From assembly GCA_964006375.1 (NCBI GenBank), contig OZ023267.1:80485682-80549681 (forward strand): a stretch of 64,000 bases of DNA. The letters run 5' to 3'. Shown here one piece after another: positions 1 to 64,000 of the stretch. Below the pieces are notes generated by a model. It made no database searches, was not told where the DNA came from, and saw only the letters and a list, made by a program, of their open reading frames with translations. Each line of letters begins with the position of its first letter. Positions within the stretch are counted from its first letter, which is position 1. This stretch comes from Tillus elongatus (taxonomy: Eukaryota; Arthropoda; Insecta; Coleoptera; Cleridae). A program made the translations under genes and the position numbers.

Positions 1-59
1 AATTTTGGTGTATAGTTTACTATTTATATCCTAAACCTACCTACCAAATCTGGTTACCA

Positions 60-219
60 TAGCTATTTTGTTTTTTGAGATACATTTTTTTTTTTCGAAA
101 GAAAGCACAAAAATTTCCCGGAAAACCTGGTCCGATTTTCCTGGCTACCGAACTTGTCCAAGCCACTTGCAAAAGGAATTTATTCACCAAATTTTTTGAG
201 TTATCGGTGTAATACATAT

Positions 220-222
<3 letters not shown>
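60..222. repeat. Diverged interspersed repeat (left part)
   Basis: The stretch around 105-200 (CCGGAAAACCTGGTCCGATT, then TTGAGTTATCGG) resembles the reverse complement of 45930-45975 and has relatives near 58270-58320 and 58670-58695. It is therefore dispersed repeat material, not a gene. Short reading frames across it run into the TA tract and have no protein character. Confidence 0.45.

Positions 223-286
<64 letters not shown>
223..286. repeat. (TA)n microsatellite
   Basis: Pure TA dinucleotide tract of about 64 bp. At the equivalent place in the related repeat near 58700 there is only a short AT-rich word, so the tract expanded inside the repeat. Confidence 0.97.
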
Positions 287-288
<2 letters not shown>

Positions 289-289
<1 letters not shown>

Positions 290-420
290 ATATAAAAATT
301 CAAACTGATCTCGGATATGAGTTCTAGGCATCCTAGTCCGCGCTCATTTGCAAAAATTTTTTCAAAATGCAAAATCGGGATCTCCCCATTAGTGAATTTT
401 TTCTGTGAAAATTCACTAAA
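289..420 (+). repeat. Interspersed repeat with AGTGAATTTT palindrome, copy 1
   Basis: The unit reads: CGGATATG, GTTCTAGG, GCGCTCATTTG, GGGATCTCC, then a palindrome AGTGAATTTT..AAAATTCACT. The same order recurs at 58735-58850 (plus) and, reversed, at 44606-44735 and 45000-45130. A terminal fragment with the palindrome lies at 12385-12441. Confidence 0.75.
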
Positions 421-1265
421 AGAAAAAGTATTACTTCCACATCGTCATTACATGTGGAGGTATGGCATCGGCGACAAAAATTTCAAAATCTTTTTTCATA
501 GCAAGTGTCAAAACATATAGAAAACATAATTTAAGAACGAAATGTTTTTGAGCCTGTCAGTCCATATGTCTGTCTGTTTGTAGCCACGATAACTTTAGAA
601 CCAACTGAGATATCGTCTTCAAATTTCGTACCCGACAACCGAACGGTTCGGATTGTTTTTGGGTAAAATCGCTCCATGGGGTAGGGGATGAATGGGGAAT
701 GATTTGTGTGAAAATTCACATTTTGTCGTTAAAACTCGAGTAATACAACGTTTTAGGGTCTGTTTATTAGAAAACTTTCAATTTTAACAAACAGCTGATA
801 TCCTGTGCTAAAACTAAATTAGAGGTTGAATGTGTGGGGGCAGAATATCGGTGACAGAAATCTTTTTTCTCTGTTGGTCGGTCGGTCCGTTGGCCTGTAC
901 GCCTGTCTGTCAGTAGGCGCAATAACTTTAGAATGAATTGAGATATCATCTTGTCAAATTTGGTATCCAGTTAGCACCAGACAAAGGAATGCTTCGAATT
1001 GTTTTTGGGTAAGAAAGGTCAAGGGGGTAGAGGATAAATGAGGAGTGATTTGGTGAAAAAATTTTCGTTAAAATTCGAGTAATGTAACGTTTTAGAAATT
1101 TATAGGTACAGGAATACGAATATTTTCTGTGGTCAAGTCATGGATGCTAAATTAATTTCATTAGAATGTCTTTCTGATGAGAGTAGACTATCACAGCTGT
1201 GTGGAAGTTATCAATTTGCAGCACTATTTTTTTAAATTTATTACTACACACAAATTGTAATGAAG
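420..1265 (+). repeat. Dispersed repeat family C, dimeric unit, plus copy
   Basis: This ~845 bp unit contains two diverged tandem halves. Each has a pyrimidine-rich 'CTGTCTGT' stretch, 'ATAACTTTAGAA', 'GAGATATC', 'GATTGTTTTTGGGTAA' and 'GAGTAAT.(C/T)AACGTTTTAG' (about 540-755 and 860-1100). An inverted copy with the same dimeric order lies at 42975-43800, and a short piece at 24360-24440. No protein is encoded; the family is unnamed here. Confidence 0.8.
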
Positions 1266-1374
1266 CGTATATTTTTGGGACAGTCGTAGATATCAAAAGC
1301 GACTGTTCGGAAATAAATTTAATATAAATCATACTGATAAAAATGTTCTCCGGAGTTAAAATATTTATTTATCA

Positions 1375-1578
1375 GTATCTATTACCTGCATCTCCGAGTC
1401 GTAAACCTCGGGGTATTCGTGGTCGGACCTCTCGACACGAGGTACAGAGGGCCAAACCGACGCCGGATCCTCCTCCGTGCAAGTAATTGACTAATCTCGT
1501 CTCGTCCGTCCTCTAAGGTATATTATAAGAAATAGGGTAGTACAGTAGGCATTACCGGGATTGTGAATCTTAGCGAAT

Positions 1579-1652
<74 letters not shown>

Positions 1653-1925
1653 ATAAACGTTGTAAATAGGATCTCTGGTCTTTAAATAAATCTGCTACAT
1701 CTATATAGAATTTCAGAAGGTCAGGGAATTGTCGGGGTAGCGATTAAAGCCCGCCACCCCGGAGGTAACTACACGGCCTGTTACAGCAAAGGCTACCGGA
1801 GCCTCTCCACAGAGCTATCCAGGCACTCTGGTCACAACTGTGGCCAGTCTTGTGACGAGGTCGTAAACACCCTCGTAGGGAGTAAACCCTTTCAAAATCT
1901 GGCGCCCGGGACTGTTCCCGTAAAT
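1375..1925. other. GC-richer block, possible LTR/primer-binding-site remnant
   Basis: Base composition shifts to GC-rich at 1380-1510 and 1690-1925. Two AATAAA-like signals lie near 1652 and 1686, and TGGCGCCCGGGAC at about 1899 resembles the TGGCGCC primer-binding words that follow insect LTRs. No matching second LTR or gag was found, so the assignment is only a possibility. Confidence 0.25.
1582..1649. repeat. (TA)n microsatellite
   Basis: About 68 bp of pure TA repeat inside the GC-richer block. Confidence 0.97.
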
Positions 1926-2151
1926 CCGTTAATCTGTTTCACTATAATTCACCCCATAAGTCAGGCCTCGTTACAAAATCAAGAGTAAATAATAAGGCAG
2001 TGGCTACTGCTACACACACTGTGCTTGTAGCATTGGATGAATTCCAATAATAAAGGTTACGTGTGGTGCACCTGTAGCACTAGCTATTAAAAAGAAGTTC
2101 AGTGTAGTCACTCATAACACTAGATATTAAATAAAATCTGCAGCGTGCAGG

Positions 2152-3405
<1,254 letters not shown>

Positions 3406-3407
3406 TA

Positions 3408-4368
<961 letters not shown>

Positions 4369-4624
4369 AAGACGTATATTTCAGTGAGATACCTTAGGGA
4401 GTTAATCTTTGATTTTAAGACAAAAAGCTTGGATCCTTAACAGCCCTATTTTTCAGACACTGAGGTTAAAATGTAAAAAAAAAGTTTCTTTTGTTTTATG
4501 AATAGTAGGAGCTAATTACAATTTAAACTTGGCATGCACTAATAGATATTCATATAAAAGACTACATTTTGCAAGTAATACATTATTTTTAACTCTACTA
4601 TGAGCTTAGATGTGGTTAACTTTA

Positions 4625-4965
4625 CAACATACGACTTGGAGACTACTTCTCTGGCTTCACTGTTGGGTTTCGTTTCTGTAGGTGAAGGGCACAGCCAGCG
4701 TGTAAGCTAACTGGAGCAATCGGCCCTTATGAATTCTGTGACTAGTTTCACTGCTTGACAGCATCCTCAGACAGATAAAAATTGAATTAGTATGAAATCA
4801 TGACAACTACAAATAAAGATGTGTTGCTAAGCCCTTCACATACAGAAACGAAACCCAACAGTAACGCCAGAGAAGTAGACTCCAAGTCTGTATCTAGTAT
4901 GGACCAGTTTTACTAAGTAAGGGCAACAACAATCAATGAATAGTTAACTTTCTCAGGGTTTTTTA
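4625..4965. mobile_element. Old Penelope-like element relic (family A PLTR hairpin)
   Basis: Bases 4631-4800 match the young PLTR in the minus sense (CTTCTCTGGCTTCACTGTTG, AGCTAACTGGAGCAA, CTGCTTGACAGCAT, AATTGAATTAGTA). Bases about 4850-4960 match the opposite orientation (GTATGGACCAGTTTTACTAA, GGGCAACAACAATCAATGAA). It is a diverged inverted pair of PLTR pieces without coding sequence. Confidence 0.75.
4733..4786 (-). ncRNA. Hammerhead ribozyme motif, old family A copy
   Basis: On the minus strand the core reads CUGU-CUGAGGA-U-GCUG-ucaag-CAGU-GAAAC-ua-GUC-ACAG. CUGAGGA fits the hammerhead CUGANGA consensus, GAAAC follows helix II, and GUC|ACAG gives the cleavage site with a CUGU/ACAG helix I. 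The helix III loop is only two bases, so activity is doubtful. Confidence 0.6.
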
Positions 4966-5091
4966 AGAATCAAATGGCACACTAATAATTTTTTGTTGAT
5001 AGGTACAAAAGCTTTGTCAGTTAAGGTAAGTAAAAGTACACAATAAATGTCTTTTGATAATTTTTGATACAATGAACAGATTTTGAGAAAT

Positions 5092-5103
5092 TTTCCTAAT
5101 TCT
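5092..5103. repeat. Left target-site duplication of PLE array
   Basis: TTTCCTAATTCT, repeated exactly at 11167-11178 on the other side of the array. Confidence 0.85.
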
Positions 5104-5702
5104 ATTCATTGATTGTTGTTGCCCTTACTTGGTGAAACTTGTCCATACTGCATACAGACTTGGAGAATACTTCTCTAGCTTCACTGTTGGTTTTTAGTGG
5201 TGAAGGACGTAGCCAGCGCGTGAGCTAACTGGAGCAAGTGGCCTTTCGAATTCTGGAAGTTCTAGGATGTTCTTCAATGCTTCTGTGACTATAGTTTCGC
5301 TGCTTGACAGCATTTTCAGACAGATTAAAATTGAATTAGTACGAAATCATGACAACTACAAATAAATATCTGTTGCTAGGTTATGATATGATGTTTTGAT
5401 CAAAAAATTTTATCAAATAGAAAATAAAATGAAACACAGATGACAGATGAGGTTTTCAAAATGTCTATGTGATGTATGTCAATATTTAACATAAAAACTA
5501 GAACTAGCCTATAATAACTATGATAACAGTTACAACAATAAAATAACTAAACAATAACAGTATAAAAGTAGTCTCTATACAACGAAAATATCGACATACA
5601 TCAACTCATTATTTTATTACAACTTTTTTGAAATAATAGTTAAATTTATTTTCTTTGGCATATTTAATTAGAAAGAAGAATATCCAAGAAAGGGGAATTC
5701 AT
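5104..5702 (-). repeat. PLE pseudo-LTR (PLTR), downstream copy
   Basis: About 599 bp. It starts ATTCATTGATTGTTG and ends AAGGGGAATTCA. It is nearly identical to 8055-8652 and 43943-44538 and inverted at 10601-11163. It overlaps the last codons of the PLE gene and contains a hammerhead motif. Confidence 0.9.
5273..5335 (-). ncRNA. Hammerhead ribozyme motif in PLTR (core variant CUGAAAA)
   Basis: Minus-strand order: UUCAAU (outer helix I), internal loop, CUGU (inner helix I), CUGAAAA, extra U, GCUG-ucaag-CAGC (helix II), GAAAC, UAUA loop, GUC, ACAG, internal loop, AUUGAA. The helices and GAAAC..GUC are intact and helix III is the 2 bp minimal form. The core has A where the catalytic G8 of CUGAUGA should be, so self-cleavage is probably reduced or lost. 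PLTRs of PLEs are a known home of hammerheads. Confidence 0.6.
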
Positions 5703-8097
5703 TAAATCAGTTTGCTCGTTTAAAACAAGGTAGTTATTGTCGTGTGTGTGCCTTTTGACTTCTAAAGCTTCAAAAAAGTCTAGTTTACGTTTGTCATCAT
5801 AAAAATGTAGTGGTTCTATGCGGTTATTTATTGTAGGTCTATGTTCGGTATCAATAATATGTTTTGCAAATGTAGATTTGTCAGCGTGGTTATTTCTAAA
5901 TGCAGAAATATGTTCTTTGTATCGGGTGTTAAAATTTCTAGAAGTTTGACCTATGTAGATTGCGTTACAATGTGTACAAGCTAATTTATAAACTCCAGCT
6001 TTTGTCAGGAAACAAGATTTTTCTTTCGCGTTAAATAACAAATCACGCGTCGTGTTGTAAGATTTAAAAGCTACCTTTGTATTTGTACAAGTGTTTAAAA
6101 TTTTTGAAATGTTTTCTGAAATGGTTCCAAAATAAGTTATCGAAACGTATCTGTTGTCTTCTTTGTCTCTAATATTTGGATAAATTAAATTAATCGCTAA
6201 TTTGTATTCTTTTCTCTCTATCATTTTATCTATTATTTTAACAGAGTAGCCATTATTAAATGCTGTTTGCTTAATTATTGAAATTTCTTTTTCAAAATTG
6301 TTTTGTGACATAGGTATTGAAAATGCACGATGTATCATAGAATGATAGGCTGACAGCTTTTGTGAAAAAGGGGTGACATGAATCGTATGGTATGGTTGTG
6401 TCAGTGTAAGTTGGTTTCCTATATATTGAAAAGTCAAATGAATTATTTTCTAATTTTCTAATTGTTAAGTCTAAAAAGTTTATACAACTGTTAGCTTCTT
6501 CTTCTAGAGTAAACTTAATATTTGTGTGAAAGCTATTAATAAAATTTAAAAATTCATTTAATTCTGTATGACTACCTTGAAAACATGCTAAAATATCATC
6601 TACGTATCTGTACCAAAAGACAATATTATGTGAAAGTTCTGATGTTAAAATTTGGTTTTCTAAGTTTTCCATAAATATGTTGGCTAATAAAGGTGACAAC
6701 GGACTACCCATAGGCAGACCTTCATTTTGCATATAAATTTTATCATTAAATTTAAAATAGTTTTGTTTTATACATTCATTAAAAAGATTCATCATTTCTT
6801 GTCTTTTTATGACATTTACGTTCTTTTCTATTAAAACGTTTTCTAATAGAGGTAAACATTCTTTAGGGGGTATCTTAGAATACATGCTACAAACATCAAA
6901 CGAAACTAATTTACTATTTGTGGGAATAATTAAGTTATTTAATTTTTGTGTAAGTTCATAAGAATTCTTAACTGAATATTTTGGAAAGTAATTGTATTCT
7001 TTAATAAGTGAAACCAGTTTGCTCGCTATCTTATGATTAGGTGTATTAACATAGCTAACTACTGGTCTCACTGGTTTATTTGGCTTATGAATTTTCAGGT
7101 GGCCATATAATTTTGGTGGTTGCGGGCTTTTATATAAAAGATATTTCTTTTCTTGTTGACTAAACAGAGACACATTTTTAAGTTCATTTTTTAGTTTTGT
7201 CTGAAATGCGTTTGTTGGGTCTCTCCTAATTTCTGTTAAATTTTCCGTAGTAATAAAATCATTAATTTTAATGTTATATGCGTCCCTACTTATAGCTACA
7301 GTTGTATTTCCTTTATCAGCTTTAGTAAAAACTAAATCATTGTCTAATATTTTATGCTGAACAGATTTTAAAATTTGAGTTTCGTTAATTTGACGTTTGT
7401 CATATTTTGAAGTTAAATGTCTTAAAAATTCACATATTTTTAATTTTTCATATTGCCTTATAGATCTGGAAGCAATTTCGGATTCAGAAGCTAATATCTC
7501 TTTAATTTTGTTTGTAAATTTAAATTTTGGGCAGTATTTATATCCTTTATTTAGAAAAGAAATTTCTTCAGTTGTAAAAATTGTATCGCTTAGGTTTTCA
7601 AACCTTTTGTAAAACTTATGTGTTTGTGGGGGAGATCTTTCTCGATTATGTAAATGTTGTGTGCTTTCTAGGTTTCTAATTTTGTTTGTCTGTGTTAAGC
7701 GTTTTTTAAATTTCAATTCACTAACTAAAATATGTATTTGGTCATCTAATATATCAAATTCTACTGGATGTAATTTATAAGCAAGTTCTGAATGGATTAC
7801 CTTGATATAAAGAAGCAAACTATCACGAATTGAAAACCATTTCTTGGATTCTTCTTTCAGCCAGATGAAACTGGCTTTTCTAATAGCAATTTTTGATTGA
7901 TTTGATGTTATAGTAGTTGTTATGATTACGTACTTCGGGATGACCTTCTTTCTTATGCACTCTTGGTTAAACCATGCATTCTGGGAAGCGTTCATCTGCT
8001 TGATTTTCAATTTTCTATACAAATGGGCAAGCTCTTCGATAGAAGACCTCTTCAATTCATTGATTGTTGTTGCCCTTACTTGGTGAAACTTGTCCAT
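5664..8097 (-). pseudogene. PLE reverse transcriptase + GIY-YIG endonuclease, full length but frameshifted
   Basis: The start ATG at 8097 (MDKFHQVRATTINE) lies inside the upstream PLTR. An N-terminal region of about 150 residues precedes the RT. RT motifs follow in order: LVSFDVCSMYSKIP (motif A), GLPMGSPLSPLLANIF (motif B), FWYRYVDDILACF (motif C, YVDD) and CINFLDLTI. The C-terminus is a GIY-YIG endonuclease: AGVYKLACTHCNAIYIGQTS, then R..YKEH with a downstream His-rich tail. The G run at 6370-6373 has four G, whereas the sister copy has three at 9321-9323. The extra base shifts the frame between RT and endonuclease (frames 8097-6292 and 6437-5664 overlap). Sum about 810 residues, usual for Penelope proteins. 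If the extra G is a sequencing error the gene would be intact. Confidence 0.93.
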
Positions 8098-8652
8098 ACT
8101 GCATACAGACTTGGAGAATACTTCTCTAGCTTCACTGTTGGTTTTTAGTGGTGAAGGACGTAGCCAGCGCGTGAGCTAACTGGAGCAAGTGGCCTTTCGA
8201 ATTCTGGAAGTTCTAGGATGTTCTTCAATGCTTCTGTGACTATAGTTTCGCTGCTTGACAGCATTTTCAGACAGATTAAAATTGAATTAGTACGAAATCA
8301 TGACAACTACAAATAAATATCTGTTGCTAGGTTATGATATGATGTTTTGATCAAAAAATTTTATCAAATAGAAAATAAAATGAAACACAGATGACAGATG
8401 AGGTTTTCAAAATGTCTATGTGATGTATGTCAATATTTAACATAAAAACTAGAACTAGCCTATAATAACTATGATAACAGTTACAACAATAAAATAACTA
8501 AACAATAACAGTATAAAAGTAGTCTCTATACAACGAAAATATCGACATACATCAACTCATTATTTTATTACAACTTTTTTGAAATAATAGTTAAATTTAT
8601 TTTCTTTGGCATATTTAATTAGAAAGAAGAATATCCAAGAAAGGGGAATTCA
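8055..8652 (-). repeat. PLE PLTR, middle copy
   Basis: Shared between the two tandem genes: it supplies the start codon of the full-length gene and the 3' end of the truncated copy. Near-identical to 5104-5702. Confidence 0.9.
8224..8286 (-). ncRNA. Hammerhead ribozyme motif in middle PLTR
   Basis: Same sequence as the motif at 5273-5335: helix I CUGU/ACAG with outer UUCAAU/AUUGAA, helix II GCUG/CAGC, GAAAC and GUC present, core CUGAAAA. Confidence 0.6.
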
Positions 8653-10603
8653 TTAAATCAGTTTGCTCGTTTAAAACAAGGTAGTTATTGTCGTGTGTGT
8701 GCCTTTTGACTTCTAAAGCTTCAAAAAAGTCTAGTTTACGTTTGTCATCATAAAAATGTAGTGGTTCTATGCGGTTATTTATTGTAGGTCTATGTTCGGT
8801 ATCAATAATATGTTTTGCAAATGTAGATTTGTCAGCGTGGTTATTTCTAAATGCAGAAATATGTTCTTTGTATCGGGTGTTAAAATTTCTAGAAGTTTGA
8901 CCTATGTAGATTGCGTTACAATGTGTACAAGCTAATTTATAAACTCCAGCTTTTGTCAGGAAACAAGATTTTTCTTTCGCGTTAAATAACAAATCACGCG
9001 TCGTGTTGTAAGATTTAAAAGCTACCTTTGTATTTGTACAAGTGTTTAAAATTTTTGAAATGTTTTCTGAAATGGTTCCAAAATAAGTTATCGAAACGTA
9101 TCTGTTGTCTTCTTTGTCTCTAATATTTGGATAAATTAAATTAATCGCTAATTTGTATTCTTTTCTCTCTATCATTTTATCTATTATTTTAACAGAGTAG
9201 CCATTATTAAATGCTGTTTGCTTAATTATTGAAATTTCTTTTTCAAAATTGTTTTGTGACATAGGTATTGAAAATGCACGATGTATCATAGAATGATAGG
9301 CTGACAGCTTTTGTGAAAAAGGGTGACATGAATCGTATGGTATGGTTGTGTCAGTGTAAGTTGGTTTCCTATATATTGAAAAGTCAAATGAATTATTTTC
9401 TAATTTTCTAATTGTTAAGTCTAAAAAGTTTATACAACTGTTAGCTTCTTCTTCTAGAGTAAACTTAATATTTGTGTGAAAGCTATTAATAAAATTTAAA
9501 AATTCATTTAATTCTGTATGACTACCTTGAAAACATGCTAAAATATCATCTACGTATCTGTACCAAAAGACAATATTATGTGAAAGTTCTGATGTTAAAA
9601 TTTGGTTCTCTAAGTTTTCCATAAATATGTTGGCTAATAAAGGTGACAACGGACTACCCATAGGCAGACCTTCATTTTGCATATAAATTTTATCATTAAA
9701 TTTAAAATAGTTTTGTTTTATACATTCATTAAAAAGATTCATCATTTCTTGTCTTTTTATGACATTTACGTTCTTTTCTATTAAAACGTTTTCTAATAGA
9801 GGTAAACATTCTTTAGGGGGTATCTTAGAATACATGCTACAAACATCAAACGAAACTAATTTACTATTTGTGGGAATAATTAAGTTATTTAATTTTTGTG
9901 TAAGTTCATAAGAATTCTTAACTGAATATTTTGGAAAGTAATTGTATTCTTTAATAAGTGAAACCAGTTTGCTCGCTATCTTATGATTAGGTGTATTAAC
10001 ATAGCTAACTACTGGTCTCACTGGTTTATTTGGCTTATGAATTTTCAGGTGGCCATATAATTTTGGTGGTTGCGGGCTTTTATATAAAAGATATTTCTTT
10101 TCTTGTTGACTAAACAGAGACACATTTTTAAGTTCATTTTTTAGTTTTGTCTGAAATGCGTTTGTTGGGTCTCTCCTAATTTCTGTTAAATTTTCCGTAG
10201 TAATAAAATCATTAATTTTAATGTTATATGCGTCCCTACTTATAGCTACAGTTGTATTTCCTTTATCAGCTTTAGTAAAAACTAAATCATTGTCTAATAT
10301 TTTATGCTGAACAGATTTTAAAATTTGAGTTTCGTTAATTTGACGTTTGTCATATTTTGAAGTTAAATGTCTTAAAAATTCACATATTTTTAATTTTTCA
10401 TATTGCCTTATAGATCTGGAAGCAATTTCGGATTCAGAAGCTAATATCTCTTTAATTTTGTTTGTAAATTTAAATTTTGGGCAGTATTTATATCCTTTAT
10501 TTAGAAAAGAAATTTCTTCAGTTGTAAAAATTGTATCGCTTAGGTTTTCAAACCTTTTGTAAAACTTATGTGTTTGTGGGGGAGATCTTTCTCGATTATG
10601 CAA
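8615..10603 (-). CDS. PLE RT/GIY-YIG protein, 5'-truncated but frame intact
   Basis: 662 codons open from the truncation point to the stop. The RT (FDVCSMYSKIP, GLPMGSPLSP, YVDD, NFLDL) and GIY-YIG (GVYKLACTHC, YIGQTSR) are read in a single frame because the G run at 9321-9323 has three bases. About 150 N-terminal residues are missing. The ATG at 10603 is an internal Met placed next to the inverted PLTR, not a natural start. It is one element's 3' part joined in tandem to the full-length copy. A functional product is unlikely without the N-terminus, but the sequence shows the ancestral reading frame. Confidence 0.9.
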   Translation of the reverse strand: MHNRERSPPQTHKFYKRFENLSDTIFTTEEISFLNKGYKYCPKFKFTNKIKEILASESEIASRSIRQYEKLKICEFLRHLTSKYDKRQINETQILKSVQHKILDNDLVFTKADKGNTTVAISRDAYNIKINDFITTENLTEIRRDPTNAFQTKLKNELKNVSLFSQQEKKYLLYKSPQPPKLYGHLKIHKPNKPVRPVVSYVNTPNHKIASKLVSLIKEYNYFPKYSVKNSYELTQKLNNLIIPTNSKLVSFDVCSMYSKIPPKECLPLLENVLIEKNVNVIKRQEMMNLFNECIKQNYFKFNDKIYMQNEGLPMGSPLSPLLANIFMENLENQILTSELSHNIVFWYRYVDDILACFQGSHTELNEFLNFINSFHTNIKFTLEEEANSCINFLDLTIRKLENNSFDFSIYRKPTYTDTTIPYDSCHPFSQKLSAYHSMIHRAFSIPMSQNNFEKEISIIKQTAFNNGYSVKIIDKMIERKEYKLAINLIYPNIRDKEDNRYVSITYFGTISENISKILNTCTNTKVAFKSYNTTRDLLFNAKEKSCFLTKAGVYKLACTHCNAIYIGQTSRNFNTRYKEHISAFRNNHADKSTFAKHIIDTEHRPTINNRIEPLHFYDDKRKLDFFEALEVKRHTHDNNYLVLNEQTDLMNSPFLDILLSN

Positions 10604-11163
10604 ACTGATTTAATGAATTCCCCTTTCTTGGATATTCTCCTTTCTAATTAAATATGCCAAAGAAAATAAATTTAACTATTATTTCAAAAAAGTTGTAATA
10701 AAATAATGAGTTGATGTATGTCGATATTTTCGTTGTATAGAGACTACTTTTATACTGTTATTGTTTAGTTATTTTATTGTTGTAACTGTTATCATAGTTA
10801 TTATAGGCTAGTTCTAGTTTTTATGTTAAATATTGACATACATCACATAGACATTTGAAAACCTCATCTGTCATCTGTGTTTCATTTTATTTTCTATTTG
10901 ATAAAATTTTTTGATCAAAACATCATATCATAACCTAGCAACAGATATTTATTTGTAGTTGTCATGATTTCGTACTAATTCAATTTTAATCTGTCTGAAA
11001 ATGCTGTCAAGCAGCGAAACTATAGTCACAGAAGCATTGAAGAACATCCTAGAACTTCCAGAATTCGAAAGGCCACTTGCTCCAGTTAGCTCACGCGCTG
11101 GCTACGTCCTTCACCACTAAAAACCAACAGTGAAGCTAGAGAAGTATTCTCCAAGTCTGTATG
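10601..11163 (+). repeat. PLE PLTR, inverted copy
   Basis: Reverse complement of the other PLTRs. It starts within the last codons of the gene (CAAACTGATTTAATGAATTC) and stops at CCAAGTCTGTATG, about 40 bp short of the full PLTR end. It fuses directly to the truncated gene at 10600. Confidence 0.88.
10979..11041 (+). ncRNA. Hammerhead ribozyme motif in inverted PLTR
   Basis: Plus-strand copy of the motif: UUCAAU, CUGU, CUGAAAA, GCUG-ucaag-CAGC, GAAAC, UAUA, GUC, ACAG, AUUGAA. With the downstream minus-strand copies this gives ribozyme motifs facing each other across the array. Confidence 0.6.
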
Positions 11164-11166
11164 TAA

Positions 11167-11178
11167 TTTCCTAATTCT
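11167..11178. repeat. Right target-site duplication of PLE array
   Basis: TTTCCTAATTCT, identical to 5092-5103. Confidence 0.85.
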
Positions 11179-11314
11179 GTTTTTATGTGTGCTTTGAAAA
11201 ACAACTGCAAACAACTTATCGTGTCAGTTTATTTATAAGGTAATCATTTGTAGTTTTTTATCTTTAAAATACATATAGAATTAAGAGTGCTAAAAACTCA
11301 GCAAAAAATATGTA

Positions 11315-11775
11315 ACTATCCTACACGTCCTACGGAGTAGATTCCATTAGCATAGTTTCGGGATGATTATGGGTAATCAGAATAGGACAAAGATTATAAG
11401 CCACCGATTTTTGCAGATGAAGGCTACTATATTAACAATTCACAAATTACTATAGGGATATAAATATACACTTGTTGAAGAAAAATTATATCTTAATTTT
11501 AGTTGCATCTACTACTGCTGTGTTAACTTTTCAATCTAAACTATAAACACCTCCTAAGGAGTAGGTTACCTTGGCATAGTCACGGGACGGTTAAGGGTAA
11601 TCAGAATAGCACAAAGATTATAAGCCACCGATTTTTTTTTGCAGATGAAGGCTACTATATTAACAATTCACAAATTACTATAGGGATATAAACATACACT
11701 TGTTGAAGAATTATATCTTAATTTTAGTTGCATCTACTACTGCTGTGTCAACTTTTCAATCTAAACTACAAACAC
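11315..11775. repeat. Tandem duplication, about 225 bp x 2
   Basis: Bases 11315-11540 and 11541-11775 share GGAGTAG, GGGTAATCAGAATAG, ACAAAGATTATAAGCCACCG, CAGATGAAGGCTACTATATT and GTTGCATCTACTACTGCTGT in the same order, with a few differences. No gene is apparent. Confidence 0.88.
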
Positions 11776-11939
11776 TGGCAACTGTTATTTTTGTTCTCAC
11801 ACCACATTCTCAAATATGTGAGAAAGAAAAACCAGAACTGAGTGAAAACCTAATTGTAAAACTCAACACAATACCACAGCTTAGAAATTTGTCTAGGCTG
11901 TAACAATACATACCAGACTACCAGACAGAGGTAACATAC

Positions 11940-12156
11940 CTGTTTGTTTAAAATTCACTTTTTTGTCTCTCCCGTATCTTAAAATATATTTTCGTTGTTT
12001 AACCAACTCGAACGTAAATCTGAAATCAAAAATCAACTTATCATTATAGCATTTAAACTGCAAACTGACAGTTGTAACCTCAAAAAGTAACGAAGTTGTG
12101 TCGTCTGCTTCTTTAGTGCATAATTTTTTCGGCCTGTGGCCTGTAGTGTCTGACAT
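11940..12156 (-). CDS. Candidate first coding exon of an unknown host gene
   Basis: ATG at 12156 opens 72 codons (MSDTTGHRPKKLCTKEADD... ending ...DKKVNFKQ). At 11940 the frame meets ACAG|GTATGT, a strong 5' splice site, so the exon would end in phase 1. The amino-acid composition is mixed and non-repetitive, unlike the surrounding noise, and no transposon motif is seen. The next exon would lie at lower coordinates beyond the PLE array or outside the window. I do not recognise the protein. Confidence 0.35.
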
Positions 12157-12384
12157 GCACCCACTAACCTACAGGTTCCTATATTTTGGGTTGCCTATAT
12201 ATTATAGTGATTGAAAGATAATAATGCTATTAAACCAGCAGTATTGCAGCTAATTTGTCAGCATATATTTATAGTAACATAAAAAAACTATAATACTCAG
12301 TTTTTTTTTGGTTATGATATAGCATTAAGATTATAGAAGAGGGTATCTTATTGTTATAACGCTAATTTAATTAGGTATTCAACT

Positions 12385-15770
<3,386 letters not shown>

Positions 15771-15839
15771 AGTTGTTGTAATATTCGCATGTTATTAGAG
15801 AATGTAACGTTCCATGAATTCTAACCTAAAAATACAAAA

Positions 15840-16019
15840 TTTAAAAGCAGCATGTTGTTTTCTGGAATAAATGAGGGAGGGGCAGATTGAACCATTGAAG
15901 GTGGGGCACTTTCAACCAGTGGTTGAATGTGCCCCTCTTTGTTGAACGTGCCCCTGAAGTGCATTAAGGAAAATGATAATGCTTTTTAACTCATGTTTCA
16001 AAGGTATGTGCTATTTCAG
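15840..16019. promoter_or_regulatory. Subterminal repeat-rich 5' region of pogo element
   Basis: Contains GGGGCAGATTGAACC, GGGGCACTTTCAACC and inverted forms GGTTGAATGTGCCCC and GTTGAACGTGCCCC within 100 bp. Such repeats upstream of the transposase are likely binding sites or part of the element's end. The exact TIR boundary is not clear. Confidence 0.4.
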
Positions 16020-17477
16020 ATGGTGCGAGTAACAAAAAAAGACAGACAGAGCTAACATTCACGAAAATGAGATGAAAGCTGCAGTCGGAAAAGTTTTAAA
16101 ACGACGTATGTCTGAAAGAGAAGATGGCAGAAAATTCAATATAAAAAGAGACACACTCCATTCGAGAATTAAGAAATTGATACAAAAATATTTACCAGAA
16201 TATCTGTCAACTCTTTATAACGATGACTCTGGGAACGAAGGCAGTGATCCTGAAAAAAGGCGCCACTATTCTAGTAAATACATTGTATGTCAAGTGTTTA
16301 CAGATAATCAGGAAACTGAACTTGTAAAAAACATATTAAACCTGTTGGGATATGAATTACGGTTTAAATTATAAGCAAATCAGAACTTTGGCATTCGAGT
16401 ACGGGTCTATTTTACCAGAATGTAAGATTCCTAATCGCTGGAAGCTGAATAAGTGCGCAGGAATAGATTGGCTTAAAGGTTTTATGAAGAGAAATAAGCA
16501 GAAGATAAGTCTAATAAAGCCAGAGAGCACGAGCTACAGGCTTTAATAAAAGAAGTGTGTAAGAATTTTTTGAAAACTACTTTACCCTATTACAAAAACA
16601 TAAATTCAACCAGAACGCATTTATAATATAGGTGAAACTGGAGTAACTACAATCTTAAGGCCCGTTAAAGTTATTTCAACAGAGAGCAAAAAGCAGGTTA
16701 GTGGTTTTGTTTAATAGAAGAGCATATTTTAGATTAAAGGCGTGAAATCTAAAACCAATCCCTTTAAATTTCAAATAGATATCTGATATTTCTAATTTTT
16801 TACAGGTAAGCCAGAATGCATCTGCTGGAAGAGGAGAATTGACAACATTTGTAGGGATTATCAATGCTGTAGACAGTGTACTACCTCCAGTTTATGTGTT
16901 TCCTAGGGCACGTAATCCAGATGAGTATTTTATTGATGCACCTACTTGCAGTATAGCTTTAGGTAATCAATCTGGCTGGATAACTGGTGATTTGTTTATA
17001 CGCGTGTTGGAACCTACTAAAAGACACACAAACTGTTAAATAGAAAATCAAATATTATTACTCGACAATCACGAGTCTCATACAACTGTTGAGGCAATAA
17101 GATTTTGTCGTGAAAATGGGATAGTGATGCTGCCCTCACAGGTCTCACAAGTTCCAACCGTTGGATATGGGAGTTTTTGGATCTTTTAAGTCCTATTGCT
17201 CTATTACTTTTAATGACTGGGTGACTTCCAATCGTGGAAAGACAATCACAATTAGACAAATTGACCAACTAACAAAAATGGCTTTCCAAAACGCATTTAC
17301 ACCAAAAAATATAACTAAATCGTTTGAAAAACCTGGACTATGGCCATTAAATAGATTAGCTTTACAAGAAGATGAGTCCATACCAAGTTTTGTTAACACG
17401 GAAGATAATGTTGAAGAATTGCATCAAACTGCTGAAACAGGGTCGATATTTAAAGAAACATGTATCAATGAATCTAC
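16020..17477 (+). pseudogene. pogo/Tigger-family transposase, segment 1 (HTH to DDE)
   Basis: Reads psq-type HTH (FNIKRDTLHSRIKKL), the CENP-B-type HTH (QIRTLAFEYG, IPNRWKLNKCAGIDWLKGFM), start of the DDE domain (IYNIGETGV), an intron 16697-16805 with GT..AG ends, GELTTFVGIINA...PPVYVFPRAR, SGWITGDLF, LDNHESH (second catalytic Asp), then HKFQPLDMGVFGSFK and FTPKNITKSFEKPGLWPLNR. Frames break near 16350, 16545 and 17130, so it is dead. The reading resumes at 34082, 36900 and 39320, after three insertions. Confidence 0.9.
16697..16805 (+). other. Intron in pogo transposase pseudogene
   Basis: AAGCAG|GTTAGT...TTTTTTACAG|GTAAGCCAG restores the DDE reading between ...KKQ and VSQNASAGRGELT. Confidence 0.6.
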
Positions 17478-17863
17478 TCCATTAAGCATGTTAACTTACA
17501 AACGCTTACCGCAACGTTAGATAATTTACCATTAAGCAAGTTAAGTTTGCAACATTTCTAAATGTTTGCAGCCAAAAAACCAATGCAAACTTACAAATGA
17601 AACTTTAACATAACTTTCAAATGTAATATCTCCTTTGCGGGTTTTTTGTTTTTCTCCATTTGTAAGCTCACGTAAAGTTACAATTGTAATGTTTCTGAAA
17701 GTTTGTTTTAATTAGTAAACATTTATTTGAATTCCCTCCATTTTCGTATTTGTGTATGTTCGATCGTATGTCATCGTCGTCCAATAGCAACATACAACAC
17801 TAACGCCAACAACGAACTGACTCTGACAATGCGCCCGGTATTAATGATTAATGGCGGATTCTT

Positions 17864-17871
17864 GTTTATAT
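17864..17871. repeat. hAT target-site duplication, left
   Basis: GTTTATAT, repeated at 19953-19960. Confidence 0.85.
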
Positions 17872-19170
17872 TAGTGATGGGAAAAACGGTTATTTTCTAT
17901 TAACAGTTGAATCCGTTAAGGTTATTTAATAAAAACCGTTGAAAATAACAGCTTCAGTTATTTATCTGTTATTTTAAACTGGATAGTCGATCGATAGTAT
18001 CCTACATTCTCAAAGCTGTGAGCGACAGCGAGCACACTAGTATAAATGCATTGTATTTTTACCCCATTATTTCACGTAGTATAAAATCTCAAATTTTGTC
18101 GATATGAAAATGAAACAAAGGGTTAAGAAATTATAATAAGCGTGTCGTAAATCTTTTGCCACTCTGAAGTGAAACTGAAGTGAGTCTTCTATAAGTATTT
18201 ACTTAGATGTTTTAGGAATTATAAACTAGTCATTTTTAACAAATTTATTTTATGAGGGGTCTTTACGTAAATGTCAATGCCACAGCAAGAATCAATAAAT
18301 ATTGTTATTTATCACGTCTTGGGATGTTAGACGTTAGAACCTTTATTGCAAGGCAGCACTAGCTTCAACAAATAAATGCTTTATACACTACTACACTACA
18401 CAGGGAGAGGGAGTGATTCTAAGAACTGCATAACATAATGCAGCTCATAAAATTTCGGTCAAGAAATTTGCCTTTATTCTGTACATATGGTTTGTTATTA
18501 CATTATGCTTTTATTCTTTCTTAGGAGGATCTCTAGTTACATTTTCGATTTTCGGTTCACTGGTCATCTTTATCAGTACACTTTTAAAAACTGTGCAAAG
18601 AACAGCCAACAGTATAAAAAATTGAATTTGAGTTTGAGTTTAAAAGTTAAAAAAAAAATTGGAAGATATATAGTATTAATTGTTTATTCGTTATTTTAAT
18701 ATTCGTTGTTTTAAAATTTGTTAATTAGTTATAGTGTTAGTTTACTTTAAACCTTTGACTGCCAAGTTAAATTGTGTTTGCGTGCAGACAAGAGTGGTAA
18801 GAAATACTTAGTTACATATTTTTAGATTAAATTCAACAAAACCTTTAAATTTTTAGATTGTAAATTAAAATGGATTCCAAACGAAAAACTTCCATTATGT
18901 GGAATTTATTCACCCTCTTGTGATTACATTAAAGGGTTATAAAATCCTTTTAAAACTGCGATTTTGTTAGCCTTATGCATCTGCAAAATTTCGTTTTTTT
19001 TTAAATTATTCCTTAACAAAGAAATTTAATGAAAACTTCCTTTTTTGTCAAAATTTCAAAGGGCTGTAACGTGGAGGAGAAGGGGTTTCAAGAAAAACTT
19101 TATAAAAAGACACCCCTTATTTTTCGCCAAAGAATTACCCTGTAAAATTTTTCTCATCAATTTAGAAACA

Positions 19171-19234
<64 letters not shown>

Positions 19235-19952
19235 ATCATTATATTTTTTTAATCAATTTGATAACTATTATCAGACAAACGAAAAGGACGTGTTAACTGT
19301 TTTCTTGGGTAATGTATATAAATTTAAACATATAAGTACTTTAATTTCACGTGAAATAACCCTATTTTGCGTTGTCTATAGTGAAAGTAATAACACGTTT
19401 TTACAGCAATTAATCTTTTCACGCAACATTTTTTATTATTAAATATTTGGCTTTACATACTAGTGGGAAACTCAACTGTTTCAAAAATAACAACTTCCCA
19501 GTTTAACAGATTAATTCTGTGTAGTAGTGTCCGTATACCGTATCTCCATCAACAACCGGTTAAAATTAAAATTTAACCGTTTTATTGTACCGAAGATCCT
19601 ACGTTCCTAAAGCTGTGAGCGAGAGCGAGCACACTAGTATAAATAACCTGTTAAGTATAATGTTTTGAAGTAAAGTCCGCTCTATACTGTATACCCATAC
19701 ATATTTAGCATTCCCAGTCTCAAGGCTATTCATCCCGTTAAATGGTTAAATAACAGTTGCCGATGAAAACCGATGTTTATTCATCGAACCTAGTTGCAGT
19801 GGAACTGAAACAATTACGACTCCGAATTCTAGTTTAGTGTAAAAAGCGTTATTTTGTAAGCTGTTATTTTTATAAATCCATAACTGGTGGTTACCGTTGT
19901 GGCTCGGCAACCGTTTAAAAATAACCGACTGTTAAATAACGACCCATCACTA
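17872..19952. mobile_element. hAT-type DNA transposon, non-autonomous
   Basis: Terminal inverted repeats TAGTGATGGG and CCCATCACTA, plus a perfect 8 bp target duplication (GTTTATAT), are hallmarks of hAT elements. Subterminal AACCGTT/AACGGTT words are frequent. No transposase frame is visible. Two internal direct repeats of about 50 bp (around 18003-18050 and 19603-19650: AGCTGTGAGCGA.AGCGAGCA, CACTAGTATAAAT) suggest an internal duplication or a nested second hAT. A TA tract (19173-19231) lies inside. Confidence 0.85.
19173..19231. repeat. (TA)n microsatellite
   Basis: Pure TA repeat of about 59 bp inside the hAT element. Confidence 0.96.
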
Positions 19953-19960
19953 GTTTATAT
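19953..19960. repeat. hAT target-site duplication, right
   Basis: GTTTATAT, identical to 17864-17871. Confidence 0.85.
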
Positions 19961-20284
19961 TATATTTATGATATCATAAGCTGTTATTTGATCTATGTCT
20001 ATTTATTTTTCTGGATGTTTTAAAGATTGAACAATCTTATTGTAGCATGAATTGTTTGAATTTTGGGTAATTAAGTAATTCGTTGTCTGGAGTGTAGATA
20101 ATGAAACATGGAGTATATCAGCAAACATATCAGGTAAGAATCCCTAAAACAGCGGCCATCCTTGGGAACCGTCTACTTAACGATCGCCACCTAATTGCTA
20201 AATACGAATTTTGCTATGTCCTTAGAAGCAGCCTGGAGATGTCTTACCTGGTCACACCAATTCATTTTAAAACGTTAAATATGA

Positions 20285-20640
20285 TTGATCTATAGAAGAA
20301 TTAGGCTTATCCAGAGCAATCGACATCATAAGGAACAGTACAGTACCCATCAAGTTGCCAGGATTGCTTATTTTGTACATTGTCGCAGTATCCTATCGTA
20401 TGGAACATTCATATGGGTTAACTCGTCAGCAGCGGAACATGTGTTTATCATGCAAAAAAGAGCAATAAGGACAGTGAATGATAAAGCCCGCAACATCAAT
20501 ACCAGGTGCAGGCATGACTTAAAATTCAGTTGCACAAAAAGGAGAAAACAAAGCAGATGTTTGATTACTTGGGAATCAAATTCCTCAGTTTTTTACCTAA
20601 TGTTATTAAGATGCTTCCACTAACAAGATTACAGTAGACA
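20285..20640 (+). pseudogene. LINE RT C-terminal fragment in TIR element copy 2
   Basis: Reads IAYFVHCRSILSYGTFIWVN, AEHVFIMQKRAIRT, then NINTRCRHDLK: the conserved tail of LINE reverse transcriptases. Compared with 22735-23195 it lacks about 110 bp between QKRAIRT and NINTRCRH. Carried as cargo by the DNA element. Confidence 0.7.
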
Positions 20641-21461
20641 CTAGTGGATGTTATAAAACAAAAACCAAGATGAAGGAATTTATTGGTGCTCTAAACTAAT
20701 GTGTAGTGTGTGTGTGAGTGTGTTAGGCAAAAGCTTTGGAAGGCAAGTTACACTAGCTACAGACTTTTTTATATATACATAATTCATTGTAGTCATAATT
20801 TTGTTTTACTTTAATTCAATGTTACTGAATGTACACAGTACTATACTTACCCGATAGGGATAGTTACAACATATGCGTTAACACTTTCTGAGAGTGTCAC
20901 CATACTTAAGCTATTTTCGCATTGCAGTTGTATTCATTTCCATGCGCTTGATTTATCCATTGCATATTATACGTTTGCTTAATTAAACTTTCTCTAAAAT
21001 CGAAATGAACGCACCATTTTAGATAAAAAAATTCACAATGGTATTTGATGTGTTGACTTTATTTTATGTCATATATGTTACCACATATTTTAGAAGCTAA
21101 AAAAGTTCTCGCCTCTCAAAATAAGTAATGCTACTTCGTTTTTGTTATTGGTGTTTCACACATTTTCCTAGACGACACAGTTATTTAGTAAAACAATATC
21201 AAAAACAATTAATTGGTATTCATTTAGAAAAAAGAATTTTTGAAATTGGTCAATTAATAACGATATAACGAGTTCAAGTTATCAATTTTGTCGCTGAGTT
21301 TTGACTAGAACTGCATTTTAGGCTTAACATGGACACTCGCTAAATGTCTTAACTATCTCTATATAGTAACTATAGTCGGTACTTATAAAGACAGTGACTT
21401 ACCATGTACATTTGATGGTCAATAAAATCTATATATCTATCAGCAGAAATGAATAATATGT

Positions 21462-21463
<2 letters not shown>

Positions 21464-21512
<49 letters not shown>
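21464..21512. repeat. (TA)n microsatellite
   Basis: TA tract of about 49 bp at the place where copy 3 has a tract at 33134-33226 and copy 1 only a short AT word (about 13465). Confidence 0.95.
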
Positions 21513-21515
<3 letters not shown>

Positions 21516-22734
21516 GTATAAATACACCTATACCTATATTCAGTATTAAGTTGTAGTCTTTTAAAAAAGCTATACAGTATGTACCATATTTGAAAAATGA
21601 CTTCATCGATAATTTCTTTAAATCAACCCTACGTTTTTGTTGACTATTTTTAAAGTTCTTACATGTGAAGTTGTAGAAAACCAGCAGTTTGTATTCATTG
21701 ATAATTACACAATTTTTTTTCGTGCAATCAACTCAAAATTTATAATAGAAATTTGAAATTTGGTGGTTTGGTATTGCTTGGTGTGTACTTTAAAAATAGC
21801 CAACAAAAAGCTAAGGTTGTCATTTACAAAAATTATCAATGACATTTGACACAAATTGTATAATATATTTTTAAAAAGATTGTAACTGAGAATATTATCT
21901 GACTCCGAGCATTTTTGAAAAGAAATCTGAAGTAGATTAATTGGAATTATCCCAAGTTACAAACTTGCACTGTATATATAATATATACAATTGCAGATAA
22001 GTTGCAAATGTAAGTTTCAATTTTACAACTTTGCTAGGCCCTTTTAAAATTGAAGCTTACTGTAAGCTTACATTTGTAAGTATAAAGAAAGTTTGTAACA
22101 GCTCACTACAGTAAACTTGCAGTAAAGTTACAAAAGAAACACTTACATATGTAAAATCACTGGGGGAGGGGGGGGGGGGGGTGTCGTTAAGATTTGCCAT
22201 TTGCAACAAACTTGAAGGAAGCTTTCTGCAAGTTATCTATCAAACTTACACTTGCTTTGGCAAAGATTCTGCAATGTTAATGCAATATTACCTTGCTCAG
22301 TGGGCATCATCATAAGTTGTTATGTGATCTATATCTATTTATTTTTCTGGAAGTTTTAAAGATTGAACAATCTTATTGTAGCCTGAATTGTTTGGATTTT
22401 GGGTAATTAAGTAATTCGTTGTCTGGAGTGCAGATAATGAAACATGGAGTATATCCACAAACATGTCAGGTAAGAATACCTAAAACAGCTATATACTAAA
22501 TACATGTGTAAATTCAATAAAATTAGTCACTTTTCTGCAGCATAATTAAATTTTGGTATGTCGCTATTGGTGAATTATTCTAAAATGGCTGCATTTATAT
22601 TTTTCTTTCTTTTTATGAAATATACTCAACGAAAAAGAAAACCTAATTGTTAAATATAAATTTTGTTGTCCTTAGAAGTAGCCTTGAGATGTCTTACCTG
22701 GTCAGACCAATTCATTTTAAAACGTTAAATATAT

Positions 22735-23195
22735 AAGCACGAGGCTTATCCAGAGCAATCGACATAAGAACAGTGGAACAGTACAGTACCCATCAAGCTG
22801 CCAGTATTGCTTATTTTGCACATTGTCGCAGTATACTATCGTATGGAACATTTATATGGGTTAACTCGTTAGCAGCGGAACATGTGTTTATCATGCAAAA
22901 AAGAGCAAAAAGGACATTGTGTGCGTAGGTCCAAGAAAAAGCTGCCCTGGTGTGTTCGCGGCCAATGGGATACTTAGGTACCCTTCCAGTCATATTCTTC
23001 TTAAGTATATGTATTCAAAATATCCAGTGAATGATGAAGTTCGCAACATCAATACTAGGTGCAGGCATGAATTAATAATACAGTTGCATAAAAAGGAGAA
23101 AACAAAGCAGATGTTTGATTACTTCGGAATCAAATTCCTCAATTTTCTACCTAATGTTATTAAGATGCAACCACTAACAAGATTACAGTAGGCAC
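22735..23195 (+). pseudogene. LINE RT C-terminal fragment in TIR element copy 3
   Basis: Longest version of the captured LINE tail: LSYGTFIWVN, EHVFIMQKRAKRT, VGPRKSCPGVFAANGILRYP, then NINTRCRHELIIQL, FDYFGIKFLNFLPNVIK. Frames are interrupted and there is no RT core. Confidence 0.7.
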
Positions 23196-23363
23196 TAGTG
23201 GATGTTATAAAACAAAAGCCAAGGTGAAAGAATTTATTGGTGCTCTAAACTAATGTGTATAGTATTACATATTACTTTTAATCATTCTTTGTAGTGTGTG
23301 TGTGTCTGTGTGTGTGAGTACGTTAGGTAAAAGCTTATGAAGGCAAGTTCCACTAGCCACAGA

Positions 23364-23365
<2 letters not shown>

Positions 23366-23455
<90 letters not shown>
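23366..23455. repeat. (TA)n at left junction of 8.8 kb insert
   Basis: TA tract exactly where copy 3 is interrupted; partner tract at 32277-32340. Confidence 0.96.
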
Positions 23456-23456
<1 letters not shown>

Positions 23457-24170
23457 GTATAAATGGCATGTTATGTAGCCCACTATATGGACGGAGCGTT
23501 GTTCCACCCGTCGCTTAGGAAAAGTATGTAACGATTTAAATACGTGTATTTCGCTACTTTGTCTAGCACTTTAATGAGCAACCAGAGAGGGGTAATGTCG
23601 GAAGAAAGACTAAAGTTTTATACATTTTGAATACTTTGTATGGCCCTCTATATATTAATATTTCGCTATTTAGCCCCCTTGATATATATGTGATATGCTT
23701 AGCACGTTGTTCGGCCCAGCAGCGTTGCCTATGTAGTTGCGTACTATTAATAGCCTCTCACATGTTTTTCTACATTTCCGTGAACCAGAACTGTACTACT
23801 CACATGTATTCTGAATGTATCTTTTGTATTCTGAAGTTGCGTTTAGTGGTTGAAGGACGAATGACGTCGAAAATAAAACGCTCTTCAGAGATGTATCCAA
23901 GCCGTGGAGAGATGTTAGTGTCGATGGCTATTAAAAAAGTACTTATTAAAATAGTCTAAATTCTACCCTTATATTATAGTTAGTACCTTTCATGTTGTAT
24001 TTGATAAATTAAAAAATAATTTAGCTGTTGACATCAAAAAAGATTTATTTGTTTTTGGGTTAGCAGTTACTCATAAGAATATGCAGTATATACTAAGTGA
24101 ATATTGGAGCCTGTGATGAGCACTGATAAATACACTTGGTGAACCCAAATCACCACAACACATTTTTTAA

Positions 24171-24217
24171 AGACCTGACGATCATTTCACTAACAAAGTT
24201 AGCGTCATCAGAGGATG
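24171..24217 (-). ncRNA. Hammerhead ribozyme motif, family B, left arm
   Basis: Minus strand: CCU-CUGAUGA-C-GCUAAC-uuu-GUUAGU-GAAAU-gauc-GUC-AGG. The core CUGAUGA and GUC site are canonical, helix II is 6 bp and helix I starts CCU/AGG. GAAAU replaces GAAAC, giving a U.G in helix III. Confidence 0.7.
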
Positions 24218-24239
24218 AAAAATTCTTCAATTGTTTTTT

Positions 24240-24286
24240 CATCCTCTGATGACGCTAACACTGTTAGTGAAACGATCGTCAGGTCT
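24240..24286 (+). ncRNA. Hammerhead ribozyme motif, family B, right arm
   Basis: Plus strand: CCU-CUGAUGA-C-GCUAAC-acu-GUUAGU-GAAAC-gauc-GUC-AGG. All conserved core bases (CUGAUGA, GAAA, GUC) are present. One extra base (C) sits between CUGAUGA and helix II. Best preserved family B core on the plus strand. Confidence 0.75.
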
Positions 24287-24339
24287 TTAAAAAGATGTGT
24301 TATGGTGATATGGGTTCTCCAAGTGTACTTATGCAGTAG

Positions 24340-25318
24340 CTAATTACTCATTAACTTATTATTTCCACATCGTCTTACATGTAGAAGTATAGGTAATGAT
24401 AACGGAACGGTCAAATTGAATTTTTGTGTGTAAAAAGTCCCAAAACATATAATGTAATGAATGACTTTAGTAGTCTTTCAAGCTAATGTGTATGTTACAA
24501 TTAACAATAGTTGTAAATAAAAGGAATAGCAAAAATACTAACACCTTTAGGAATTAGTTTTGTTGATCATCTCACCTGTGGATTTTTTAAGTTAAAATTT
24601 TTGCCAATAAAAAATGTTCGGGTAATCTAAAATTGATACGAAAAAATCAGCCATTATCATGTGACTTTGCTAAGTCATCCTTGAGTCGCCACTGCCCAAA
24701 TTTTTTATAATGTGTTTTATAGGAAAATGTGCTTTTAAGGTCTATAATGACAAGTAATAATGTTTTTAAAGTTTGAGAAGTATTTGGAGATTTAATTAGC
24801 AGTTAGTAATGTAGGTTTCTTTAATTTGACATGTTACAGCGCAATGTAAAAAATATAATAGGCTACCTAATAATAGTGACATCCCCCCTTTTATTCACGC
24901 GCCATACATAAAAAAAACAAGCACCGACTATTGTGATTTTAGATCAGTCACTTTACAGGGTGGAAATGGAAGTAAAATGCCAACTGGTAAAAACGGCGCA
25001 AAGTTTTTGCAATGCCATATTCGATCCTTTAGCCTCATGTATAAAAAATCCAAGCGCAGGAAGTGTGTTACGTATATTAACGACTTTTCAGAAAAAAATT
25101 TTAGATGCCCATAATTTAATTTAACATTAACCTAAAAACTTTAGTTTTGTAGTTCCAAAAAAATTCAAAAGTAGAATCGAGTCTTTCTTTTTTTGGAAAG
25201 ACTGCTTTTGGGCTGATTTAGGAAATTTTTTAAGCTATTTACACAAAAAATACCTACTAGGTTTGAGCAAAATCAGGTAATCATTTTTCAAGCTGTTACT
25301 ATTTTTTCAACTCTATAA
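24340..25318. other. Non-coding stretch with a family C fragment
   Basis: Bases 24360-24440 match the start of the family C repeat (TTTCCACATCGTC.TACATGT, AAAACATATA). The remainder has no recognisable gene or repeat. Confidence 0.45.
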
Positions 25319-25320
25319 CT

Positions 25321-25480
25321 TCAGCCTCGGTGGCTCAGTGAAGAAATATGTACTTCCAAAGTCAAGCGCTCTAGGTTCGAAGCCCGACCGTTGATAAGTA
25401 AAAACTCGTTGATTATGTGTTTGGTAAATTTTCCCGGGTGGTGAGATAAAACTATTCCCTAGCATCGGTGTTTAGCTATC
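25321..25480 (+). mobile_element. tRNA-derived SINE
   Basis: GCCTCGGTGGCTCAGTG is a pol III A-box context and GGTTCGAAGCCC a B box, spaced about 40 bp apart. The intervening sequence does not fold as a good tRNA, and a unique tail follows (CCCGGGTGGTGAGATAAAAC). A relative with the same GCCTCGGTGGC head lies at 63270-63345. Confidence 0.6.
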
Positions 25481-26545
25481 GTCGCGAAAATAGGCTTATG
25501 TTAAATAAGGTAAAAAACAAAACTAAACTAAACCTATCAAACTCATATACAAGTACTATTTGAGAATCAGTTAAATAACTGTAATCAAACAGGTGGTATA
25601 TTTGTCCTATCAAACATAAAAATAAAAAATAGCTCTCAATAACATCTGAGCAACAAATTGTGTTGCCGACAAACATTTTTCTTAAATTCATTTTTATACT
25701 AAACATTGTAGCTTGGTACAACTAATAAAACTGCTGGGAATAATAAGTACATATAACATAATTTCCTGTTTTATATATTTACTAAATAGTTGTTAATATT
25801 CTTTAGGTCAACCATCAAAAAAAATATTTATCGAATAAGTTAGAATGACAAGTATGTAATATAAATTGTTTATCATGGCACACTTGCCTTAACGTTGACG
25901 TTCAACCATAGTATAAGGAAAAATTATGCTGTGTTATGTTTTTGAATGTCTCTAAATACCTCAAAAACTGTCCTTTTTAGCTATAGGAAATAACCAATAT
26001 AGGTCGGAAAGTTATCAAAAAAAAGGAATCAGTTGGAACTGCAAGTTCATGTATGTCCCTTTTAAAATAAGACACTGATTAAAGGCAGAAGTAGTCAAAG
26101 GTTGGCGCTACCCCGCTGACCATTAATATTTTCAAATCAATTTTCAAAGAAAACTATAAGAGATAGGTATAGGGTAATGTATACTTAGAAGATAGGGAAT
26201 TTAACGCCGAATCAGATGCTGGGGACATATGGGTACCCTTTTATTAAAAAAATCAATTTATCCTGATTGAAAATTTTCAAATTCAAATGTATTTTATAAA
26301 TAACAGTTATCTTAAAATCGTATTGTGTTTATAACAGTATGTATAAAATTTTACGCTCTATTGGATAGTGAAAACCGCATGTTTCTGTCTTGCATGTCTT
26401 TAAAGATATCGGAATTTTTCTAAAGCGCTCCAATCGTAACTTTTTCTACAAAATGGCAAATAAATCCGAAACGGTACAAACTAGCCCGACTATGTTGTCA
26501 TAAAGTGGCCCTTAAATTGAAGGTGTAATTCAAAAAGCTAATAAT

Positions 26546-26736
26546 ATACAGGGTGTTTCATTTAAAAAAACAAAGTTTGTGTCGACTTCCGGTATAACCG
26601 GAAGTGCAGGCTAATTGAAAATATTTTAGTTAGAAAGATCAGTATCAAAAACGTGCGGATACAAATTTTCAGAATTTAAATAGATATAGTTCTCCAGAAA
26701 CGTCTAATAGGCCACTCACCGTGAAGTACCCTGTAT
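26546..26736. mobile_element. MITE-like element with ATACAGGGT ends, 191 bp
   Basis: Starts ATACAGGGTGTTTCA and ends GTGAAGTACCCTGTAT; the ends are inverted repeats with one insertion or deletion. An internal hairpin ACTTCCGGTATAACCGGAAGT lies near 26584-26604. No coding. Confidence 0.6.
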
Positions 26737-27123
26737 ATTTGCGGAGATTGTGTTAACTAGGCTTTTTCAGGAAAATAAACCACTTCATAGAATTTGTTAG
26801 AAAACATAAACCAGTTATTTGTTTTGTTAAATACAGTAGGTACTAATACAAATGCAGCCGGTTAGGTTTCATTTTTTTAAGCTAACTTTCTGAAGCACAC
26901 AAGCTAGTTTAGTAAAACAGTGCAATATCCCGACAAAATTATATTTTGTTATAAGCTAGTTATTTTACAACTATTTTTTTGCACATTTTAGTGAGTACTT
27001 TAGGTAAATTAATTTGAAAACTTTTTAAGTACTTAACGCTTAGTAAAAGCAAAATAAATAACAGGGTTTGAGCTTTTTGACATATTAGGTTGTAAACATT
27101 CTTAAACAAATTTATTTCCTAAT

Positions 27124-29620
27124 TTGCAGATGAGTTACTGTAAGCAAAATTCTAACAGTGATGTTAGTTCGTCAGTGTCTTTTGATGAAATTAGCTCTGT
27201 AGATTCATTTTCCATTTGTTCGGACTCTGCGTCTTCAGAATCATACCTATATTTACCAAATACACATATAACAGAGGTAACACAGGTATCATTTGCCTTA
27301 CTTACTTTAAAATAATTTGTATTTAAATTTCTATTGAGTCTTATTTTATGTTTATGTTACAAATTCTACTTTAGGAGCTCACTTGTACTGATAAGGACAA
27401 TGAATCACAAGATAGTGTAAATTTAATTGAAAAAAATATTAAGATTCTTGAAGAAGAACACATATTAAATACTGGGTCTCAAGTTTGTGATGCCAAAAAT
27501 GTTACAAGAAATGATATTTTCAAAGAGCCTTTACCGTTAACTAAAAGTGATAAGTTGGGAAAGAATAAAAATACAAACTATGATGCTAGTGATACCAATG
27601 CAGATGACAACAGAGAAACACTAGCCTTAAATCAGTATGATGCAACAGGCAATGGAATTAATTCATCTGTAAATCGTCAAAACAAAGCAGAGGAGGAGTT
27701 TGTATGTGACATGGTGGATTTAGAAAAAATGTGTGAGGTTTCTGTTCATACTATGTACCAAGAAAGAGAAAATCTTATTAAAGATCTTGTAACCCCAGAA
27801 GAAGAACCTCCAATATCCATAAAAATTGATAACCCAGTTGAAAGAAACTTAGATGCAGTAGTTCTTAGATTTGGAATAATAACTGAAGTAAGTTTTGGAT
27901 TGTGCTGAAAACTGCAAAAAACACTGATTAAAATTTAAGTACTGGCCACTAAATATTTTATTTTTAGGAACCTGTAGATAGCATTGAATATTTTTCAAAT
28001 ACCAGACCGTGGACAAAAAAATCTGCGTGTCCCTATTGTTGCCTAGAAGTAACACATTTTCCGCGACATTTGTTTCGAAACCATAAAGAGGAGGGGGCAG
28101 TTAAGGAACTAAAAGGTATGTCGCTTAGTGATCCTAAAAGAAAACAGCTGTTAAATGCAATTCGTAGGCAAGGAAACTTCCAATACAGCAATCAAACAAA
28201 TTTTATAAAACCTGTCAGACGAGAAAAATATACTGATAATAATGATCCTGATTGTAACAATTCTAAAAGTAAAAACATAGAAGATGGAAAAGAAAAATAT
28301 TTGGCCTGCAATAATTGCTTTGGTTTTTTTAAAAGAAGTTATTTAAGAAGACATAGAAAAACATGCCCGTTGAGGTCTAATCACGAAACAAAACAAACGT
28401 CAACACCACTTATCAGCGTCACAAGCAGCTACTGTCTGTGCAGGGGTTTATAGTAAATTTTATGATACCTTGCGCTTGAAAAATGAAGTCTTTACTATTA
28501 TGCGAGCAGATGAAATATCAAAAACTGCCATGAATGATATACTTATCTGCAGTTACGGGGAGAGTTTGCTAAGAAAGCATAAAAGAATACAAATAAAAAC
28601 GGTAATATCGAACAAAATGCGAGAGCTGGGTAGACTTCTACTAGCTTTAAAAAAACTACTGGAACCCATATTTTGTTTGATGTTTTAAAACCTGAATTTT
28701 TCGACAACATAGTTGCGGCTGCTAAGATAATAAGTGGATACGATCACGAATTACGAACATTCAGGGCTAGTAGTTTGGCATTACATCTGGGCACATCACT
28801 AAGGCAGGTGTGCGATATAGCCACCAAACTTCTCATCAAAAAGAGCATCTTTATTCGGTGCAACGAGAGAGACAAGTCACTGAAAGATATTAAACAATTA
28901 AGACTTCTAATAGAGAGACACTGGAATTCAGAGGTCTCTAGTTTAGCTTTGAAAAATCTGAATGAAAACAGATGGGAAAAACCAAAAATGTTTCCCCTTA
29001 CAAGTGACATATTAAAATTCCAAAAATACGTTTTAAAAGAAGCTAAAGAAGCTGCCGAAAATATGATCAGAGAAAAATTTGCCGACAAAGAATATAGAAG
29101 GTTGTGCGAAAATATTCTGGCCTTTACTTTATTACTGAATAGAAAGCGTATTGGAGAGGTACAATACCTAAAAGTTAAAACTTATTGCAAAAGCAACTCA
29201 CAAGGTCAACAGGAAGAGTGTTTGGAATCTTTAACCGAAGCTGAAAAACTCCTAACTCAAAATTTCAAGCGAGTTGTAACTGGGGGGAAGGGTAGTAAAC
29301 CAGTCGCAATTTTATTTTCAAAAAATATTCAGAAATTCATAAATATTATGTTCGAGGTCAGACACAAATATGTAGCAGCAAATAATGAATACTTATTTGC
29401 CAACCCATGTGTTGAAGATAAATGGCTAAGTGGATACCACGTACTAAAAAAGTTGGCTAATCAAGCAGGTGTAAAAAATCAAGAGCTGTTTACCTCTACG
29501 AGACTACGTAAACAGATTGCCACAGTTCTACAAGTGCTGAGTGTCAGCGACAACGAAATGGAGCAGTTTGCCAATTTTATGGGCCACACAAAAAAGACTC
29601 ACGAATCTTATTATAGGTAA
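27124..29620 (+). pseudogene. Zinc-finger protein with tyrosine-recombinase C-terminus (Crypton-like)
   Basis: Exons: 27124-27285 (MSYCKQNSNSDVSSS, acidic/Ser-rich), 27375-27887, and 27968 onward; introns have CAG|GTATCA..TTTAG and GAA|GTAAGT..TTTTTAG. Exon 3 carries a C2H2-like finger (CPYCCLEVTHFPRHLFRNH) and a second finger (CNNCFGFFKRSYLRRH, then C). The C-terminal 315 residues show the recombinase tetrad: R in NRKRIGEVQYL, R in TRLRKQIATV, H in FMGHTKKTHESYY and the Tyr in the same word. A donor-like AG|GTAAGC at 29619 hints at a further exon. Frame slips near 28420 and at the A run near 28655 break the gene, unless they are assembly errors. Inside the TIR-bounded insert. Confidence 0.75.
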
Positions 29621-29639
29621 GCTATAATAAATTTTAAAT

Positions 29640-30285
29640 AATTTTTAAGTATATCTACTTTATCGAGAATGCCTTGTTTAATGATATAAAAACTTTCACA
29701 ATGAAACATTGGTATCTACAGGAAAAGCTTTACTACAAAGTAATTTGCAAATACTGTGTTCACAAGTCAGAGTATTTAAATTATTTAATGAAACAGATGT
29801 ATGTACGATTGACACTATATTATTATAACATGACAGCTGTTACACTGCGATGTGGCTTCTTCAGATACAAAGTGAACTTTTGTGTCTGAAGATGACACAT
29901 GGTGACGAAACAGCAGCCATGTGAGAATAATATAATGTCGATCTTACCGTTAATCTGATCTAATAAATAATTTAAATACTCTTTTTTCTTTAAGCGACAT
30001 ATCCATAATACAGCATATATCGCCTTCAAACCTAGTTGGGTAATACACCATGTTTATTATCTTATATGTATATGCCAAAACATAACATTTTGAGTTTAGT
30101 GCACCGCAGAAACATACTGTAACAAACACGTAGGACAAACAGAAATGGAAAAAAGGTTTTTTAAAGGCAGAAGTTGGTTTGTAATTTTTTTATTTCAATT
30201 TAGTTTAAATGCTTAATCTACTTAAATAGTCAAATGTACTTCTTTTATGAAAAGATGATATAATAGCAACATTTTTGTACTAAAT
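29640..30285. other. AT-rich stretch after recombinase gene, no gene seen
   Basis: No acceptor-framed exon continuing the recombinase was convincing. A weak hairpin TTCTTCAGATACAAAGTG..TTTGTGTCTGAAGA occurs at 29855-29893. Confidence 0.4.
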
Positions 30286-30289
30286 ACTG

Positions 30290-30535
30290 ACGTAGAGACT
30301 GTTTCTTTGGATTCACCAATGTTTGTGTTCTTCTCTGTAACCGGTGTCGTTGTTTGACAGCACCATCAGACAGGATATTTTTTTTAATTGATTGATGATC
30401 CTGTCAAGCAGTGAAACCGCTTACAGTAACGGAAACGAAGATTTGTAAAGCCAGAGAAATAGTCTCTACATTTGTATTTAGTATGGAACGGTTTCACCAA
30501 GTAGGGGCAACAACAATTAATGAACGTTTTTTTCC
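30290..30535. mobile_element. Old PLE relic, family A PLTR hairpin
   Basis: Left part in minus sense (GAGACTGTTTCTTTGGATTCACC, TGTTTGACAGCACCATCAGACAG), right part in plus sense (CCTGTCAAGCAGTGAAACCG, CCAGAGAAATAGTCTCTACA, GTATGGAACGGTTTCACCAA, GGGCAACAACAATTAATGAA). Same arrangement as 4625-4965 but more decayed. Confidence 0.65.
30388..30426 (+). ncRNA. Degenerate hammerhead motif, family A relic
   Basis: UUGAUUGAUGAUCCUGUCAA then GCAGUGAAAC, CGCUUACAG. The core reads UUGAUGA (one change from CUGAUGA) with GAAAC kept and the GUC site lost. The opposing arm (reverse complement of about 30355-30375) reads CUGAUGG. Together they argue that the ancestral family A core was CUGAUGA. Confidence 0.45.
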
Positions 30536-30774
30536 TTGTAATTAATACATCAGCGATATTTTTATGAACGACGAGCTAAAGTTAATTTAAGAGTGTCTTG
30601 TATATGATTGTGTTAAATATCTTTTATATGTCATTTATAGCCTGTTCTGTAGAAGATAGACATGTCTCAAAAAGGCAATATTTTAATTTTTTCTGTAGAT
30701 TTTTATGAATAACAAAGAAATTTTGCATAACTTTAGTCTCGTTAAATTTATCTGCGTTCTTCCTATAGTTGACA

Positions 30775-30870
30775 GCATTTTTCATCCTCTGATGACGATA
30801 ACTTTGTTAGTGAAACGATCGTCAGGTTATTAAAGAATGTGTTTTAGGTTCCCCAAGTATACTTATAAAA
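30775..30870 (+). mobile_element. Family B PLE-type fragment with hammerhead
   Basis: Contains CATCCTCTGATGACGATAAC, TTGTTAGTGAAACGATCGTC, AGGTTATT, then TTCCCCAAGTATACTTAT. The single arm matches the right arm of 24089-24329. Confidence 0.65.
30783..30827 (+). ncRNA. Hammerhead ribozyme motif, family B
   Basis: CCU-CUGAUGA-CGAUAAC-uuu-GUUAGU-GAAAC-gauc-GUC-AGG; core complete. Helix II has one mismatch (GAUAAC/GUUAGU). Confidence 0.65.
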
Positions 30871-31134
30871 TTAAAAAGTGCTCTACAACGGCCTTAAGAA
30901 GTGTCAAATGTATAGTCTCTTGTTATGTTTCCCTAAAGTCAAGTAATTTGAAACGGCGGCCTGTTTGTTTATGTAAAAGGCTCTAGCTAATGACTCCATT
31001 TCCGATAAATGTAATATATATATAATACATGGTTTGCTCTAAAATAACTCAAAACACTACATAATTTGTAAATTTTGCCATTATCAACTCATTTTATAAT
31101 AATGACCTTTTATCAAAAAATATGTTAAATACAA

Positions 31135-31215
31135 CATTTTTCATCCTCTGATGACGATAACTTTGTTAGTGTTATTAAAGAATGTCTTTTAGGTTCCCCA
31201 AGTGTACTTATCAGT
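31135..31215 (+). mobile_element. Family B fragment with deleted ribozyme
   Basis: TTCATCCTCTGATGACGATA, ACTTTGTTAGTG then directly TTATTAAAGAATG: GAAAC and the GUC site are deleted compared with 30783-30827. Followed by CCCCAAGTGTACTTATCAGTG. Confidence 0.65.
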
Positions 31216-32170
31216 GATGATCACAGATTCCAATCTTCACTTAGGAAAAAAATATGTTATTAGTTAATACAAATTTGCACGCCACTCTTTGGAAATCTGT
31301 TGTAAAATAAATATTTAATTATACTAAATAGGTTCCAGTTATAATTATAAAATTTTCAAGATGACGTCACAATATGATGTGCTGCAATACGGATTTTTTT
31401 AAAAGAATTGTTTAATAAATATGTTAACACCTGTTAAAGAATGTAAGATACCCTTCCATAGTTGTTACTGTTTTAATTTATAGTTTACTTTTACGTCGAC
31501 GATACTAAAAGACGACGCAAAGGTTACGTTTATATTTATATATTTACTTTCAAATGTTCATTTTTATTAGAAAAAAGTATTTTTCCTTTTTACGAAATAA
31601 CGTATTATAAAAACTATAACGAAATTAGGGGTTGGAAACTAAAACTGTATGAACGAATGTTCTATGTAAATATAGGTCAAATAATAGCCTTCTGTAAAAA
31701 AAAATTAAAATTAGTTACATCAGGCATTAACGTCGATGATAATTATTAATTTGTTACCAGAGCATGTTTTTATGTTGACAAATAAGTACGTTAACCTTTA
31801 AAGCGATGCTGCCTAAAACTACTTTAATAAAAAAATAAAATCAATATCATTTTCAAGGTAAAATTATTGCCGAGTTCTTCCTGGTAGTAAACATTAAATA
31901 GAAATCCAGTTATAAACCACTTGTTTGCGAACAAACACAACTGTGGGTCATAACACTGTTGCCAGATATTGGGCTACATAGCGTGCGGGTTACATAAAAG
32001 TGGTGTATCTTCTTTCGGTGTATATAGTTGACTATCAACGCGCCCTCTTCAGTTGAGTCGTTTGAATCAGCGGGTGTATGTTGCAGGTGTAAATAATGCT
32101 TTATGAGGCCCAAGGAAAAAGTAGCTGGCTGTCTTGTACACATGTTTTTATATAAGTAGACACAGTCTAA
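31216..32170. other. Right interior of the 8.8 kb insert, no gene seen
   Basis: A second GGGCTACAT word at about 31970 and short minus-strand frames (for example 32143-31910) occur, without any recognisable motif. Confidence 0.4.
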
Positions 32171-32273
32171 AGGTCGATACGCTGTTTAGCCCGCAAGTGG
32201 GATAAACAACGTTTTTCCGGGCTTCACAATGACTGTTTATACCTTCATTGGGCTACATAATAACCGTTTATAC

Positions 32274-32276
<3 letters not shown>

Positions 32277-32336
<60 letters not shown>

Positions 32337-32340
32337 TATA
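32277..32340. repeat. (TA)n at right junction of 8.8 kb insert
   Basis: TA tract with one CA interruption at 32331; beyond it copy 3 of the TIR element resumes. Confidence 0.95.
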
Positions 32341-33129
32341 CGTAATTCATTGTAGTCATAATTTTGTTTTATTTTAACTAAATGTTTCTGAATGTACACA
32401 GACATTGACGGTACTATACTTACTCGATAGGGATACTTAAGACATATGCGTGAACACTTTCAGAGAGTGTCGCCATATTTAAGCTATTTTCACATTGAAG
32501 TTGTATTCATTTTCCTGCGCTTGATTTATCCATTGCATATTCTTATGTTTGCTTAATTAAACTTTCTCTAAAATCGAAATGAACGCACCATTTTACATAT
32601 TTCTTTTTTTCACAATAGTATTTGATATGTTGACTTTATTTTATGTCACATATGTTACCACATATTTTAGAAGCTAAACAAATTGTCGTCTCTCAAAATA
32701 AGTAATGCTGCAGAAGAACTTTGTTTTTGTTATTGGTGTTTCACGCGTTTTCCTAGACGACTAAGAGTTATTTAGTAAAACAATATCAAAAACAATTAAT
32801 TGGCATTCCTTTAGAAAAAAGAATTTTTCAAATCGGTCAACTAATAACGATATCACGTTCAAGTTATCTATTTTGTCGCTGAGTTTTGACTAGAACTGCA
32901 TTTTAGGGTAAACATGGACACTCTCGCTATATGTCTTAACCATCTCTATCTAGTAACTATAGTCGGTACTTATAAAAACAGTGACTTACCATGTACATTT
33001 GATGGTCAATAAAGTCTATATATCTATCTATCAGCAAAAAAGAAATTTGTTGTCAGTCTTTCATTTTTTTATGTAATAAAGATTTTATTCTAATTAACAT
33101 TGTCTTAAGTCATTTTTTACAGTTTGATA

Positions 33130-33133
<4 letters not shown>

Positions 33134-33226
<93 letters not shown>
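33134..33226. repeat. (TA)n microsatellite
   Basis: TA tract inside copy 3, at the position equivalent to 21464-21512 in copy 2. Confidence 0.95.
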
Positions 33227-33228
<2 letters not shown>

Positions 33229-34081
33229 GTATAAATACACCTATACCTATATTCAGTATTAGTTTGTAACTTGAAATAAATTCAGTTAATCAAATACAGT
33301 TTCTTTTTTTCAAAAATGCTTGGACACATTGATTAGTATTTCAAGTTGCAGTCTTTTAAAAAATCTATACAGTATGTACCATATTTGAAAAATGACTTCA
33401 TCGATAATTTCTTGAAATCAACGCTACGTTTTTGTTGACTATTTTTAAAGTTCTTAAATGTGAAGTTATAGAAAACCAGCAGATTTAAAATTTTTATTCA
33501 TTGGTAACTACACTTTTTTTTCGTGCTTTCAACTCAAGATTTATAATAAAAATTTGAAATTTGGTGGTTTTGTATCGCTTGATGTGTACTTTAAAAATTG
33601 TCAACAAAAAGCTAAGGTTGTCATTTATAAAAATTATCAATGACATTTGACACAAATTGTATAATACATTTTTGAAAAGATTGTAACTGAGAATATTATC
33701 TGACTCCGAGCATTTTTGAAAAAAGCTGAAGTAGATTAATTGGAATTATCCCAAGTTATAAACTTGCACTCTATATATAATATATACAATTGCAGATAAG
33801 TTCAAATGTAAGTTTAAATTTTACAACTTCGCTACGCCTTTTTAAAATTGAAGCTTGCTCTAAGGTAACATTTGTAAGTATAAAGAAAGTTTGTAACAGC
33901 TCACTACAGTAAACTTGCAGTAAAGTTACAAAAGAAACAGTTACATATGTAAAGTCACTGGGGGGAAGATTTGACATTTGCAACAAACTTGCAGAAGGCT
34001 TTCTGTAAGTAATCTATCAAACTTACACTTGCTTTGGAAAAGATTCTGCAATGTTAACGCATTATTACCTTGCTCAGTGGG

Positions 34082-34471
34082 ACATCATTTGGTTCTGAAG
34101 CTGGAACATCTCATCAATTATGTAAGTTTTTTAAGATATGCATAAAAACTTAATTTGTGTATTATTGCAGGTGAACAATCACATTAAACAAATCTTTTGT
34201 AAAGACCACAGGTTTCACCTTCTTCCACTGCATCATGTAGTCATCAAAACCCAGAGGGTATGTACCTGCAGAACAGGTCTCCTAAAGATTTTACTAAGAA
34301 TTTTATTTATTTCAGAAAAATCTCCAAATCATAACATTATTAGCCCGTATCCTAGAGCAGTATTGAAAAAGACGAAGAAAGAGAGCAGAAGGAAAGGGAA
34401 ATTAAGGATCTTTACAGATACGCCAGAAAATAACCGATTAGAAGAAATTGAACGAAAAAGGGAAAGGCGTA
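34082..34471 (+). pseudogene. pogo-family transposase, segment 2
   Basis: Continues the transposase C-terminal region: TSFGSEAGTSHQL, intron 34121-34170 (GTAAGT..TTGCAG), then after a second intron-like gap ending TTTCAG at about 34315, NIISPYPRAVLKKTKKESRR and IFTDTPENNRLEEIERKRER. The 'SPYPRA..KGK..I.TDTPE' pattern is typical of pogo-type tails. Broken at 34471 by the TIR element. Confidence 0.8.
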
Positions 34472-34781
34472 CCCAGGCAACACAACTACATAACAATCAT
34501 GTGTTTTGCATGTAACAGCGCGACATTGTACATCGCAGAGATGTACTTTGTAAGGTCTATGCAAGTTACCAGAGTTGGAAATGACAGCAACTGCCAACAT
34601 TGACAATACATCGCAGGGACGTGACTGCTTAACATGCTGGAGATATCGCCTGTGCTGTTAAGGAGATGTAATTACTAATATTTCAATAATGTATCTAGAC
34701 TCATCTCTAGCATGTAACTAAATAATGTACTTGAGATGTCCTATGATATATTCTCAGTATATAATTCATAATTCATGGCTG

Positions 34782-34875
<94 letters not shown>

Positions 34876-36899
34876 TAAGTTACTAATAATTATTGGTAAT
34901 AGTAAACTCAATTTGCATCTGAGTTGAGCCTAAAATATTTATAAAAAAATGACTGGGAGAATAAAAACAACAGATGAACTTCTAGAAAATGGAAATATAT
35001 ATTTTATACAACATACAAAACTATATAACATTTTGAGTAAATGAAGAAAAAACCGATTCCATATAGTGTAAAAAAATGAAATCTAAATATATACATAAAT
35101 AGGAGCTTCTAAAAAATTTAACATATATTTAATGCAGCACAAAACAATATATTTTCCAACTAACCTTAAATTTATAGGAAAAATAAAGTCTCATAATATA
35201 AATATAAAACTATAAATGAATTCCAAAGGTGTAGGTAAGAGCAAACTTCTAAAAAATGTTAACATGTATTTTATGGACCACAAAACAATATATATTTTTT
35301 CAGTAAACACTAAATAAAAAACAAAATTCTCATAATACAAATCTAAAAATAAAAATGAATTTAAAACATATACATTAACTTGCTGGAATTTGTAAACATA
35401 GAAACAACAATGATCCCATATTGTCTATATAAATTAAAAGTTAAGCTGTACATTTCCATTGTTTTAGTGAAATATGCTTTTCATCATTTCTCTGTTTCTG
35501 CTGTATTGCTTGATGGAACCACTCCGAACCAGAAATTTCACACCCTTTTTCTTTTAGTTGGTTGTTCTGCAGAATTACATCTGAAATTTCAAAAACGAGC
35601 TGTTAGAAAAATTGGTATTATTTTTATTGTTGTCCTATTAAAACACTGTGCCAACCTTTGAGTCCACTGGAGGTATGGATGATAATATTAAAGACATAAA
35701 TGATGACATTACTAATGCATCATCAACAATATTTTTAGGTAGTGGGAATTGATTAAAAGCGGAAGTCGAATTCGGCTCGACATATGGAAAAGTTGCAATT
35801 TCCCTATATTATTTTTATTGCAATCTAAAATTATGGCAATGAAGCATGAGTGTTAATTTGTTTATCTTTTAGGTTTCGCGTATTTTTTGTCTATATGAAA
35901 TCAGTGAAATTACCTTTTGAGATTTTACATTAAGAAATGGACGACAATAAAATTATCTAACTCAAATAGTTGACATTAACACCTCAGCATAACAATTGTT
36001 TTTTACGTTGTGCAAACACGAAAGTAATTCTGATCATGAAATGCGCATTAATAAAAATTGGCGCTAGCTCTTGACAAAACCAGTGACACAATAACAGATA
36101 CGTGCAGTAAACATTTTGTCTAGATTCGCGATTTAAGCACATAATTTTCTGTGACGGTTTTACTGCCTACTGCCATGTTAAATCCATGTGCACAAATGCT
36201 GTATTGTTTGTAAACAATTGATTTGATTTGCCAAACATATTAGATGTTCATCATATAATACACTTAACCTAGAAAATTTACTTACAGGGTAACAGATATA
36301 TTCTATATAGGTAGGTACTTACCTCGTAATTGTAATTGCAGGATAATGCTTAATGTACAAACACAAAAAACTTCTGCCTAAAACCTAAATTGCAAGATAT
36401 AATCCAGATCCACAATAAATAATAAAACAGGAAACTCTTGTATGCCATTGTCTTGCGTCACATGTCACACACAATAAAAGTTAAAAAATAAAAATTACCA
36501 AGCGTCAATGCGATTTGCGATTCTAGCGATGACAAACGGTGTGGCGTGAATATGAACTGTGAATCTATAAAGTCGGTCATCATGTGTTAATTACATGCTT
36601 TGCATGTTATTTTTGTGAAGTAACCGCGATATAGTTTATAATATCGCTAGCATATCATTAAAATTAACTTCTGTGATCTAAATTATTGCTATGTCGCTGT
36701 TACATACTTGGCATGTAAAGGTTAGCCATGTATATCAAAAGTAACAGCTAACATCGCTAGCATGTACCAGTGTAAGCGCAAAATCATAGGTAACAGGAAA
36801 CCATCACAGAGACATGACATGCATGTATCAGGATATGTCGCATTGGTTACTTAAAAATAACATCTCAGCGATGTGAATATCACAATTGTGTTGCCTGGG
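34472..36899. mobile_element. TIR DNA element with CCCAGGCAACACAA ends, non-autonomous
   Basis: CCCAGGCAACACAACT at the left and CACAATTGTGTTGCCTGGG at the right are inverted repeats. Subterminal regions repeat GCATGTAACA, ATCGCTAGCATG and ATCGCAGAGATG words. The centre holds three diverged ~125 bp tandem units (around 34975, 35100 and 35235: AACTTCTAAAAAATGTTAAC, ATATATTTTATG, ACAAAACAATATAT). No transposase. It splits the pogo gene between RKRERR and KQIQNERNQK, precisely restoring the frame if removed. A clear target duplication was not identified. Confidence 0.75.
34784..34874. repeat. (TA)n microsatellite
   Basis: About 91 bp of TA repeat inside the CCCAGGCAACACAA element. Confidence 0.96.
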
Positions 36900-37158
36900 A
36901 AGCAGATTCAAAATGAACGAAACCAAAAGGGAGTGTTAAGGTAAGCACTTACCACAAATAAAAAGCCAAAGAATTTAGCACACAAAAGAAGAAAAATAAG
37001 CTCAAGTAGTTACTGGTAAGTCTATTATGTAAGAATCAGATGAATAATCTGATGACTTTAGTGATAAGGAAAATACACCTATTATAACAGATGATGGTTT
37101 GATACTTGAAAATGAATATGTTTTGGTTAAGTTTTCTGTAAAAGCTAGTGTGTCTTAT
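36900..37158 (+). pseudogene. pogo-family transposase, segment 3
   Basis: Reads KQIQNERNQKGVL, an intron-like start (GTAAGC), then SDDFSDKENTPIITDDGLIL and ENEYVLVKFSVKASVSY. This is the acidic linker plus the conserved tail of pogo-type proteins. Interrupted at 37158 by a LINE and completed at 39320. Confidence 0.75.
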
Positions 37159-39319
37159 CTTGTCGCCTATCGTTTGGCCCTTGAATTCCGCGAACTGGGA
37201 TGAAATGCGGCATTACTTTTCCTCATTTCCATGGGCGTCTGTCTAGTTCTCTCATCCTGACCCCTCTGATATCTCAAAAAACGTCACCGAAATCATCGAA
37301 GCTGGCATGGAATTATTTATTCCACGTACACAGAAAATCTATTCACCCACTCAAAAGCCCTGGTTCACTAAATCATGTGACAAGGCCAAACTTGAAAAGG
37401 TCAAAGCTCACAAAACGCTTCTACACAACCCCAGTCAAGAAAACCGTTGAGCATTTAACGACGCAAGGAACCGCTATGTCCGCATTCTTTCTGGGGCAAA
37501 AAACTCGTTTCATATCCACATCAAAAACAAAGTCCTCTCAAGCTCCAACGGCAGTAAACCCTTCTGGACTCTTGCTAAACCCATTGGGAATAATTTCAGC
37601 AAGAGCACGTTCCCAGCTCTTGTCTCAGGGGATGAAATTGTTTCTACCGCCCTGGGCAAGGCTGAACATTTTTCCTCGTTGTTAGCCGGGAATTCTACTC
37701 TCAAACCACCTCCAAATGTTCAACCACCAACAGTCCCCAATGTGGCGCATAAAATGACGGATATCATTTTCAAAAATAAAAAGGTACGAAAGAGGATATC
37801 TCCTCTTAATACCAGGAAAGTCTCTGGCCTTGACGAGATCACAGAAATTGTTCTCAAAAATGGGCACCAAAACTTGCTTCTGTCCTGACTCGTCTGTTTC
37901 AGACATGTTAGAGGCCTATTCCCTAGTAACTGGAAAACTGTTCGAGTACAACCCGTCTCCAAGAAAGGATCCAAAGCGCTTCCTAGCAACTACAGACGTA
38001 TTTCTCTTCTTTCAGTCGTCTCTTAAGTGATGGAAAAGTATATGAACACCGAATTACTAAAATTTATTGAAAAACACAGTCTAATCCACGACAGGTAGTA
38101 TGGATTCCGTCAGCGCAGATAGACTGCCGACCTCCTTTCCTTTGTCACCCATTCTTGGAGCAAGTCTATGGAACTACACGGTGAATCCGAGATTGTCGCT
38201 CTAGACATATCCAAAGCATTCGACCAGGTCTGGCACGCAGCGCTGCTTAATAAACTTCCGGCTTATGGCCTACCACCAAAACTCTGTACCTGGAGAGCAA
38301 ATTTCCTCTCCAACCGGAGCATTTCTGTTGTCGTGGATGGCCATTCCTCTAAGCTGTATCCAATTAATGAAGGAGTCGCTCAAGGTTCAGCTTTAGCCCC
38401 TTCTCCACATCAATGACCTCCTCTCTACCACATCCAACCCAGTTCATAGTTACGCGGATGACAGCACCCTCCACTCAAATATACAATATTCTAAGCCTGT
38501 CTCTTTAGCCCAATTTAATGAGAATCGCAGATTCATGGAGCGTTCTATCTCCGTCGATCTCCAAAAAATATTAGACTGGGAAGTAGAAATCTTGTATAAT
38601 TCAACCCCACCAAATCTCAGTATTGCTTTCTCATAAGAGATACACCAGCCCTAGACCCATCACAATGAACAACCAAGTTATTCAAAGTAATGAGTCCTTT
38701 TCACTTGTTGGCATTACTGTGGATGGAAATTTCCATTGGCACCAACATGTCACATCAATTGCAGAAGCGGCTGCTAAGAAATTAGGTTTCCTCTTCCGGG
38801 CTCGCAAATACTTTTCACCACCACCTAATCCTATATACCTTATATACTTCACAAATAAGGCCAAACCTCGAATACAGCTTCCACATCTGGGATGCCGCTG
38901 ACGCTTCTACATTCGCTACCCTTGCCCACCGAAGTGCCGTTGGTGAGCCCCCCTCTCTCTCCCTCTTTCTCTCTCTCTCTTTCTTTTATAGATATCTGCA
39001 CGGGCACTGCTCAGCGGAGCTTTCTTCCATAGTTCCTCTAGCTGCTGCCCCCAACAGATCTACCAGGGGAACAGAGCGAATGCACCATTTTACTGTCCAG
39101 GTCACCAGACATAGAATATGTTGTTATGTCCGCTCTTTTGTCCCGAGGACTTTTAAGTTGTGGAATTCCTTGCCGGCACATGTTTTTCCTTCTCCTCCGA
39201 ACTTCCAAACCGTCAAGTCCAGAACTAACAAGTTGCCTCTTTCCTCCTTGTCTCGACACCCACGGTACGTCAGTATTTAGGCTGTGAGCACACATGGTGT
39301 GTTGTTGAAATAAAAAAAA
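37159..39319 (+). pseudogene. LINE (non-LTR retrotransposon), 5'-truncated, frameshifted
   Basis: GC-richer than its surroundings. In broken frames it reads RT thumb/finger pieces: ITEIVLKN, ALDISKAFDQVWHAALL (motif A), EGVAQGSALAP (motif B), INDLLSTT...YADDSTLHS (motif C), SLVGITVDGNFHW, KLGFLFRARKYF, then SFVPRTFKLWNSLPAHVFP. No endonuclease domain remains. It ends at AAATAAAAAAAA and sits between TAT|..|TAT within the pogo gene. At least five frame breaks. Jockey/I-group-like; clade not fixed. Confidence 0.85.
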
Positions 39320-39448
39320 TATGTAGGAAAAATATTAGAAGCTTTAAGTCATAATGAATACCAAATCAAATTTCTACGACGTAAGACACCGTTCTACAAA
39401 TTTTATTATCCTTTGGTAGATGATATATCAGTTGACCGTGTTGAGTAA
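39320..39448 (+). pseudogene. pogo-family transposase, segment 4 (C-terminus)
   Basis: Y-VGKILEALSHNEYQIKFL, RRK, then FYYPLVDDISVDRVE and stop. This joins directly to ...VKASVSY at 37158 and matches the 'YVGKVLE..EY.I.FLR' end of pogo-type transposases. Confidence 0.8.
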
Positions 39449-39549
39449 AATGTTTGTTGTGGAATAATAATTTCATAGGTGATAATGATATTATGTATTT
39501 CTCTATGTTATGTGAATGTGTTATTATGGATATCATATTGTGTCGATAG

Positions 39550-39830
39550 TAGTGATGGGAAAGATCGAATCCATTTGATGATCGAATCATTGGGTCTTGA
39601 ATCCTTTTAAGGACCGAATCCTTTTGTGGGTACTGGGTACTGAATCCGATTCGTATAGAATGAATCCTTTGTGAGTAGTGTGTAGTGCAGTGAATCTTTT
39701 ACTGTTCTTCACGTCCGTCGTCTGATCTTTTCGAATCTATTTGGAATGAAAATGGATATGGATGAAAACTGAATCCTCGTGTACTAGAAAGTGAAGCTCG
39801 TCATCATAATTAATTGGTGTATGCAGACTT
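39550..39830 (+). mobile_element. Possible hAT end (single TIR)
   Basis: TAGTGATGGGAAAGATCGAA followed by repeated GAATCC/GAATCNTTT words, as in hAT subterminal regions. No opposite CCCATCACTA end was found downstream, so it is a fragment or a misreading. Confidence 0.4.
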
Positions 39831-41115
39831 AACGTCTATATTTAATTTTTAGTGAATTTTCGTTAAAAATCGCTTTTTGAGGATATTGCGACTTTTTATA
39901 AATTATCAGATTTTGTGCAAATTACCTAAAGTCATCAAAAGCAAAGCTTTGAAAAATAGAACCTTTAGAGAGAGGTTTATTAAATTCTTGATTATTTTAA
40001 ATACTATTTTATAATATTATCACTTAATTGTATAATATAGAAACTACAAATTAAAAATATAATTTCTAATATAGTAAAGTATTTGGAGTTAATGAGGACA
40101 CTAAATGAAACTTCAACTTTTATAAGGTTTTGTATAGTTCAGTTCTTTTTTAAATTGGATTTTACCCTTGAGGGTACGGCTGTTATAACGGTCGAAACGC
40201 GTATGGTTAAATAAATTGTCTCCGGAAGAAGAGCCTTTCTTATTCAAGCCATATGTGGTTATATCACACCTTAGGCGTTTTGAAGTTTAGAATTAATAGA
40301 TTATTTATATGTATGCATGCATGTATATTTTCATTTTTAAAACTTGGTCTACCATTTCCCTGATTATAAAAGTAAAAATAACAATCCCTCACACTAAACA
40401 TCAGTTTCACCGTACCTACCATCGTAGAAATTTTGTGACACAGTTTCTTTTCTGTAAGGAGAGTAAGAATATTTAACACGTACAACTTCACATGGAAAAC
40501 GGAACCGACGGCTTTGCAATATTTGTAACATAAAATTATGTATAGTACATACTCTGCACAATTAATAAAAAGAAGTCTTTTAAATGATATTTAAAACCAT
40601 CATACAGTAAATATAATAAAAATTATTTTATATGTTTAAGTTTTGTATCTCATGTAAATTTCGTTGTGATTTGTTTTTATTTTTGATAAAATTTGAATGA
40701 AATAGAAATTTAAAAGGTATGTAATATAACTTTAAAAAATACATACATCGTATTAAGTTAATGCCAAAAATTTCACATTAATTAAACAAATTTAAGTTGA
40801 AATCTATTCCTGACAATTATTGTTATAAAAACAGAATTTACAGTTTATCGACCTTGGGTCCAGAGGCCCACGTTTTTTCCGTTTTCCTACTGCTTTCCGT
40901 AAAATATGTCAAATATCGATTTATGTAGATGCCGCCATATTATCATTTATTTACATTATAAAAACATTTGTTCACACCTTGATTTCCTTCTTTATTTAAA
41001 ATGACCCTTGGTAATACTCATCTGGCAACAGTGCCCATCGTCGCGCGTTCAATTATGCGTTCCGATTCTACCCTAATTGTTTGTTTACTACTGAAGTGTC
41101 TACAATACATCTTTA
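39831..41115. other. AT-rich stretch, no gene seen
   Basis: Bases 39850-39895 (AGTGAATTTTCGTTAAAAAT) distantly recall the AGTGAATTTT repeat. The rest shows no coding or repeat signal I can support. Confidence 0.45.
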
Positions 41116-41119
41116 CCAA

Positions 41120-41630
41120 TTAAACTCCTTTTGGCGATATGAAAAGTGAGGAAGATACAATTACGTGGAAAATGAAAGAAGCTAAAGCCCGAAAGTTAAT
41201 GGTTATGCCTGTCGAAGAAAAGTTGCTATTACACAATGAGTTGTACAGTTTCGAGTGAAATGTATGCTAGATTAAAGAAAATATTTGAAAAATCTACACA
41301 AGTGAAGTGAAGGTCTAGAATCTCTATGAACAGCATAAATAGGCGAGCGGTACACAGAGTAAATTAGTTCAGTATTGAATTAGTGTGGTGTAGGATCAGT
41401 GACCATAGAGTATTAAGCGAGTCAGCAGTAAGTGCGTTGGTGTATAAGAAGCGATCAAAGAAGGCGAATAGTGGAATATAGTTCTATAGACATTTAGTAA
41501 GAGAGAGAAATATTTTAGTTGATACTGGTGTTGGAAAATTGTTGGTTATAATAAATTAGTAGTTTGAAAAGCTGTGTTTTGTTAGTCAACAAATCCAGAA
41601 CCCCGTAGAACGTAACAATATCATAAAATT
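41120..41630 (+). pseudogene. copia-type gag fragment followed by LTR-like sequence
   Basis: From about 41139 a frame reads TITWKMKEAKARKLMVMPVE, EKLLLH, then in a second frame EMYARLKKIFEKSTQVK and LYEQH. These match the Ty1/copia gag pattern 'AK..I......L...LKKIFE'. Gag is followed almost at once by 41340-41620, which has an LTR-like end with TTATAATAAATTAG and ...AACGTAACA. Pol is absent, so this is an internally deleted relic. Confidence 0.4.
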
Positions 41631-41639
41631 ATGCACCAA

Positions 41640-42185
41640 AATTTAGATTTCTAAGTTAAAAGACTAAAAAGTTGTAACATGTTACACGTTTTGCAACCTT
41701 TCCCATAATATAAGGTTCATAAATACATCTTGCAATATTTATTCAGTCAAGGAACGTTGCCAACATAAGCTGTCATACCCATCAACATGAATTACCAGGA
41801 TCGTAGTTAATGATCGAACCGTTTTGTTAGTCAGTGAGAGTTGCTGCTTTGCACCTCGTCCAGACCCCTGCCTATAGAGATACACACATTCTCCGATACC
41901 GGTCCTGCTTTCGTAGGAATGATTGACACTTGGTAGTTCAGATTTACTTCGTCAGATAAGAAAATCTTTATAAACTCATGCAAAGGCTGGGAACGCTCTC
42001 TTAATAAGCTTTTAAATAAACACTAACATGTTGATAACATCTAGATGGGCACTAAGAAGGCAGCACGCCGTTATAAGGTAACATTAAGATGTAACGCTCG
42101 CTTGTTTTATAATAATGAATCTGTTTTTATCGATTGATTTGTTTTAATACACAATTGCTATATTGTTTTCATGGTGGCTTCTGGA
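41640..42185. other. Non-coding stretch, nothing recognised
   Basis: No frame, repeat relative or RNA gene recognised. Confidence 0.4.
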
Positions 42186-42188
42186 AAT

Positions 42189-42255
42189 GTTCTTTGGACC
42201 GTTCTTTGGGGCCGTTCTTTGGACCGTTCTTTGGGGTCGTTCTTTAATTCGTTAG
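42189..42255. repeat. Minisatellite, about 12-13 bp x 5
   Basis: GTTCTTTGGACC, GTTCTTTGGGGCC, GTTCTTTGGACC, GTTCTTTGGGGTC, GTTCTTTAATTC in tandem, with alternation of two unit types. Confidence 0.85.
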
Positions 42256-42259
42256 AACT

Positions 42260-42970
42260 TAAACCTAACGTTCATCGTTTACGCCATGAAGTAGGCAATC
42301 ACCTGGAAAGAAAAACTTGAAGGCTCCGGAGACTTCTCAGGCGAATGCTCAACATCAGGCCAAGCAGGGGTCCCTACAATGTTTGAAATGGTTTGGGCAG
42401 CCTTGAGTCGCCACAATAATATGCTGGGAGTTTTTAAAAGGCCCTGAGTAACGCCAGGCCCTTTCCAATTCGGTCAACCGATGGAATTCCACCAACAGAA
42501 ACAAAGTTAAGTCCGTTACTTATCTGTTATCAGTCTTTAAACATATGTAATTTCAATTAAACTGCTACAATCCATCAAGAAACACATAGTCATTCTGTTT
42601 TATATAACTTCAGTATTCTTTTTTCTAATAAACTAACTTATTTGCATTGTATAAATTCAACATTTTTTTATAAACGAATTTTAACCGTATTTCTGATTTT
42701 TATTTGTACGTCTAACACCATTGTGGGTGCAAAAGCCCATGCTCTTTGTTCAATTTACATTAAAGCGCATGCCTTCGACTGAGCAGCCAAATTAAATTTT
42801 AGTAATCCTTTATGTAAATAAATTTATTCATTTGCTCCGGAGGCCAAATAAGAACACAAGACGAAAAATGATGATAAACACAATTTATGTAATTTTATAG
42901 AAAAAAAAACATTTCGGGTTAAGGGATCAAAAAATATTAAAACAGAAAAATAAGGTTTAGTACTCCACAA
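42260..42970. other. Non-coding stretch, nothing recognised
   Basis: Mildly GC-richer around 42290-42500, without a readable protein or a repeat relative in the window. Confidence 0.4.
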
Positions 42971-42974
42971 AAAT

Positions 42975-43800
42975 AAGATTCTAAGGCGTAATATAATAGT
43001 GCTGCAAATTTAATCATAACTTCCACATAGCTGTGATAATCTACTCTTCTCAGAAAGTCATCCTCATGAAATAGATTCAGGGTCCATGACTTGATCACAA
43101 AGGAAATATTTGTATTACTGTACCCATAAACTTCTGAAACGTTATATTACACGAGTTTTAGCGAAAAAGTGTCAATTTTCACCAAATCATCCCCCATTTA
43201 TCCCCTACCCCCTGAAGCTATCTTACCCACATACAATTCGAAGCGTTCTTTTCTCGGGTGCCAATTGGATTCCAAATTTAAGGATTGTATCTCAATTTGT
43301 TCGAAAGTTATTGCGCCTCCTAATAGACAGGCATACAGGCCGACAGCCCAACCGAGCGACAGACCGACAGACAAAACATATTTGGTTCCAGAATCAAGTT
43401 TTCTGTATGTTTTGAAACTTTTTACGCCATTTTAGAAAAAAAAACTCGAAATTTCTATCATCGATATTCCACCGCACACATTCAACCCCTAATTTAATTT
43501 CAGCACAGAATACCAGATGTTTGATGAAATTGAAATTTTCTAATAAACAAACGCGAAAACGTTATATTACTCAAGTTTTAACGAAAAAAATGCCAATTTT
43601 GCCCAAATCATCCCCATTCATCCACTACACCCTAGAGCGATTTTTATGAAAAAACAATCCGAACCGTTCGTTTGTCGACTGCTAACTGTTTTATATATGT
43701 TTTGACACTTTCTACGACGTTTGTACGAAATTTTTTTTTGTAATTTTTGCCGCCGATCCGATACTTCCACACGTTGTGACGATTTGGAGGTAACAGTACA
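42975..43800 (-). repeat. Dispersed repeat family C, inverted copy
   Basis: Reverse complement of 420-1265, collinear over nearly the whole length: AGTCATGG...CACAGCTGTG at 43020-43095, two halves with CCAAATCATCCCC, CAATCCGAA and GACAGACAGACC-type words, and CTTCCACA at about 43765. The TAGAGGTTGAATGTGTG linker between the two halves is also kept. Confidence 0.8.
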
Positions 43801-43929
43801 TAGTTATCCTCTATGGCAACAATACATGTCATATTCAACTGACAAATTATTTTGACAAATGTACTTTCAAAGTGACATGTAAACAAATATTTTCTTTTCT
43901 GACATATATAATACAAATATAGGCATGCT

Positions 43930-43942
43930 TTTCATCTTATAT
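43930..43942. repeat. Left target-site duplication of solo PLTR
   Basis: TTTCATCTTATAT, repeated at 44539-44551. Confidence 0.85.
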
Positions 43943-44538
43943 TCATTGATTGTTGTTGCCCTTACTTGGTGAAACTTGTCCATACTGCATACCGACTTAG
44001 AGAATACTTCTCTAGCTTCACTGTTGGTTTTTAGTGGTGAAGGACGTAGCCAGCGCGTGAGCTAACTGGAGCAAGTGGCCCTTCGAATTCTGGAAGTTCT
44101 AGGATGTTATTCAATGCTTCTGTGACTATAGGTTCGCTGCTTGACAGCATTTTCAGACAGATTAAAATTGAATTAGTACGAAATCATGACAACTACAAAT
44201 AAATGTCTGTTGCTAGGTTATGATATGATGTTTTGATCAAAAAATTTTATCAAATTGAAAATATAATGAAACACAGATGACAGATGAGGTTTTTAAAATG
44301 TCTATGTGATGTATGTCAATATTTAACATAAAAACTAGAACTAGCCTATAATAACTATGATAACAGTTACAACAATAAAATAACTAAACAATAACAGTAT
44401 AAAAGTAGTCTCTATACAACGAAAATATCGACATACATCAACTCATTATTTTATTACAACTTTTTTGAAATAATAGTTAAATTTATTTTCTTTGACATAT
44501 TTAATTAGAAAGAAGAATATCCAAGAAAGGGGAATTCA
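43943..44538 (-). mobile_element. Solo Penelope-like PLTR (family A)
   Basis: Single ~596 bp PLTR nearly identical to 5104-5702, bounded by a 13 bp direct repeat. It begins TCATTGATTGTTG and ends AAGGGGAATTCA. Either a strongly 5'-truncated insertion or a recombination product of two PLTRs. It contains a hammerhead motif and no gene. Confidence 0.88.
44110..44172 (-). ncRNA. Hammerhead motif in solo PLTR, further damaged
   Basis: Same frame as 5273-5335, but the conserved GAAAC reads GAACC. With the CUGAAAA core this copy should be inactive. Confidence 0.5.
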
Positions 44539-44551
44539 TTTCATCTTATAT
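44539..44551. repeat. Right target-site duplication of solo PLTR
   Basis: TTTCATCTTATAT, identical to 43930-43942. Confidence 0.85.
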
Positions 44552-44605
44552 TTATCTTTATTTTTGGCCATCACGATTTTACTCATAGAGTTAGATATAA
44601 TTTGG

Positions 44606-44735
44606 TATTAGTGAATTTACTTAAAATTTCACTAATGGGGAGATCGCGACTTTTGAATTTTGAAAAAAGTTCTTCAAATGAGGGCGTACTATCCCCCCTG
44701 GAATCCACCTCCGTGGTCAGTTACAGGCATTTAAT
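44606..44735 (-). repeat. AGTGAATTTT palindrome repeat, copy
   Basis: Reversed order: ATTAGTGAATTT..AAATTTCACTAATGGGGA, GATCGCGACTTTTGAA, CAAATGAGGGCG, then CTGGAATCCACCTCCG. Matches 289-420 on the other strand. Confidence 0.65.
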
Positions 44736-44999
44736 AAAATTTGGAGTTTTCCGCTTAAAACGCCAAAGTTGCGATTGAAAAGTCCAAATTGGCAACATTT
44801 AGTCAAAGACCCTGAAACTAATAAGGATTATGCAGAGAAAGTGTCATAAGAGGAGTGTTTTACAAACCCTTAAATTTCAGCCTCAACCGCCATTGTCCTT
44901 CATTTATATAAAATATTTTCAGAAAATTCATTTCAAATAGACCCTTCCTTTGATGCTTTGGCAGTAGTTTCAGTTATAGAGTATGGTTTAATTGTTTAT

Positions 45000-45130
45000 A
45001 ATTGTTAGCGAATTTTCACAGAAAAAATCGCTTTTGAGCAGACCGCTAATTTTGACTTTTGAAAAGATTACCTCAAACGAGCGCAAACTAGGTTCCCTAG
45101 AACGCATATCCAGGGTTAGTTTCAGTTTTT
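45000..45130 (-). repeat. AGTGAATTTT palindrome repeat, diverged copy
   Basis: TTAGCGAATTTTCACAG, CTTTTGAAAAGATTACC, AACGAGCGCAAACTAGG, TTCCCTAGAACGCATATCC. Same order as 44606-44735 with C replacing T in the palindrome. Confidence 0.6.
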
Positions 45131-45146
45131 ATCTCTTTGCCTGTAT

Positions 45147-45310
45147 ACAGGGTGACGCATTTATACGGTAAAACTCAATATATCCGTTATTATACAAGAT
45201 ACGAGAAAAAATGTATACGTTAATAATAAGGTATCTTAAGCTGCATCTTATAAAATTATTTTGACGATCACAGTTCGCTAATACAGTTGGTGATACAAAT
45301 TTTCTTTTTT
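45147..45310 (+). repeat. Dispersed repeat E, plus copy
   Basis: ACAGGGTGACGCATTTATAC, CTCAATATATCCGTTATTAT, ACAAGATACGAGAAAAAATG, ending TTGGTGATACAAATTTTC. Collinear with the reverse complement of 58480-58615. Confidence 0.6.
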
Positions 45311-46380
45311 TTTTCAGACACCATACTTACGTTATTTCACTTTTGTATTTTTCATCCAATTATAATCCATGTTTTTAGGGGAAAAATTGGATAACCTTCA
45401 TCGTTTTTGAGTTATTTGAATTGTTTGCAACTTTTCACATTTTTGGCACATATCAAAAATTATGATACGGCGTTTTTACCAATAGATAGAAGAGTGTCAT
45501 CAAAGTGACTTATTCAGAGAGGTTTTCATTTATATTATTCGTCGAAAACATATAGATGCAGTATACGGCTCTCAAATAGTGACTGAATTTGAAAAAACTA
45601 AAACTGTCGTAATTCAATTTTTTCAAATTGAACAACTCCCTATTATACCTAACGACTCTAGTTTTGTAAATATTTTTTGCTTTTATAATTTTAATTTTAT
45701 ATATTCTTAAGGCAAATTTTTTGTAAAAAAATAGTCCGTTTTTGCAGTTTTTTTGTGTTTCTGTAGAAATCATTGTTCGCCAGATATTTGTATCATTTTC
45801 AATGTTTATTAAGTTACTGTAAAAAATGTTTTCAGATTTTCGTGAAAAGTTTCATGCACAATTATTTTTGTGAGTTTCGTCGTAAAGATATTTGTGAATA
45901 ATTATATCTTGCTAGGTGTAAATACCTTGAAGAGGTTAGTTGGCCAGAAAAATCGGACCAGTTTTTTCAGGGACATTTTAAGTTTATTTTCGGAAAACTT
46001 TTGTACTTTTTCAACGGGTAAAGTTATTTTGCTGAAATATGGTGTGTGTGTGTGTGTGTGTGACGTCAGATTGCACTGGCTGCGGTATGGTTACCATTCG
46101 CACATTTTAGTGAAATATGGTACCTCAATTGTTTCTACTATGTAGGTGATACTGGCAACCAAATTTGGTGTCTGCTTTCATTAAAATTAAAATTAATAAA
46201 AATATTTAAATGAAAATCCACTACTATAATGCAGTTGCTGCGTCACGACTTTTTACCAATGGAAAGGCAAGTAAATCGACCCAGGTAAACGATTTAATAT
46301 AATATCTGTTTTTTTCTCAACAAAGTAGTTCATGAAAGGAAATACATCATCGACTTAATTGTTGATCTATAAGATAGGTA
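45311..46380. other. Non-coding repeat-rich stretch
   Basis: Bases 45930-46000 match, reversed, 58270-58320 (CAGTTTTTTCAGGGACATTT). A GT tract lies at 46041-46061. No protein recognised. Confidence 0.45.
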
Positions 46381-46426
46381 TTTTCGCTTCCTAAATAGCT
46401 GGAAGTTATAATTGTCTTCGGAATGT

Positions 46427-46790
46427 TTATATATGCTCTATAAGGGTATTTGGAAGTTTAGAGGCAGTTTTACAAGTGGGTAATTTGCCCCTAAAGTCGT
46501 ACGCTTTTCGGTTATAAAGAGTTTGGCGATTAGGTCGCAAACGAAGGTACTGTAACGAAGCCATTTCTGAGGAAAAAATGTAGAGGACACTCAGTAGGTG
46601 ATATCGATAAAAATGCAGTAAACTTTTCACCTGTGGTCTAGAGAAGTTAGATTAACCATGCATATTATAATGTATATCCTGTAAAGACTAACAGCTCGTC
46701 TCTGAATGGTATTTAAGTTGTAAAAACTGGACTTTGAGATATCCGACGTGAAACAATAGTCCAACTATTGGCGTATTTTTGACTTTTACA
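46427..46790 (-). pseudogene. LINE RT C-terminal relic
   Basis: Minus strand reads, with breaks, a LINE tail: ...QRRAVSLYR (second frame), then LLHFYRYHLLSVLYIFSSEM, RPNRQTLYNRKAYDF and ASKLPNTLIEH. The pattern resembles 'L..FYR...G.CS.EL' tails, but conservation is weak. Confidence 0.35.
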
Positions 46791-46824
46791 GCGTAAAAAG
46801 CTGCTGTACTTGTCTTATACTTGA

Positions 46825-47025
46825 TGTTTACTTTATTTAATTATTTATTTTAGAGTTTAATAAAACACTTAAAACCTAATACTTAACAAGATGCTTTTAT
46901 TAACTAAAAATTCAACACACAATTGACAAGTAAATTTACATTGCTCGTCGCTGTCATTGTTGCTCTCATTGTTGAAATGTGTCATCGCCCGCCAGTGTCA
47001 CCAATCTATATATCAAGATACAACA
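46825..47025 (-). repeat. gypsy 3' LTR
   Basis: On the minus strand the unit starts TGTTGTATCTTGATATATAG right after a polypurine tract and ends ...AAGTAAACA. AATAAAAGCATC and ATTTAGAG-type polyadenylation context lie inside. About 200 bp with TG..CA ends. No partner LTR is left in the window. Confidence 0.65.
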
Positions 47026-47040
47026 CCTTTCCCCTTTTCC
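47026..47040 (-). promoter_or_regulatory. Polypurine tract of gypsy element
   Basis: Minus strand GGAAAAGGGGAAAGG directly before the LTR: the plus-strand primer site for reverse transcription. Confidence 0.7.
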
Positions 47041-47499
47041 AAGACCCGAAGGGGAGGTAAGAAACAATATGACAATTTTAATACATAATGTAGTCCTTAA
47101 ACTTTTGAGGACAATTCACATTCCGCTTAGGTCTCTGATTGCCACTAGTATTACCAAATCACCAAGGACAGGCATCTGCACACTATCACTACTAACACCA
47201 CTATGATTCTCCAGAATCACTGCCTCATCTGGATTTTCATTTAGGTTGGTATCATAATTATAGATTTGAGGATGTTTAGTTAAAGGTTTATTGGGAGAGG
47301 ATCTAATATGGAATGAGTTTCTACGAACGATATTTCCTCATTCATTTTCAATAAAATATGAGCGTGGGGTTGTAAATCTTTTACTGACTTTAGCAGGTTT
47401 CCATATTTCACCTATCTCGTTACAATGTTATTTTCTGGTTTGAATTTAGGTCATTTTACAGTATTTTTATCATAGTAAGACTTATACTTAAATGCTGTA

Positions 47500-49550
47500 T
47501 TTCTTAATCTGTTGCTAACATTTCCCTGAGTATGAGGTTCCAATTTTTATCAGATATTGGCATTCGCGTTTTTAACAATCTAGACATTAACAATTCTGAG
47601 GGGCTTGCATTTAATTTAGGTATAGGGGTGCATCGGTGTTCAAGTAAGGTAGAGTAGATATATTTACCTTCTCCTACAGACTTTCTAATTATTTGCCTTG
47701 CTAAGTGCACCGCCTTCTCGGCCAACCCATTACTACCTGGATATATAGGGCTTGACGTTACAAAAACAAATTTTCATTCTGAAGGGAATTGTTTAACTTT
47801 AATAGAGTATGGCATATTGTCAAAGTTAAAAATTCTGGGTATCCCATGAGTTGAAAAAAATATTTTTAAAGATAGTGAAATATCATCTGCAGTTTTATTA
47901 TTTAGTGAGATAATCTTTGAATATGAGACAAGTAATACAAAATAAATTTTGCTTTGATCCGTTAGTATATCTTTAGCCACAATTTCAAAGTTTAGCAGGT
48001 TCATGCTAAATTAATCATGGTTTTTTATTTGCCGCTCTAAACTTTTCACAAATTTTACATTTCATTATCGTTTCTTCATTATCTGTGTACATTCCTGGCC
48101 AGTAAAGAATGTGTTTAGCTCTCAATTTAGTTTTTGTGATCCCCATAGGTATATCATGTAGTAACCCAAGCATTATCTGTTGACTTGTCTTAGGTATAAC
48201 AATACGATTGTTACAACATAGAATTTCATCATCAACAAACAGTTGATAATACTTTATTGTATAGTAAGGTTTAATATTATCAGTGACACATCTGTCATCT
48301 GGCCACCGCTCAATGTGGTATTTATTACTGTACCAATAATTTCGTCAGTTTTACTTTCACTTTTAAGATCATATAGATTATTCAATTTAAAATGATTAAT
48401 GCAATGGACAATACCTTTGAATAATGCTTCCTTATTGTCAGTAGTACTTACAGATTTAATTTTTTTTTGACAATAGATCGAACAGCAATAAATTGCTGCT
48501 TACCTGGTAAGTATTGTAACTCTATATCATAATTGAGGAGTTTTACCCTAAGCTTTTGCAGTCATTGTGAAGGTATTTCCGAAATATATTTTCTCAAAAT
48601 GGAAATTAGGGGCTTATGATCAGTGTATGCAAAAATGTTCCGGCCATAAACATGAAAATGGAACCTCTGACAAGCAAACAACAATAATTCTATTTTAATT
48701 TGTGCGAATGATATTACATTTTTTGTAAGACTTCTGGAGCTGAAACAGACTGGTCTATTATTTTGCAACAAACACCATCCTACACCATCACGCGATGCAT
48801 CACAGTATATATGTGTTTCCTTATTGGGATCAAACTGACATAAAACTGGTGGAGAAGTGACAGCATTTTTTAAATCATTAGGAGCTTCTTATGTTCACTT
48901 GTTCAGTGCCAGATAATATCTTTCCTTAGCAGTTGCCTTAAAGGACTTGGTGTAGTTGACATATTTGGAATGTACTCCCTTAGATAATTGAACATCCCTA
49001 ATAGAGACTCTAGCTCTTTCTTATTTACTGGATCCTTAAGGTTTAAAATACCCTCAATATGATCATCTGAGGGCACGACTCATTCTTTAGTGAACATATG
49101 ACCCATAAATTTATTTATTTTTGTTTAAACTGCAGTTTATCTACATTAAATTTAACATTTATTTCTCTAGCTTTCTCAACAACGAGCCTCAAAAGTTCTT
49201 AGAAAATTATCAAAATAACTAACAAGATTATCACTTATATTACCAAAATGTTTATGTACCACTCTAATAAAAGCTTCAGGAGTACAGGCAATACCAAACG
49301 GTAAGCGTTTTAATGTACAGAACCCCAGAGGAGTGCTAAACGTGCAAAGTTCTGACGACTTGTCATTCAACTTGACATGCCAAAAGCCATTCTTAAAGTC
49401 TAACAGCGTAAAATATTTTTTATTTAGCAATTTATTTCTAATATCTTCAAATCTCGGGATCAAATAGTAATCTCTCTTAACAACTTTATTTAGCCCTCGG
49501 TTAGGTGCGTGGTGGTCCAACAGACTACTGCATCTTTATTTCCCTTATAT
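47500..49550 (-). pseudogene. gypsy (Ty3) pol remnant: RT, RNase H, integrase
   Basis: Read from high to low coordinates: RT LNKVVKRDYYLIPRFEDI, FTLLDFKNGFWHVKL (motif A), LCTFSTPLGFCTLKRLPFGI (motif B), then SYFDNFL where the catalytic YxDD word has become YFDN. RNase H follows as PVCFSSRSLTKNVISFAQIK and FAYTDHKPL. Integrase core follows: YSKIISLNNKTADDISLSL, STHGIPRIFNFDN, then the C-terminal part LLEHRCTPIPKLNASPSELL. Many stops separate the pieces. The 5' part (gag) resumes at 52890 beyond an inserted LINE; protease and the RT start are lost. Confidence 0.88.
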
Positions 49551-49781
49551 TTTAAAAACTATTTGAGATAGTGGATTGTACTTTTGCGACATCTCATGAG
49601 GGTTTGTTTGCAGTCGTATTTGAAAGCCATCGTACCGGCCCTAGTGGCCCCGCAATGAATGACTAAGCAGAGCCGGCTCATAAATAGGTCTACCAGACCT
49701 ACGCAGCCAGTCGCGTTATTCTTTTTACCAGTCGGTGCAAACAATCCTAATGGTCAGTGTGTGTTTTTAATTTAGTGTTTC

Positions 49782-49793
49782 TCAGTGTTAGTA
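49782..49793. repeat. Left target-site duplication of family B hairpin
   Basis: TCAGTGTTAGTA, repeated at 50031-50042. Confidence 0.8.
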
Positions 49794-49873
49794 CACTATG
49801 TGAAAACTGGAACCTGTGATGAGCACTAATAAGTACACTTGGAGAACACCCAAATCACCACAACACATATTTC

Positions 49874-49919
49874 AGAGACCTTACGATCGTTTCGTTGACA
49901 AAGTCAACATCTTCAGAGG
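49874..49919 (-). ncRNA. Hammerhead ribozyme motif, family B, left arm
   Basis: Minus strand: CCU-CUGAAGA-U-GUUGAC-uuu-GUCAAC-GAAAC-gauc-GUA-AGG. CUGAAGA fits CUGANGA, helix II is a perfect 6 bp, GAAAC is intact, and GUA is an accepted cleavage triplet (UH rule). The best complete core in this window. Confidence 0.75.
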
Positions 49920-49939
49920 AAGAAAATTCTGAATTGTCT

Positions 49940-49986
49940 TTCTCTGAATATGTTGAATTTGTCAACGAAACGATCGTAAGGTCTCT
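49940..49986 (+). ncRNA. Hammerhead motif, family B, right arm, core mutated
   Basis: CUGAAUA-U-GUUGAA-uuu-GUCAAC-GAAAC-gauc-GUA-AGG. G8 is U, so this arm is probably inactive while its partner is intact. Confidence 0.55.
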
Positions 49987-50030
49987 GAAATATGTGTTGT
50001 GGTGATTTGGGTGTTCTCCAAAAGTACTTA

Positions 50031-50042
50031 TCAGTGTTAGTA
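50031..50042. repeat. Right target-site duplication of family B hairpin
   Basis: TCAGTGTTAGTA, identical to 49782-49793. Confidence 0.8.
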
Positions 50043-52880
50043 AATATTACAGGATAAACACTGGCCACCAGACCAGTGCCACGTATGCTAGCGATAGTCT
50101 GACCACCATTGTGTACATCCAGTGGGCTATACAATGTCTTAGTCCCCACGTTTTTCCATATAGCCGCCTAGTGACGGCTAAGGCCATCACTGCCTTACGC
50201 AGTATTTTTTCAACGTGACCATTCCAGGTTAACTTAGAGTCCAATACAACTCCAAGATATTTTACCTCCTTGGCCATTGAAATGTTCCTACCGTATAGAG
50301 TGAGAGTTCTGTGGCTCTCCCACTTCCTCTTCCTCGTAAACGGTATGTGGCTTGCTTTCTCGGGGCTAACCCCGAGCCCTTGACCCACCGTCCATCTTTC
50401 CACCACTTTCAGTGCTGTCTGCATGCGCTCCCACACTGACTGTGTAACCTTTTCTCGGACTATGACGACAATGTCGTTCGCATAGCCATGTACCTTATAC
50501 CCCCACCTATCCAGCAGGCTGTCCCCGACTAGGCACCAGAGCAAGGAGACAGAACGCTCCCCTGCGAACACCCCGCCGCGACCCCTGCCAGCAGAGTTCC
50601 TCCTGCGAGTGAGGCGAACACCGCCCTATCCCTGAGCACGGAACCGATCCAACAGCAGCAGGTCTCCTCTATTCCACGCTCCCTGACGGCTGCCAGAACC
50701 GATCCGAATGAAGTGTTGCTGAAGGCCCGCTCTATGTCTATGAAGGCCGCCAGCGTCACCTCCCTGTTATCCAAAGTATTCTCCAGAGTATTCTCCAGTT
50801 TCAGCACTAGTTGGTGCAGTGCTATTTCTGTTGAGACTCCTGCTCTGTATGCATATGCTTCCAGTACACCGCCCCTAATGTGCTGGTCCAGCAGTTTTTA
50901 CACTATTTTTAGCAAGAAGAACATGAGACTTATTGGCCTCAGGGACTTTGCCTCGTCTGTTGGACGCCCTGGTTTAGGAATGAATACAACCTTGGCCAGT
51001 CTCCATGCCCTCGGAATCTACACCAGAGCCAGGCGGGCCCGCATAATGAGGGTAGGCGCCGGCGCCAGTATATCTATCCCCTGTTGAAGCATGATGTGCA
51101 TTATTTTATCAAATCCCGGGGATTTGTATGGCTTAAAGCTGTTAATTGCCCATCTGATTTTGCTCCAAGTAACCACCTCTTTAGCGACTGTCCAGGCTGT
51201 AGATGCCCGCCTATAAGGCGCCTCTATTTCTGAGTGTTCCCAGTCCGGAGGTGATTGGTTTATTATGTTACAACCGGGGAAGTGCTCGGGGGTAAAATTT
51301 CCATAGTTTCCTCCCCGACCTTATAAATCCTCCCGTGGGTGTTCTAAGGAAGCGTATCTTGGTCTGAGTGCCCTTGTACAGGATCTTGTGTAGTCCAGAA
51401 ATCTCGGACGTGTTCTCCACTTTTACGCAGTGCCTCCTCCACGACTCCTTCATGGCCTCCCTCAGTTTTTGTTATAGGTCGTTAGGGCCTGTCTATATTT
51501 CTCCCATGCTCCCGACCTTTTGGCCGCGTTAAACAGCTTACGAACCTGCGTCCTCCTTTGCCTGAGGTCCTCGTTCCACCACGGGACGTTCCTGTTTGAC
51601 GCCCTCACTTTCAGGGGGCAGTTGGCGTTATAGGCCAAGGTGATTGCGTCTCACACTTGGGCTGTCGCAATCTCGAGGTCTATTGAATTGTCTATGGTAC
51701 TCCTAACCCCTCCGCACTTCCACTGCTAGGTCTACCCTCTAGGATACCTATTCCGCCTTGCGGGGGTTATCAGTTTGTCTTTCAACTTTGGCGATTTCAA
51801 ACCGGATGTATATGTGGTCTGAGCTACTCACTTTCCCATACACACACATCCCGGTTCTTAACAAAGTCACCCCCAGAAACTGGGTGGAAACTGTTAGATC
51901 TAAAACTCCCTCACGCCGTGTTGTGACGAAGGTCGGTTTAATACCTCTATTCAATATGTCTAAAGTACATTTCATAAAGAATTGTAAGAGTGCCTTACCC
52001 CTAGAGTTTGTGTCCGAGCTTCCCCATAACTCATGGTGCGCGTTTGTATCCATGCCGATGATGATCTGCCATCCATCTGCTCTGCTACCCACCATCAGCT
52101 GCTCCAATTCCTTGGGTGGATGAGGGTCCGTGCTGTACCCTGGCAGATAAGCTGATCCGACAGTAATGTCCCTTGGCCCATCCGCTCCTCTATATCGGAT
52201 TTTGATCGTTGCCAGGTGCCTGGAACAGAAATTCATTAAAGGCAGAAGACAAAAATACAGGCCCTCGGGTTCTAGCTGGATCTGCTGTAGATGAGCTTTC
52301 CAGCAGCTCCGCCGAGTCCCTTGATCTCTCCTTTATAGGAGTACGGTTCCTGCATGAGGGCCACATACGTGTTCCTCAGAGCCATCAGCAGTCTGGCCGT
52401 GGCTGCCCTACTGTGTTGGAGGTTGACCTGAAGGAACCTAAGTCCCATTAACCCCAGTTGCTTCCCCAGTGGGCGGAAGCTTCCCAGGCCCCAACATGCC
52501 TTGAAGGAGGGTCCTGCAAGGACTCTGTAAGACGCCTGGTCGATCGAGAAGGCGAGAGTCTCTCCTTTCTCATCTGCCATCCTGCTTAGAACCGCCCAGT
52601 GTTGTGTCCCCAGTTCAGGGTTCTGGATCTTCAGTCTACTGATCACCGTCTCCTGCGAGACGGTGTCAGGGATCTACACGATGACCTTGCGTCTCTTTGG
52701 GAGTTCCTTGGGCTCGACGGCTGTCAAGTCCGTCCCCTCCCAAATCTGACTGAGGCACCCGATCGTTTTCCGCAGCCAGTCCCGCGACTGCGGGCCGGCA
52801 CAGGTTATCCAGAGGATGCCACCCGCCAGGCGCGCCCGGTGGAACTGAGGCGGACTCTCCCCATATGCTGGATAGTTTCT

Positions 52881-53190
52881 TGGGAAATGTCTCCTCCCAC
52901 ATTTCTTGCAATCATATTCTGCAACTACATTGGTCATGTTCGTTTTGTTACCTACATTATATGTACTTCAGAGATTGTTTCTTCTTTACTTCATAGGTGA
53001 CAAGACTAGCGGTACTATGTAAGCTTTTCATTTGAGTTATAGTTATTTCTGACGACTGACTTAACTGTACAGCCTTTTCAAGTGTTAAATTTGGGGTGCC
53101 TAGCATTTTTTCTTGAAGCTATTTTGAACGCACGCCGAAAACTACTCTGTCTCTCACCATTTCTTTGTCATCACTGAACTCACAATAGGC
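52881..53190 (-). pseudogene. gypsy gag remnant (capsid end and zinc knuckle)
   Basis: Minus strand, high to low: DDKEMVRDRVVFGVRS, LQEKMLGTPNLTLEKAVQLS, ITITQMKSLHSTASLV, then a stop-broken linker and YDCKKCGRRHFPRNYPAYGE. The last is a CCHC zinc knuckle in which the final Cys is Tyr. It joins the LINE at 52880. The 5' LTR and leader are missing. Confidence 0.75.
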
Positions 53191-53430
53191 ATATCAATAT
53201 TGTAACTATTCGTTACTAAGTATCCGTTACTCAAAAGTACCGAAAGTTCCGAGTTTTCATACGTAAATGTATTTGTTGATCTAGTTACTAAACAGTTACT
53301 TTTGATTTCGTTATTCTAGTTTCTTAGTTACAAGATCTCGGACCGAGTATCCGGTACTCAAGTATTTAAGTATTCAGTATTGAGTGTAGTATAATGCATC
53401 TGACGATCGCTTGGGTTGGTATTGGTATTG
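53191..53430. repeat. GTAACT/AGTTAC-rich block
   Basis: Repeated words GTAACT, CGTTACT, AGTTACT, CCGTTACTC and AGTATCCG resemble subterminal repeats of a hAT-like MITE, but no ends were resolved. Confidence 0.3.
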
Positions 53431-54540
53431 ACACAAGCATAAGATCAATATCGAATATCGCTTGCGTCCATAAGAAAAAGAATGGAAGTTATGCGACTAC
53501 GTGCCTAATGGACAGTCAGTTTTAATCAACAATACCCACTGCTTCTTTTTAAGTTTAAAGGCAAAATTTTAGGCTGTTATTGTATTGTAATTTTAAGAAT
53601 TTAAATAATGAAGGGATATATTTTTATAATTATCTAGTGATGAAACAAATTATTACAATATTCACTCTATATATAATTATAATATAAAACGTTTCGTTAA
53701 ATATAGCTTCTTCGAGTCCATAGAATTTATCATAAAAGAAGGATATAGTACAGGAAAGATATATTAAAATAATGTGTCATACCGACAAATATAGAGTAAT
53801 ATATATTTATTTCAACTGCAAGCTATCTTACCGAAATGTGGCTGTACGGGACACGGATAGTAACTTCTTCCACTGTTAAAATATTGGCCTAGCATAATAT
53901 ATATGTCAAACGAGAAATAGGTGAGATCGGAAAGATTTATTACACGGAACATTGTATCACTACATTCTTCTAGACAGAGAAAGATACACTAAATGCGTTC
54001 TATTGTAAACAGATAATACTAGAAACAGATGTGGGTATAGCATACTGTGTAGGACGTTCCGGAAGTTGTATCGAGAAATCCCTAGTACACTATAATAGCA
54101 TGGTAAAAACAAAATTCTATTAAATACTTTCATATTACACAATAAAGCATTTAGCATCCTTTCATATTACAGGCCAACTGAATAATCTTGGACCTATGTA
54201 CCTGCCGCTGTTCATAATTTTTATCCGCAATGGAAAATATTTCACTGCCTGTAACTTTATATGTTTTACTAATATGTATAATATTAAGCAAAATGTATTC
54301 GCAACTTAACTTTACGGTTAAGACGTTTGAATTTTTAAAACAATTTATTTAATAGTTTAAACAATTAATTACTTAATACAAAAAAATGAATAATACAATA
54401 CAATAAAAATATGACGATCAACCTACATGTGGTCTATTGTCTAGCACGCGATGTGCAGAGTACTAACTCGGAACAAAAATGGACGGTCTTATCCCTGTGA
54501 GCAGCCACTTATTGTCTCTGGATGAAACAAAGGATCTGCT
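53431..54540. other. AT-rich stretch, no gene seen
   Basis: Short frames only; no repeat relative seen in the window. Confidence 0.45.
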
Positions 54541-54733
54541 GATGTAGATTCTCACAGTGATATTGCGTCCAACTTGCTGTTTGAGCCTGCATACTTGTGG
54601 GCGACTTTGTAGCATAACGGGCCATTGTTTGGGCTCCGATTATCTCGCATCAAAAAGCTATAGTTATAAAAATGGTAATAGGATATTTCCAAGAGAGATA
54701 TCAAAGATAATATCGGGTAGTACCTGTTCACAT

Positions 54734-54806
54734 ATGCACAATAAGTCAAAGGCTGCGGTGCTATCGGGGCGGCAAAAACGCGGACGAGCCCTAAGGGAAA
54801 AAAACC
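54734..54806 (+). repeat. Short repeat ending in A run, copy 1
   Basis: ATGCACAATAAGTCAAAGGC, TGCGGTGCTATCGGGGCGGC, CGCGGACGAGCCCTAAGGGA, then AAAAAAA. Near match of 57234-57308; perhaps the 3' end of a SINE or LINE. Confidence 0.65.
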
Positions 54807-54819
54807 TGTTTACATAAAA

Positions 54820-55285
54820 TCAACGAAAATGTGGACAAAGAGATACCCAGCGTCATTTTTTATTATACTCACTTTTTTACATCGTCGGCAACGTATCGCT
54901 ATTTCTCCAAAAGATGAAATTCAATTTTTGATGTGGTCAGACGATAATAATGAAATTAATATAAGAAACTGTTTTCTGATCATGCAAACGTTTTTGATTA
55001 TTTTATCTTTCAAGTATCTTATCATCACCCTGTCAAAAATAAACTTCCACTTAATAAGTATTATTTAAATTATTTCATAAATTTTTTTGTTTGTTAAGTA
55101 TTTAGTGTAGTGTAGTAATCTATGTGGATTTTTTCCTAATAAGTTTGGGAAAAAGCTGATACAGTAATTTACGTGAAAAGTTCAAGATGTATAATTTCAT
55201 GCAATTTATTACTATAGGATTAGGATGCCTAATATACTAATGCAGAGTTGTGTTGTGTGTTTTTTATTTACCTACCGTCGCTCTC
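54820..55285. other. AT-rich stretch, no gene seen
   Basis: Frames at 54829-55068 have no recognisable domain. Confidence 0.4.
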
Positions 55286-55289
55286 TTTC

Positions 55290-55615
55290 CGCGACTATGG
55301 CCAATCACCAACAATAGGGAAGAGTTTCACCTCACCAACCTGTACATTTTGCCAAACTCCTTTCTTTTTGTAACGAGGATGAGGATCTTTAACGTGCCAA
55401 CATGGTATGGACACGGGTCTGAAGGCTTTACGTCACCTCCGAAGAACGAAGCATGCGCACATTCAGCTTGCTGAAACACTATGGTGGCTTCGGGAAATGT
55501 AATACTATAGTTTGTGCTGTAATGTTTTTAAGGAAATAAATTTGCGCCCGGATGTCGAATCCAAGCCTTTTGCACAAACGGCTCATGCTCTATCCGTTAT
55601 GGCACTGAGGCTACT
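55290..55615 (-). mobile_element. tRNA-derived SINE with conserved central block
   Basis: The minus strand begins GCCTCAGTGCCATAACGGAT, AGAGC..., then a B-box-like GGATTCGACATCC about 45 bp on. Further in, the opposite strand shows GATCTTTAACGTGCC, GACACGGGTCTGA and TTTACGTCACCTCCGAAGAA, a pattern seen in widespread animal SINE central domains. No tRNA fold at the anticodon arm. Confidence 0.5.
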
Positions 55616-55619
55616 AATG

Positions 55620-57230
55620 TCAGACAGCTTTCATAAACAATAATCAGGTAAGTGGTACTTACAATTCATTACTAACTGATTATTACTTATGTTGCACAAT
55701 AACAAATGTGCTCTTTTTAATTCTGTGAAAAATTGTTAATTAACCAAGAACATATTTTTTGGTGCAACAAATAATAATCATCATTAATTTTATTCATTTA
55801 GCTGCTGATTGTTGGACAAAACTTTGTGCAATCGGCGATAAGAGATTACTTTTTTGATATCAGTTCTGTTTTCCAAGGAATACAGCAAATAAATACATTT
55901 GGTCTTGTTTGGTGTTCCAAAAACAATTTCAATAGACTAAGAGAAGTCTACAGGCAGTGAAATTGACAGCAAAGGCGAGTTGAGTCAAAAAAAGAAATAC
56001 ATTCGTATGAATATACAAATTCTATAATAGTATTTTGCTAAAATAAGCAACTAATGAAATGTGTAAATATTTTATATCATAGTATAGTATTTGAATGAAA
56101 CTACGTGGAATAAGCGACGATTTTCTAGGAAATAAAAGCGCCAGGTGGTCGGTATTTGTCATTTTAGAAATATTGATTACATGAATGTAGCCCGTTATTA
56201 TAATTTTTTGTATTTTTTAATCAGTCACAAACACACACCGAAAATTGTACTATATTAATAGTATAAAATATATATAATATATAAAATACCATAATTATTT
56301 GAATACGTAATATTGTTATAACTGTATTGAAATTTGCATTGAGAGACTTAATAAGTAATAAATTTCTTTAGTTAGTTTTATTAACAATACTAATTGACAT
56401 GTCACTTTAAATTGATCACCGTTTAATATTTATTGGAACACGTCTTTGGTATCAGAGTGGAGATCTGAGTAAAACAGATTCTTTTTCTTTGGAAACAATA
56501 TTTTCTTCTATTTTGTCTGCTTTTTTCCGAAAAGACTCTAATAATTATAATACTATTAACCTTGCAGTTTCTTGTTATTAAGTAAAAGTTACACTGACTA
56601 GTTTATAAAAAAAAACTAAAAAAGCTTAAAAAAGTGGCATTGATCAATTGTCCGCAATGTACTGTTTGTAGGAAACATTTGTCCCCTAGGCCTACTTTGT
56701 GCTCTCTTAATATGCCTTTATTTAAATGTGCCTATTAACATATATCACTTGAAACATAATTTAACAATGAAATATAAAATTTGACAGTTTCCGAAGAAAA
56801 GAATGTGCTCGTGTTTCACTTCGATAGGGTGCCAAATTCTCGAGAAACCCCATTTTGAAAATTATGTCATATTATTATTATTATTAGTTTATTGATATTA
56901 ATTTTACAGTGCATCGTTTAACAAAGAAGTTTTAAACTTGTGCATGTCCAGGATGCAATTTTCATAGGTTGTGTCCAAACAGTTACATTAGCAAAATTTC
57001 CAGGACGTTGACAAATTAAATTTTGACATGATATATTAGAGAACGGATTGTAACTTTCGTTTGTAAATTTTTTTAAATTTCATTTAAAATTATTATATTT
57101 CATAAAGATCCTCCAGCTGATGTACTATAAGTCTATAAGTGTAAATCAAGGTATAATTGAGTTACATTTTATAGAAAACAAAACTCTCATATTTTTAATT
57201 AGCAGGCCATAGAATACAAATGTAAGACTA
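55620..57230. other. AT-rich stretch, no gene seen
   Basis: No coding or repeat signal was recognised across these 1.6 kb apart from a short ATT run near 56875. Confidence 0.45.
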
Positions 57231-57233
57231 AGG

Positions 57234-57308
57234 GCATGCACAATAAGCCAAAGGTTGCAGTGCTATCTGGGCGGCAAAGCCGCGGACGAGCACTGAGGGA
57301 GAAAAAAA
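57234..57308 (+). repeat. Short repeat ending in A run, copy 2
   Basis: ATGCACAATAAGCCAAAGGT, TGCAGTGCTATCTGGGCGGC, CGCGGACGAGCACTGAGGGA, then AAAAAAAA. Partner of 54734-54806. Confidence 0.65.
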
Positions 57309-57514
57309 ATTAGTGATATTGATTTTAACTAAGTATTATATGATCAAAACTAAGACAGAATAATCGTATAAACAAGTTCACAAGAAAAGCTTCACAAGAG
57401 CTCTTTTAGACGAGAATACCACATGAGAGATACGTGTATCCGGGACACTGGATTACGGTCCAAATTTTCAATCCGCCATTTCCGTCCAGTATCAGAGAAA
57501 TGATACTCGAAAAG

Positions 57515-58245
57515 AACCATGTGCGTAGACTATCTTAACGCACCAGAAACCCCGCCGACAAACAAGACGCAAACAGACTCGTCAAACAAGTACGATCCGC
57601 ACTACACGTACTCCGCAACAACCGTTGGGAGGAACGCCTGCAAACCCTGTCTGCCCAAGACAATTCCGTCTGGCGAATTGCAAAAGCCCTTTGCTCCCAA
57701 AAACTTCCGATATCCCCACTTCACGGCCGTAACGGTGTCGTATACACGGATGCGGAGAAAGCAAGTTCATTCGCATATCATCTGGAGTTGCAATTCAGCC
57801 CGAATTATAACAACGTTGATCTGCCGCACGTATATGTCAGGAGTGCGCTTCGCGCTACCCGTGACATAACTATCGAGCTCGAAACCTTTGAAGAAGTTTC
57901 CCAAATAATCAAATCATTAAAAAATAGGAAAGCTCCGGGATACGATGGAATCTCCAACATAGCCCTGAAAAACCTCCCCCGCAAAGCCGTGGTATTCCTA
58001 GTTACGATTATGAATGCCATGCTATGATTTCAACATTTTCCTTCCATGTGGAAACTTGCCGATATTATCAATATCCCGAAACCCAGCAAAGACCCGCTGC
58101 TCCCTCAAAACTACAGGCCCATTAGCCTCCTACCAGTCATCGGAAAAATCGCCGAAAAACTGATTCAGAAAAGGCTAGCATCATTCACCTCTGAAAATCA
58201 TAGCCTCCCAGACGAGAAATTCGGTTTCAGACAAATAACTTTATT
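57515..58245 (+). pseudogene. Jockey-like LINE ORF2 fragment
   Basis: Reads, across two frames, the segment upstream of RT motif A: IIKSLKNRKAPGYDGISNIA, LKNLPRKAVVFLVTIMNAML, then MWKLADIINIPKPSKDPLLP, QNYRPISLLPVIGKIAEKLI, ending at DEKFGFR. One stop or frame slip at about 58025. Catalytic motifs A-C are missing, so it is truncated at both ends. The 5' part (57515-57790) is the linker after the endonuclease. Confidence 0.85.
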
Positions 58246-58299
58246 GTTTGAAAATGTAGAAAGTAAAGTAAACTTAAAGTGTTCCTGAAAAAACTGGTT

Positions 58300-58450
58300 T
58301 CATGGTCAACCTTATAGGTTAATAACAAATTGAACTATTCAAATTTGAGGCATTTAATGAAAGTTCGCTACCATAACGTACTTTCTGCGTCCCGGATTTC
58401 TTTTCTTACAAACATGCATTATATTTCGATGGAAAATGCAAAAATTCAAT
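58300..58450. repeat. Diverged interspersed repeat
   Basis: ATTTAATGAAAGTTCGCTAC.., CATAACG, TTTCTGCGTC is related to 46175-46250 (AAATGAAAATCCACTACTAT, AATGCAG, TTGCTGCGTC). Confidence 0.4.
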
Positions 58451-58479
58451 AAGGGGTAATCGTTAAAAAAAGAAAATTT

Positions 58480-58615
58480 GTATCACCAACAACTTATGGA
58501 CTACCCTGTGACTGTGGAAATATTGTTTTAAGATATAGCTCGAGACACCCTATAATTGATGTATACATTTTTTTGTATCTTGTATAATAACGGACATATT
58601 GAGCTTTGTTGATTT
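58480..58615 (-). repeat. Dispersed repeat E, inverted copy
   Basis: GAAAATTTGTATCACCAAC, TGTATACATTTTTTTGTATC, TTGTATAATAACGGACATAT, TTGAGCTTTG: reverse complement of 45147-45310. Confidence 0.6.
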
Positions 58616-58734
58616 TTTACGAAAATTCGACAAAAATTAGATACCATTAAACGATAAACTCACCCGATTTAATCAAAATCGGTCCATTATTTTTGAGTTA
58701 TCGGTGTGAAATATATTAACACATAAAAATTTAA

Positions 58735-58850
58735 ACTAACCCCGGATATGTGTTCTAGGGGGCCTAATTAGCGCTCATTTGAAGAAATTTCAAGAGTCGG
58801 GATCTCCTCATTAGTGATTTTTTTCAAAGAAAATTCACTAAAATAAGGAC
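58735..58850 (+). repeat. AGTGAATTTT palindrome repeat, copy
   Basis: CCCCGGATATGTGTTCTAGG, GGGCCTAATTAGCGCTCATT, GGGATCTCCTCATTAGTG, AAAATTCACTAAAA. Same order and strand as 289-420. Confidence 0.7.
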
Positions 58851-59990
58851 AAAATGATTGAAATTGGAGTGACTAAAATCAATAAAACATATAATGCTAA
58901 ATTTGAAAAATTATCAAGATTAGGACTGGTTCATTTTCTCAAATTTGGTAGATTTCTAAATAAGTTTCGAGTTCTATGAATAAAATGCCATAATCTACTT
59001 AACATTAATTAATATATTTAACGAAATTTTCATTTCTTAAAAGTACTTAAGAAACAGATATTGGAAAACTAAGTCACGTGGCCAGTCTTACGACAAAAGT
59101 GAAAAATCTTTGAAAAAACAGATATTCGATTCTAAAATGCACCGTTTATTTTTTAACTTTATTTTTATTGGGTCACTTAGTGTGTGGCACATGTATTCGG
59201 TATAAAATTAGAGCTCTAAGAAAAACCGATTCATGGGGTTGATAATCTATTCAGTCATGTGTATCATAAAAAGTTTATGTTGTTTTTAGTAAAAAAAAAT
59301 CCATTTACCGTACTTATTTACATACGAATCTTCATATGTTATATTTTAATATGCACGCTCTTAATACTTAAAAACTTGCTGGCTAACGACCAGTTCAGTG
59401 TAAATATAAATAAAGTCGTAGATATTTATTGAAACAAACAGCACGACCTAATGCTTGCGTCCTTTTCCACACCGATTTAGCATCGTTGCTCTTTAAACAT
59501 GACAGTATTAACCCTGCCGCCTTTCAAACGATTTAAGACAAGATCCCTTTTAACGATGGTATATAGGGACGTTCTAATATTAGAATGCAGCATAATAATG
59601 GGATATGTTAGATACTAGTAAATATTGTCCTAGGTAAATTTCATATTTATCTCATCATATATATCTCAAGCGGTATATTTTTATTTGTAATAGATTCGGT
59701 CTGTACAAAAAAACTCTACTAGGAGATTCCGGTTATTCTCAAACACCAATACGGGCAAGTTAGGGATAATCCCATTAAATGATGCTACCATTTTGCTATA
59801 CTAGTAACCATTGTGTGCTGCTATATTGGTGTATTAGGAAATACTTTAATATGCAATTCCTGATGATATATCTGACCCTAATTGTATAAACTCTTACTTT
59901 TCTCAATTTTTTCAGAGTGTCAACACTAATTGTAATTCCAAAATTAATTTCTATAATAATAATGAATTTGATAATAACTGTGATAAGTTT
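58851..59990. other. AT-rich stretch, no gene seen
   Basis: No supported coding sequence; the LINE that follows starts after about 59990. Confidence 0.4.
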
Positions 59991-61559
59991 TCTTTTAGAA
60001 TGACGGATACTCGGGAAGTTAACTGATGATCTTAAAAAGGATACTTCGGGTGTGGACAACATTACACTGAAAATGCTGCAGTTGTCAATGACAGCCATAG
60101 ATATTGTCATGGTGCACATAATAAATTGTTGTATAGAAAATAGCTACTTTCCAAAGTTGTGGAAAAAGGCAGTGGGTGTACCGCTTGCTAAGTGCTCGAG
60201 CCCCCGGGTCTTTTCTGATTTGCGCATTATCAGCATACTTCCAGTTCTTTCAAAAATTTTTGAAAAATTTTATATAAACAAATTTATCAGTATGTTATGG
60301 ATCGGCGGATAATTCCCAAGGTTCAGTGCGGATTCCGACCGGGGTTTAGTACGGCTACGGCCCTGGCGGGCGTTACTGCGGATATTTTTGAGGCGCTTGA
60401 TGCTGGCTTGGCCAGTGTGCTTGTCTTGCTCGACTTCTCAAAGGCGTTTGACACTGTTAGTCATGAGTTACTCTGTGCCAAGCTGAAATATTATGGTTTT
60501 GATACTCCTGCCTTGAGTCTGATGTGTTCCTATTTAACTGACAGGTATCAGTGTGTCTCTTATAATCATGTAACATCTGGTGAGCTGGAGATCCGTTCGG
60601 GTGTACCGCAGGGTTCTGTTCTGGGTCCACTGTTCTTTTTGATATATACTTCGGACATCTTGACCTCCTTGCAGCATTGCAGGATTCAGGCCTATGCCGA
60701 TGACATTCAGATGCACCTGAGTTTCGACTGTAATGACTATAATAACGCCAATAATATATTATGCAGTGAGTTACAAAAAATTTGCGATTTGTCTCTTGAA
60801 CATAATCTGAAACTCAACTGTAGCAAGTCACAGGTTATGCTTTTCTGTAGCAGGTCTAGAGAACATTTTTTAAAGTCTGTTCTTAATATTTGGGTAAATA
60901 ATAAAAGGTTAAACTTTGTGGAATCGGCTAGGAACCTTGGTATGGTTATTGACACTAGGCTCAGGTTCAGGGAACATGTGAGTAATTTGAGAAAAAAGGC
61001 GTTTCTTAATCTTAAATTGCTCTATTCAAATAGGCATGCTTTGAGTATGAAGCTAAGGGTTCAGTTGTCGGGGACCATTGTGCTCTCTCACTTTAATTAT
61101 TGCAACTTTGTTTACATGCCCTGTTTGGATTCATTGGATAGGTGTGCAGTTCAGATGGTTCAGAACTGGTGTTGTCGTTTTGTCTTTGGTCTGAGTAGAC
61201 GAGAGCATGTATCTGGGAGGATTCGTGATTTGCGCTGGCTTTCTATGGAGAACAGATTCAACTTTCATTTACTTACTTACGTCTATAAAATATTGATTTG
61301 TCAAGACGTTCCGACTGATCTAAGTCGCCACTTTTCATTGCGCTCTGAAGCTCACAACGTGAATATAAGAAATAAAAATGAGTTCTGTCTACCACGATTT
61401 CATACTGCGGTGTTTGAGAGATCATTTGTTTATAGTGCCATCAAACTACTTAACTGTCTTCCAGATGATTTTAAGTGGTATAATATGAATAAGTTCAAAT
61501 ACAAGGTGAGAGAGTTTTTGTTTTGTAGTCAGTAATGCGAGATTCTGTGGGGAATGAGT

Positions 61560-61700
61560 TGTTCTGTGCGCATGAACGTGTGCGCGTGTGTCTGTGTGTG
61601 TGTTTGTCTGCGTGTGCGTGCTTGTCTCTGTGTGTGCGTGCTTGTCTCTCTCTGTGTGGGTAGATGTATGGGTGTGTGTGTATGCGGTGTATGTGTTCGG
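61560..61700. repeat. GT-rich low-complexity block in LINE 3' UTR
   Basis: Imperfect GTGTGTGT / GCGTGCTTGTCTCT repeats. Minus-strand His-Thr frames across it are artefacts. Confidence 0.8.
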
Positions 61701-61948
61701 TGAGTTCTTGAGATGTTGATGCGAGGGTGGAGATGCGGTGTGAGGAGAATGGTTTATGAATGGTTTGGGTTTGCTTTTGTGCATTTGAAGCGTTTGTTCG
61801 CCATGCATTTGTGTTTTTATGTAAACAATCTGTGCGGTGGTTAAGTGGAATAGCAGAGTTTGCTAGACTTCGCCATCGTGCGGGTTGGTATGTATCATTT
61901 TTGATTGTAATGTTTCTTTTTGTTACTTTTCTTTTTCAATAAAGGCCT

Positions 61949-61971
61949 GTTATTATTATTATTATTATTAT
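61949..61971 (+). repeat. (TTA)n tail of LINE
   Basis: Seven or so TTA units after AATAAAGGCCTG; short microsatellite tails mark the 3' ends of several LINE clades. Confidence 0.85.
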
Positions 61972-62718
61972 AATCTTGTTTTTGCGGTGTTATTGCTATA
62001 ATAGGAGTTTGTCGGTAAGATGCTTGTAGTGTATGATAGCGTCACGGCATGATTTTGTAAATAATGTGAATTTACTGTACTATGTCCTTCCTTTAGGATA
62101 AAGTACGCACACCCAAATCATTTCATTTCAAGCACCCCTCTAAGAGTTATCGAAAGCATAAGAAACGGACCCACTCATTATTAAATTAGTTTGTTATTTT
62201 TCAATATTTTAGTTTGAAAATATAATCATTTTTTAGTATGATTAAATACATAATAAGTTTATTAAAATTGATCAACCCTTACCAGGGTTCCAAATTTTTT
62301 GGAACTAGTACCTATATGCTGACGGAAGGTTATCATTAACTTATATTTTGCTATATATATGTTCTCGTAAAACTGCAGGCTGTGTGAAATTTTAATAAAA
62401 TCATTTTACTAAATACATGAAACCTAACCATGTTCAAAATAAGAAAAAAATTTGGACGCAGCAAGTGCTTTATAGTAGTAAATTTTCATTATTATATTTC
62501 AAATACAAATTTGTTTTGAGAAATAACTTTTTTCTTCGGGAAAATTGATTTGATTTGGTTGGCTAAAGAACTCATCCAAGCGATTAACCAACCAAATTCT
62601 ATGAATTTTGAAGTTACCTTCATTTTGTAAATAGTTTAGATTAGTTTGTTAACCAGTTGTTATGGGAAAATTTTACATTTTTTTTTCGAAAAATGTATTT
62701 ATCTCCAAAATAAAGTCT
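61972..62718. other. AT-rich stretch, no gene seen
   Basis: Nothing recognised except a short imperfect inverted word TTGGTTGGCTAAAG..GATTAACCAACCAAA near 62556-62594. Confidence 0.4.
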
Positions 62719-62874
62719 AGTAACATTCTAAAAACAAGCCTCTATGGAGATTAGTACATACCAAATTTTAAGTTTCTAGCCTTGTCAAGTATAAATAGTA
62801 ACATTCTAAAAACAAGCCTCTATGGAGATTAGTACATACCAAATTTTAAGTTTCTAGCCTTGTCAAGTATAAAT
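62719..62874. repeat. Perfect 78 bp tandem duplication
   Basis: Bases 62719-62796 and 62797-62874 are identical by eye (AGTAACATTCTAAAAACAAG ... AAGTATAAAT). No coding. Confidence 0.93.
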
Positions 62875-63269
62875 AGTATTTATTTTATTTCTTCATGGGA
62901 CCAAAATAAATCATAAATTCCAAAACCAGAGTTTTTTCATGATAAACATTATTAATTCAACTTTACTAACCAAAACAATATTTCTACAATAAATTAGTGT
63001 TGAAAATCTTCCAAAAAAATTCGCTAAAAAGCAAGAATCCACAAAAAATTCTACGAAAGTCTGTCAGAACGATTAACTATAAGAGTTTCTCAATTAAAAT
63101 TTCTGAAAAAAATTGTTGACAGAATTTTGTACTTTCACAAATTTTCTTTCGCTAAAATTCCCAACAAATATTGGGATGTGAAAAATTTACAAAAAATTGT
63201 TTACGAAAATTTGTTAGATATAATTTTACAAAAATCCACTAAGCATTTTTGACGAAAATACGCGTAAAT

Positions 63270-63345
63270 TCAGGACCTGACCCTGCGACGTTGCTTAAAC
63301 CCCATTAAGCAACGTCCACATGGATCCGAACTGCGCCACCGAGGC
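63270..63345 (-). mobile_element. tRNA-derived SINE fragment
   Basis: Minus strand GCCTCGGTGGCGCAGTTCGG (A box) and GGGTCAGGTCC (weak B box). The head equals that at 25321. The middle contains a hairpin GTTGCTTAATGGGGTTTAAGCAAC not found in tRNAs. Confidence 0.5.
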
Positions 63346-63446
63346 AGCCACTCATATTTGGTTTTCACAAGTTGTCAGAGTTACTTAGGTTATCATGTCT
63401 GCCAATTTGAAGTTTTATCCAACATTTAGTCGAAACAATTTGTCAA

Positions 63447-63712
63447 TTATAAAGTGTTTTGTGAGGAAAGGGAAATATTTTAAGGGCGTATTCTGGAGGT
63501 CGAAATCAACAAAAAATATTTTACAAACGCATGCTTTTCTAACTAATTTTTAAAACATTAAAGAACAACGGATTTTTAAAATTTTTGTTGTCACCCTGTT
63601 ACTTGAACAGGACATATTTCCGGACACATTTTTTTATAAGATTGTTTGCTTATTTCGACTTCCAGAATACGCCCTTAGAATATTTCCCTTTCCTCACGAA
63701 ACACTTTGTATA
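63447..63712. mobile_element. Foldback MITE, 266 bp with about 62 bp arms
   Basis: Left arm AAAGTGTTTTGTGAGGAAAG, GGAAATATTTTAAGGGCGTA, TTCTGGAGGTCGAAAT; the right arm is its reverse complement with few changes (ATTTCGACTTCCAGAATACG ... CACGAAACACTTTGTATA). The 140 bp spacer is non-coding. Confidence 0.85.
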
Positions 63713-63819
63713 TAAAAAAAGTTTACGAAATGTGCTTTTATAACACATTTTCTGGTTAAAACTTTTTTTAAACTAGGAAATTCACTGAGTGAAGTTTTAA
63801 ATCTATGATGGACAATGTT

Positions 63820-63925
63820 AAGTACAATTTGGAGAACCCAATTCACCACAATAAATTTTTCTCATCTGACTATTGTTTCACTAACAAAGTTGGCGTCATC
63901 AAAGGGGTGAATAAATTAAGAAAGT
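63820..63925 (-). mobile_element. Family B PLE-type fragment with degraded hammerhead
   Basis: GGAGAACCCAATTCACCACA, CTGACTATTGTTTCACTAAC, AAAGTTGGCGTCATCAAAGG. Minus-strand core UUUGAUGA-C-GCCAAC-uuu-GUUAGU-GAAAC-aaua-GUC-AGA: GAAAC and GUC intact, CUGAUGA changed to UUGAUGA. Confidence 0.6.
63866..63905 (-). ncRNA. Degenerate hammerhead motif, family B
   Basis: Helix II GCCAAC/GUUAGU has mismatches and C3 of the core is U, so cleavage is unlikely. It records the family rather than an active ribozyme. Confidence 0.45.
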
Positions 63926-64000
63926 CAATTGAATTAGATAACCACAAGAAGAAGTAACGTTTATAGGTTTGGACTGTTTCTGTTTTAAATTGTTACATAC

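Follow-up and report, generated by a model that had tools for sequence, protein, structure and literature searches.

What moved an 8.8-kb insert that carries a zinc-finger recombinase gene into a TA repeat of a beetle genome? The insert occupies positions 23456-32276 (plus strand) of the window, by which we mean the whole 64-kb stretch of DNA analysed (Tillus elongatus; Coleoptera, Cleridae; GCA_964006375.1, contig OZ023267.1, positions 80,485,682-80,549,681, forward strand). An earlier note had described it as an insert bounded by terminal inverted repeats (TIRs), and had considered either that a TIR transposon had captured a recombinase gene or that the insert is a TIR-bearing recombinase element of an undescribed kind. 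In our judgement the insert quite probably belongs to a family of DNA transposons that use their own zinc-finger tyrosine recombinase to move and have TA microsatellites as their target, and is itself an internally deleted copy. It is read as a DNA transposon because a unit with fixed ends is present at numerous sites whose flanks differ, and almost all of its insertions lie in (TA)n. Movement by its own recombinase is suggested by the inward motif arrays, by the tyrosine recombinase fold and catalytic residues, and by the recurrence of the same plan in two divergent groups.

The entire unit recurs at five other loci with 98.9-99.99% identity and with different flanks at each, the nearest copy showing a single difference in 8,820 aligned bases. 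These loci, together with ends that were significant against shuffled sequences (see below), bore out the discreteness of the insert. Both ends were found as a pair at least 24 times in the genome, and 14 of these 24 pairs enclosed the recombinase, as the earlier note had envisaged. Paired-end and insertion counts are lower bounds, as the best 40 places were scored in each of the two end searches. For the end-pair count, 21 of the 24 recombinase matches with at least 86% identity were used; the other three (C6:81.25, C5:111.1 and C7:64.94) were extra fragments of loci already counted. Among the copies read, the borders of the unit were constant and the flanks variable, and the recombinase had no independent boundaries inside the unit.

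The gene, previously placed at 27124-29620, does encode zinc-finger-like motifs and the R..R..H..Y residues, but it starts near 27130, contains introns, changes frame in exon 3 and lacks its last two exons. Exon 1 (27130-27285) was inferred from an ATG and splice signals, and exon 2 (27375-27887), a 177-aa open stretch, from splice signals. Exon 3 (27968-29616) carries the zinc-finger-like motifs and the recombinase; in the window copy its frame changes between about 28390 and 28690. The two motifs, CPYC...H...H (28028-28084) and CNNC...H...C (28307-28366), were read from the translation and aligned across the family. They are followed by an open frame of 315 aa (28673-29617) with the catalytic codons for R159 (29147-29149), K206 (29288-29290), R279 (29507-29509), H305 (29585-29587) and Y314 (29612-29614), all these features being on the plus strand; Thr276 replaces the usual His of the HxxR motif. 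When the pieces of the window were searched as single proteins, no recombinase match was obtained in Pfam or PDB sequence searches, and the family profile gave only one, irrelevant match (E 0.15) against PDB sequences. The fold prediction proposed in the earlier note was made for a homologue; in a fold search it matched Xer recombinases, Cre and lambda integrase, and its predicted core-binding region aligned with Xer and Cre chains. Judged from this model and from the catalytic residues, which are kept, the gene product is a phage-like tyrosine recombinase, in agreement with the original assignment.

Related longer copies of 14.4-15 kb have two additional exons (4 and 5) of the recombinase gene. 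The 8.8-kb unit is a truncated derivative of this longer element, and the window unit is a shortened copy that moved very recently. Comparison with the longer copies located the deletion junction at 30770-30778, where they have about 3 kb including exons 4 and 5, and a second site at 25826-26111, where they hold 2.5-4 kb of other sequence (gain or loss). The 8.1-kb and 6.5-kb forms, which have no complete recombinase, multiplied too, and those of 6.5 kb spread while lacking a close-family recombinase.

The left (23457-23482, plus strand) and right (32249-32274, minus strand) ends are inverted repeats over 26-30 bp. Their alignment scored 36, compared with at most 25 in 1000 dinucleotide shuffles, and with 30 bases per end the score of 34 was reached by none of 2000 shuffles. 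The similarity weakened with length, the score being reached by 8 of 1000 shuffles at 120 bases and by 143 of 1000 at 400. Past about 30 bp the match is thus limited to scattered motifs. The motifs GTTGTTNNNCCC and TGTAGCCCA occur three times each in the 64-kb window, always pointing inward and at most about 310 bp from an end. On the left (23474-23717, plus strand) TGTAGCCCA is at 23474 and GTTGTTNNNCCC at 23498 and 23706, and on the right (31970-32257, minus strand) TGTAGCCCA is at 31970 and 32249 and GTTGTTNNNCCC at 32199. The shorter TAGCCC was less clear-cut, pointing inward in four of seven cases in the terminal 400s.

The same plan is kept in two divergent groups, with recombinase identities of only 43% and 36%: (TA)n at both ends, inward motif arrays, and the recombinase as the only recognised enzyme. 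The end motifs of the three groups are GTAGCCCA, GGCACC and GAGCCA, and each group pairs its own subterminal, inward-facing motif array with its own recombinase. A plain inverted end was significant only in the window's group; F2 and F3 have inward motif arrays, and their plain inverted ends were non-significant. The feature common to the groups is the inward motif array adjoining (TA)n rather than a plain inverted end. In a further group (31% identity) pieces of two copies matched to their limits or nearly so, and no borders were found in these pieces.

The insert is flanked by a (TA)45 run on the left (23366-23455), the target microsatellite, and by a (TA)27 run on the right (32277-32340). 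TA arrays are frequent in this genome, and some copies are flanked by repeats found in tandem. (TA)n was present on both sides in 22 of 24 insertions. The insert interrupts another repeat, of which the window has two further copies without insert, joining at about 20770 (plus strand; empty site 20766-20781) and at about 14270 (minus strand; empty site 14263-14276). These uninterrupted copies support the earlier proposal of an insertion into another element at a TA site, although the site is in fact a TA run. Empty sites were taken from the window and from further stretches of the genome, and the paralogous empty sites of three insertions are (TA)n arrays. Two cases were left uncounted: the flanks of C10:9.53, which join in L077 586 bases apart and with 78-82% identity, and those of a fourth insertion (C2:189.4), which join at three places (one viewed, in part) in repeats also matched by the flanks of other insertions. 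As to the expected TA duplication, TA is found on both sides, but the arrays mask any short direct repeat or fixed-length target-site duplication. The left arrays vary rather little in length, 19 of the 21 insertions with the window's type of end having 25-50 units there, which would fit TA carried by the element; the arrays at the paralogous empty sites favour a TA target older than the insertion. Some TA carry-over or later array growth may have occurred, above all at the window site.

The frequency of TA arrays and the tandem flanks would also suit a spread by segmental duplication, or by ordinary homologous recombination from one TA array to another, in which the recombinase gene was carried as a passenger. 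We consider this very improbable, given that constant unit borders contrast with differing flanks in the copies read and that inward-facing subterminal arrays recur in three divergent groups.

A second way to account for the ends is capture of the recombinase gene by a DDE-type TIR transposon, the unit then being moved by a DDE transposase supplied from elsewhere. Tc1/mariner elements typically combine inverted ends with a TA target, and the spread of the 6.5-kb copies is compatible with such an outside supply. Tec elements of Euplotes also have inverted ends and, like MarCry-1_FO and the present family, contain a tyrosine recombinase within them. MarCry-1_FO, described as a Crypton fused to a Mariner element with 16-bp TIRs and TA duplications (PMC3212892), is a precedent for capture, and nimaviruses that carry a Ginger2-like DDE integrase and have a 46-bp TIR are described as located in (AT)n (PMC10871703). 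Tec1, Tec2 and MarCry-1_FO, however, encode a DDE transposase as well. In the present family no such gene was recognised: the six other ORFs searched, taken from the complete C8 copy, F2 and F3, matched no family (an intron-split gene could escape), and the open stretches outside the recombinase gene of the C8 copy are all of 145 aa or less. Capture is also at odds with the pairing of motif and recombinase in each group, and we regard it as very unlikely. The undescribed-element option was favoured over capture because the plan recurs in two divergent groups, each with end motifs and a recombinase of its own, and because no DDE transposase was recognised in the three elements examined.

The self-mobilised family could still be filed as a Crypton in the wide sense, that is, a CryptonA or CryptonI lineage that acquired inverted motifs at its ends and a target in TA repeats; this would change the filing but not the mechanism. 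CryptonA and CryptonI are described as DNA transposons in which a tyrosine recombinase is the one enzyme recognised, which agrees with the ORFs searched here, and insects are among their hosts (PMC3212892). By the same description animal Cryptons have no direct or inverted terminal repeats, as the earlier note had stated, whereas here there are inverted ends in one group, inward arrays in three, and (TA)n as target. The family thus differs from animal Cryptons as described. A comparison of the 36 family members with Pfam gave no match to a Crypton-derived family at E 0.01, which is a weak test. Fungal Cryptons are defined by short direct repeats of 4-6 bp at both termini, and any such repeats would be masked here by the TA arrays. 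We consider the wide-sense assignment possible but doubtful. Starships are likewise eukaryotic elements with a tyrosine recombinase, which moves them with clean excisions, but as described they are fungal, about 170-196 kb in one case, and bordered by direct repeats (PMC12506042).

The family appears to resemble, by analogy of domain plan, the repeat-targeting recombinases of crustacean nimaviruses. In majaniviruses and relatives these are described as having C2H2 zinc-binding, SAM-like core-binding and tyrosine recombinase domains and as inserting in simple repeats (PMC10871703); the present family has two aligned zinc-finger-like motifs and a predicted core-binding region. The viral enzymes, however, belong to large genomes of endogenous viruses; the targets differ too, being (TAACC)n telomere repeats or 28S rDNA in the viruses, and clear inverted repeats are reported in that description only for DDE-type nimaviruses (PMC10871703). 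A viral origin, in which the insert would be what is left of an endogenous large DNA virus of this kind together with its integrase gene, would agree with the C2H2 domain and the insertion in simple repeats, but the complete copies are only 8-15 kb long and their searched ORFs matched no family. Neither the protein nor the end pattern nor the family alignment found a relative among the viral contigs scanned (a collection that may be without nimavirus genomes), and the family alignment found none among prokaryote contigs either. A fold search against viral models had no match below E 1e-3; the best matches were mostly nameless, hence uninformative on nimaviruses. We consider a viral relic extremely improbable.

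For the preferred reading, a transposon moved by its own recombinase, the following mechanism can be envisaged. The recombinase would excise the element, probably in circular form. With its zinc-finger part it may bind the subterminal motif arrays as arm-type sites, and its core-binding and catalytic domains would act where the two inverted ends meet. (Lambda and Tn916/Tn1549-type integrases are bacterial and have arm-binding domains of other kinds.) Strand exchange would take place within TA sequence common to the end junction and the target, so that the element would enter (TA)n with no loss of flanking sequence. Complete copies probably act in trans to move the 8.8-kb copies, which lack exons 4-5, and likewise those of 8.1 kb and 6.5 kb.

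Beetles, moths, butterflies and a wasp have named relatives, annotated there as unnamed or 'Tyr recombinase domain-containing' proteins. In the open full-text papers searched, none was recognised that describes a transposon of this kind, with a tyrosine recombinase and inverted arrays at ends lying in (TA)n; the family may already be named in Repbase, Dfam or closed papers. It is an evenly balanced judgement that these elements form a previously unnamed superfamily of insect DNA transposons with a zinc-finger tyrosine recombinase, ends made of inverted arm-site arrays, a TA microsatellite as crossover core and a target choice that follows repeat identity, and that they may share an ancestor with the nimaviral integrases. 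Animal Cryptons are described as mostly of low copy number, medaka excepted; in contrast, 126 recombinase matches were scored in this one genome; they fall into several groups, and some of these have near-identical copies. The mechanism lends itself to direct tests, since the ends are fixed, copies are almost identical, the target is defined and there are three motif-recombinase pairs. If it is confirmed, the enzyme would be a site-specific integrase of eukaryotes with a preference for simple repeats, and the microsatellite-targeting integrases of nimaviruses could have come from such a cellular source.

The 8.8-kb insert (window 23456-32276) is a mobile unit that adjoins (TA)45 at its left end and (TA)27 at its right end. 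The earlier note had described its two ends as related inverted repeats, and alignment bore this out: they match over 26-30 bp with a score of 36, the best of 1000 shuffles scoring 25, and in a separate test 0 of 2000 shuffles reached the score. The match is not special at longer lengths, being reached by 8/1000 shuffles at 120 bases and 143/1000 at 400. That the insert interrupts another repeat was also confirmed: elsewhere in the window this repeat occurs twice more, and there its two parts are joined without the insert. The three copies of the repeat (window 12597-15281, 19960-22310 and 22304-34088; two tandem, one inverted) resemble one another at 84-94% along most of their length. A palindromic repeat (24113-24347, 49824-50036 and 63784-63917) has one copy nested in the mobile unit and the others elsewhere in the window. 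The window also holds a Penelope-like element (5100-11163 and 43937-44540), whose minus-strand ORF (8615-10609) matches reverse transcriptase and GIY-YIG and whose neighbouring copies, in direct and inverted order, are 98-99.8% identical, and a LINE-like open stretch of 423 aa (60264-61535) with a reverse transcriptase match.

The whole genome (1.72 Gb, 30 contigs) was searched for other copies, as the earlier note had proposed, and the 8.8-kb unit was found at five further loci with different flanks. Between the window copy and the one on contig C10 near 9.53 Mb there is a single difference in 8,820 aligned bases, and between the copies on C1 (near 19.55 Mb) and C5 (near 105.40 Mb) there are two in 8,816; the most distant copy, with a divergence of about 1%, is on C1 near 318.18 Mb. 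Searches with each end yielded at least 40 scored places per end. When left and right ends on the same strand and no more than 26 kb apart were paired, at least 24 pairs were obtained. Of these 24, 14 enclose a recombinase of the close family (identity at least 86%) and ten lack it, eight of the ten being 6.4-6.5 kb long. A close-family recombinase lies within 22 kb downstream of 16/40 left ends, and each of the 21 recombinase matches compared is accompanied by a matching end on one side or both (on both in at least 15). In three 8.1-kb copies the match to the 315-residue recombinase frame is limited to residues 1-136, so multiplication has also occurred among copies that lack the catalytic residues.

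A full-length copy of 14.4 kb with both ends present was found on C8 near 37.87 Mb, in which an uninterrupted stretch of 549 aa spans both zinc-finger motifs and the recombinase. About 1.2 kb downstream, after a splice acceptor, this copy has an exon starting RLPQDVYQTAK, followed by a further exon with RRRWTEEQ...YNYYKKK, and traces of both were seen in all five longer copies that were read (C8, C9, C1 near 304.7 Mb, C10 near 9.51 Mb and C3 near 95.02 Mb). In the window copy the third exon stops at a donor after HESYYR. Because about 3 kb holding the two extra exons is missing (junction near 30774), the window copy must be regarded as derived by truncation. A frame change also affects its third exon between about 28390 and 28690; other genome copies keep this frame open. 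At 25826-26111 there is a second length difference from the longer copies, which could reflect either gain or loss.

Recombinase matches in the genome (126 scored) form several groups, some near-identical. The divergent group F2 (recombinase 43% identical) is 13.1 kb long and has one copy on C3 near 2.55 Mb and another on C4 near 76.0 Mb, which share 99% identity; (TA)n lies on both sides of the C3 copy and on the right of the C4 copy, where the right side only was read. F3 (36%) is 7.98 kb long and encodes its recombinase in a single exon of 672 aa. Its copy on C1 near 2.44 Mb and its copy on C4 near 107.24 Mb agree at 99.9% over 8.2 kb, and each has (TA)n on either side. Upstream of the C1 copy, a 656-aa open stretch contains many C2H2 zinc fingers (L077:2-1969). 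Beside an F3 copy, between TA runs, a short repeat with inverted ends TTAGAGGTGTGCGAA (L076, about 6427-7262) is another TA-associated element. Another recombinase group, 31% identical, was seen at C9:66.47 Mb and C7:37.63 Mb (stretches L079-L082); its open frames measure about 833 aa, and its copies are 96-98% alike throughout the stretches examined, with no border found within them. Among the matches listed, the best named relatives of the window recombinase are beetle proteins, and the named relatives come from beetles, moths and butterflies (Bombyx, Danaus, Vanessa and others) and the wasp Cotesia, mostly as "uncharacterized", "hypothetical" or "Tyr recombinase domain-containing" proteins.

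In each of the three groups a motif is crowded in the terminal 400 bp and oriented inward: GTAGCCCA (3/3) and GTTGTTNNNCCC (3/3) in the window's group, GGCACC (9/9) in F2 and GAGCCA (7/8) in F3, the even-spread expectation being 0.1 to 0.4, although these motifs were chosen post hoc and the counts therefore exaggerate the effect. With shorter cores the pattern is less clear (TAGCCC 4/7 inward, GAGCC 8/14). A plain inverted end is significant in the window's group only; at 30 bases it was reached by 143/2000 shuffles for F2 and 341/2000 for F3.

Target sites were surveyed in 24 insertions with both flanks (21 of the window's end type, one F2, two F3). In 22 of them both sides have a TA run of nine units or more within 11 bp; in the other two (C5:111.1 and C1:5.53) the left side fails. 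Ends read singly adjoin a long TA run in 9/12 cases, the exceptions being C3:95.01, C8:43.70 and C8:43.68. Outside the insert, TA runs of this kind account for 1.6% of the window (876 of 54,880 bases). At L056 (C2 near 55.15 Mb) more than 100 bp of the left flank recurs in direct order in the right flank, beyond the TA array. Among the genome stretches examined, empty sites, i.e. paralogous flank copies joined by a TA array, were found for three insertions. For C10:9.53 there are two, with flanks 95-100% identical; one array has a few CA interruptions, and the closer place loses nothing outside the array. C1:19.6 has three, and F2 likewise three, besides a fourth place where the run is short; all fall in one common repeat type and, the flanking repeats being 75-93% identical, are paralogues rather than alleles. 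The window insertion's own two empty sites have short TA runs only, so either a longer array before insertion or growth afterwards must be assumed there.

For tyrosine recombinases to act, the stretch between the sites has to match in both partners. We infer that in a circle formed from the element CCGTTTATACGT and CGTATAAATGG would come to face each other across TA, for which any TA array would provide the matching sequence, while the zinc-finger part might bind the inward motif arrays as arm-type sites. Such a junction would fit the inverted-site layout typical of these enzymes, two inverted 11-13 bp sites 6-8 bp apart (PMC3212892). This mechanism predicts a TA-repeat target and an end motif coupled to the recombinase lineage, both of which were seen, and it predicts circles.

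Animal Cryptons are reported to have no terminal repeats of any kind (PMC3212892). According to PMC10871703, nimaviral recombinases combine C2H2 and SAM-like domains and insert in simple repeats, but their targets are (TAACC)n or 28S rDNA instead of (TA)n, whereas nimaviruses inserting in (AT)n use a DDE integrase and a 46-bp TIR; further recombinases of nimaviral type are mentioned there in decapods outside viruses. In its mode of action the present family resembles a Crypton-type element, and in the layout of its enzyme it resembles nimaviruses, a likeness of plan that may or may not reflect lineage; on a bolder reading the family would be a new superfamily. Ten (TA)n arrays of 25-78 units each lie in the window outside the insert, and TA microsatellites as frequent as these would offer such an element many targets.
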